Shown here: one piece after another, positions 1 through 31,210 of the stretch | How positions within the stretch are numbered: the stretch's first letter is position 1 | Layout of the letters: every line of letters starts with the position of its first letter | Virus record (IMG/VR): IMGVR_UViG_3300025413_000082 | Coordinates: 1 to 31,210 of that record | Source: a virus | DNA: 31,210 nt | Direction: 5' to 3' (one strand) | The notes under the pieces: model-generated | What the model saw: only the letters and a program-made list of their open reading frames with translations | The model's database searches: none | What the model was told of the DNA's origin: nothing | Translations under genes and position numbers: made by a program

Positions 1-244
1 GGTCTATTTCATAACTTGGTTCAGGGGTGTTGGTAATAGGGTGTGCCATTGAATTTAAAGATATTCCATCTTGTTGCTCTAGCTTGGTTGCTATCAAATA
101 TCGCAAATCGGTATTTTCTTTCTCCAACTCTTCAATTTGCTCTTGTTGCTGGCGTAGCATATCTGCGGCTTTACTTATGGCTGGACTTCGGCAATCATTA
201 TCCCAATGCCAATCCAATTCATCAGCTAGTTCATATGCGTTCAT
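1..244 (-). CDS. Small coiled-coil protein, paralogue 1 (3' end beyond window)
   Basis: The reading frame starts at the ATG at 244 and runs off the left edge without a stop, so only about 81 residues are visible. It opens MNAYELADELD and continues with a helical stretch AADMLRQQQEQIEELEKEN that looks like a coiled coil. The start overlaps the stop of the upstream gene (ATGA), which implies translational coupling. The same plan (N-A-x-E-L-A-D near the start, then MLR-Q-Q-x-E-I-E) occurs in the next two genes upstream, so this is one member of a small tandem family. Function is unknown. Confidence 0.75.
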   Translation of the reverse strand, partial: MNAYELADELDWHWDNDCRSPAISKAADMLRQQQEQIEELEKENTDLRYLIATKLEQQDGISLNSMAHPITNTPEPSYEID

Positions 245-265
245 TTCTCTTGTGCCTTTCTTAGT
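239..265. repeat. 27-bp direct repeat, copy 1
   Basis: Positions 239-265 are identical to 466-492. Each copy spans the ATGA junction of a coiled-coil paralogue and encodes the C-terminal RKAQEK of the upstream gene plus the start of the next. This points to recent gene duplication by repeat-mediated recombination. Confidence 0.9.
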
Positions 266-471
266 TGATTCCTATAACATTCAACATGAATTTCTTGTTG
301 GGCAAGAATTAGTTGTAACTCCTTTATGGTTTCAGCCTGTTCTCTTAGCATTTTTACTGCCGCCTTTACCTCACGATACCTAAAGCCTTTTGTATCCATT
401 GCATCAGCTAATTCGTAGGCAGTTAATGTCTTGCCTTTAATGCTTTCTTTATGTGCATCATAGTTGTTCAT
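241..471 (-). CDS. Small coiled-coil protein, paralogue 2
   Basis: A 76-residue protein containing YELADAMD (about residues 19-26), then a helical segment AAVKMLREQAETIKELQLIL, and ending in RKAQEK. It starts at 471 in an ATGA overlap with the stop of the gene at 468-863. It shares the ELADAM and MLR-Q motifs and the C-terminal hexapeptide with that gene. The helical, charged composition suggests a coiled coil that could oligomerise. No enzymatic motif is visible and function is unknown. Confidence 0.8.
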   Translation of the reverse strand: MNNYDAHKESIKGKTLTAYELADAMDTKGFRYREVKAAVKMLREQAETIKELQLILAQQEIHVECYRNQLRKAQEK

Positions 472-492
472 TTCTCTTGTGCCTTTCTTAGT
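466..492. repeat. 27-bp direct repeat, copy 2
   Basis: Identical to 239-265; covers the junction between the genes at 241-471 and 468-863. Confidence 0.9.
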
Positions 493-863
493 ATTGCTCT
501 AGCGAAAAGAATTGCGTATTTGTCCACAGTTTTCATATCAAAATAAGTTTTATACACTTCTTCTATTTCCTCATCTGTTAGTGTCTTTGCTTTCAACGCC
601 TCTATTTCAGCTTGATGTAGTTTTATTGCTTCTTTGGCAAAAAGACATTCTTCATCCAAAAGAATATAACTTTCTTCTTCCATTATTAATTTTTCTTTCA
701 ACGCTTCTATTTCAGCTTGTTGCTGGCGTAGCATGGTGGCTGCTTGTTCTAATTGGTCAGCAAGTCTATCATTAGCACCTTCTTGTACGCTTTTACGACT
801 TGTTGCCTTTCTGCGAATTGACGCACGGATTTCCATTGCATCAGCTAGTTCATTTGCGTCCAT
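468..863 (-). CDS. Coiled-coil protein, paralogue 3
   Basis: A 131-residue, Glu/Lys/Gln-rich protein. It opens MDANELADAMEIRAS and has two related helical segments, MLRQQQAEIEALKEKL and LHQAEIEALKAK, so the coiled-coil unit itself looks duplicated inside the protein. The C-terminus ends in RKAQEK like its downstream neighbour. A GAGGTGAATA sequence just upstream supports the ATG at 863, and the gene overlaps the end of the gene at 850-1059 by 14 bp. Function is unknown; related small leucine/glutamine-rich proteins are common in environmental phages, but I cannot assign a role. Confidence 0.8.
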   Translation of the reverse strand: MDANELADAMEIRASIRRKATSRKSVQEGANDRLADQLEQAATMLRQQQAEIEALKEKLIMEEESYILLDEECLFAKEAIKLHQAEIEALKAKTLTDEEIEEVYKTYFDMKTVDKYAILFARAILRKAQEK

Positions 864-1059
864 TATTCACCTCATCAATTTTTTCTTGGTAACTACTTGT
901 TCCGGACCATTCGTCGTTGATGTACGAGATACACAACGCTTTTAGTCGCTCTATTTCGGCTAGTTGGCTATCAATCAGCTCTTTTACTTTTGGTAGCATT
1001 GTGTGTACTACCGCCAACTGTGTAACGATTCCCTCGTTTGCTATTTGATTTGCGTTCAT
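850..1059 (-). CDS. Small helical protein, distant fourth paralogue?
   Basis: A 69-residue protein starting MNANQIANEG with a helix containing SQLAEIERLKAL. The start and the QLAEIERLK segment resemble the three coiled-coil paralogues to its left, so it may be a diverged member. The ATG at 1059 overlaps the stop of the gene at 1056-1223 (ATGA) and is preceded by AAAGGAAAAC as ribosome binding site. Function is unknown. Confidence 0.75.
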   Translation of the reverse strand: MNANQIANEGIVTQLAVVHTMLPKVKELIDSQLAEIERLKALCISYINDEWSGTSSYQEKIDEVNNGRK

Positions 1060-1223
1060 TTGTTTTCCTTTATCAATGGTACACCGCCGGTGTCGCCTTT
1101 GAATGCTTCTTTCTCTGCATAATCCTTGATTGCTTTTTTGAATATAGCGTCCCAGTTATTCTCAAACTGCTCCTTTGGTACGCCTAGTGGGCGACGTGCA
1201 TCGCCTTTGCCTCCGTCTCTCAT
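1056..1223 (-). CDS. Small conserved-type phage protein
   Basis: A 55-residue protein opening MRDGGKGDARRPLGVPKEQF. I chose the ATG at 1223 over an upstream ATG at 1262 because AGGAGATAGT sits directly before it, and because the longer form would overlap the upstream gene by 38 bp. The opening with a GKGDxxRP-like segment followed by an aromatic/acidic helix recalls small proteins seen in many phages. I know no assigned function. Confidence 0.8.
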   Translation of the reverse strand: MRDGGKGDARRPLGVPKEQFENNWDAIFKKAIKDYAEKEAFKGDTGGVPLIKENK

Positions 1224-1224
1224 A

Positions 1225-1473
1225 CTATCTCCTAAACTGTGGTACTGGTTTACGTCTGCCAAATGTTTTGCGAACCTTTAACGCCCATATACTACCGTGT
1301 ACTTTGTTGCGCCAGCCTTGATGGGCACGGCGGATCTTTTGCATCTTAAAGCGAGCTTTAATACGCTTTGGCTTATTATAGTAGTCTTGAATAAGCCGCC
1401 GCTTTCCAGCGTCACCAAAGATGACGCCGAACAAGCTACGCTTAATGATGCGTGGAAATCTAAACTTCTTCAT
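1225..1473 (-). CDS. Very basic small protein
   Basis: An 82-residue protein from the ATG at 1473 (MKKFRFPRIIKRSLFG), dense in Arg and Lys to its end (RKTFGRRKPVPQFRR). Its charge suggests nucleic-acid binding, but no fold is recognisable. An in-frame ATG at 1488 is a possible alternative start. Neither start has a good ribosome binding site, and both lie inside the end of the upstream 49-residue gene in another frame, so translational coupling is likely. Confidence 0.6.
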   Translation of the reverse strand: MKKFRFPRIIKRSLFGVIFGDAGKRRLIQDYYNKPKRIKARFKMQKIRRAHQGWRNKVHGSIWALKVRKTFGRRKPVPQFRR

Positions 1474-1609
1474 CTTGTGGTTTGCCATTAAGCGCAAACT
1501 GTGCGTACTGCCACGCTGTATCGCGGACCTCTGAGGGGCTTGCCCCTCTGGCAATGAGGCCCATGGTGGCCGCGCAGGCCAGTGTGAATAGTTGCTCTTC
1601 TTGTGTCAT
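1460..1609 (-). CDS. Short protein coupled to the primase gene
   Basis: A 49-residue reading frame starting MTQEEQLFTLACAATMGLIA and ending GKPQDEEV. Its ATG at 1609 overlaps the primase stop in a TAATG junction, the standard coupling signal in this operon, which is the main evidence that it is real. The middle is a hydrophobic Ala-rich helix that could be amphipathic or membrane-associated. It overlaps the next gene downstream by 14 bp. Function is unknown. Confidence 0.6.
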   Translation of the reverse strand: MTQEEQLFTLACAATMGLIARGASPSEVRDTAWQYAQFALNGKPQDEEV

Positions 1610-3918
1610 TAAAATATCTCTCCGTTGTCTAGTCTTTCAATACTGTCAATGTACCTCTGAGCCTTTGAGTTCAGTCGTACGCCCTTATAAATGTGCTGCC
1701 GCTGGCCACCGATGCGCGTGGAGTCCGATTCAACGTGGTGCTCCTGAATCGCCGCCAAGAATCTGCGCTTGAATGACAGCTCGTTGCCCGGCGTGATGCT
1801 CTTGTGCAGAGCCCAGCGCTTGTAGCACGCGAAGATGTCGTCCTTGTTCACGGTGTACTCGGGGCCAATCTCGAGCACGTCGTCGATGAACGAGCCGATC
1901 GGATTACCAAGTTCGCTCATCAGATCCAAGTACTCTCTGCCCGACTTAGGCTGGATAAAGTTGCCACCGCGTGCCAATCGTCTACGTTGCCCCTCGATCA
2001 CCCAGTTAAAGATGCCCGAGAGCTCTGACCTGAGCTTAGATGATAGCGAGGTGTCTTCGTTGTTGTAGAACGACTTGCTCATCTTTAGCACCAGCATGCG
2101 CCCAGTGAGCGCGTTGGAGTTCTCAGTCAGCTGGAGTACCTCGTTGCTGTACACGATTATTCGTGTGGGTAGGTATCCGTTCCATGACTCCTTGTTCTTT
2201 CTATTAACTGTAACAGTGTCGCCGCCAACAATTCTAAGGATTTGGCTAACAACAGCACTACGGTTACGCTCAGGGGCACGGGCGTCTGTGAAAGAAGCGA
2301 GTAGCTTACCCAGCCAAGGTTGCAGACCAAAAGTATCACACAATTCCTCCAGTTGTGGTGCCACTGTATTGTGTTGGCCTAGTAGGTCAACGAGCACCTT
2401 GTTAATAGTTCCCTTGCCGCTACGCCTAGGACCGATCACGTTCAAAAACTTCTGCTCTGAGGTGTCCCCTGAGAGTATGTAGCCAAAGTACTCCTGCAGT
2501 AGGTCCTTGCTCTCTTGGTCCTCGCCCCACACGTCGTCCAAGAACTTCATCCACTGTGGGCAGTCCTTAGTGGGGTCGTACTCGAACGGCAGTGAGTTGT
2601 ACGTGAAGAATCCCAGTGAGTGCGCAAACAGTACCAGCTGGTCCATCTGAAACAGTCCGTTGACCATGCTGATTAACTTCTCAGCTGGCGGGTTGGACTG
2701 CGCGTAACCGTCTAACCAAACTGGTGGCTTGGTGTTCGGGTCGTTGGCCAAGTGCACGATGGACTTGATCGCGTCAATCGCGGCGTTCACCACTGCAGGG
2801 TTGGCGTTGAACGGCACCAGCGCGCCCTTCTTGTCTAGCTTCTGACACTTGTCCAAGAACTTATACAGCTGGGAGCGCACCGTTGCCTCCTCGATGTTGG
2901 TGTAGTGCGTGCCGGTGTACACGAAGAACTCTTCGGCGTAGTGCACCAGCTTATAGCCATCTTCCACCGTGTACATCGATGACAAAAACTTCCTTGCGTG
3001 GTCTAGCGGGTTGGAGATCTCGAGCACGATCTCTCCGTTGGCCAGAGCCACCTGCAGCTTTTTTTGGTTCACCTTAAATATCAGGGAGCGCAACGTGATG
3101 CCCTGACCCTTAAAGCTGTTCCACTTCGTCGTGCATGAGTTGATGCCCGTCACGGTGTACTTGTTGGACTGCGCACTCCAGCGCTCCCACGCCTCTAGTG
3201 CCTCGACGTCCTTGTTAAACTGGTGGTGCAAAGCCATACCCACGTTCTTCCAGTCATCGTAGCCACAGTCAGGGTCCAGCTCTGAGAGTAGCTCCGTTTC
3301 AACGCGGAGCAAATCCCAGCCCTCGACTGGCGGCGTGTAGTTTGCAAAGTCGTCATCTGACTGGCGCATTGCCCGTGGTGGTACGTGCGCAGTGAGGTCC
3401 TGAGGCTCGTTGGGCACGTCGCCTGCAATCTTGTGCCCCGTCATGGTGAAGTAACGGCTCTTAGGATACACCTCCAGCCCGATGGTGTGGTCAACGTGGG
3501 CCGAGTGCAGGTCTGCGCGGGTGAATATCTTGATGCCAGTACCGCTTGGTGACACCTCAACGTAGCCCTTCACGTTGTCCATGATGGACTGTGCTAGGTC
3601 GTTTAGATCACCGCTCTCAGGATCACGGCAATCGTCAATGTCAATGCCAATGAGGTTATCATCCCCAGTAAAAACGAATCCAATACCGTCAAAATTACCA
3701 TTCTCGTATGCCTTCTGTGCCGTGAAAAAATCTGTCCAAGTTGCTGGGTTGGTTGATGAGGCAAACTTGCCAGTGCTCTGTACTGGGAGCTTGCTCCACT
3801 TTTGCGACTCACCGTCGCCGACTAGCGTGTACTTCCACAGGCAAAACCGTGGTATGCGCTTCAAGTCGCTCGGTATCGCATTAAAATCTACCTCTAATGC
3901 TGGCGGTTTTTGTAACAT
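1609..3918 (-). CDS. Bifunctional primase-polymerase / SF3 helicase (D5-like)
   Basis: This 769-residue replication protein should make primers and unwind DNA at the phage fork. An archaeo-eukaryotic-type PrimPol domain covers about residues 15-165: the acidic pair D93/D95 lies in GIDIDD, followed by SPSGTGIKI (123-131) and YPKSRYFTMTGH (151-162). A PriCT-2-like segment follows at about 200-283 (DWKNVGMALHH). The C-terminal half is a D5_N/SF3 helicase with Walker A GPRRSGKGT (496-504), a Walker-B-like region LLASFTDAR (539-547) and a sensor-like IIVYSNE (587-593). Its start has AGGAGAG just upstream. A copy of the GCGTATTAGT motif and an iteron module lie in its 5' region, so it heads a leftward transcription unit. 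Domain order and length fit phage and plasmid PrimPol-helicases. Confidence 0.95.
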   Translation of the reverse strand: MLQKPPALEVDFNAIPSDLKRIPRFCLWKYTLVGDGESQKWSKLPVQSTGKFASSTNPATWTDFFTAQKAYENGNFDGIGFVFTGDDNLIGIDIDDCRDPESGDLNDLAQSIMDNVKGYVEVSPSGTGIKIFTRADLHSAHVDHTIGLEVYPKSRYFTMTGHKIAGDVPNEPQDLTAHVPPRAMRQSDDDFANYTPPVEGWDLLRVETELLSELDPDCGYDDWKNVGMALHHQFNKDVEALEAWERWSAQSNKYTVTGINSCTTKWNSFKGQGITLRSLIFKVNQKKLQVALANGEIVLEISNPLDHARKFLSSMYTVEDGYKLVHYAEEFFVYTGTHYTNIEEATVRSQLYKFLDKCQKLDKKGALVPFNANPAVVNAAIDAIKSIVHLANDPNTKPPVWLDGYAQSNPPAEKLISMVNGLFQMDQLVLFAHSLGFFTYNSLPFEYDPTKDCPQWMKFLDDVWGEDQESKDLLQEYFGYILSGDTSEQKFLNVIGPRRSGKGTINKVLVDLLGQHNTVAPQLEELCDTFGLQPWLGKLLASFTDARAPERNRSAVVSQILRIVGGDTVTVNRKNKESWNGYLPTRIIVYSNEVLQLTENSNALTGRMLVLKMSKSFYNNEDTSLSSKLRSELSGIFNWVIEGQRRRLARGGNFIQPKSGREYLDLMSELGNPIGSFIDDVLEIGPEYTVNKDDIFACYKRWALHKSITPGNELSFKRRFLAAIQEHHVESDSTRIGGQRQHIYKGVRLNSKAQRYIDSIERLDNGEIF

Positions 3919-3931
3919 GACTCTCCTCTTT

Positions 3932-3951
3932 TCTTGCCCTTACTAATACGC
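3932..3951 (-). promoter_or_regulatory. Repeated promoter-like motif, copy 1 (leftward)
   Basis: On the minus strand it reads GCGTATTAGTAAGGGCAAGA. It lies 13 bases upstream of the primase ATG, pointing into that gene. It is the only leftward copy of six; the core GCGTATTAGT is identical in all. Confidence 0.7.
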
Positions 3952-3988
3952 AAATCGGCTGACCTGCGTTTCACATTATGAAATATTG

Positions 3989-4013
3989 AAAAATGCTGCA
4001 CTGCATCCTGGAT
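3989..4013. repeat. 25-bp repeat shared by the two intergenic regions, copy 1
   Basis: Identical to 11069-11093, in direct orientation 7.1 kb apart. It runs from AAAAATGCTGC to CATCCTGGAT and contains near-palindromic ATGC...GCAT. Both copies lie beside an iteron module. Confidence 0.95.
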
Positions 4014-4081
4014 TTGGATCCACCATACAAATGAGAATGATTCTTATTTGGTCTATACAAATCAATAACTTACGAGCTCGG

Positions 4082-4190
4082 ATCCACAGTATCCATAGTA
4101 TCCACCCTTTATTCAGGTTATTTTTTATTTTAAAAAAATAAAAAATAAATATCTGGAGTAAAAGTGAAAACTACTGTGGATACTGTGGAT
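4082..4190. repeat. Iteron module A: 9-bp repeats flanking an AT-rich core
   Basis: Three tandem 9-mers, ATCCACAGT (4082-4090), ATCCATAGT (4091-4099) and ATCCACCCT (4100-4108), face two inverted copies, ACTGTGGAT (4173-4181 and 4182-4190). The roughly 64 bp between them are almost pure A/T. The units resemble the DnaA box TTATCCACA. Positions 4167-4194 recur exactly, inverted, at 11158-11185. The layout suits a replication origin (iterons plus unwinding element) or a cooperative operator. Confidence 0.75.
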
Positions 4191-4333
4191 CGTACTCAAA
4201 ATATCTATTGGAATCAAGCACTTACCGTGCCACCCTTTGGCACCTGTATCCTGCCACTATCCTGCCACTTTTTAAAATCGGGCCATAGAGGCGTTTAAAA
4301 TGACTGGGTAAGGGGGTAGCCTCACATAGCCCT

Positions 4334-4353
4334 AAAAAACGCCTCTATGAGGC
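4334..4353 (-). terminator. Rho-independent terminator (leftward)
   Basis: On the minus strand the sequence is GCCTC-ATA-GAGGC followed by G and TTTTTT. The stem overlaps the end of the gene at 4353-4625, so it should end transcription from the upstream leftward operon before the primase unit. A wider inverted repeat (4284-4296 with 4337-4349, 13 bp perfect) could form a competing structure. Confidence 0.75.
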
Positions 4354-4625
4354 TATAAACAGACTATGGTGCCGATGCTGGTCTTCGTGCACCTGACAAT
4401 CGTGCCGTCAGGCATCTGCACAACCTGAGCCAGCGCACTGGCGATGTGAAAGCCAAAGTACAGAATAAACGCCACGATGGCAATCCAGCCATACTTATTC
4501 CAGCGGTGGTACTGGCGCTCACGCTCTAAAAAGATAAAGCGCTCGGGTTTGCCGTAGTCTAGCTCAATCCCCCTGCAGTCGCAAACACTGCGCCCTTGGT
4601 TACAATTTCCTGAGCACCCCTTCAT
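4353..4625 (-). CDS. Small single-span membrane protein with Cys-rich N-terminus
   Basis: A 90-residue protein. Its N-terminus MKGCSGNCNQGRSVCDC has four cysteines in 17 residues that could bind a metal or pair as disulfides. After a charged stretch (about 25-46) comes one hydrophobic helix, WIAIVAFILYFGFHIASALA (about 47-66), then a short tail with two cysteines. It starts at 4625 in an ATGA overlap with the upstream gene and is the last gene before the terminator. Function is unknown; a membrane role is inferred from the helix only. Confidence 0.75.
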   Translation of the reverse strand: MKGCSGNCNQGRSVCDCRGIELDYGKPERFIFLERERQYHRWNKYGWIAIVAFILYFGFHIASALAQVVQMPDGTIVRCTKTSIGTIVCL

Positions 4626-4819
4626 TTGTTCACCTCGTATCCTAAGTTGTCTTTAATAAATTTGTACGCCCACTTTCTAAACGCGATGCGGTTCTCGCTG
4701 GTCTGCTCCTCCCGCTCGTCCCACTTAGCCTCGACCAAGAAGTTACCCTCCAAGTCGTTGAACTCAATCGCGGTAATGTTGCCGTCCTTGTCATAAATAT
4801 CCGTTGGTATTGCTTTCAT
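4622..4819 (-). CDS. Small acidic hypothetical protein
   Basis: A 65-residue protein starting MKAIPTDIYDKDGNITAIEF and ending in a Trp/Lys-rich helix (RKWAYKFIKDNLGYEVNK). AAGGAGATAAC lies just before the ATG at 4819, and the start overlaps the stop of the upstream gene. No domain is recognisable. Confidence 0.8.
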   Translation of the reverse strand: MKAIPTDIYDKDGNITAIEFNDLEGNFLVEAKWDEREEQTSENRIAFRKWAYKFIKDNLGYEVNK

Positions 4820-5151
4820 GTTATCTCCTTAATTAGTGGTGACTTATCCTTCCATGAGTCGGTGTCACCGTAGTCACCCCTAATCATGCTCATGCGCTCC
4901 TCTTTTCTAAACGCTGGCTCGATGGCCCACCATGCTAGGCTGGCCTCCTTGTACTCGACCCACGCGTCATTTTCTAAAAACATGGGATGGTTGAGCCCAG
5001 CCACGTCCACGGTGCACACCACGTCACTGGTGGGTTGCCACCCCTTGGCGTTCTTCCTGCGGTACTGCCCCAGCGAGACGTTGTCTCGGGCGCGGATAAA
5101 GCGTACGTATGCGCGGGTCTGTTCGTCTGTTAATTTAATCATCGTGTTCAT
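4816..5151 (-). CDS. Hypothetical protein downstream of the sigma gene
   Basis: Up to 111 residues, starting MNTMIKLTDEQTRAYVRFIR. The ATG at 5151 lies inside the end of the sigma gene (17-bp overlap); the second ATG at 5142 is equally possible and slightly better spaced from an upstream GGA. The protein is Trp-rich (about 7 Trp) with no motif I recognise. It sits in an unbroken run of overlapping genes with the sigma factor, so the two are probably co-expressed. Confidence 0.75.
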   Translation of the reverse strand: MNTMIKLTDEQTRAYVRFIRARDNVSLGQYRRKNAKGWQPTSDVVCTVDVAGLNHPMFLENDAWVEYKEASLAWWAIEPAFRKEERMSMIRGDYGDTDSWKDKSPLIKEIT

Positions 5152-5698
5152 CTTCCATCTTGTCTAATTGTAGGGCGTCTAATGACGTTGGTTCTTGCAA
5201 CATATAAAACTTTAACTGGTTTACGCGCTTGGTTGTTTTCCCAAGCACCTTGGCCAGCTCCTGAACCGTTGGCGTTCGGCCTAGGGTCTGAGTCAGTGCA
5301 CGCTCGGTGTACGTCATCTTGCGTATCTCTTCGCGCACCTTAATCGGTATGCGAACTAGGTTCTCCTCGTCGTCCTGCCCACGCTCTACCCCACGCAGGA
5401 TAAACCGCTTGGCAAAGGTCGCGAACTTGGCGCCGTTCTTTGGCACCCACTGACGTGCCGCCTTGATGAGCGCCTCGTTGCCCATGCCAATCAAGTCCTC
5501 CTGAGGCGTGCGTGAGTGGTTCCACGCGGTCAGCTTGCGCACCGTGTACACCACAAAGCGCAGGTTGTGCGTCACTAGCCTGTCCAGTGCCTGCTCGTCA
5601 CCTTGCTGAATGCGACGTGACAGCTCGTACTCCTCTGCCGAGTCCAGCACTGGTATGCCGTACAGTGACTGCAGGTAGTCAGTTAAAAAGTCGTTCAT
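5135..5698 (-). CDS. Phage sigma-70-family factor lacking region 4
   Basis: A 187-residue sigma factor that should redirect host RNA polymerase to phage promoters. Region 1.2 is at about residues 2-34, region 2 at about 38-107 (HNLRFVVYTVRKL, DLIGMGNEALIKAARQW, KFATFAKRFILRG) and region 3 at about 113-173 (VRIPIKVREEIRK, GRTPTVQELAKVLG, KEP-like QEPTSLD). The protein then ends in an acidic tail, so region 4, which reads the -35 box, is absent. The Trp-Trp pair that melts the -10 element in E. coli sigma-70 aligns with Arg98-Phe99. I chose the ATG at 5698, in a TAATG overlap with the membrane-protein gene, because homology begins there; an extension to 5776 would run over that gene. Confidence 0.9.
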   Translation of the reverse strand: MNDFLTDYLQSLYGIPVLDSAEEYELSRRIQQGDEQALDRLVTHNLRFVVYTVRKLTAWNHSRTPQEDLIGMGNEALIKAARQWVPKNGAKFATFAKRFILRGVERGQDDEENLVRIPIKVREEIRKMTYTERALTQTLGRTPTVQELAKVLGKTTKRVNQLKFYMLQEPTSLDALQLDKMEDEHDD

Positions 5699-5952
5699 TA
5701 TGAGTCCATCCATATAAGAGTTGTTGCCACGGCCGCGGCTATTAGCAATGGCCACAGCTGTGGAAAGAAAAAACACAACACAATAAATCCAGCCAGTGCC
5801 ACCATGCCCCTATAACCTATCTTGGCAAACAACACTGGAAAGCCCTTGTAAGCCACGTAAAGCAGTTGTGCCGCGGCTATTAGTAACGATACTCCGACGA
5901 TAAATTGCACCTTGTGTCCTTTCGATGGTTTATGCCCGTGATGTCCGCTCAA
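5698..5952 (-). CDS. Small membrane protein, two or three helices
   Basis: An 84-residue protein with a His/Lys-rich start (MSGHHGHKPSKGHK), then hydrophobic helices at about 16-34, 49-63 and 66-80, so it is almost certainly in the membrane. The start is a TTG at 5952: AGGAGG lies seven bases before it, and no ATG comes until deep in the protein. It overlaps the upstream stop (TTGA) and the sigma start (TAATG). A holin is conceivable from size and helices, but its place among early genes gives no support for that. Confidence 0.75.
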   Translation of the reverse strand: MSGHHGHKPSKGHKVQFIVGVSLLIAAAQLLYVAYKGFPVLFAKIGYRGMVALAGFIVLCFFFPQLWPLLIAAAVATTLIWMDS

Positions 5953-6128
5953 AATGGTGCCTCCTGCAGTATGGCTACTGCGACTTGGTACGGGTTTGCT
6001 TTAGGCTCGCGCGGTAGTGTCACCAAGCTCATACCATTGGTTAGGTAGGGGGTAGCCTCCAGCTTTGATACAAACTTCCTGCAGGCCCCTCCAAACTCAT
6101 CCATGAGGACGTAACGATATTGGCTCAT
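5949..6128 (-). CDS. Small hypothetical protein
   Basis: A 59-residue protein, MSQYRYVLMDEFGGACRKFVSK... ending AILQEAPF. The ATG at 6128 overlaps the upstream stop (ATGA); a longer frame to 6194 lies wholly inside the upstream gene and is rejected. It has a compact alpha/beta look and no known motif. Confidence 0.75.
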   Translation of the reverse strand: MSQYRYVLMDEFGGACRKFVSKLEATPYLTNGMSLVTLPREPKANPYQVAVAILQEAPF

Positions 6129-6325
6129 GGTATGAATGCCTCGCGCTTGAGCTGGTTGCCCAGCTTGTCCTGCAAGTACATCACCACGTCCCACTCGCCG
6201 TCGTCGCGGCCGCGTGAGCGCTCCGCGTTGGTCAGCTTGTCAGCGTACCAGTAAAGCGCACGCTTGATAGCTAGGAACTCCTCCGCGTCGAGGTTTAACT
6301 CAAAGCGGTTAGTGTTGATCTTCAT
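6125..6325 (-). CDS. Small hypothetical protein
   Basis: A 66-residue protein starting MKINTNRFELNLDAEEFLAIKRALYWY. It has one long helix and a charged RSRGRDDGEWD segment, then a second helix. It is coupled by ATGA overlaps at both ends. Function is unknown. Confidence 0.8.
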   Translation of the reverse strand: MKINTNRFELNLDAEEFLAIKRALYWYADKLTNAERSRGRDDGEWDVVMYLQDKLGNQLKREAFIP

Positions 6326-6591
6326 GCTGACACCTTGCGCACGACGACTGCGTCCACTGCCTTAATTGCTGTGACCTTAGCCACAGTAGTCACGTCGCAA
6401 AACTCGCGAACTAATTTAGGGTCAATGCTGGCTCGGTCGTAGTGTTGCACCTCGGCAATGAAGTCCATTCCTTGGTACTTACCTACACCGCGAGCAATGA
6501 GCTCAGCCTTGAGCTTACGAGCTGTAGATTCGAGCTCAGCGATCTGCTGGTTAATGATTCCTAAGTCGTCGATCATGTTATCTGTAATCAA
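6322..6591 (-). CDS. Small helical hypothetical protein (TTG start)
   Basis: An 89-residue protein, MITDNMIDDLGIINQQIAEL..., with an N-terminal coiled-coil-like helix followed by YQGMDFIAEVQHYDRASID, a beta-rich segment seen in small phage proteins. I chose a TTG start at 6591 because AAGGAGA lies at the right distance; the first ATG (6576) is 22 bases from it. An extended -10 element (6620-6628) lies just upstream, so this gene may begin its own transcript. Confidence 0.75.
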   Translation of the reverse strand: MITDNMIDDLGIINQQIAELESTARKLKAELIARGVGKYQGMDFIAEVQHYDRASIDPKLVREFCDVTTVAKVTAIKAVDAVVVRKVSA

Positions 6592-6619
6592 TTTAATTCT
6601 CCTTTGTGTGTTTTCTAAA

Positions 6620-6628
6620 ATTATACCA
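6620..6628 (-). promoter_or_regulatory. Host-type promoter, extended -10
   Basis: The minus strand reads TGGTATAAT, a perfect extended -10 of the sigma-70 class, about 30 bases upstream of the TTG start at 6591. No good -35 is visible, which extended -10 promoters tolerate. Confidence 0.5.
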
Positions 6629-6866
6629 CGACTGATTCGTGCATTGTTTTGTTGATCTCGCGTATCAGGCTTGCGTCCTCAAACCACATAACGCGTGCGT
6701 ACGTCCTGCGTGTTGGCTTGCGCGGTGTGCTTTCAGGCGCGTCGCCTGTGTGCACGAACAACGCGAAGGCGTAGCACGCCAGCTTGTCAGTCGCGCACTT
6801 GGTTGCGTGCACGCACCCGTCGCACGGCATTGGCTCATTTAAAAACTTTCTCATTTTAAAGTTCAT
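6621..6866 (-). CDS. Cys-rich small protein, possible zinc binding
   Basis: An 81-residue protein starting MNFKMRKFLNEPMPCDGCVHATKC. Four cysteines in C-x2-C-x5-C-x6-C spacing (CDGC, TKC, ACYAF) suggest a small metal site. The ATG at 6866 is preceded by AGGAGTAATACT; an upstream ATG at 6887 falls inside the previous gene and lacks such a signal. The pattern CDxC...C...LACYAF recurs in many phage small proteins, but I know of no established function. Confidence 0.8.
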   Translation of the reverse strand: MNFKMRKFLNEPMPCDGCVHATKCATDKLACYAFALFVHTGDAPESTPRKPTRRTYARVMWFEDASLIREINKTMHESVVV

Positions 6867-6870
6867 AGTA

Positions 6871-7065
6871 TTACTCCTGATTATCAAGTTGTTCTAGGTC
6901 TTCCTGCCACCATGCCATCACGGTGCATATATCGCTCCACTCTGCGTCGTACTGGGGATCTTGACCCTCAGGTATGCAGTCCTCGCGATACGCCTCTAGG
7001 GCACGCCAAATCGCGCCAAATTGGCTGTCTCTGTCATTACTGGTTACTGGTTTAAATGTCGCCAT
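6871..7065 (-). CDS. Small acidic hypothetical protein
   Basis: A 64-residue protein, MATFKPVTSNDRDSQFGAIW..., strongly acidic with five Trp. CAGGAGATCAAG precedes the ATG at 7065, and the gene overlaps the upstream one by 14 bp. Function is unknown. Confidence 0.75.
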   Translation of the reverse strand: MATFKPVTSNDRDSQFGAIWRALEAYREDCIPEGQDPQYDAEWSDICTVMAWWQEDLEQLDNQE

Positions 7066-7252
7066 CTTGATCTCCTGTGTCCCAATTGCTTACTGCCACA
7101 AATACCTGCTGGATGTCGCACTTTGGAAACTTCTCACGCGCGATACTTACAGCCTCATGCGCGTCCTGCGCCCAAAATTGATGCCAGTCATAGTGGCGTG
7201 GCTCTTCGTGTGTTGCCAGTTCAATTGCAAATACTTTAGTCTCGTAGCTCAT
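7052..7252 (-). CDS. Small hypothetical protein
   Basis: A 66-residue protein, MSYETKVFAIELATHEEPRH... with WAQDAHEAVSIAREKFP, a segment resembling small phage proteins that handle an 'A.EA...A...FP' helix. GAGGAGTAACACC precedes the ATG at 7252. A longer frame to 7405 covers a better-supported upstream gene in another frame and is rejected. Confidence 0.75.
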   Translation of the reverse strand: MSYETKVFAIELATHEEPRHYDWHQFWAQDAHEAVSIAREKFPKCDIQQVFVAVSNWDTGDQDGDI

Positions 7253-7256
7253 GGTG

Positions 7257-7409
7257 TTACTCCTCATCAAATTCAAAGTTAATAGTTTGCTTGCAGTGCA
7301 GGCACTGCTCCACATATATGATGCCGTTGTCACTGACCGCCTCAGTCTGAGCCCCATCGTATGGGCAGGTGAACGGAGCGTCAGCGTCCGCGATAAACAC
7401 GTCAATCAT
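7257..7409 (-). CDS. Zinc-ribbon-like mini protein
   Basis: A 50-residue protein, MIDVFIADADAPFTCPYDGA... ending CLHCKQTINFEFDEE. The cysteines sit as a single Cys in TCPYDG and a C-x2-C (CLHC), close to a small zinc ribbon with one ligand unclear. The ATG at 7409 overlaps the upstream stop (ATGA), and the stop lies just before the downstream gene's ribosome binding site, so it fills an otherwise empty gap in the operon exactly. Function is unknown. Confidence 0.7.
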   Translation of the reverse strand: MIDVFIADADAPFTCPYDGAQTEAVSDNGIIYVEQCLHCKQTINFEFDEE

Positions 7410-7684
7410 TTTGGTCCTTTCTTGCTTTCTCTGAGCACGCGTAGATCTTCGCGATACTGCTCCTTGTTCTCTTCGTACTGGCGACGTGTCATCTCTACGC
7501 CACGCTCACCACTGATTGTAGTCGGATCGGGTCGGCACACTAAAATCATGTCGTCAGGTGACTCGACTGGTACCTCGTACACTGGCTCCCATGGCACGTC
7601 AGGTGCGCTGGGTTGTTTGGACCAAGTCCGTGACACGTAGCGTGCCTCGTCACGTGCCCTACAAATTGCGTTAAGTGATCTCAT
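7406..7684 (-). CDS. Hypothetical protein
   Basis: A 92-residue protein, MRSLNAICRARDEARYVSRT..., ending in a charged helix (RRQYEENKEQYREDLRVLRESKKGPK). GGGAGGCTTAAC precedes the ATG at 7684. The middle is Pro/Val-rich (VPWEPVYEVPVESPDD). No domain is recognised. Confidence 0.75.
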   Translation of the reverse strand: MRSLNAICRARDEARYVSRTWSKQPSAPDVPWEPVYEVPVESPDDMILVCRPDPTTISGERGVEMTRRQYEENKEQYREDLRVLRESKKGPK

Positions 7685-7685
7685 G

Positions 7686-7937
7686 TTAAGCCTCCCATAC
7701 AGTTAGCTGGGCAGGGTTCTGCCATTCAGCGAATAAATTATACTTGCGCAGTGTCTCAGTAATCACTGGTGACACGCCGAACTCCCAGTCAGGGATCATG
7801 TGCCCGTCATAGTAGTCACAGAAGTCGTGACCGTCCTCAGCACTAATCCAAAAATTAGGCTGGTCGTCGTGGTACTCACGTACCGCTACGCCTTGTTTTT
7901 TGAGCGCGTTGAACGCGTTGCGAAAAGCTCTTTTCAT
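7686..7937 (-). CDS. Hypothetical protein
   Basis: An 83-residue protein, MKRAFRNAFNALKKQGVAVR..., with a basic helix followed by an aromatic/acidic alpha-beta region (DFCDYYDGHMIPDWEFGV). The start overlaps the upstream stop (ATGA). It resembles small phage proteins of unknown role; I see no catalytic motif. Confidence 0.8.
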   Translation of the reverse strand: MKRAFRNAFNALKKQGVAVREYHDDQPNFWISAEDGHDFCDYYDGHMIPDWEFGVSPVITETLRKYNLFAEWQNPAQLTVWEA

Positions 7938-8161
7938 ACTGCCTCCTGTTTCAGAAATAAATTATATAAACCATCTTTGACCTGAGCCAAAGTGTTGCGT
8001 ACTACATTGGCTGAGCTCGAGAGCTCGACAGCCAACTCACTATCACCACGCGCATTGGCGCAGTCTGCGAGCTCAGTGAGCTCTTTAATATGCGCTCTGA
8101 GCGCATTTTCCATCAACAACGCTTGGCGTTGTGTCAGGAATATATCAAAACCTTTTACCAT
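7934..8161 (-). CDS. Small helical protein
   Basis: A 75-residue, almost entirely helical protein, MVKGFDIFLTQRQALLMENA..., ending LYNLFLKQEAV. TAGGAGGATGT gives a strong ribosome binding site before the ATG at 8161. Function is unknown. Confidence 0.8.
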   Translation of the reverse strand: MVKGFDIFLTQRQALLMENALRAHIKELTELADCANARGDSELAVELSSSANVVRNTLAQVKDGLYNLFLKQEAV

Positions 8162-8169
8162 ACATCCTC

Positions 8170-8472
8170 CTATTTGATATGAATAAATTTAAAGTGGTCT
8201 TTAATAAACTTATTAGTATGCGCAATAGCCTGCTTGCGGATCTCGTTGAGCTCCTTGGCGATGTTGTCACCGCTCAGCTCCTTGATCCAGCCACGACCGT
8301 ACCACTGCTCGTGGTTAGGGTGGTAGTCCAGCTCGATGCAGTTCTCACCCCACGTGATGCAGAACGACTTGCCACCCTGCTTTAGGTACTCAGCAAGCGT
8401 GCGCATGATGACTGCACGTGATGGCTTGCGCTTGTTGAACTCGATGTCAATTACTGGGAATAGTTGGCTCAT
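8170..8472 (-). CDS. Hypothetical protein
   Basis: A 100-residue protein, MSQLFPVIDIEFNKRKPSRA... with GGKSFCITWGENCIELDYH and a C-terminal basic helix. The ATG at 8472 is preceded by ACGGAGATTTT and, about 30 bases upstream, by a TATAAT element (8499-8504), so this gene may start a secondary transcript. Function is unknown. Confidence 0.8.
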   Translation of the reverse strand: MSQLFPVIDIEFNKRKPSRAVIMRTLAEYLKQGGKSFCITWGENCIELDYHPNHEQWYGRGWIKELSGDNIAKELNEIRKQAIAHTNKFIKDHFKFIHIK

Positions 8473-8498
8473 AAAATCTCCGTTGTGTTGATGTGTCT

Positions 8499-8504
8499 AT
8501 TATA
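8499..8504 (-). promoter_or_regulatory. Candidate -10 element in the leftward operon
   Basis: A perfect TATAAT on the minus strand in the 45-bp gap before the gene at 8170-8472. No TTGACA-like -35 is seen; its place is taken by a 15-bp dyad (8516-8530). Confidence 0.45.
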
Positions 8505-8515
8505 CTGGGTCACTG

Positions 8516-8530
8516 GCTCACTGAGTGAGC
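8516..8530. repeat. 15-bp dyad GCTCACT-G-AGTGAGC
   Basis: Perfect 7-bp arms around one central base. It overlaps the stop codon of the gene at 8518-8913 and covers the -35 position relative to the TATAAT at 8499-8504. It could be an operator or, less likely without a T-run, a weak terminator. Confidence 0.5.
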
Positions 8531-8913
8531 TCGTATGGTTTATCCCAGTCGCCTACGTTCAGGTGAAAGTAGTACGCGGTGTCAAAGTAGTCCACCTGCG
8601 CGTCCGACTTGTCATAGTAGTCCGCGCTCTTAAGCGCGTCAATGATCTCACCGATCACGCGCTGAGGGCGGTGTGTGAAGTGATCTTCGTACCAGTACGG
8701 GTTCACTTGGATGTGGTTGCGTACGTGCAAGTCAAAGTCTTTGCCAGTGGTCTGCTTGAAGTTCTCCATGAAGTCCACTGGGCCACTGCGTAGGGTGCAG
8801 GTGATGCTCATGTGATCCTGCACGCGCAGGCTGTACTTGATGCCCAGTGGTTTGAGCACCTTGTCTAGGTTAGCCTTGATGATCTTCTTCTTGTCTTGGT
8901 TCATGTATGCCAT
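8518..8913 (-). CDS. Hypothetical protein
   Basis: A 131-residue protein, MAYMNQDKKKIIKANLDKVL... with a beta-rich core (YSLRVQDHMSITCTLRSG), then VNPYWYEDHF and a Tyr/Asp-rich C-terminus (ADYYDKSDAQVDYFDTAYYFH). The core loosely recalls polyvalent-protein-associated domains found on phages and plasmids, but that is a weak impression. TAAGGAGCTACACC supports the ATG at 8913. Confidence 0.8.
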   Translation of the reverse strand: MAYMNQDKKKIIKANLDKVLKPLGIKYSLRVQDHMSITCTLRSGPVDFMENFKQTTGKDFDLHVRNHIQVNPYWYEDHFTHRPQRVIGEIIDALKSADYYDKSDAQVDYFDTAYYFHLNVGDWDKPYELTQ

Positions 8914-8924
8914 GGTGTAGCTCC

Positions 8925-9056
8925 TTATTGGTTATGGTGTAGTTCGTCCATCAGCATGGCCCACTCAATCTCTGCGTCGGTCTGCTCAAGCTCGTCAACG
9001 CCGTAGCGTCTCTCTAGCTCTTCAAGTACTTCGGATAGTGGTAGATCTTTGGTCAT
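8925..9056 (-). CDS. Short acidic protein
   Basis: A 43-residue reading frame, MTKDLPLSEVLEELERRYGV... ending MLMDELHHNQ. Its ATG at 9056 overlaps the upstream stop (ATGA) with GAGGAGCTAAC before it, and its stop lies just ahead of the next ribosome binding site. The helical, Glu/Leu-rich composition is protein-like. Function is unknown. Confidence 0.7.
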   Translation of the reverse strand: MTKDLPLSEVLEELERRYGVDELEQTDAEIEWAMLMDELHHNQ

Positions 9057-9229
9057 GTTAGCTCCTCAAGTTTATGTAGTACATCAGTATAGCCGTCGTT
9101 ACGTTGCAGGACGCCGTCCTTGGCGCGTTTAGTAGCTTGGCGTAGGTTGTTGTCAGTGAACTCCCAGTAATGCGTCACAGCCCCGTCTATGGGGTCTGTG
9201 TACGTTGCTCTGTATCGTTTGTTGGTCAT
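9053..9229 (-). CDS. Short hypothetical protein
   Basis: A 58-residue reading frame, MTNKRYRATYTDPIDGAVTH... ending LHKLEELT. AAGGAGGCAAC precedes the ATG at 9229 and the stop overlaps the next start. It has a beta-strand-like first half and a helix. Function is unknown. Confidence 0.7.
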   Translation of the reverse strand: MTNKRYRATYTDPIDGAVTHYWEFTDNNLRQATKRAKDGVLQRNDGYTDVLHKLEELT

Positions 9230-9238
9230 GTTGCCTCC

Positions 9239-9883
9239 TTATGCGGTTTGTAAAGTGCGCCAAGAGCGCGGTGACATCCAAGATTTTAACACCCTGCCAG
9301 TACTCTCTTGCGTGTAGTTGAACCACAAGCGCTGTCCGTCTTGCTGTACTGCTGTCATCACTAACCCCTTGGCGTTGACGCGCTTGTCACCAGCCTGAAT
9401 GCGCTCGGCTGGTACTGGCTTAGCTACTACTGCCAGCTCAGTGCCGTGCACCTTGTCAGCCAGTGCGCTCATCATCTTAGCGAAGTCTTCACCAGCCTTA
9501 GCACGGTACGTCATCAGGTAAGCCTCATGCTTACGAATGTCTTGTTGGCGATACTCAGGCGCATCGGCAAACAATGCCACTTCTGCTACGCGCTTGCCGT
9601 CTACCATCTTCATGTAGCCAGTCTTGTACTCGACTGGGTCGTGCATGCCTGCCAGTGTCTCTTCTGCCTTGATGCGCAGGTCGTGGGCTTGTTTTAATAC
9701 ATCAGCGATCATGCTGTCAGTCTCAGTACGACGCTTTTCAAGCGGTGCGTAGCGGTGACCTTGACATACGCCTTGGAACCAGCCGTTAGCTACTGTGTAG
9801 CCGTGAGCTGAGATGCCGCCGCGTACTGCCTGCTGACGTCCACAGCACTGGCAGTGACCGCGTGTTTGAGTTGATGTTGCCAT
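9239..9883 (-). CDS. Hypothetical protein with Cys cluster
   Basis: A 214-residue protein. The N-terminus holds C-x-C-C (HCQCCGR, about 10-16) and a further Cys-x-x-His (VCQGH, about 39-43), a possible zinc site. A helical middle (about 53-150) and a beta-rich C-terminus ending SWMSPRSWRTLQ follow. AAGGAGCTATCACC precedes the ATG at 9883. It is the largest of the unknown early genes and lies near the head of the leftward operon, where host-takeover genes are common; no function can be assigned. Confidence 0.8.
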   Translation of the reverse strand: MATSTQTRGHCQCCGRQQAVRGGISAHGYTVANGWFQGVCQGHRYAPLEKRRTETDSMIADVLKQAHDLRIKAEETLAGMHDPVEYKTGYMKMVDGKRVAEVALFADAPEYRQQDIRKHEAYLMTYRAKAGEDFAKMMSALADKVHGTELAVVAKPVPAERIQAGDKRVNAKGLVMTAVQQDGQRLWFNYTQESTGRVLKSWMSPRSWRTLQTA

Positions 9884-9958
9884 GGTGATAGCTCCTTTAG
9901 TTAATTGATCTCATCAGTACCAGCCTAACTGGTAGACAGCCGTGAGGCTGTTTCGATC

Positions 9959-10108
9959 TTAATATCCAGCATCCCACTGGCATCCGTTGTCAATCCATCG
10001 TGCCTCGTCTTTGGCAGTTTGATAGAGCTCATCTTGCCAGTCGTCATAACCTTGGCAATCTTCTGCGTTATCAAACTCTGTACCGTCTTTGGCGATGTAT
10101 TTAGTCAT
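9959..10108 (-). CDS. Short protein, first gene of the leftward operon
   Basis: A 49-residue reading frame, MTKYIAKDGTEFDNAEDCQG... ending GCQWDAGY, preceded by TAGGAGAATCACT. It is acidic and Trp/Tyr-rich; the opening KYIAKDGTEF is like other tiny phage early proteins. Between its stop and the next gene (9884-9958) lies a leader with a CAGCC-GTGA-GGCTG hairpin (9938-9951). Function is unknown. Confidence 0.7.
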   Translation of the reverse strand: MTKYIAKDGTEFDNAEDCQGYDDWQDELYQTAKDEARWIDNGCQWDAGY

Positions 10109-10143
10109 AGTGATTCTCCTATTGATTGGTTAGTACTGCCTCG

Positions 10144-10168
10144 AGAGCACTGCATTGCAATGCGCTCT
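10144..10168. repeat. Inverted repeat with GCATTGCAATGC palindrome
   Basis: The perfect 12-bp palindrome GCATTGCAATGC (10152-10163) is bracketed by AGAGC (10144-10148) and GCTCT (10164-10168). It lies about 40 bp upstream of the first leftward gene, a natural operator position. Confidence 0.65.
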
Positions 10169-10427
10169 GAGCACTACTATCTGCCAGCTGTTGGGACACC
10201 CTACCCCGCTGGTACTTCTTTAGAGCTCCATCCACTGTCTAGGCGGAGCTCACAGGCACCTATGCACCTGATCTGCCACACGTTTTACAAGGCTGGTACT
10301 TAGTCACCTTGCACTGGTAACGCCAGTGAGTCGATCGCTCGGCTAGTGGGCTCTTCGCTTAGTTACTGCATGACACGCTGAACTGTGGCACCGCTCCTAA
10401 TCACCTGACTGCCTTACAACAGACTCC

Positions 10428-10433
10428 ATTATA
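10428..10433 (-). promoter_or_regulatory. Candidate early leftward promoter (-10)
   Basis: A perfect TATAAT on the minus strand (GACTATAATGG), facing the leftward operon. No clear -35 lies 16-18 bp upstream, so strength is uncertain. It would give a leader of about 310 bases before the first gene. Confidence 0.45.
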
Positions 10434-10900
10434 GTCACAGATATACGCATTTTGATTCCACGATGTGAAATAATTCGGAGTGTGCACTAACATAATTTGG
10501 TCACTGGAAAACGGACAGCTAACCCCCGTGGTTACTGGAATACTAGAGATCTCAGAGAGTTGAGGGGTAAGTATCACCTGATAGCGATCGCGTCTCTATG
10601 GCCCGATTAGGGGCATTGCTGGGGATTCGCTATCGGGCAATATCGCCACCTCACGTCCACCCACCCTCTCAGGCTCTCGCGTGCGCGTACCACTCAGCCA
10701 CACCACCACACTGCACCACCGCGCCCACTCCACCACCCCACCAGCCTGCCGTCCCTAGCACACTGCCAGCTCAGCGTCAAGCAATACCCATACTGCCAGT
10801 GTGGTTATTAGCTGGGCCAGCACGCTGGGGCCCGCGTCCACTCTGTCCCCATTACTAGCAGTCAGGGTGGGTGAGTGCCAGCGTGGGGCGCGAGGGGCTG

Positions 10901-10932
10901 TTCCACATTGTGAGATGGCGTTCCGCATTGTG
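10901..10932. repeat. Two 12-bp direct repeats, 20-bp period
   Basis: TTCCACATTGTG (10901-10912) and TTCCGCATTGTG (10921-10932) differ at one base and are spaced by two helical turns. That is typical of a paired regulator-binding site, though no promoter is evident beside them. Confidence 0.55.
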
Positions 10933-11068
10933 GTGGCCCTCCTTTGTGGCGCAGGGTCCCCTTTTTGCCAAGTCGACACCCCGTGAGCAGGTACCCAGGG
11001 GGCCGGGCGGAGGCCCCAGGTCAAAGCTCAAGTTTGTATAATTTTTTATTATTTTTTGTTATATAGAC

Positions 11069-11093
11069 AAAAATGCTGCACTGCATCCTGGAT
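11069..11093. repeat. 25-bp repeat shared by the two intergenic regions, copy 2
   Basis: Identical to 3989-4013. Here it is directly preceded by GTTATATAGAC, an element repeated at 11286 and 11318. Confidence 0.95.
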
Positions 11094-11157
11094 ATTTGCC
11101 AGGGTACAATTTTGTATGGTGGCACGATAACCCGTTGATTTTAAAGAACATTATACT

Positions 11158-11271
11158 TACGATCCACAGTATCCACAGTAGTTTTACTTTTTTTTATTTT
11201 TTTTTAAAAAAGATAAAAAGATATATAGGGTAATAGTCGTTTAGACCCTGGATACTATGGATACTGTGGAT
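11158..11271. repeat. Iteron module B: inverted copy of module A
   Basis: Two 9-mers ATCCACAGT (11162-11170, 11171-11179), an A/T core rich in T and A runs, then ACCCTGGAT (11245-11253), ACTATGGAT (11254-11262) and ACTGTGGAT (11263-11271). Its reverse complement reproduces module A unit for unit, including the variant middle unit ATCCATAGT. Positions 11158-11185 match 4167-4194 exactly in inverted orientation. Confidence 0.75.
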
Positions 11272-11280
11272 AGTGATTAC

Positions 11281-11329
11281 TTTTAGTTATATAGACCGGC
11301 CGTTAATATGATTTTTAGTTATATAGGCC
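11281..11329 (+). repeat. TTTTAGTTATATAGRCC repeats
   Basis: Two copies, TTTTAGTTATATAGACC (11281-11297) and TTTTAGTTATATAGGCC (11313-11329), lie 32 bp apart, about three helical turns. A shorter third copy, GTTATATAGAC, starts near 11059, and TTGTATAGACC lies in region A on the minus strand. They stand just upstream of the promoter-like motif at 11345. Confidence 0.6.
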
Positions 11330-11344
11330 AAAATGCAGCATTGT

Positions 11345-11364
11345 GCGTATTAGTAGGAGTATGA
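11345..11364 (+). promoter_or_regulatory. Repeated promoter-like motif, copy 2
   Basis: Reads GCGTATTAGTAGGAGTATGA. The ATG of the next gene begins 16 bases after the motif's first base, so a transcript from it would have almost no leader. Confidence 0.7.
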
Positions 11365-11669
11365 ACAAGTACGTTTACCAAATCCAAGGCGCACTGGAAG
11401 ACAGCAACCAAAACCTACTAGGGTTACGAGTGCTGGTGTGTGACCTGCACAATTTTGATTCAGTAGACGTACCAATTGAGGTTTTAGATAAAGAGACAGC
11501 TAAGTACTTAGCTTTTCGTCTAAAACTAACAGACGGCGCCTTGGTTATCCAAAAACTACCCAATGGCGTCATTAACAAAATTAGACTGCTATTAGGCAAA
11601 TACCTAGATAAGTGGGTATTGGAAAACTTTCATGGCAATATTGGCAACACAAAAGGTGTTAACCCTTGA
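11361..11669 (+). CDS. First late-block gene, unknown
   Basis: A 102-residue protein, MNKYVYQIQGALEDSNQNLL..., with alternating strands and a C-terminal helix (INKIRLLLGKYLDKWVLENF). I chose the ATG at 11361; a GTG at 11343 would add six residues encoded by the repeated motif itself, which is unlikely. AGGAG lies only one base before this ATG, too close for normal use. Lying where a small terminase often sits, it could be one, but nothing in the sequence (no helix-turn-helix) shows that. Confidence 0.65.
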   Translation: MNKYVYQIQGALEDSNQNLLGLRVLVCDLHNFDSVDVPIEVLDKETAKYLAFRLKLTDGALVIQKLPNGVINKIRLLLGKYLDKWVLENFHGNIGNTKGVNP

Positions 11670-12624
11670 CTATTGGAAAATAGCGCAGGACATCAGACCG
11701 GGTGACATTGTATTTGACAGACTGGGCCGCAAGGTCCGGGTAAAGCTCGTCCACCCCCTGGACAAACGCGCATGTTACCGAGTCACGTTCCTAGATGGAA
11801 CCTCAGTGGCTGGGGATAAAGACCTCAAATTGCCAATTGAAACGCCAAAGTACCGCAAAAGGACTTGGGAATACAAAGGCAAATTCCAATTTCGCAGGCC
11901 GCTATCCAATCTCTCCCTTGGAACGCTGTCTGAAATGGAACTGATTAACAAGCACGGTAGGCTTATGTACAGCGTACCGACCGCTGGACCGTTAGAACTG
12001 CCCCATAAAGACCTGCCAGTGCCGCCGTTTGTGTTTGGGTTGTGGTTTTTCTCTAAAAGAAAAGACGGAACCATAAAAATTCCAGAGAAACACTTTGATT
12101 TTATTGTGGAAAAACTAAAAGACTACGGCTATATACCAACATCTTGGCGTGATCCCATCAAAAAACGCCGGGTGTACAGCACAAAGCCAACTGTCATGTC
12201 GCACTTGGCGCCCAATGTGCCATACAAAATCCCAAACAACTACCTGTTAGCCAGCCCAGAGCAACGTCTTGAGCTGCTTAGTGGGATTATGTATGGAAAA
12301 CCAAATCAATATAACCAAAAGTTAGATAGATTTCAGTTTAGCTCCAAACATTTACCAACAGTCAAACAAATTCAGTACCTTGCTGAGACGCTTGGCTGTA
12401 AAACTTTACTTGAGGGACCCAATCCATTATCAGGATACACGGTCTACATCAAAACAAAATTAAAACTCATGGAACATCAGACCCCAGCGCCAATCAAAGT
12501 GCGACAAAACTGGAGAATGATTACCAAAATTGAAGAAATTACACCACAGGCGTGCGTTCACATCGAATTAGATGGCGACGATAGCACGATGTTGGTAGAA
12601 GAAGGATTTATTGCATGCCTTTAA
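11632..12624 (+). CDS. Free-standing Hint/intein-like protein, catalytically degenerate
   Basis: A 330-residue protein that looks like an intein without exteins. Residues 8-67 follow an intein N-terminus (VLTLDYWKIAQDIRPGDIVF, then CYRVTFLDG), and 308-330 match the C-terminal blocks (CVHIEL...LVEEGFIACL). Residues expected for splicing are missing: no Cys/Ser at the start of block A (ATQKV), no block-B His (VAGDKDLKL), and ACL-stop in place of His-Asn. The middle has two LAGLIDADG-like positions, FVFGLWFFSKRKDG (133-146) and RLELLSGIMYGKPN (212-225), both lacking the catalytic acidic residue. It ends inside the start of the terminase gene (10-bp overlap). Its role is unknown; a relic or domesticated intein acting as a structural or regulatory partner of terminase is inference. 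Confidence 0.75.
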   Translation: MAILATQKVLTLDYWKIAQDIRPGDIVFDRLGRKVRVKLVHPLDKRACYRVTFLDGTSVAGDKDLKLPIETPKYRKRTWEYKGKFQFRRPLSNLSLGTLSEMELINKHGRLMYSVPTAGPLELPHKDLPVPPFVFGLWFFSKRKDGTIKIPEKHFDFIVEKLKDYGYIPTSWRDPIKKRRVYSTKPTVMSHLAPNVPYKIPNNYLLASPEQRLELLSGIMYGKPNQYNQKLDRFQFSSKHLPTVKQIQYLAETLGCKTLLEGPNPLSGYTVYIKTKLKLMEHQTPAPIKVRQNWRMITKIEEITPQACVHIELDGDDSTMLVEEGFIACL

Positions 12625-14060
12625 CACCCGAAGATAAAAAAGAACTGATCAAGTTCGCAGCCGATCGACCACACTGGCCCAAACCAGAGCTTGACGCCGC
12701 AATATGGCGCATCACTTGGGCTAAACAAGCGTTAGCACACCAACAAGAACCCGAAGATGGAGAGTATGACACGTTCCTTATGCTTGCAGGCCGCGGCTCT
12801 GGCAAGACACACACTGCTAGCCATTGGATTGGCATTCGTGCTTGGCGCTTCCCCGGCACTCGCTGGCTTGTCACCGCCCCAACCTCTAATGATATTCGTG
12901 CAACTTGCTTCGAAGGAGACTCCGGTCTTCTCAATATCATACCCAAGAGCCTTATACGAGATTACAACAAGTCCCTCTTTGAAATTACCCTCATCAACGG
13001 ATCAATCATTCAGGGGATTCCAGCTTCAGAACCAGAACGTTACCGCGGTAAACAATACCACGGAGCTTGGTTCGACGAGCTATGTGCATTCGACTATCTT
13101 GACGACGCATACGACGGCGTACAGTTCACCTTACGACTTAAAGATCCAAGAATACCCCGTGTCCAGCAGATCATCACCACCACCCCTAAGCCAAGGGAGC
13201 TCATTGTCGACCTCGCCGAAGGTAAAGTCGGTGGCGACGTCTACATGGTCAACGCGTCCTCGTTTGACAACCGGGAAAACCTGTCAGAAACGTTTTTCAA
13301 ACAGTTAGAGACATACGACGGCACCGACATTGGTCGTCAGGAGATCTACGGTGAGATTCTGGACCCAGAGTCCGCCGGTATTATTAAACGTAAGCAGTTC
13401 AAGATGTGGCCTGCTGATAAGCCCACACCAGAGCTGGAGTATGTCCTAGCTTCCTACGACCCCGCTACATCGGAAAAGACACACAACGACCCCACTGCTT
13501 GCACAGTATGGGGAATCTTTGAACAACAAGACGGTGGCACATGCGCAATCCTTCTTGATTCCTGGGACAACCACCTTTCCTACCCAGAACTACGCCGCAA
13601 AGTAGTAAATGATTTTAAAGAGGTTGTATACGGCGCAGATAATGAGTTTGCTAAGGGCAAAAAGGCAGACCTCATCCTCATGGAAGACAAATCTGCTGGT
13701 ATCTCACTAATCCAAGAGCTCAGAGGCGCAGGAGTGCCAGTCCAAGGTTACAACCCCGGCCGCGCGGACAAAGTGCAGCGCCTAAACATCGTAGCACCCC
13801 TGGTAGCTAAGGGAAAAGTGTTCATTCCAGAAGACCCCAAAAAGCCCGGCGAGTTTGCTGACTGGGCAAAGCGTTTTCTGCGCCAAGTCTGTTCGTTCCC
13901 TGAAATGGGTGGCCATGATGACTATGTGGATTCCCTATCACAAGCCCTTCGTATCCTACGAGACGATGGTTGGCTGCAGTTAGACTACCTCCCAGCTAGG
14001 GATTATGACTACGCTGACGATGATGTACGCAAGCGTTTTGCCAATCCCTACGCCCAATAA
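12615..14060 (+). CDS. Terminase large subunit
   Basis: A 481-residue DNA-packaging motor that docks on the portal, hydrolyses ATP to pump DNA into the prohead and cuts concatemers. ATPase motifs: Walker A AGRGSGKT (58-65), Walker B AWFDE (151-155) and the coupling motif TTTPKP (188-193). The RNase-H-like nuclease shows its acidic residues in SYDPA (D282), LILMEDKSAG (E357/D358) and GGHDDYVDS (D435/D436). Length and order are complete and the coding frame is uninterrupted, so the intein-like protein upstream has not been excised from this gene. The gene overlaps that protein by 10 bp and is followed by an 80-bp gap with a promoter-like motif before the portal gene. Confidence 0.95.
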   Translation: MPLTPEDKKELIKFAADRPHWPKPELDAAIWRITWAKQALAHQQEPEDGEYDTFLMLAGRGSGKTHTASHWIGIRAWRFPGTRWLVTAPTSNDIRATCFEGDSGLLNIIPKSLIRDYNKSLFEITLINGSIIQGIPASEPERYRGKQYHGAWFDELCAFDYLDDAYDGVQFTLRLKDPRIPRVQQIITTTPKPRELIVDLAEGKVGGDVYMVNASSFDNRENLSETFFKQLETYDGTDIGRQEIYGEILDPESAGIIKRKQFKMWPADKPTPELEYVLASYDPATSEKTHNDPTACTVWGIFEQQDGGTCAILLDSWDNHLSYPELRRKVVNDFKEVVYGADNEFAKGKKADLILMEDKSAGISLIQELRGAGVPVQGYNPGRADKVQRLNIVAPLVAKGKVFIPEDPKKPGEFADWAKRFLRQVCSFPEMGGHDDYVDSLSQALRILRDDGWLQLDYLPARDYDYADDDVRKRFANPYAQ

Positions 14061-14080
14061 GGGCGGATACGTCAAAAACA

Positions 14081-14100
14081 GCGTATTAGTAAATATAAGG
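14081..14100 (+). promoter_or_regulatory. Repeated promoter-like motif, copy 3
   Basis: Reads GCGTATTAGTAAATATAAGG, 40 bp before the portal ATG and after a GGGCGGAT sequence also found before copy 4. Confidence 0.7.
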
Positions 14101-14139
14101 GTTGAGTTAGGCCCACCAAATTCCAAAATGACATAATCT

Positions 14140-17046
14140 ATGGCACAACCACAATTACCTATCCAAGCTGGCGGCAATTTGCCTGGTCTTGATCGTGAAA
14201 ATGATATTCAAGATGCAAAACAGCAAGACGCTGACATGGAAGAGTACGAAGACATACTGGGTTTAGACTCCGACGAAGTAGAACAAGAAATAATTGAACT
14301 GGACGATGGTTCGGTGGTGGTTAACTACGTCGAAAAATCTAGCCCACTAAAAAATCCAGAGTTCTACGCAAACCTTGCAGAAGTGTTTGATGAGCAGACA
14401 TTAAATTCACTCTCCATCGAATACCTTGACTACATTGATGTAGACAAGGAGGCACGCAAGCAAAGAGATAAGCAATATGAAGAAGGACTTCGTAGAACGG
14501 GCCTTGGTAAGGACGCTCCTGGTGGTGCTACTTTCGACGGCGCTTCTAAAGTTGTTCATCCCGTCATGGCCGAGGCTTGTGTTGACTTCGCAGCTTCCGC
14601 CGCCAAAGAGCTATTACCATCAGACGGCATCGTCAAGTCCAACATTAAAGGAAACGACGACAAAACCAAAGAAGAAGTCGCAGAACGAAAAGTCGAGTTT
14701 CTTAACTGGCAATTAACCCAACAAGTCCCTGAGTTCCGCGATGAGATGGAGCAGTTGTTTACTCAATTGCCGCTTGGTGGGTCACAGTACCTTAAATGGA
14801 TGTACGATGAAGAACAAGCTCGCCCAACGTGCGAGTGGGTTCCAATTGACAACATCATTTTACCTTACGCCTCAACAAACTTTTACACAGCGCAGCGCGT
14901 TACTGAGCAACAAGACATCACTGGCGATGAATACCTAAAACGTATTGATGCTGGTCTGTATCGTGACTTGGATAATTTAGAGTATACCTCTGACGCTCCG
15001 CTTAATGACCAAACTAAGAGTAAAGCAGCAAACGATAAGATTGAAGGTATTGATATGCCTTCTAAAAATATCGACGAGTTACGCAGAATTTATGAAATCA
15101 CTTGCTTTATGCGACTGGAAGCTGATCCGGAAACAGAAGGTAAACGTGCACCATACACTTTGACCATTGACGAATCAACAAACAAGGTATTAGCCTTGTA
15201 CCGCAACTGGGATGCAAATGATGAAAAACGTGAAAAACTGGACTGGATTGTTGAGTTCAAGTTCATCCCTTGGCGTGGTGCTTATGCTATTGGTCTCCCC
15301 CATCTTATTGGCGGTCTCTCTGCTGCTCTCACTGGTGCTCTACGTGCTCTGCTTGACGCTGCTCATATCAACAACAGCCAGACGTTACTTAAACTCAAAA
15401 CTGGAAGAGTGTCTGGACAATCTGATCGAATTGAACCAACTCAAGTAGTTGAAGTAGAAGCGGGCGCTGGCGTGACTGACATTCGTCAGATTGCTATGCC
15501 AATGCCATTTAACCCACCTTCAAGTGTATTGTATGATTTGCTTGGTTGGTTAACACAAGCTGCTAAAGGTGTTGTTACTACAGCTGAAGAGAAGATTGCT
15601 GACGCTAATAGCCAGATGCCAGTAGGCACAACCCAAGCTCTGATTGAGCAGGGTGCCAAGGTATTCTCTAGCATTCACGCACGCTTACACCGCAGCCAAG
15701 AAAAATCACTGGCCATCATCTCACGTATCAACCACTGGTACTTGCAAGAGATGGACAACCAGTCCGGTACTGAAATTGAGGTACGTGACTTTGCGTATAA
15801 CTCAGATGTTCGCCCAGTATCCGACCCTAACATTTTTTCTGAGACACAACGTCTTGCTCAGAATCAAGCCCTCCTACAGATGGCAGGCACTGCACCTCCA
15901 GGAATGTTTGACATGCGCGCAGTATACAAACGCGTACTCAAGCAATTAAAAGTTCCTGAGATGGAAGAAGTACTGCCAAACCCACAAGGCGCCAACGAAT
16001 CCAATCCGGCCTTAGAGAACGTCTCTATGACGATGGGACGACCCGCTGCCGCCTACCCCGACCAGGATCATATTGCACACCTTAAGATTCACTTAGAGTA
16101 TGCACAAAATCCTGCGTACGGTGGTAACCCTATCATTGGCCCAATCTTTGCGCCGCACGCACTTGAACACATCAAGCAACACTTGACACTGCACTACTTG
16201 CAATCTATGCGCTCTTATGTTGCCCAGGCTTCCGGCGGCGAAGATGTACTCAAACTACACCAAGAACAGCCACTGGATCAAGAAGCCCAACAAGCCTTGG
16301 CACTTGCTTCCCAAATGGTTGGCCAAGATGCACAGCAAACTATTGGACCATTCCTACAGCAAATTACTGGTCTGGCTCAGAAAGTATCACAAGCTCAACA
16401 ACAGCAACAACAAACTATGCTTATGTCTGATCCAACTGCTGCGGCAATTGTTAAGACCCAGACAGCTGAGACTCAACGTAAGTTGCAAGAAGCTCAGGCT
16501 AAAATGCAGCTTGATACTCAGAGCATGCAACAAGATTATCAAATTAAGATTGCAGAGCTACAACAGAAAGTTCAAGAGTTGCAAGCTAAGTACAGCACGC
16601 AGACTAATATTGATAACCAACGCAACGCCACAGACATTGCAATGGCTAACATCAATAATGCTGCAAAAGAGCGTGTTGCCATGATTTCAGCTGGTACTCA
16701 GATGGATCAGCTACAAACAAAACTAGAAGCAGATCAAAATCAATCTGCTATGGAAGCTATCCAAGCCTCTGACCAAGATATTCGTCAGCATGGTTTAGCA
16801 ATCCAGCAACAAGCATTCGAGCAACAAGCTCAACAAGTTCAACAACAAATTGAGGCACAACAAGCCGCTCAACAGCATCAACAAGGTTTAGCACAGGCCC
16901 AACAGCAGCATGCAATGGAGATGCAGCAACAGGACCAGCAACACCAACAGGGTTTGGCACAAGCCCAGCAGATGCACGAACAGCAAATAGCCCAAATGCA
17001 AGAGCAACAAGCTCAACAACCACAACAACCCACTGAAGGACAATAA
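14140..17046 (+). CDS. Portal protein with Gln-rich C-terminal extension
   Basis: A 968-residue protein, the likely dodecameric ring at the capsid vertex through which DNA enters and leaves. The core (about residues 90-640) has the features of large P22-type portals: ASKVVHPVMAEACVDFAASA near 135-154 and the long helical region around 490-560. From about residue 715 the sequence becomes extremely Gln/Ala-rich and helical (AQAQQQQQQTM, then repeats of QQHQQGLAQAQQ), ending QPQQPTEGQ. This tail is far longer than core portals need and may form an extended barrel or coiled coil. No strong ribosome binding site is visible before the ATG at 14140. Confidence 0.85.
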   Translation: MAQPQLPIQAGGNLPGLDRENDIQDAKQQDADMEEYEDILGLDSDEVEQEIIELDDGSVVVNYVEKSSPLKNPEFYANLAEVFDEQTLNSLSIEYLDYIDVDKEARKQRDKQYEEGLRRTGLGKDAPGGATFDGASKVVHPVMAEACVDFAASAAKELLPSDGIVKSNIKGNDDKTKEEVAERKVEFLNWQLTQQVPEFRDEMEQLFTQLPLGGSQYLKWMYDEEQARPTCEWVPIDNIILPYASTNFYTAQRVTEQQDITGDEYLKRIDAGLYRDLDNLEYTSDAPLNDQTKSKAANDKIEGIDMPSKNIDELRRIYEITCFMRLEADPETEGKRAPYTLTIDESTNKVLALYRNWDANDEKREKLDWIVEFKFIPWRGAYAIGLPHLIGGLSAALTGALRALLDAAHINNSQTLLKLKTGRVSGQSDRIEPTQVVEVEAGAGVTDIRQIAMPMPFNPPSSVLYDLLGWLTQAAKGVVTTAEEKIADANSQMPVGTTQALIEQGAKVFSSIHARLHRSQEKSLAIISRINHWYLQEMDNQSGTEIEVRDFAYNSDVRPVSDPNIFSETQRLAQNQALLQMAGTAPPGMFDMRAVYKRVLKQLKVPEMEEVLPNPQGANESNPALENVSMTMGRPAAAYPDQDHIAHLKIHLEYAQNPAYGGNPIIGPIFAPHALEHIKQHLTLHYLQSMRSYVAQASGGEDVLKLHQEQPLDQEAQQALALASQMVGQDAQQTIGPFLQQITGLAQKVSQAQQQQQQTMLMSDPTAAAIVKTQTAETQRKLQEAQAKMQLDTQSMQQDYQIKIAELQQKVQELQAKYSTQTNIDNQRNATDIAMANINNAAKERVAMISAGTQMDQLQTKLEADQNQSAMEAIQASDQDIRQHGLAIQQQAFEQQAQQVQQQIEAQQAAQQHQQGLAQAQQQHAMEMQQQDQQHQQGLAQAQQMHEQQIAQMQEQQAQQPQQPTEGQ

Positions 17047-17273
17047 TGGCAACTAAAAAATCAGCTGAAGACCAATTAGGCTTCCGCAAAGCATACAAAA
17101 TGACTGGCACCCCTGGCTACGCTGGCGGTCCTGGTGAGACAACTATCGACAAAGGCGCTTCAGGTTCTAAGCGTGCTAACAATGCAGTACTTAACCAAAA
17201 CAAAATGGCTAAGTCACCTAAAGTTGGCCCAGGTAAAAACCTTAACGAAATCGAAGGCGGCAACTTTTATTAA
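17046..17273 (+). CDS. Small basic Gly/Lys-rich protein
   Basis: A 75-residue protein, MATKKSAEDQLGFRKAYKMT..., rich in Gly, Lys and Asn and probably disordered. Its ATG at 17046 overlaps the portal stop (TAATG). Small disordered proteins after portals are common in phages; no function is assigned. Confidence 0.75.
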   Translation: MATKKSAEDQLGFRKAYKMTGTPGYAGGPGETTIDKGASGSKRANNAVLNQNKMAKSPKVGPGKNLNEIEGGNFY

Positions 17274-17280
17274 TATTTGG

Positions 17281-17296
17281 GGCGGATTTATCCGCC
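17281..17296 (+). terminator. Hairpin GGCGGA-TTTA-TCCGCC
   Basis: A perfect 6-bp GC-rich stem directly after the gene at 17046 and four bases before motif copy 4. It lacks a T-run on the plus strand, so it may be a weak terminator, an RNA end-stabiliser or part of the motif's context. Confidence 0.5.
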
Positions 17297-17299
17297 ACA

Positions 17300-17319
17300 G
17301 CGTATTAGTAAAAGTATGA
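17300..17319 (+). promoter_or_regulatory. Repeated promoter-like motif, copy 4
   Basis: Reads GCGTATTAGTAAAAGTATGA. As in copy 2, the next ATG lies exactly 16 bases from the motif's first base. Confidence 0.7.
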
Positions 17320-17507
17320 AAGACTTTATTAGTGAAATTATCGGTCGCGTAAGGACTGAGATACAAAATCATGCGGAAACCGTCACCGCCGGCACTAACA
17401 TCAACTCGTTTGATGATTACAAGCAGTACGTAGGCATTATTCAAGGTCTGCAAATGACTTTAGATATTGTCAACGAAATTCTGACGGAGAATGACGACGA
17501 ATCGTAA
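17316..17507 (+). CDS. Small conserved-type helical protein
   Basis: A 63-residue protein, MKDFISEIIGRVRTEIQNHA..., with FDDYKQYVGIIQGLQMTLDI. The 'Y-K/R-x-x-V-G-x-x-x-G-L' helix resembles small proteins next to structural genes in many podovirus-like phages. I chose the ATG at 17316 rather than a TTG at 17277, which would encode the hairpin and motif as protein. No ribosome binding site can fit between motif and ATG, so expression may be leaderless or coupled. Confidence 0.75.
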   Translation: MKDFISEIIGRVRTEIQNHAETVTAGTNINSFDDYKQYVGIIQGLQMTLDIVNEILTENDDES

Positions 17508-17528
17508 GATTCAGAAAGGGATTGCCGG

Positions 17529-17969
17529 ATGGCGATTGATTTTAGAGAACAAGACGAACCAGATTTACGAACAGAACTTGAGTGTTTCCCTGACGTAGAC
17601 CCTGGAGTCGAGATTTTAGGTGACCGAGTACTTGTGCAGTTACGCAGGGAAAAGGTAACCAGTAAAGGCGGTATAATCCTAGTGGATGAGACCAGACAAA
17701 CCTTACGTTTTAACGAAACAGTAGCTAAAGTACGAGCAATTGGACCCTTAGCATATAAGAGCCCAGAAGATTTAACCCCTTGGATTGAAGGTCCTTGGTG
17801 TCAAGTTGGCGATTTAGTTCGCACAATCAAGTACGGTGGTGATCGTTTCGTAGTGCAGCCCGACGATGATGGCGCGCCTGTGGTGTTTATTACATTACAA
17901 GCCCGTGAAGTGATCTCCAAGATCAAATCATTCGAAGCAGCACAGAAAATGAAAGCGTTTGTAGACTAA
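17529..17969 (+). CDS. GroES-like co-chaperonin
   Basis: A 146-residue protein with a GroES fold: VEILGDRVLVQL (27-38), the mobile-loop segment SKGGIILVDE (45-54) whose Ile-Ile-Leu matches the GroEL-binding Ile-Val-Leu, VAKVRAIGPLA (65-75), VGDLVRTIKYGG (93-104) and a final ...VFITLQAREVISKI (119-132). Bacterial GroES has about 95 residues; here a 25-residue acidic N-terminal lead and a loop after IGPLA are added. By analogy with T4 gp31 it would act with host GroEL to fold the capsid protein, which suits its place between portal and capsid genes. AAAGGGATTGCCGG precedes the ATG. Confidence 0.85.
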   Translation: MAIDFREQDEPDLRTELECFPDVDPGVEILGDRVLVQLRREKVTSKGGIILVDETRQTLRFNETVAKVRAIGPLAYKSPEDLTPWIEGPWCQVGDLVRTIKYGGDRFVVQPDDDGAPVVFITLQAREVISKIKSFEAAQKMKAFVD

Positions 17970-17990
17970 TAACTTTGTAGAAAGTAAAGA

Positions 17991-18962
17991 ATGGCAAAGA
18001 AAGACGACGACCATGTTCCAATGAAGGAACAGGAAGATGGCACACTGGTAGCTAAAATAGATTTACCAGAAGAAATTGAAGACCACGAAGAAGGTGGTCA
18101 TGTAGAAGCAGAAGACACCCGCAGTGATGAAGAGCGTGAAGACGACGAAGCAGCCGAAGAAGGCGAAACCGACGAAGAACGTGAAGCAATCCGCGAGGCC
18201 CGTAGAGAAGAGCGTAAACTCAAAAAAGAGTTAAAGAAGCAACGTGAAATCTCTGCTAAGAACAAGATTACAGCACTTGAGCGCCGCAATGCCGAACTGG
18301 CAGAGCGTCTAGCTAAGGTTGAAAGCACTACAGTATCTTATCAATTTGCACAGATTGACAAGGCTATCGAAGACGAAGCCACACGTGTCGAATACGCAAA
18401 GATGAAGATGCTACAAGCAGCACAATCTGGCGACGCAGCCGCTCAAATTGAGTATTTGGAACAGTTGACAGACGCTAAACAGCGTTTAAAACAAGCCGAA
18501 CACTATAAGAAACAACAAGTAGAGCAAGCTAAAGTACCAAAAGAAAACGTACCTAATCAGATTAATACTGAAGTACAAGCCAACGCAACAAAATGGCTTA
18601 AAAAGAACTCTTGGTACGATCCACAAGCTCGAGACACAGATAGTAGAATTGCAAAGGTAATTGACCAAGAACTAGCAGCCGATGGTTGGGATCCAGCAGA
18701 TCCCGAGTATTGGGATGAGCTAGACAGTCGTTTGCAGTCTCGTTTACCCCACAGATACACTTCAAAAGGAGGCTCTGTGAAACGAGCAAACGCATCAACA
18801 TCCGGCCGTACTGCCGCTACAAATAGCGCAAAACCCGGAACCATCACATTGAGTCGTGATCGTGTACAAGCGATTAAAGACGCTGGTGCATGGGATGATG
18901 TAGAGAAACGAAACAAAATGATCCGCGCTTATGCGTCGTATGATCGTCAAAATAAAGGTTAA
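17991..18962 (+). CDS. Probable capsid scaffolding protein
   Basis: A 323-residue protein with a very acidic N-terminus (about residues 1-65, runs of Glu/Asp), a long Lys/Glu/Ala coiled-coil (about 60-180), then a Trp-containing region (WLKKNSWYDPQARDTDSRI, about 203-221) and a basic C-terminus. Acidic-helical proteins just upstream of the capsid gene are typically scaffolds, and the basic end fits capsid binding. This is inference from composition and position; no protease motif is seen. Confidence 0.65.
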   Translation: MAKKDDDHVPMKEQEDGTLVAKIDLPEEIEDHEEGGHVEAEDTRSDEEREDDEAAEEGETDEEREAIREARREERKLKKELKKQREISAKNKITALERRNAELAERLAKVESTTVSYQFAQIDKAIEDEATRVEYAKMKMLQAAQSGDAAAQIEYLEQLTDAKQRLKQAEHYKKQQVEQAKVPKENVPNQINTEVQANATKWLKKNSWYDPQARDTDSRIAKVIDQELAADGWDPADPEYWDELDSRLQSRLPHRYTSKGGSVKRANASTSGRTAATNSAKPGTITLSRDRVQAIKDAGAWDDVEKRNKMIRAYASYDRQNKG

Positions 18963-18967
18963 TTATC

Positions 18968-19522
18968 ATGGCAAACAACAGAATCAAACGTGACTTAGAT
19001 GATCGCTTAGCCGATCGAGTTACCGCAACAAAAGAACGGATCGCTTCTGAGGATCCAAACGAATTAGCAAAAAAGGAGCGTGTAGCTGCGTTCCGCGATA
19101 AATGGCAAAACAGTGCATTACCTGATTTGCCAAACGGGATAATTCCCGGCTTTCATTTGTGCTGGTTATCCACTACAAATAATTATGACAGTATCGACAA
19201 ACGTATGGCGTTGGGTTATGAGCCAGTTAAAGCCTCAGAATTAGGAGTAGGCTTTGAAGGACTAGGCAAAATGAGCTCGGGCAAGTTTGAAGGCTGTGTT
19301 AGCTGTAATGAAATGGTTCTCTTCAAGTTACCAGAAGAAATCTATCAAGAAGTGATGAAAATGTTGCACCTTGAGGATCCCCTTGAGCACCAACGTAATA
19401 TCACCGCGCAAGTTCGGAGCACTGCTCAAGAAGGCAAAGGTGGTAGATCAATTCTTGAAGGTGGTATTCTGGAAATGGAAAAGGAAGCCGCAAAAGCAAA
19501 CAGTAATGTTCGCTTCCAATAA
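18968..19522 (+). CDS. Virion-associated hypothetical protein
   Basis: A 184-residue protein, MANNRIKRDLDDRLADRVTA..., with a helical basic start and a conserved-looking core, PGFHLCWLSTTNNYDSIDKR (about 59-78) followed by GYEPVKASELG. Similar proteins lie between scaffold and capsid genes in environmental phages, but their function is not known to me. A CVSC pair (about 116-119) is present. AAAGGTTAATTATC precedes the ATG. Confidence 0.75.
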   Translation: MANNRIKRDLDDRLADRVTATKERIASEDPNELAKKERVAAFRDKWQNSALPDLPNGIIPGFHLCWLSTTNNYDSIDKRMALGYEPVKASELGVGFEGLGKMSSGKFEGCVSCNEMVLFKLPEEIYQEVMKMLHLEDPLEHQRNITAQVRSTAQEGKGGRSILEGGILEMEKEAAKANSNVRFQ

Positions 19523-19551
19523 CATTCTTCAAAAATAACAAAGGAAAATAA

Positions 19552-20217
19552 ATGTCCGCAACATTTCAACCCTTTGGTCTGAAGCCTGCATATCACCCAA
19601 GTGGTTTAGATCGTGCAGTACCATTCGCTGGTACTAACACGTATGTCACTGGTGTTTCAGGTTACAGCGCTCCTTACAGCTTGAGCTCTGGCCAGTCTTT
19701 CTGGCAATATCAACCTGTAGCGATCACTTCTTCTGGCCAATTGACTATCGCCAACCAAACTGCATCTTCTGGTAAAGTTTATGGCGTATTTGACGGTGTA
19801 GAGTACACCAACTCTGACGGTCGTCGTTCAGTAGCTAAGTATGCTTCTAAATTGACACTTGACGCTTCTACAAACATCGTTTTCTGGATCTTCTCAGACC
19901 CAGCAATCGTATACGAAGCTCAAATCAATGGCTCAGCAACAGCTTCTGCCATCGGTACTGAATACAATTTCGACACAACAACTAACTACACAGTTGCAGA
20001 TGGCTACGCTATCGGTAATGGTGGTGCTGGTTTCTCTACTACTGCGTTGCTTGCAACTGCTGTTGGTAGCACAAACCAAGGTCAAGTTCGCGTGGTTGGA
20101 TTAGGACGTGAAGTAGCATACCCAGCTGGCAACACCAATGCTTGGGGCGATGCTTACACAATCGTTCAAGTTCAGATCTGCAACAACCAGTTCGCCGCTC
20201 CGTCGACGTCCGTTTAA
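19552..20217 (+). CDS. Probable capsid-associated structural protein
   Basis: A 221-residue, beta-rich, Ser/Thr/Gly/Ala-rich protein starting MSATFQPFGLKPAYHPSGLD. Composition and position immediately before the major capsid gene suggest a decoration or capsid-stabilising protein. AAAGGAAAATAA gives a strong ribosome binding site, consistent with high expression. No catalytic motif is visible. Confidence 0.7.
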   Translation: MSATFQPFGLKPAYHPSGLDRAVPFAGTNTYVTGVSGYSAPYSLSSGQSFWQYQPVAITSSGQLTIANQTASSGKVYGVFDGVEYTNSDGRRSVAKYASKLTLDASTNIVFWIFSDPAIVYEAQINGSATASAIGTEYNFDTTTNYTVADGYAIGNGGAGFSTTALLATAVGSTNQGQVRVVGLGREVAYPAGNTNAWGDAYTIVQVQICNNQFAAPSTSV

Positions 20218-20238
20218 TTAATACGAAAGGAATAAGCA

Positions 20239-21156
20239 ATGGCAACCCCAATGCGTAGTACCGACTTTCGTGCGGTAGTCGAGCCGATTATCAACGAAGT
20301 CTTTGATGGCGTTTATGAACAACGCGACGACGAGTGGAAAGGATTTGTAGAACAGATCCAAGGTATTCCACGTAACTACCATGAAGAAGTAATGCTTTAT
20401 GGCATGAACGCAGCTCCTGCAATGCCTGATGGCACTCCAGTTAGCTACGATCAAGGTGGTACTTTGTACATCACCCGTTTCATCTACCAAATCTATGGCT
20501 TGGCATACGCCTTGACCAAAGTTTTGATGGAAGACGGCGATCACATCCGTATCGGTTCAACTTTCGCTAAGCACTTGGCTCAGTCTATGATTGAAACCAA
20601 AGAAACTCTTTGCGCTAACATCCTTAACTTTGCGTTTACCGCTGGTTATGTTGGTGGCGACGGCGTTACTTTGATCAACACAGCTCACCCAATCGCTAAC
20701 GGCGGTTCTTACTCTAACCAATTGTCTACTGCAGCTGCATTGAGCCAAACTTCTGTTGAACAGATGTTGATTCAAATACGTTCTGCTGTTGACAACAACG
20801 GTAAGCGTATCCGCTTGAAAGCAGAGCAGTTAGTTGTTCCTCCAGCACTCGAGTTCCAATCAGAAGTAATTCTGAAGTCAGTTCTCCGTTCTGGTACAGC
20901 TGACAACGATTTGAACCCAATCAAATCAACAGGCATGTTGCCTAAAGGTACACACGTTGTAACACGTTTGTCCTCTAGCAAAGCCTGGTGGATTCAAACT
21001 GATGCAGAAAATGGTCTCATGCTCGTTATGCGTCGTCCAATGGAGAAATCCATGGAAGGCGATTTCGAAACTGATTCTATGCGTTATAAGGCTACTGAGC
21101 GTTATGCTACAGGTTGGCACGATGCGCGTAACATTTTCGGTACAGCCGGTTTGTAA
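20239..21156 (+). CDS. Major capsid protein (HK97 fold)
   Basis: A 305-residue protein that forms the icosahedral shell. The C-terminal half has the usual capsid pattern: VTLINTAHPIANGGSYSNQL (about 142-161), KAEQLVVPPALEFQ, NDLNPIKSTG, AWWIQTDAENGLMLVMRRPM and ERYATGWHDARNIFGTAGL at the end. It lacks an obvious cleaved N-terminal delta domain; the separate acidic-helical protein upstream may do that job. GAAAGGAATAAGCA precedes the ATG, and a strong terminator follows the gene. Confidence 0.9.
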   Translation: MATPMRSTDFRAVVEPIINEVFDGVYEQRDDEWKGFVEQIQGIPRNYHEEVMLYGMNAAPAMPDGTPVSYDQGGTLYITRFIYQIYGLAYALTKVLMEDGDHIRIGSTFAKHLAQSMIETKETLCANILNFAFTAGYVGGDGVTLINTAHPIANGGSYSNQLSTAAALSQTSVEQMLIQIRSAVDNNGKRIRLKAEQLVVPPALEFQSEVILKSVLRSGTADNDLNPIKSTGMLPKGTHVVTRLSSSKAWWIQTDAENGLMLVMRRPMEKSMEGDFETDSMRYKATERYATGWHDARNIFGTAGL

Positions 21157-21176
21157 TAAACCCCCTCGTAGCACAG

Positions 21177-21203
21177 AAAAGCCACCCACAAGGTGGCTTT
21201 TTT
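21177..21203 (+). terminator. Rho-independent terminator after the capsid gene
   Basis: AAAAGCCACC-CACAA-GGTGGCTTTT continues into further T residues: a 10-bp stem with a 5-base loop and a T-run. It closes the capsid transcription unit before promoter-like motif copy 5. Confidence 0.9.
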
Positions 21204-21231
21204 GTTTTTTGGGGCGCTTTGCCACAAAATA

Positions 21232-21251
21232 GCGTATTAGTAAGTATAGGA
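21232..21251 (+). promoter_or_regulatory. Repeated promoter-like motif, copy 5
   Basis: Reads GCGTATTAGTAAGTATAGGA. It follows a strong terminator directly, which is where a new promoter is needed, and its TATAGGAAGA end resembles the initiation part of T7-class promoters. A leader of about 85 bases leads to the gene at 21337. Confidence 0.75.
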
Positions 21252-21336
21252 AGAATCATCCCTTTCTGACCGCCGAACTTCCCGGTGAGACGACTTAGAG
21301 ACAGCTAGGGATACCCACTAAGATAAGGAATTAAAC

Positions 21337-21906
21337 ATGTCAAGTACATTTACTGGCCCAATTCGCATTTTTAAGCGTAACAACCCAACTAACAACGGCG
21401 TAATCGCTCCAGACAACACTGGCGCAGCTCGCTGCTCACAACAGAGCTTTATTGCTCCAATTACAGCTACCACTTCTGGTGCTGTAGTTCTACCAACTTT
21501 CGATATTGGCCAAACAACTGCAACTCCATTCGTGTTGCCAGCTGGTGCTATTATTGAGAACATCAAGTTCTACGAAACAACTATCCCTTCAGCTTTGACT
21601 GGCGGCGTTATCACTGTTAACTTGCTCACTACAAGCCCAACAACTGGCAACGTAACAACTACAGCTATTGGTACAATCACCCCAACAGCAACTAACGGCG
21701 GTGTTATTTCTATCGCTTTTGCTACAACAGCAGCTGCTACAGCTTTGTTGGCAAACATCGGTACTTTGGATGCAACATTGCAATTTAGCCAAGCTACTAT
21801 CAGTGCTTTGACTGGTACTTTGGCTGGCACATTTACTGCTGAATACACAGCTCGCAACGTTGATGGTTCTACAACTGCTTACGGTTCTGGCTACACCAAT
21901 AATTAA
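21337..21906 (+). CDS. Small Thr/Ala-rich structural protein
   Basis: A 189-residue protein made of short beta strands rich in Thr, Ala, Ile and Val with few charges (for example TTSPTTGNVTTTAIGTITPT). This composition is typical of head-decoration or tail proteins. AAGGAATTAAAC precedes the ATG. No named family is recognised. Confidence 0.75.
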   Translation: MSSTFTGPIRIFKRNNPTNNGVIAPDNTGAARCSQQSFIAPITATTSGAVVLPTFDIGQTTATPFVLPAGAIIENIKFYETTIPSALTGGVITVNLLTTSPTTGNVTTTAIGTITPTATNGGVISIAFATTAAATALLANIGTLDATLQFSQATISALTGTLAGTFTAEYTARNVDGSTTAYGSGYTNN

Positions 21907-21911
21907 TTGCC

Positions 21912-21930
21912 TAGGGGGCTAGTCCCCCTA
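21912..21930 (+). terminator. Hairpin TAGGGGG-CTAGT-CCCCCTA
   Basis: A perfect 7-bp stem just after the stop of the gene at 21337-21906, followed by CTTTAACATTT rather than a clean T-run. Either a partial terminator or an RNA-stabilising hairpin. Confidence 0.55.
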
Positions 21931-21954
21931 CTTTAACATTTAAGGAAATTAATT

Positions 21955-22755
21955 ATGTCAAATTTAGTAACAAACTTACAAAATATTCCAGCGGCAGTTG
22001 AATCTGTTACCAAAGTTGGTCGTACAGAACCATTTGATTTACAAGTTTCTCGCGGTCAAATCATGGGTCACTCCTTGGTCAACATTAATGGCTACAATGC
22101 AGCAGTGGCAGGCACATCAATTCCATTATGGGAAAATGCAACAGCATATACTTTCCCTAGTACTGCTTTAACTATGACTGTTGCAAGCTCATCTACAAGT
22201 GATGTAAGTCCCGCAAAAGTAACTATTAACGGTCTTGATGCCAACTACAACCAATTAACTGAAGTAGTATCTCTAAACGGCACAACCGGCGTAACCACAG
22301 TTAACCAATTTTTACGAATTAACAGCATTGTTATGACTGCAGTAGCTTCTGGTCAAACTAGCAATGCAGGCACAATTACCGTAAAAAATGGAAGCACAAC
22401 TTATGCGCAGATTAATCCTGGTTTAGGTCGTAGCCAAATGACAGTGTACACTGTCCCGAATGGATACACATTTTACCTTAACCGTATTAATGCTTGGTCT
22501 GGTAGTAGCTTGTCTAGCAACGTATACATTTTTTACAATCTGACTAATACCACAAACGGCATCAATATTTCTACCGCACAAATTAGTTTCACATTGTTTA
22601 TGGATGTACACCGTTATGCGCCAAATGTGTTTCAACAAAAAGCCGATTTGACTTTTGCTTTTTCAACAAGCGATAGTTCTTCTCAGCACGTTGCAGCATA
22701 TATTGAAGGATTTTTGGTTCAAAACGACGGTCAAGCGTTAGCATCAGCAATCTAA
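21955..22755 (+). CDS. Structural protein, beta-rich
   Basis: A 266-residue protein, MSNLVTNLQNIPAAVESVTK..., with long Ser/Thr-rich beta segments and GLDANYNQLTEVVSLNGTTG (about 90-109), a pattern seen in virion proteins that coat capsids or fibres. The C-terminus is more hydrophobic (ISFTLFMDVHRYAP). TAAGGAAATTAATT precedes the ATG. Its exact place in the virion is unknown. Confidence 0.75.
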   Translation: MSNLVTNLQNIPAAVESVTKVGRTEPFDLQVSRGQIMGHSLVNINGYNAAVAGTSIPLWENATAYTFPSTALTMTVASSSTSDVSPAKVTINGLDANYNQLTEVVSLNGTTGVTTVNQFLRINSIVMTAVASGQTSNAGTITVKNGSTTYAQINPGLGRSQMTVYTVPNGYTFYLNRINAWSGSSLSSNVYIFYNLTNTTNGINISTAQISFTLFMDVHRYAPNVFQQKADLTFAFSTSDSSSQHVAAYIEGFLVQNDGQALASAI

Positions 22756-22764
22756 GGCGTTTAA

Positions 22765-23391
22765 ATGCCTGTCTACCTTGACACCCGTGGTAACTCTGTC
22801 CTATCTGTAGCGGTCTGTGACCGCTGCAATAGGAAGTTTGCCTATACAGAGCTTATGCCCGACCCCAACTTTCCGGGGATGCGGGTGTGTAAGGACGACC
22901 TAGATAACTTTGACCCATGGCGATTACCAGCACTTCAGACCGAAAACATTGCATTACGTTTTCCGCGCCCAGACGTGGATATTGCTACAGGTCCAATTGG
23001 TGGCAATCAAATTATGACCGAAAATGGTTTCCAAAATGATAACTCTATTTTCATTGAGGGAACTAACGGCACATACGCAAATGGTACTGGCGATTTAAAC
23101 AAGAACAGCAACGTTGTTCCTTCGCCTTCAGTACTCAATCCCTATGTCTACACAGTGTCACCAAATACAGGTTCCCGTACAGGCGGAACTTTTGTGGTCA
23201 TCACTGGAGCTAATTTTACAGATGTTAACACCGTACGTTTTGGCGGTGTGGTGGCATCATTCGAGTTAATCAACTCCACACAAATCAATGCGTTTACGCC
23301 AGCTTACCCAGTAACCGGTTTGGTAGACGTTTCAGTAATATCCCCTTTTGGCACAGGCACCTCGCATGGTGCGTTTACCTATACTACATAA
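22765..23391 (+). CDS. Zinc-knuckle plus TIG/IPT-domain virion protein
   Basis: A 208-residue protein. Residues about 15-45 hold C18-x2-C21 (CDRC) and C42 followed by Asp (VCKDDLDNFDPWR), a motif common in small phage structural proteins that may bind metal. After a linker, residues about 125-208 form an immunoglobulin-like TIG/IPT domain: SPNTGSRTGGTFVVITGANF, VRFGGVVAS, then a final strand ending AFTYTT. TIG domains in phages decorate surfaces and may bind host glycans. The start at 22765 follows AAGGCGTTTAA. Confidence 0.8.
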   Translation: MPVYLDTRGNSVLSVAVCDRCNRKFAYTELMPDPNFPGMRVCKDDLDNFDPWRLPALQTENIALRFPRPDVDIATGPIGGNQIMTENGFQNDNSIFIEGTNGTYANGTGDLNKNSNVVPSPSVLNPYVYTVSPNTGSRTGGTFVVITGANFTDVNTVRFGGVVASFELINSTQINAFTPAYPVTGLVDVSVISPFGTGTSHGAFTYTT

Positions 23392-23394
23392 TAC

Positions 23395-26300
23395 ATGGCC
23401 GATCAGTCGATAACCCAGCTACCCATCGCCACCGCGCTAACCGGTGATGAGCAGGTACCTGTCGTACAACGTGGTGTAACAAAACAGGCGTCTGTTTCAC
23501 AGATCGCCAACGCTGCCTCGCCCGGCAAATTAATTACTAATATTATTTACAACCCAACAAACGGTGACCTCGTTATTTATTACAGCGATGGTTCAACTGA
23601 GGTTGTTGGTCCGGTCTCTGGCTCATCTGGTTATAGTGGTTTGTCAGGATACAGTGGTATTTCTGGCTATAGTGGTATTTCTGGCTATAGTGGCATTTCT
23701 GGCTATAGCGGTAAATCTGGCTTTAGTGGTATTTCAGGTTTTAGTGGCTACTCTGGCAGCGGAGTGTCAGGCTATAGCGGAAGCGGTATATCTGGATATA
23801 GTGGCTATTCTGGTATATCTGGATATAGCGGTATCAGCGGATATAGTAGTTTTTCTGGATATAGCGGTGTCAGCGGATATAGTGGGTATTCTGGTATATC
23901 TGGTTTGTCCGGAATAAGTGGATACAGTGGCACATCTGGTTGGTCCGGAATAAGTGGCTACAGTGGTACATCTGGTTGGTCTGGTACTTCTGGTTATAGC
24001 GGGTATAGTGGATATAGCGGCATATCTGGCTGGTCAGGAATTTCTGGTTATAGCGGCTATAGCGGCACATCTGGTTGGTCTGGTTTTAGCGGTTTTAGCG
24101 GCTATAGTGGCATATCTGGACAGCAGGGTACCTCAATTAATATTAAAGGTACTGTTGCCACACCAGCAGATTTACCCCCTACAGGTAACCAAGTAAATGA
24201 CGCATATATTGTTAGCTCTAATGGTGACTTATATGTTTGGTCTGGAACCTCTTGGAACAACGTAGGAGAGATTGTAGGACCACCAGGAACCTCGGGGTAC
24301 TCCGGGTATTCTGGTATTGGAACGTCTGGTTATAGTGGCTATTCTGGCTATTCTGGCGTATCTGGCTGGTCTGGTATTTCAGGCTGGTCTGGATATAGTG
24401 GTTATAGTGGTGCGTCAGGTATATCTGGGTACAGTGGTACATCTGGCTATTCTGGTACCTCTGGCTACTCTGGTACATCTGGTTACTCTGGCTATTCTGG
24501 TACGTCTGGATATAGCGGTACATCTGGCTATTCTGGCTATTCTGGCGTATCTGGCTGGTCTGGTATTTCAGGCTGGTCTGGATATAGTGGTTATAGTGGT
24601 GCGTCAGGTATATCTGGGTATAGTAGTTTTTCTGGCTATAGCGGCATATCTGGCTATAGTGGGGCAATTGGCCCTAGTGGTTATTCTGGTGTATCTGGCT
24701 ACTCTGGTATCTCCGGTTATTCTGGTGTCTCCGGTTACTCAGGCTACTCTGGTTATTCTGGCATCCAAGCACCTATTGGTGGCACTAACACACAGATTCA
24801 GTACAACAATGCTGGTGTATTAGGCGGTGTTCCATTGCTAACCTACAACGGCACAACACTAGCCATGACTGGCTCAACAATCGACAGCGCCACCATTGGT
24901 GGAACTACCCCAGCCGCTGGTACATTTACTACTTTAGGCTCAACTAGTACAGCTTCATTAGGCACAGCTTCAACTACTTATGTTCAAGTTATTGGTGATG
25001 CTTCTTATCCCGGCATTTACGCTACTGGCGGTACAAATACTCCATTAGTTTTACAACCTTTAGGAACAGGCGCATTACAAGCACAAAAGACTACTTCATC
25101 AGCAACAGGCGGTAACGCTAGGGGTGCTAATGCGGTTGATTGGCAGACTTTAAGAAATATAGCGGCACAAGTAGCAGCACAAACTTCATCTGTAATTGCT
25201 GGAGGCCAAAATAATGGTGTGAATGGCTCATCGGGAACTGTTTCTGGCGGCTCTGGTAATCAAGTTAGCGGAGCATTTTCAACCATCGCTGGCGGATATT
25301 CAAATTCACTATATGGACAAACTTCTGTTATTGTTGGTGGACATTTAAATGGCACAACTACTCAAACTGGTTTTTTAAACTTTATTGGTGGTGGTGAATT
25401 AAATACAGGTACATTGATTGCCGCAGTAACCACTCAAGCTACTTCTACAATTACAAGTGGCTCTACAGCAGTAACATTAAGCGCAACAAATGCCGCAATT
25501 AAAGTAGGTCAATTAGTAACTGGTACACCAATTCAATCTGGTACTGGTTCTTTACCTTATACTTATGTTGCAGCTATTTCAGGCACATCATTAACATTAA
25601 GCCAAAATGCTACATCTTCAACCAACGCTACTTTGTCTTTTTACACTCCTCATGGTGTAGTAGTCGGTGGTGGTAATAACCAAGCAACAGGAGCATATAG
25701 CTTTATCGGTGGCGGTGGTGATGCTGGTACAGCGGCTAATCGAAATGTGGCAAGTGGTGATTATGCTACTGTAGTTGGTGGTAAAGCAAACCAAGCAACA
25801 GGTGAGTCAGCGTTTGTTGGTGGCGGTGGAAGCATTTCTGGAACAGTTTATATTAATACAGCGAGTGGTGCGGCTTCTTCTATTGTTGGAGGATTACAAA
25901 ATACCGCAAATCAAATTGGTGCTTTTGTTGGTGGTGGATTTAATAATCTAGCAAATGGCGTATACTCATCCATAATGGGTGGTACTTATGGTTCTGCTAG
26001 AAGTATTGTAGGAAATATGGTTTTCCCAGCTACTCGACAACCTTTCGGAGCTGGCGCATCAGCAGTTGCACAATCTGCTTTACTAGTTCTTGGTCGTCAA
26101 ACCACAGATGCAACAGCCACAGTTCTTTGTTCAGACTCTAATGCCGCATCAGGAACAAACCAAGTAATCCTACCCAACAACTCTGCTTATTACTTTAAAG
26201 TCAGAGTTATTGCTGGTGTAACTGGCGCAGGAAACACAAAGGCTTGGACACTAGAAGGTGCTATTAAGCGTGGTGCTGGTGTAGGTACAACTGCTATAGT

Positions 26301-26469
26301 CGGTACAGTAACAACGACTGTAGTAGCGGCAGATGTAGGCGCAGCAACTTGGACAGTAACCGCCACAGCAGATACAACTAATGGTGGATTAGCAATAACA
26401 GTAACAGGACAGGCTTCTACAACAATTCGTTGGGTTGCCAAAGCCGAAACCGCAGAGATGACATTCTAA
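23395..26469 (+). CDS. Tail fibre with Gly-X-Ser collagen-like shafts and a YadA-like head
   Basis: A 1024-residue host-recognition fibre. Residues 1-75 (MADQSITQLPIATALTGDEQ...) look like an attachment domain. Two shafts of Gly-X-Ser triplets (about 77-242 and 298-456; X is mostly Tyr, Ile, Thr, Phe, Trp or Val) resemble collagen triplets without proline. Between them is a small Trp-containing domain (INIKGTVATPADLPPTGNQV, then LYVWSGTSWNNVGEIVG) often seen in phage fibres. Residues about 595-870 carry repeats like IAGGYSNSLYG and VGGGNNQATGAYSFIGGG, matching the left-handed beta-roll of trimeric autotransporter heads. The C-terminal domain is Thr/Val-rich. The shaft contains a 96-bp exact internal duplication. 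No strong ribosome binding site precedes the ATG, four bases after the previous stop. Confidence 0.85.
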   Translation: MADQSITQLPIATALTGDEQVPVVQRGVTKQASVSQIANAASPGKLITNIIYNPTNGDLVIYYSDGSTEVVGPVSGSSGYSGLSGYSGISGYSGISGYSGISGYSGKSGFSGISGFSGYSGSGVSGYSGSGISGYSGYSGISGYSGISGYSSFSGYSGVSGYSGYSGISGLSGISGYSGTSGWSGISGYSGTSGWSGTSGYSGYSGYSGISGWSGISGYSGYSGTSGWSGFSGFSGYSGISGQQGTSINIKGTVATPADLPPTGNQVNDAYIVSSNGDLYVWSGTSWNNVGEIVGPPGTSGYSGYSGIGTSGYSGYSGYSGVSGWSGISGWSGYSGYSGASGISGYSGTSGYSGTSGYSGTSGYSGYSGTSGYSGTSGYSGYSGVSGWSGISGWSGYSGYSGASGISGYSSFSGYSGISGYSGAIGPSGYSGVSGYSGISGYSGVSGYSGYSGYSGIQAPIGGTNTQIQYNNAGVLGGVPLLTYNGTTLAMTGSTIDSATIGGTTPAAGTFTTLGSTSTASLGTASTTYVQVIGDASYPGIYATGGTNTPLVLQPLGTGALQAQKTTSSATGGNARGANAVDWQTLRNIAAQVAAQTSSVIAGGQNNGVNGSSGTVSGGSGNQVSGAFSTIAGGYSNSLYGQTSVIVGGHLNGTTTQTGFLNFIGGGELNTGTLIAAVTTQATSTITSGSTAVTLSATNAAIKVGQLVTGTPIQSGTGSLPYTYVAAISGTSLTLSQNATSSTNATLSFYTPHGVVVGGGNNQATGAYSFIGGGGDAGTAANRNVASGDYATVVGGKANQATGESAFVGGGGSISGTVYINTASGAASSIVGGLQNTANQIGAFVGGGFNNLANGVYSSIMGGTYGSARSIVGNMVFPATRQPFGAGASAVAQSALLVLGRQTTDATATVLCSDSNAASGTNQVILPNNSAYYFKVRVIAGVTGAGNTKAWTLEGAIKRGAGVGTTAIVGTVTTTVVAADVGAATWTVTATADTTNGGLAITVTGQASTTIRWVAKAETAEMTF
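23623..24120 (+). repeat. Gly-X-Ser coding repeats, shaft 1
   Basis: About 166 residues of G-X-S triplets. Synonymous codons vary freely (TATAGTGGC, TACAGCGGT), so most of the order is kept at protein level. Confidence 0.9.
24336..24431 (+). repeat. 96-bp exact duplication, copy 1
   Basis: Identical to 24525-24620; offset 189 bp, which is 63 codons and so frame-preserving. Confidence 0.85.
24525..24620 (+). repeat. 96-bp exact duplication, copy 2
   Basis: Identical to 24336-24431, although the surrounding triplets are degenerate at DNA level; a recent duplication or gene-conversion event. Confidence 0.85.
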
Positions 26470-26481
26470 AAAGGAAAAATC

Positions 26482-26748
26482 ATGGCATTACGTTTATCCG
26501 TTTCAACACAATTTGGCGTACCAGCACCAGAAGCCTACGCCCGCATCACTAACTTCTACGGCACTAAAGACCAATTACAAGTCCAAGTAGCTATTTACTA
26601 CAACGAAGATGCAAGACATCAAAATATGAGTACAGTTAAAGAAAATGCTCACTACATTGCTATGGAAGATTTAAAGGGCGATTTAATTCCAGCAATTTAT
26701 GAAGTATTAAAGAGTTTTGCTGATTATCAAGGCGCAGTAGACGCTTAA
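26482..26748 (+). CDS. Small protein after the fibre
   Basis: An 88-residue protein, MALRLSVSTQFGVPAPEAYA..., with a beta-rich first half (LQVQVAIYYNEDAR) and a helical end (AIYEVLKSFADYQGA). AAAAAGGAAAAATC precedes the ATG at 26482. Similar small proteins follow fibre genes in phages; a fibre chaperone or tip protein is possible but unproven. Confidence 0.75.
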   Translation: MALRLSVSTQFGVPAPEAYARITNFYGTKDQLQVQVAIYYNEDARHQNMSTVKENAHYIAMEDLKGDLIPAIYEVLKSFADYQGAVDA

Positions 26749-26772
26749 TTTAGGACAGTTTTTAACTTTTTT

Positions 26773-26792
26773 GCGTATTAGTGGTAGTAGAT
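26773..26792 (+). promoter_or_regulatory. Repeated promoter-like motif, copy 6
   Basis: Reads GCGTATTAGTGGTAGTAGAT, the most diverged copy after the core. It lies in the 107-bp gap before the sugar cassette. Confidence 0.65.
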
Positions 26793-26820
26793 TAAGGTTT
26801 TTTTTTTGCATAAGTAGTAT

Positions 26821-26844
26821 TATAATAGAGGTTCGTATGAACCT
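26821..26844 (+). promoter_or_regulatory. TATAAT element and hairpin before the sugar cassette
   Basis: TATAAT (26821-26826) is followed by AGGTTC-GTAT-GAACCT (26829-26844), a perfect 6-bp hairpin, then TAGGAAACC and the ATG. This may be a host-type promoter with a structured leader. The -35 position is a T-run, so support is limited. Confidence 0.45.
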
Positions 26845-26855
26845 AATAGGAAACC

Positions 26856-28073
26856 ATGAAATACAGCATAGTAATACCCACATATAACAACTGTGAGAAG
26901 TACCTAAAGCCGTGCATTGACTCAATTATTAAGCACACCGACATGGCCCAAGTAGAGCTGATTATCAGCGCCAACGGGTGTACAGACAACACCAGAGCCT
27001 ATTTAGACTACTTAGAGACCGCAGTACCGAACCTGTACGTGGTGTGGAACCAAGAGCCACTGGGGTTTGCCAAGGCTACAAACAAGGGCATCCGTGTGGC
27101 TAGGGGCGACAAGATTGTCCTGCTAAATAACGACACAGTCGTGCTAGATAGTAGCTGGTTAGAGCGCCTAGATCAGGGCGACATTGGGGCGGTACTGACG
27201 CAGCACTCAGACATCACCCGCAGCCGTTTTGGCGTGTTCTTCTGCGTGATGATCGACCCGAAGGTGTTTCAGACCATTGGCTTTTTGAACGAAGATTATG
27301 CCACTGGGGGCTGTGAGGACATTGAGTTTTGCCATAAGGCACAGCTGAGTGGCTTTAATGTTGTGGACGTTGGATACAGGGGAGACTTCCCAATCTACCA
27401 CGCAGCAGAGGGCACGATGCACGACCCGCAGCTGGTACAGGACTGGGACAACACGTTCCTACTTAACCAGCTCAAGCTGGCAAAGGAGTACAACCTAGAC
27501 TGGTACCGCTGGCGTCTGTCAAACAACTACGAGCGGGCTGTGTTCCTCAAGGACGATCTGGTTTTTCCCCGTGAAAAGCAAAGATACGAATTTGCAGGGA
27601 AAAACATACTGCCAGGCTCTGTGCTCGAGATTGGCTGCTCTACTGGATACGGCTACCAGTTTTTAAACACGCAGGCCTATATGGGGCTGGACTACGACCC
27701 CATTATTGTAAACGTAGCCAAGGAACAAGAGTGGTCTGATAACGCCACGTTTTACCAAGCCGACATCAACGCCTATGATCTTGGTACGTACACCAACATC
27801 ATTGCGTTTGAGGTAGTTGAGCACCTTGACAACGGCTTAGAGGTTGTTGAAAAGCTAAAGCAGCACTGCAAGCGCCTACTAATTACGGTGCCACATAACG
27901 AGCCAAAGGGCTTTTGGGGCGAGCACCACAAGTTGCATGGTTTAACAGAAAAAGATTTTCCTGGATTTACGTTTGCGTACATCAGCCACGACGGAACAAT
28001 TTCGGACAGAATGCAGGCAGTAAACGCCGCCAATCCGAGCAACCTGATGATTTGCAGGTGGGACAATGAGTAG
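26856..28073 (+). CDS. GT2 glycosyltransferase fused to SAM methyltransferase
   Basis: A 405-residue two-domain protein. Residues 1-200 are a GT-A family 2 glycosyltransferase: YSIVIPTYNNCEKYL, NQEPLGFAKATNKGI, the DxD-like NND at 91-93 and the acidic GGCEDIEF (151-158). Residues 245-400 are a class I SAM-dependent methyltransferase: motif I VLEIGCSTGYG (256-266), the acidic GLDYDP (277-282) and AFEVVEHL (317-324). It could add and methylate a sugar on a virion protein or a host glycan. ATAGGAAACC precedes the ATG, and the gene overlaps the next by 8 bp. It appears richer in G+C than the fibre genes around it. Confidence 0.85.
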   Translation: MKYSIVIPTYNNCEKYLKPCIDSIIKHTDMAQVELIISANGCTDNTRAYLDYLETAVPNLYVVWNQEPLGFAKATNKGIRVARGDKIVLLNNDTVVLDSSWLERLDQGDIGAVLTQHSDITRSRFGVFFCVMIDPKVFQTIGFLNEDYATGGCEDIEFCHKAQLSGFNVVDVGYRGDFPIYHAAEGTMHDPQLVQDWDNTFLLNQLKLAKEYNLDWYRWRLSNNYERAVFLKDDLVFPREKQRYEFAGKNILPGSVLEIGCSTGYGYQFLNTQAYMGLDYDPIIVNVAKEQEWSDNATFYQADINAYDLGTYTNIIAFEVVEHLDNGLEVVEKLKQHCKRLLITVPHNEPKGFWGEHHKLHGLTEKDFPGFTFAYISHDGTISDRMQAVNAANPSNLMICRWDNE

Positions 28074-29034
28074 TATCCTGTGCTCTGTAGCGACCCGTGG
28101 CAGGTACCACACCACGCTGCCTCTCGTACTAAACGCCATCATCAACCAGACCAGGCTGCCAGATAAGCTAGTCATCTTCGATGATAATGATAAGCCGCAG
28201 GACATGCGGAAAGAGATGATTTACCAATATTTCTTTGAGATGCTAAAGCACAAAGGTATTGAGTGGGAATGGCGATATGCAACCCGTAGGGGTCAGCATC
28301 ATATTCATCAAAGCGCTAACAACGAAGGTTTTGAATGGGTGTGGCGCGTTGATGATGACGCGGTGCCAGAACCTAATGTACTAAAAGAATTGTATAGATT
28401 TACTTCCCCCATTGTTGGAGCAGTTGGCGGTCAAGTGTTAACTCCACCGTATTCGCCAGATACAAATAACATAACTGGCAAAATTGATAACATTGACTCC
28501 GAACCAAATGTGCAATGGGGTAAGTTTAATATAGCAAGAGAAGTTGAACACTTACACTGTACTTTTTTATATCGTGCTGGGGTTGTTGATTATAATCTTG
28601 GTCTTTCACGGGTAGCACATAGGGAAGAAACTTTATTTACCTATGGTCTACATAAAAAAGGCTATATACTTTGGGCAATACCAAACGCAGTAACTTGGCA
28701 CATGAAGAATCCTCAAGGTGGGATTCGTAGCGAAACAAAGAAGGAGATGTATGACCATGATGAACAGATTTTTAGAAATATTCTTGGACACCGTGATCGT
28801 ACCATTGTGGTTCTCAATTGTGGTCTCGGTGACCATATTGTATTCAGCCGCATACTTCCTTCAATACCTAACGCTGAAGTTTTTAGCTGTTACCCTGAAG
28901 TGGTTCCCGGGAAGTCAATAGCTCAGGCAATACAGTTATTTGGTGACATTGACCATTGGAACGTCTACAAAAAGATGGATCAGTGGAAATGGAAAGATAG
29001 TTTAGAAGCTGCGTATAGAAAGATGTATTTATGA
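28066..29034 (+). CDS. GT2-like glycosyltransferase fused to the N-terminal half of a GT9
   Basis: A 322-residue protein. Residues 1-235 are a GT-A transferase: SILCSVATRGRYHTTLPLVL, ANNEGFEWVWRVDDDAVPEP with the metal-binding Asp triplet at 96-98, and an acidic HREETLFTYGL (about 185-195). From about residue 243 the sequence changes to a Rossmann start typical of heptosyltransferase-like GT9 enzymes, TIVVLNCGLGDHIVFSRILP, and stops after about 80 residues. The missing GT9 half is the next gene. The first 150 bp look G+C-richer than the rest, so a mosaic junction is possible. It overlaps the next gene by ATGA. Confidence 0.75.
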   Translation: MSSILCSVATRGRYHTTLPLVLNAIINQTRLPDKLVIFDDNDKPQDMRKEMIYQYFFEMLKHKGIEWEWRYATRRGQHHIHQSANNEGFEWVWRVDDDAVPEPNVLKELYRFTSPIVGAVGGQVLTPPYSPDTNNITGKIDNIDSEPNVQWGKFNIAREVEHLHCTFLYRAGVVDYNLGLSRVAHREETLFTYGLHKKGYILWAIPNAVTWHMKNPQGGIRSETKKEMYDHDEQIFRNILGHRDRTIVVLNCGLGDHIVFSRILPSIPNAEVFSCYPEVVPGKSIAQAIQLFGDIDHWNVYKKMDQWKWKDSLEAAYRKMYL

Positions 29035-29465
29035 TCATCATATCGCCATACGCACAAAAGCTCAGAACCGGAGCTTTAAACCCAAAAAACTATCCGTATT
29101 GGAAAGAGCTCATTGAGCAAATCAACGAGCCAATAGTTCAGATTGGAGTTGAGGGTGAAGAGCAATTAGTACCAGACTTTAGAAAGAACCTACCAATTGC
29201 ATCATTGCGTGAACTGTTATGGCAGTGCCGCACTTGGATTGGAATTGATAGTTTCTTTCAACATCTTGCATGGGATGAGGGTGTGCCAGGAATAGTGTTA
29301 TGGGGTCCGTCTGATCCACTAATATTTGGGCATCCAGAAAACATTAATCTACTAAAAGACCGATCACATTTAGTAGCAAACCAGTTTATATGGTGGGAAG
29401 CCACCGAACATAGTAATGATCGCTTTGTAAAACCACAAGAAATATTAGAGTATCTAAAGGAATAA
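29031..29465 (+). CDS. C-terminal half of a GT9 (heptosyltransferase-like) enzyme
   Basis: A 144-residue protein resembling only the nucleotide-sugar-binding half of GT9 enzymes: IVQIGVEGEEQL, then WIGIDSFFQHLAWDEGVPGI (69-88), equivalent to the family's D-S-x-x-x-H-L-A signature, and VLWGPSDPLIFGHP (89-102). Its start overlaps the previous stop (ATGA), and the previous gene ends with the N-terminal GT9 half, so the two probably form one active site from two chains. The order argues for a split enzyme rather than random decay. Confidence 0.75.
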   Translation: MIIISPYAQKLRTGALNPKNYPYWKELIEQINEPIVQIGVEGEEQLVPDFRKNLPIASLRELLWQCRTWIGIDSFFQHLAWDEGVPGIVLWGPSDPLIFGHPENINLLKDRSHLVANQFIWWEATEHSNDRFVKPQEILEYLKE

Positions 29466-29468
29466 ACC

Positions 29469-30986
29469 ATGGCCCAATCCGGCTACACACCGATTAGTCT
29501 TTACTACAGCGCAACGTCTGGCGTAGCGCCGACGTCTGGCAATCTTACCAATGGTGAGTTGGCTATTAACATCACCGACGGTAAGTTATACTTTAAAAAT
29601 ACTAGCGGCGCTGTAACTTTATTGGCTTCTGCCTCTGGTGCTGCAGCTGCGGGTAACCTATCCGGCGGTACATCAGGCCAGATTCCGTACCAAAGTGCGC
29701 CGAACACCACTGTGTTTATGCCTGCACCAGGGACATCCGGTACTTACCTTGGCTACAATGGTAGTGGTTTTTATTGGTCTACAACAACTGGCGCTTCCGG
29801 ATACAGTGGCTACAGTGGCTTTTCCGGCACAAACGGCATAAATGGTACTTCTGGATTTAGTGGTATTTCAGGATATTCTGGCTTTAACGGCTCTGGTGTT
29901 TCTGGTTATAGCGGCTCCGGTATTTCAGGTTTTAGTGGATACTCTGGCATATCTGGCTATAGCGGCTATAGCGGCTCAAACGGTTTATCAGGATTTTCTG
30001 GCTTTAGTGGCTACAGCGGTTCCGGTATATCTGGCTACAGTGGTTTTAACGGCGCAACAGGTCCAACAGGCAACTCCGGTTACAGCGGCTACTCTGGCTA
30101 CAGTGGCCAAGATGGTATTTCAGGAACAAACGGTCTATCTGGCTACAGTGGTCGTAGTGGTTTTTCTGGCTACAGCGGTTCTGGTATCTCAGGATATAGT
30201 GGATACAGCGGTTTAGGTTTGTCTGGTTATAGTGGTTACTCTGGAGCTACTGCAGCTTCTGGTTATAGTGGCTACAGTGGCACTAATGGCGCGTCTGGTA
30301 TTTCTGGCTATAGTGGCGCTAATGGTGCGTCTGGTATTTCTGGCTATAGTGGCACTAACGGTACTTCTGGTATTTCTGGCTATAGTGGATTTAGCGGATA
30401 TTCCGGTTCTACAGCATATACCGCAACCAACTTATCCGGTGGTTATGTGAATGCAACAAGCATTACATATTCCACTACTCTTACTGGTGGTACTGGTATT
30501 GTTAACTTAGGTTCTGGTCAGTTTTACAAAGATTCTAGCGGCAACGTATCTATTGGTTCTACATCAACACCTGCAACACTATATGTAAAAGGTGGTAATT
30601 CAAACAACCTATCTATTGACAATGGTGGTCAGCAATATACCACAGTGTCTTTATACAACAACGGCACTGAAAAAGCGCAGATGTATTGGGACCAAACTAA
30701 TACACTATTTGTATTTGGTACTGACGCTGGTGCTCCTGTAGTATTTAAAGCCGCTACCGTTGAACGTATGCGCATTTCTGCAGCTGGTGGTGTATCAATT
30801 GGTACAGCAACAGATCCGGGCGTTGGTAATTTATTGGTTAACGGCGCATATAAAACAGTTAACTTTTCTATTTTTGAGTCCGGTGGTAAGCTATATTTTG
30901 CCTACCAAGGAAATAATATAGCTTCATTAGATTCATCAGGTAACTTTACATCATTAGCTTCAGTAATTGGTGGCGGCACACCTTAA
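29469..30986 (+). CDS. Second Gly-X-Ser tail fibre
   Basis: A 505-residue fibre. Residues 1-55 (MAQSGYTPISLYYSATSGVA..., NGELAINITDGKLYFKN) match the short N-terminal module common in phage fibres that begins many tail-fibre genes. A Gly-X-Ser shaft follows (about residues 109-313), interrupted by GTNG-, NGSG- and GATGPTG-type insertions. The C-terminal part holds a strand-rich domain (NVSIGSTSTPATLYVKGG, MRISAAGGVSIGTA) like intramolecular-chaperone-linked or fibre-head domains. AAAGGAATAAACC precedes the ATG. It shares its shaft design but not its ends with the first fibre. Confidence 0.85.
   Translation: MAQSGYTPISLYYSATSGVAPTSGNLTNGELAINITDGKLYFKNTSGAVTLLASASGAAAAGNLSGGTSGQIPYQSAPNTTVFMPAPGTSGTYLGYNGSGFYWSTTTGASGYSGYSGFSGTNGINGTSGFSGISGYSGFNGSGVSGYSGSGISGFSGYSGISGYSGYSGSNGLSGFSGFSGYSGSGISGYSGFNGATGPTGNSGYSGYSGYSGQDGISGTNGLSGYSGRSGFSGYSGSGISGYSGYSGLGLSGYSGYSGATAASGYSGYSGTNGASGISGYSGANGASGISGYSGTNGTSGISGYSGFSGYSGSTAYTATNLSGGYVNATSITYSTTLTGGTGIVNLGSGQFYKDSSGNVSIGSTSTPATLYVKGGNSNNLSIDNGGQQYTTVSLYNNGTEKAQMYWDQTNTLFVFGTDAGAPVVFKAATVERMRISAAGGVSIGTATDPGVGNLLVNGAYKTVNFSIFESGGKLYFAYQGNNIASLDSSGNFTSLASVIGGGTP
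29792..30408 (+). repeat. Gly-X-Ser coding repeats, second fibre
   Basis: Triplet shaft with Gly every third residue and mostly Ser in the third position; interruptions with Asn and Thr set it apart from the first fibre. Confidence 0.9.
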
Positions 30987-31002
30987 TTTTTAGGAAATAT
31001 TT

Positions 31003-31210
31003 ATGGCAAATACAACAATTAACAGTTCTGGAGTAACCTTTCCAGACGGAACAACTCAAAGCACTTCTGGCGCACCTTTTATTAAAGGTCAAGTTTTTAC
31101 ATCCAATGGAACATTTACTATTCCTACTGGAGTTACTGCACTTAAAATTACAGTAGTTGGTGGCGGCGGGGGTAGTGGCGGGGGTGCTAGCACTCCAGGA
31201 GGAGGTGGAG
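31003..31210 (+). CDS. Glycine-rich fibre-like protein (3' end beyond window)
   Basis: About 69 residues are visible from the ATG at 31003, preceded by TAGGAAATATTT. It opens MANTTINSSGVTFPDGTTQS, a module frequent at the start of phage fibre or receptor-binding genes, then FTSNGTFTIPTGVTALKITV and a Gly-rich run (VGGGGGSGGGAS). That combination is typical of phage tail proteins with poly-glycine domains. The rest is cut by the window edge. Confidence 0.75.
   Translation, partial: MANTTINSSGVTFPDGTTQSTSGAPFIKGQVFTSNGTFTIPTGVTALKITVVGGGGGSGGGASTPGGGG

Follow-up and report, generated by a model that had tools for sequence, protein, structure and literature searches.

Paired iteron modules as probable replication origins of a phage with a P4-family primase-helicase

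Introduction

What is the role of a module of 9-bp units that the genome of a freshwater phage carries twice, in inverted orientation and 7.1 kb apart, and which protein reads it? The genome in question is the IMG/VR virus record IMGVR_UViG_3300025413_000082, whose 31,210 bases constitute the window analysed here; the contig encodes terminase, portal and capsid genes. A genome scan matched two uncultured betaproteobacterial MAG contigs, which is only suggestive with regard to the host. An earlier note had described the two modules, named A and B, and proposed either a twin origin or a switch linking replication to late transcription. The specificity of phage origins for their initiators is known so far from few models, and our literature search found no report on the origins of this phage group. 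Using evidence that is comparative throughout, we consider it quite probable that A and B are two initiator-binding replication modules read by the C-terminal winged helix of the phage primase, in a manner resembling ori and crr of phage P4.

Two inverted iteron modules in the window

The duplicated modules of 9-bp units are present as first described, with the following features.

4082..4190, no strand: module A, located upstream of the primase gene, with inverted arrays of 9-bp iterons flanking an A/T core
4082..4104, + strand: array of A adjoining the primase, ATCCACAGT, ATCCATAGT and ATCCA(CCC), i.e. two full units and one partial unit
4105..4172, no strand: A/T-rich core of A, candidate unwinding element, with an inner gap of ~62 bp by unit scoring
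4173..4190, - strand: opposite array of A, ATCCACAGT twice, reading ACTGTGGAT ACTGTGGAT on the + strand
11162..11271, no strand: module B, architecture as in A, separating the leftward early from the rightward late genes
11162..11179, + strand: first array of B, ATCCACAGT twice
11180..11248, no strand: A/T-rich core of B, candidate unwinding element
11249..11271, - strand: array of B adjoining the late genes, ATCCACAGT, ATCCATAGT and ATCCA, reading TGGAT ACTATGGAT ACTGTGGAT on the + strand

Direct reading of the sequence gives 3+2 units in A, the third being partial, and 2+3 units in B, and the 28-bp identity in inverted orientation between 4167-4194 and 11158-11185 is exact. The 14-mer ATCCACAGTATCCA occurs in four copies, all within A and B, and has none in the reversed control. 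When up to one mismatch is allowed, ATCCACAGT has 19 matches in the window against 7.3 ± 2.9 expected, a number reached in 0 of 100 shuffles. A scan of the whole window for A/T cores flanked by inverted arms returned exactly two modules, and none were found in 100 dinucleotide shuffles. GC skew, which had been put forward as a check, was uninformative as an origin marker because it tracks gene direction.

Conservation of the architecture and divergence of the units

Relatives were collected in four scans with primase queries, yielding 127 distinct loci (including the window, with repeats removed), and arrays were detected by scanning for inverted arms flanking an A/T core and then for period-9 arrays. 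Usable unit arrays were present in 91 of the 127 distinct primase loci. Across them the architecture is strongly conserved, but the unit sequence itself is not: close relatives keep ATCCACAGT, and more distant ones keep the design with other 9-mers, including GTCACAGTA, GTACTAGTA, GTCACACTT, GCTAGGGTT, GTATGGGTA and GCGGGGGTT. One register accommodates all units, with the consensus GNNNNRGTW and ~26 effective types. The inner gap has a median of 66 bp, nearly all values lying between 58 and 80, with two to three units per side. The arrays on the two sides of a module are often unequal in size, and the mirror-image placement reported for A and B, although correct in the window, does not hold as a general rule, since in relatives either side of either module can hold the larger array.

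Exactly two modules, spaced 5.1-9.6 kb apart, are present in 27 non-redundant genomes. Within these genomes, the similarity of the units between the two modules was 8.06/9, whereas random re-pairing of modules between genomes gave a mean of 4.94 and a maximum of 6.05 in 10,000 permutations. The simplest cause of such matching units is a single trans-acting reader for both sites. A record of 80 kb that encodes a primase identical to that of the window had unit matches at two places only. The module farther from the primase, which corresponds to B, lies at a flip of the coding strand in 18 of the 24 relatives with enough flanking sequence. At some loci (L018, L020, L027, L078, L150, L151 and L181), no recognisable module was found just upstream of the primase; it may lie elsewhere, be degenerate or have been lost, and since the contigs are mostly fragments, its absence says little.

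These comparisons bear on whether 4082-11271 might instead be a mobile or invertible segment with A and B as its terminal inverted repeats, as could be suggested by their being copies in opposite orientation in the present genome. The module pair, however, is shared by many diverged genomes, where it brackets phage early genes, its relative orientation varies, and none of the genes examined between the modules could be recognised as encoding a transposase or recombinase. We therefore rejected a mobile element, which appears extremely improbable.

Covariation of the units with the primase C-terminus

The candidate reader is encoded next to module A.

1609..3918, - strand: primase-helicase of 769 aa, proposed initiator, with PriCT_2, D5_N and DUF5906 and with the NCBIfam P4-family primase C-terminal domain above its cut-off
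1672..1902, - strand: winged-helix domain, residues 673-749, proposed unit-binding domain
1750..1782, - strand: recognition helix, residues 713-723, its residue 714 showing covariation with positions 7 and 9 of the unit
1672..1731, - strand: two wing strands, residues 730-749, in which residues 733, 735 and 742 covary with unit bases

The protein matched TIGR01613 ('primase, P4 family') over residues 416-707 with 153.8 bits against a cut-off of 108.7. Outside its C-terminal domain it matches NrS-1 primase and D5-type primase-helicases, and the solved primase-helicase closest to it in sequence is 7OLA, which we take to be SaPI5 Rep. For the C-terminus, AlphaFold2 (55 relatives) placed a helix at residues 713-723 followed by strands at 730-736 and 739-749, and the isolated domain, predicted separately, had the same order of helix and strands. 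The best PDB match of the predicted domain was the DNA-binding domain of RFX (E ~5e-4), a match that came from the predicted fold alone, a sequence search of this domain against the PDB having returned nothing significant. The C-terminal domain is thus predicted to be an RFX-like winged helix. RFX1 places its wing in the major groove and its helix in the minor groove (PMC4212688), a mode of binding that agrees with the clustering of the covarying residues in the wing.

We compared unit distance with sequence distance in 15-residue windows along 75 non-redundant primases, using partial Mantel tests corrected for overall divergence with residues 1-600. The signal peaked at residues 721-745, with an r of 0.45 (window 731-745) and a permutation maximum of 0.14; outside this peak the profile was flat, with r below 0.2, and the top windows were all C-terminal. 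When 37 phylogenetically independent pairs were used, window 729-743 still ranked first (r 0.54), although the margin was smaller here, the N-terminal maximum being 0.45. A per-column parsimony test of co-change placed residues 701-746 in three of the top ten positions (p ~0.03), a modest enrichment in a weak test, and for this reason we relied on the independent pairs and on entropy-matched nulls. When only pairs with a divergence above 25% were considered, differences at residues 714, 733, 735 and 742 correlated with unit distance with an r of 0.41, a value somewhat flattered by the selection of these residues on the same data; entropy-matched column sets for the same pairs gave 0.01 ± 0.06 with a maximum of 0.23, and 0 of 2000 reached 0.41. 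The window 713-745, which carries less selection bias although the region was known beforehand, gave 0.36 against a maximum of 0.17 among the 33-residue windows of residues 1-640. Eight other shared phage proteins did not exceed 0.18 in their best 15-aa window, compared with 0.41-0.48 for the primase wing in the same genomes.

Individual residues and bases are also associated. Genomes with F or M at residue 714 mostly have C at unit position 7, and those with Q have G there; L733 accompanies GT at unit positions 1-2 in 25 of 25 cases and S733 accompanies TC in 8 of 9, while N742 is mostly found with GCA or GCG. Matching pairs of residue and unit recur in well-separated lineages, where identity is measured over residues 1-620: Q733 and N742 with GCAAGGGT in L139 and L079 (67% identical), V733 and N742 with GC(A/G)GGGGT in L077 and L052/L145 (66%), K733 with GTCCG in L017 and L189 (72%), and S733 with TCC in the window clade, L160 and L188 (63-67%). 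The code has exceptions, such as L714 with C7 in three genomes. Among held-out loci with a module, the unit type was as expected from the nearest wing in L098, L029, L162, L170 and L047 and approximately so in L159, L095 and L208, but these loci cannot separate the wing from the whole protein, because the primase with the nearest wing is usually also the nearest over its full length.

The covariation points to the P4-family primase-helicase of the phage itself, rather than DnaA, as the likely binder of the units. The consensus of the Escherichia coli DnaA box is TTATCCACA, and GTATCCACA of the window agrees with it at eight of nine positions. The units had been described as close to the DnaA box, and the host initiator might be thought to open the phage origin. 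Only the TCCACAGTA-type unit resembles such a box, however, and relatives keep the architecture while departing freely from it, with units such as GTACTAGTA, GCTAGGGTT and GCGGGGGTT that follow the sequence of the phage primase. On these grounds we rejected a DnaA-dependent origin, to which we attach very little probability. Nor does a DNA or RNA hairpin, maintained by compensatory base-pair changes between phages, account for the modules. The inverted layout by itself makes the arms complementary across the core, but the units stand in tandem with a 9-bp period, and a hairpin alone leaves unexplained the unequal arrays, the match of units between modules 5-10 kb apart and the tracking of protein residues by the units. 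The hairpin was rejected for these reasons, and we regard it as highly unlikely.

A promoter-like motif next to the modules

Both modules are followed by the motif GCGTATTAGT, as the earlier note had stated, and a phage sigma factor is encoded between them.

3942..3951, - strand: GCGTATTAGT, resembling a promoter element and preceding the primase gene
11345..11354, + strand: GCGTATTAGT, resembling a promoter element and preceding the first late gene
5135..5776, - strand: phage sigma-70-like factor with regions 1.2, 2 and 3, with a homologue in 70 of 74 relatives

The association of the motif with the modules is separable, since GCGTATTAGT has six exact copies in the window (one on the A side, one on the B side and four elsewhere) and also lies upstream of several genes that have no module. 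In 75 genomes, GCGTATTAGW has 42 copies compared with 4 for the reversed control, and 76% of the copies lie no more than 60 bases from an open-frame start codon, compared with 26% at random positions. The motif is common in the clade of the window and rare elsewhere, and 9 of 75 genomes have it upstream of the primase. It looks like a separate promoter element outside the iteron module, and a reasonable guess is that the phage sigma factor reads it as a promoter with a short leader. This factor, in which region 4 had no match above the cut-off, is a candidate reader of GCGTATTAGT and not of the iterons.

The position of A upstream of the primase gene and of B at the divergent early/late junction, together with the promoter-like motif downstream of both, would also suit operators of a phage regulator that switches between early and late transcription, such as the sigma factor or one of the small early proteins, with A and B acting as promoter control regions instead of origins. 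Covariation argues against this: the sigma factor, the products of the genes at 4622 and 4816 and five other shared proteins show none with the units, whereas the primase wing does. Moreover, an array, an A/T core and a second array constitute an origin design (PMC6092414). We consider operators of this kind unlikely, although the primase itself could have a dual role as autoregulator and initiator.

Proposed replication mechanism

A twin origin is the reading best supported by these comparisons, with the phage primase-helicase as the putative binder and ori/crr of P4 as the parallel. Each module would carry two to three iterons per side, pointing inwards, around an A/T stretch of 60-70 bp that would serve as the unwinding element. 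The C-terminal winged helix would read each 9-bp unit, chiefly through the two strands of the wing (residues 730-749) and through residue 714, at the start of the recognition helix. Primase-helicase assembled on the arrays would open the A/T core and then load, and arrays on both sides could place two oppositely facing helicase rings on the melted core; two inward-facing arrays thus suggest two rings and bidirectional forks. Given that the module is carried twice, as is the P4 repeat at ori and crr, A and B probably either act together or represent a main origin and a crr-like helper. The location of A just upstream of the primase gene suggests that binding of the primase there may limit its own transcription. 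From its position at the divergent early/late junction, B might also, together with A, form a switch joining replication to late transcription, as the earlier note had proposed.

Tentatively, and as a possibility that falls somewhat short of being probable, the system may represent an evolvable lock and key between origin and initiator, in which an RFX-like wing with interchangeable residues 714, 733, 735 and 742 allows lineages to switch specificity repeatedly, rewriting the arrays at both sites. If so, the replication of co-infecting relatives or satellites would be mutually exclusive, and the code would be readable, so that origins could be predicted from protein sequence. The dozens of natural pairs of unit and protein within one family and one architecture show residues matched to bases, which makes a recognition code of D5/P4-family initiators directly testable and opens origin prediction for metagenomic phages that cannot be grown. 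The fast diversification of the units raises the question of its cause, for example the exclusion of competitors or parasites.

Comparison with known systems

The alpha protein of P4 likewise fuses a primase to a helicase, and the two proteins belong to one helicase family, with a BLASTP match at E 4e-19 that covers residues 407-642. In the annotation of the P4 record, the same repeat is present at crr and ori, ~5 kb apart, and the repeats partly form inverted pairs with 9-bp spacing, as in crr (4314+, 4323+ / 4366-, 4384-). Like B, the P4 ori lies between leftward early and rightward late genes. Both ori and crr are needed in cis for P4 replication, and looping and copy control involve these sites. 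The differences concern several features. P4 alpha has an N-terminal zinc ribbon and Toprim, both of which are absent from the primase described here, whose N-terminal half is of the PrimPol type, closest to NrS-1 primase. At its C-terminus, Pox_D5 (PF03288) gave no match at E up to 1, despite the predicted winged-helix fold, and hhalign found no similarity between this domain and the C-terminus of P4 alpha, so that homology of the two is undetectable by sequence. In P4, crr is downstream of alpha, while module A is upstream of the primase; P4 is a satellite, whereas the genome described here is that of a phage that encodes capsid and packaging proteins itself; and, unlike in P4, the unit diversifies between relatives.

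The origins of phage-inducible chromosomal islands of the PICI/SaPI type are marked by two sets of iterons flanking an A/T-rich region, an arrangement common to no other known replicon according to the same source (PMC6092414). A and B have iteron sets on both sides of an A/T-rich region, and the phages described here appear to share this arrangement, which would extend the iteron/A-T/iteron origin design beyond satellites. The helicases of SaPI and SCCmec recognise their iterons via the C-terminal domain (PMC7581432). The PICI/SaPI origin lies immediately 3' of the initiator gene, in satellites, while here the module lies upstream of the primase and occurs twice, in a phage. Conserved iteron positions with diverse sequences, each paired with a cognate initiator, are also described for geminivirus Rep (PMC12548392), but the initiator (a rolling-circle Rep) and the type of origin are unrelated, and the likeness is by analogy only. 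The phages described here would thus work like the P4 and PICI/SaPI systems while differing from each in origin position, N-terminal primase type or Pox_D5.

Genes common to the relatives

Two leftward genes have homologues in nearly all of 74 relatives:

5135-5776 (-), sigma-70-like factor with matches to regions 1.2, 2 and 3
4622-4819 (-), 65-aa protein

The sigma-70-like factor, in which no region-4 match above the cut-off was found, has a homologue in 70 of the 74 relatives. The 65-aa protein, for which a family match was sought and none found, is almost as common as the primase itself (72/74). Two relatives of the primase (L208 and L209) are carried by two uncultured betaproteobacterial MAGs, a hint at the host group, though these contigs may be misbinned phage.

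Promoter-like motifs and repeats near the iteron modules

3942, 11345, 14081, 17300, 21232 and 26773, exact copies of GCGTATTAGT (n=6)
3976-4013 and 11056-11093, a 38-bp direct repeat that closes with AAAATGCTGCACTGCATCCTGGAT (84% identity between the copies)
11048-11069, 11276-11297 and 11308-11329, TTTTAGTTATATAG repeats around module B

Genes start shortly downstream of most of the six GCGTATTAGT copies in the window, and the motif is probably a phage promoter element with short leaders. Strings resembling TTTTAGTTATATAG adjoin the modules in several relatives, and the repeats around module B are possibly promoter elements as well. The two copies of the AAAATGCTGCACTGCATCCTGGAT-ending repeat, one near each module, share the same orientation; modules A and B are mutually inverted.

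Further proteins and similarity to another phage

11632-12624 (+), 330-aa protein directly preceding the terminase
23395-26469 and 29469-30986, two proteins that contain long collagen-like repeats of SGYSG

PHROG matches of the 330-aa protein are to terminase and helicase-loader families, and Pfam and NCBIfam searches gave no match; by eye, its ends suggest a putative intein-type domain. The SGYSG-repeat proteins are probably tail or fibre proteins. At the DNA level, Bacteriophage sp. ctz7E20 (MW202753.1) is 94% identical to short stretches within 218-613 and is otherwise unrelated to the window, an identity that perhaps reflects recent exchange of a small gene.

Follow-up and report, generated by a model that had tools for sequence, protein, structure and literature searches.

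The gene at positions 11632-12624 (+ strand) of the window, that is, of the whole stretch of 31,210 nucleotides analysed, encodes a 330-aa protein that homology, a structural model and a residue survey identify as an inactive intein of the class 3 type, standing free and carrying a LAGLIDADG domain. Its identity as an intein and its domestication are well supported. Equally well supported is the history that we propose for it, in which a class-3-type phage intein would have been captured in one lineage as an exact intein-length gene directly before terL, and would then have lost both enzymatic activities while the fold was retained under selection.

Homology and predicted fold of the intein protein

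The reading frame is intact and, as the original prediction had it, overlaps the start of TerL; it begins with ATG, and the overlap, with the TerL start at 12615, comprises its final 10 nt. In tblastn searches the protein matched a DnaB intein over residues 8-327 with E values down to 2e-16, and many TerL and RecB inteins matched over the same residues. PHROG terminase-intein profiles matched at 7e-14, and a profile of the family compared with active inteins gave E values from 4e-37 (Rousseau DnaB intein) to 6e-14. These sequence comparisons confirm that the homology to inteins is far above chance. No match to the protein was found among the Pfam and NCBIfam families.

The ends of the gene are the ends of the intein. 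In the structural alignment with MchDnaB1, residue 2 corresponds to intein residue 1 and residue 330 aligns with the residue preceding the terminal Asn; the stop codon falls at about the place where that Asn is expected. The start Met sits at the -1 extein position, and ungapped alignment and structural register place the Ala2 codon (11635-11637, + strand) at intein position 1, a position that Ala also occupies in class 3 relatives.

The AlphaFold2 model, built from a 69-sequence alignment, has a pLDDT of 92 and a pTM of 0.88. It aligns with PI-SceI over 315 of the 330 residues (Z 24.4, 3.8 Å) and with the class 3 mini-inteins MsmDnaB1 and MchDnaB1 over 123-128 residues of the splicing domain (Z 17.9-18.6, 1.6-1.8 Å). 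The predicted structure contains the Hint splicing fold and, as the matches to PI-SceI and I-DmoI indicate, two LAGLIDADG helices in a single pseudo-dimer, whose Gly136 and Gly218 are invariant in the family. The inserted, nuclease-derived LAGLIDADG domain spans approximately residues 96-290 (11917-12501, + strand), as placed from the model, the I-DmoI matches and the alignment. A predicted structure without a Hint fold had been named beforehand as the result that would speak against a dead intein; since the fold was found, the outcome favours that observation. The layout of Hint blocks and LAGLIDADG motifs is upheld by two models and by structure comparison, and the free-standing intein itself by the tblastn matches, the PHROG and family profiles and the predicted fold. 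The best match among viral structures, BFVD A0A6J7WN65 (293 aa, from an uncultured phage, 28% identity), is possibly another free-standing relative.

Residues of the former active sites

The residue survey comprised 120 rows (98 and 22 more), some of them near-identical. None carries an acid at either LAGLIDADG catalytic position: residue 141 (12052-12054, + strand), in place of the first catalytic Asp, is Asn, Ser, Ala, Gly, Cys or Thr, and residue 223 (12298-12300, + strand), in place of the second, is Lys in 108 rows, Arg in 11 and Gln in 1. At residues 65-67 (11824-11832, + strand) the block-B His has become Leu and the Trp of the WCT motif Leu or Phe. Across the family the block-B His is replaced by Leu, Met or Ala and kept in no row, and the WCT motif is altered in all 120 (Trp to Phe or Leu, Cys to His or Tyr, Thr to Cys). 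The terminal His-Asn is likewise missing from every row, and the reading frame stands free, without flanking exteins. The absence of the block-B His, of the terminal His-Asn and of both acids, first noticed in the one sequence, thus extends to the whole survey. An alignment that would restore the active residues was sought, and no shift recovered Trp, Cys, Thr and Asn together. Position 64, one residue before the block-B His column, is nevertheless His in 33 of 98 rows.

The missing first Cys or Ser calls for a different reading. The residue is indeed absent, but this is not itself a sign of inactivation, as class 3 relatives begin with Ala. In class 3 inteins, as defined in PMC7664689 and PMC5050341, Cys1 is naturally absent. 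In the nearest active inteins the first residue is Ala or Gly, the end reads P/V-T-H-N and block F carries a Cys; among them the Rousseau DnaB, LittleE TerL and 949 TerL inteins, all beginning with Ala, look like class 3 inteins. Because the nearest active inteins show this pattern, Cys1 was probably absent by inheritance rather than lost.

By ungapped alignment from the C-terminal side, H310 appears to replace the class 3 block-F nucleophile Cys; an alternative reading puts C308, two residues upstream, in the nucleophile column. C308 is present in 120 of the 120 rows and H310 in 119 (12553-12561, + strand), and C329 (12616-12618, + strand), which replaces the class 3 block-G Thr in the structural alignment, in 120. 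The invariance of these three residues equals any elsewhere in the protein, and C48 is kept in at least 97% of rows. Since the block-F Cys and block-G Thr positions belong to the protease-like Cys-His-Thr triad of class 3 inteins (PMC7664689), this suggests that the former splicing pocket was rebuilt rather than eroded.

Distribution, selection and neighbouring genes

IMG/VR searches gave at least 173 loci, some being one contig fetched again, and at least 97 distinct full-length sequences, among which identity reaches down to 40%. All members are metagenomic, and their carriers are a lineage of uncultured freshwater tailed phages; the family was absent from the isolate phage records searched. 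Three more loci lie in a betaproteobacterial MAG, possibly as misbinned phage contigs, and no host is assignable. Among the matches listed, the intein gene is upstream of TerL in 173 of 173 loci and is present in all 80 loci fetched by TerL alone. Between its stop and the nearest TerL start codon there is an overlap of 10 nt in 73 of 97 sequences and of 7 nt in 22, so the overlap first seen in the window recurs in relatives.

The intein gene is under purifying selection: the median Nei-Gojobori dN/dS was 0.078 over 87 pairs, against 0.039 for TerL. This calculation had been proposed as a check across relatives, and with the frame intact in all 97 full-length sequences it agrees with the claim that selection keeps the 990-bp gene. 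The intein protein has diverged more quickly than TerL (mean protein distance 0.46 versus 0.13), and its distances follow those of TerL (Mantel r 0.73). A 100/100 branch separates the 28 sampled members from the 11 active inteins used for comparison, in a tree whose root is not established; this shows one group and is consistent with a single origin. The sporadic distribution of homing-type mobility is not seen, as the gene keeps a constant site, occurs in 80 of the 80 TerL-selected loci listed and follows TerL. Features of a domestication of the HO kind are found, namely a stand-alone gene, purifying selection and vertical inheritance. Fold, residue survey, dN/dS, single clade and fixed location together bear out a dead, free-standing and domesticated intein. 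Intermediates (a free-standing yet active form, or the same intein inside a sister-phage terL) were searched for and not found.

The terminase large subunit gene (12615-14060, + strand; family match and residue survey) has an intact P-loop, AGRGSGKT, and is intein-free; the same is true of the P-loop in 173 of 173 family TerLs among the matches listed. A longer TerL match in locus L227 was considered as an intein and rejected, being a second, partial TerL. Such an ATPase-only TerL-like gene lies upstream of the full terL at 774-1319 in L227 and at 2445-3113 in L175; the carriers of the extra gene are one sister contig and Caulobacter phage RW. Upstream of the intein gene, a conserved 102-aa ORF (11361-11669, + strand) overlaps it by 38 nt in most relatives; family searches with this ORF gave no match, and it was not found in sister-phage loci. 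ORFs at least about 125 aa long are inserted between the intein gene and terL in L067, L074, L097 and L169, and upstream of the intein gene in L005-L008. By eye they look like small HNH nucleases, and Pfam searches with them gave no match. Elsewhere in the window, 17529-17969 matches weakly the phage co-chaperonin GroES (phrog_3188, 3e-8), for which MW202545 and Caulobacter phage RW carry an annotated gene as well. Searches for tRNA genes and Rfam families gave no match.

Possible roles of the intein protein

Our best reading, which we find quite possible if somewhat short of probable, is that the protein is a domesticated, non-catalytic, basic, DNA-binding accessory of packaging or of a late stage, made together with TerL. 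The LAGLIDADG saddle, with its catalytic acids changed to neutral or basic residues, would bind DNA without cutting it. The 7-10 nt overlap would couple translation to terL and deliver the intein protein together with TerL, and the protein may then keep TerL, or else the packaging substrate, at specific phage DNA, beside a separately encoded TerS-like protein and not in its stead. That its role is connected with TerL is plausible, given the gene overlap and an unvarying synteny; DNA binding, association with TerL and a packaging or late-stage role are what we infer. Every member is a basic protein (pI 9.1-10.0), the net charge is positive over the greater part of the nuclease-derived domain, and Lys or Arg is fixed (119/120) at one former metal-binding position, residue 223. 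Two things count against the accessory: DNA binding does not account for the conserved Cys/His set of the former splicing pocket, and the sole candidate DNA target examined follows the primase better.

This candidate is an AT-rich spacer flanked by inverted arrays of 9-nt repeats upstream of the operon (11154-11180 and 11253-11279). Of 84 loci, 68 have the arrays upstream of the operon with at least 15/18, against 1 of 336 shuffles. A second copy of the element adjoins the primase gene (4081-4107 and 4172-4191). Relatives have the same repeat architecture with lineage-specific sequence, mostly matching between the two sites of a genome. A leader, TGCGTATTAGT, precedes both the primase gene (3940-3962) and the 102-aa ORF (about 11337-11357), near the repeat elements. 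In the first partial Mantel tests (against TerL and the 102-aa ORF, then with TerS) the intein protein was favoured, but when the shared genes were screened without bias for similarity with the repeats, the primase came first (partial r 0.42, 5/1000), with the intein protein at a partial r of 0.18 (164/1000). Because of this screen the repeats are not evidence for the intein protein and were dropped as its target; they are probable replication-initiator sites.

A regulatory role is unlikely, though a serious candidate: the dead LAGLIDADG protein would bind operators and control its own operon or the late genes, in the manner of WhiA, a bacterial transcription factor that shares ancestry with homing endonucleases (PMC3781837). 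The position near the start of a rightward operon and a basic, apparently non-catalytic protein would suit a regulator; the protein has no separate HTH, however, a regulator gene would not usually overlap terL, deep within a coupled pair of genes, and the upstream repeats follow the primase better. The invariant residues C308, H310 and C329, and C48, could instead be a candidate Cys-His or zinc centre serving protein processing, redox sensing or structure. We regard this as distinctly unlikely in spite of the near-complete conservation of the residues, the derivation of two positions from the class 3 triad and the rebuilt look of the pocket, for an invariant Cys may be structural and the original triad cannot form because the block-B His is gone in every row. 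A combination, in which DNA binding by the dead nuclease and the new invariant Cys/His site would jointly act on TerL or the packaged DNA to control or process it, seems to us quite improbable.

The suggestion that the protein stands in for the small terminase is not supported, and we consider it very unlikely. The intein gene is directly upstream of terL, where a TerS gene would be expected. The closest annotated relatives by TerL, MW202545 (about 54% identical) and Caulobacter phage RW (41%), both have TerS upstream of TerL, and among the MW202545-type IMG/VR loci listed this arrangement is found in 77 of 80, the other 3 being too short. As the intein gene is present in none of these 80 sister loci, it occupies the position that TerS has there. 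No TerS was found near terL in the intein-carrying lineage, and the protein showed no homology to TerS families, its matches being only of the intein and TerL-intein type. The replacement is rejected because the lineage encodes elsewhere a separate, conserved protein of 129-135 aa, TerS-like by its PHROG profiles (phrog_309, E 3e-13 to 4e-6). All 10 family contigs that reach 50 kb have it, as do 13 of the 22 contigs in total. Its gene is on the opposite strand and in most cases 16-34 kb upstream, which for some contigs presupposes a circular reading. It is missing from the window because the window's contig ends before that position; an 80-kb contig (G001) that contains it agrees fully with the window in its intein gene and TerL. 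PF03592 gave no match in the family contigs, but since it missed the annotated TerS of two control phages too, this result carries no weight. Protection against homing is highly improbable. A dead derivative of a P-loop intein would bind the terL insertion site and block active inteins, several of the nearest of which interrupt the GK/T P-loops of TerL or helicases, and the listed family TerLs are indeed uniformly intein-free; however, sister phages have neither the intein gene nor a TerL intein. That the gene is a decaying pseudogene or passive relic is scarcely credible. The inactive class 3 intein pseudogene Arth_1007 (PMC3196547) provides a precedent, but the purifying selection, the intact frames down to 40% identity and the invariant positions contradict it.

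The Rousseau DnaB (Brevibacterium), LittleE TerL (Mycobacterium) and 949 TerL (Lactococcus) phage inteins are full-length homologues with equal domain order, about 330-355 aa, Ala at position 1 and the same fold. They interrupt host genes and keep the block-F Cys, block-B His, THN end and nuclease acids, whereas the family is free-standing and all of these are gone. The yeast HO/WHO elements are also free-standing, intein-derived, without exteins and with motif G lost (PMC7282813); HO keeps its nuclease activity and has a zinc finger, while the family has lost the nuclease acids too, has no extra domain and is phage-borne. Arth_1007 of Arthrobacter FB24, likewise an inactive class 3 intein that stems from a phage and is without block-F Cys and block-B His (PMC3196547), is a lone, decaying pseudogene that retains short remnants of exteins, unlike the conserved, selected and extein-less family. 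WhiA shares the LAGLIDADG relationship and acts as a DNA-binding regulator (PMC3781837); it differs in having an HTH domain (PMC11701221) and is not known to have a Hint domain. HNH proteins beside terminases of the HK97 type are reported packaging components (Kala et al. 2014, as cited in PMC9611059) and, as far as that citation goes, resemble the family in linking a homing-nuclease-like protein to phage packaging, with a different nuclease fold and with the family's own link being the proposed one.

The open-access PMC literature searched describes HO/WHO and Arth_1007, and no selected, doubly inactive phage intein family was found in it. Here what began as a genetic parasite seems to have become a functional protein of the phage. 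Phages are regarded as incubators of inteins. The stable reuse of a whole intein after the loss of both activities would extend what is known from HO, where the nuclease was kept, and from a lone pseudogene, and, if true, it means that a phage can make an intein a core, vertically inherited gene beside its packaging motor.
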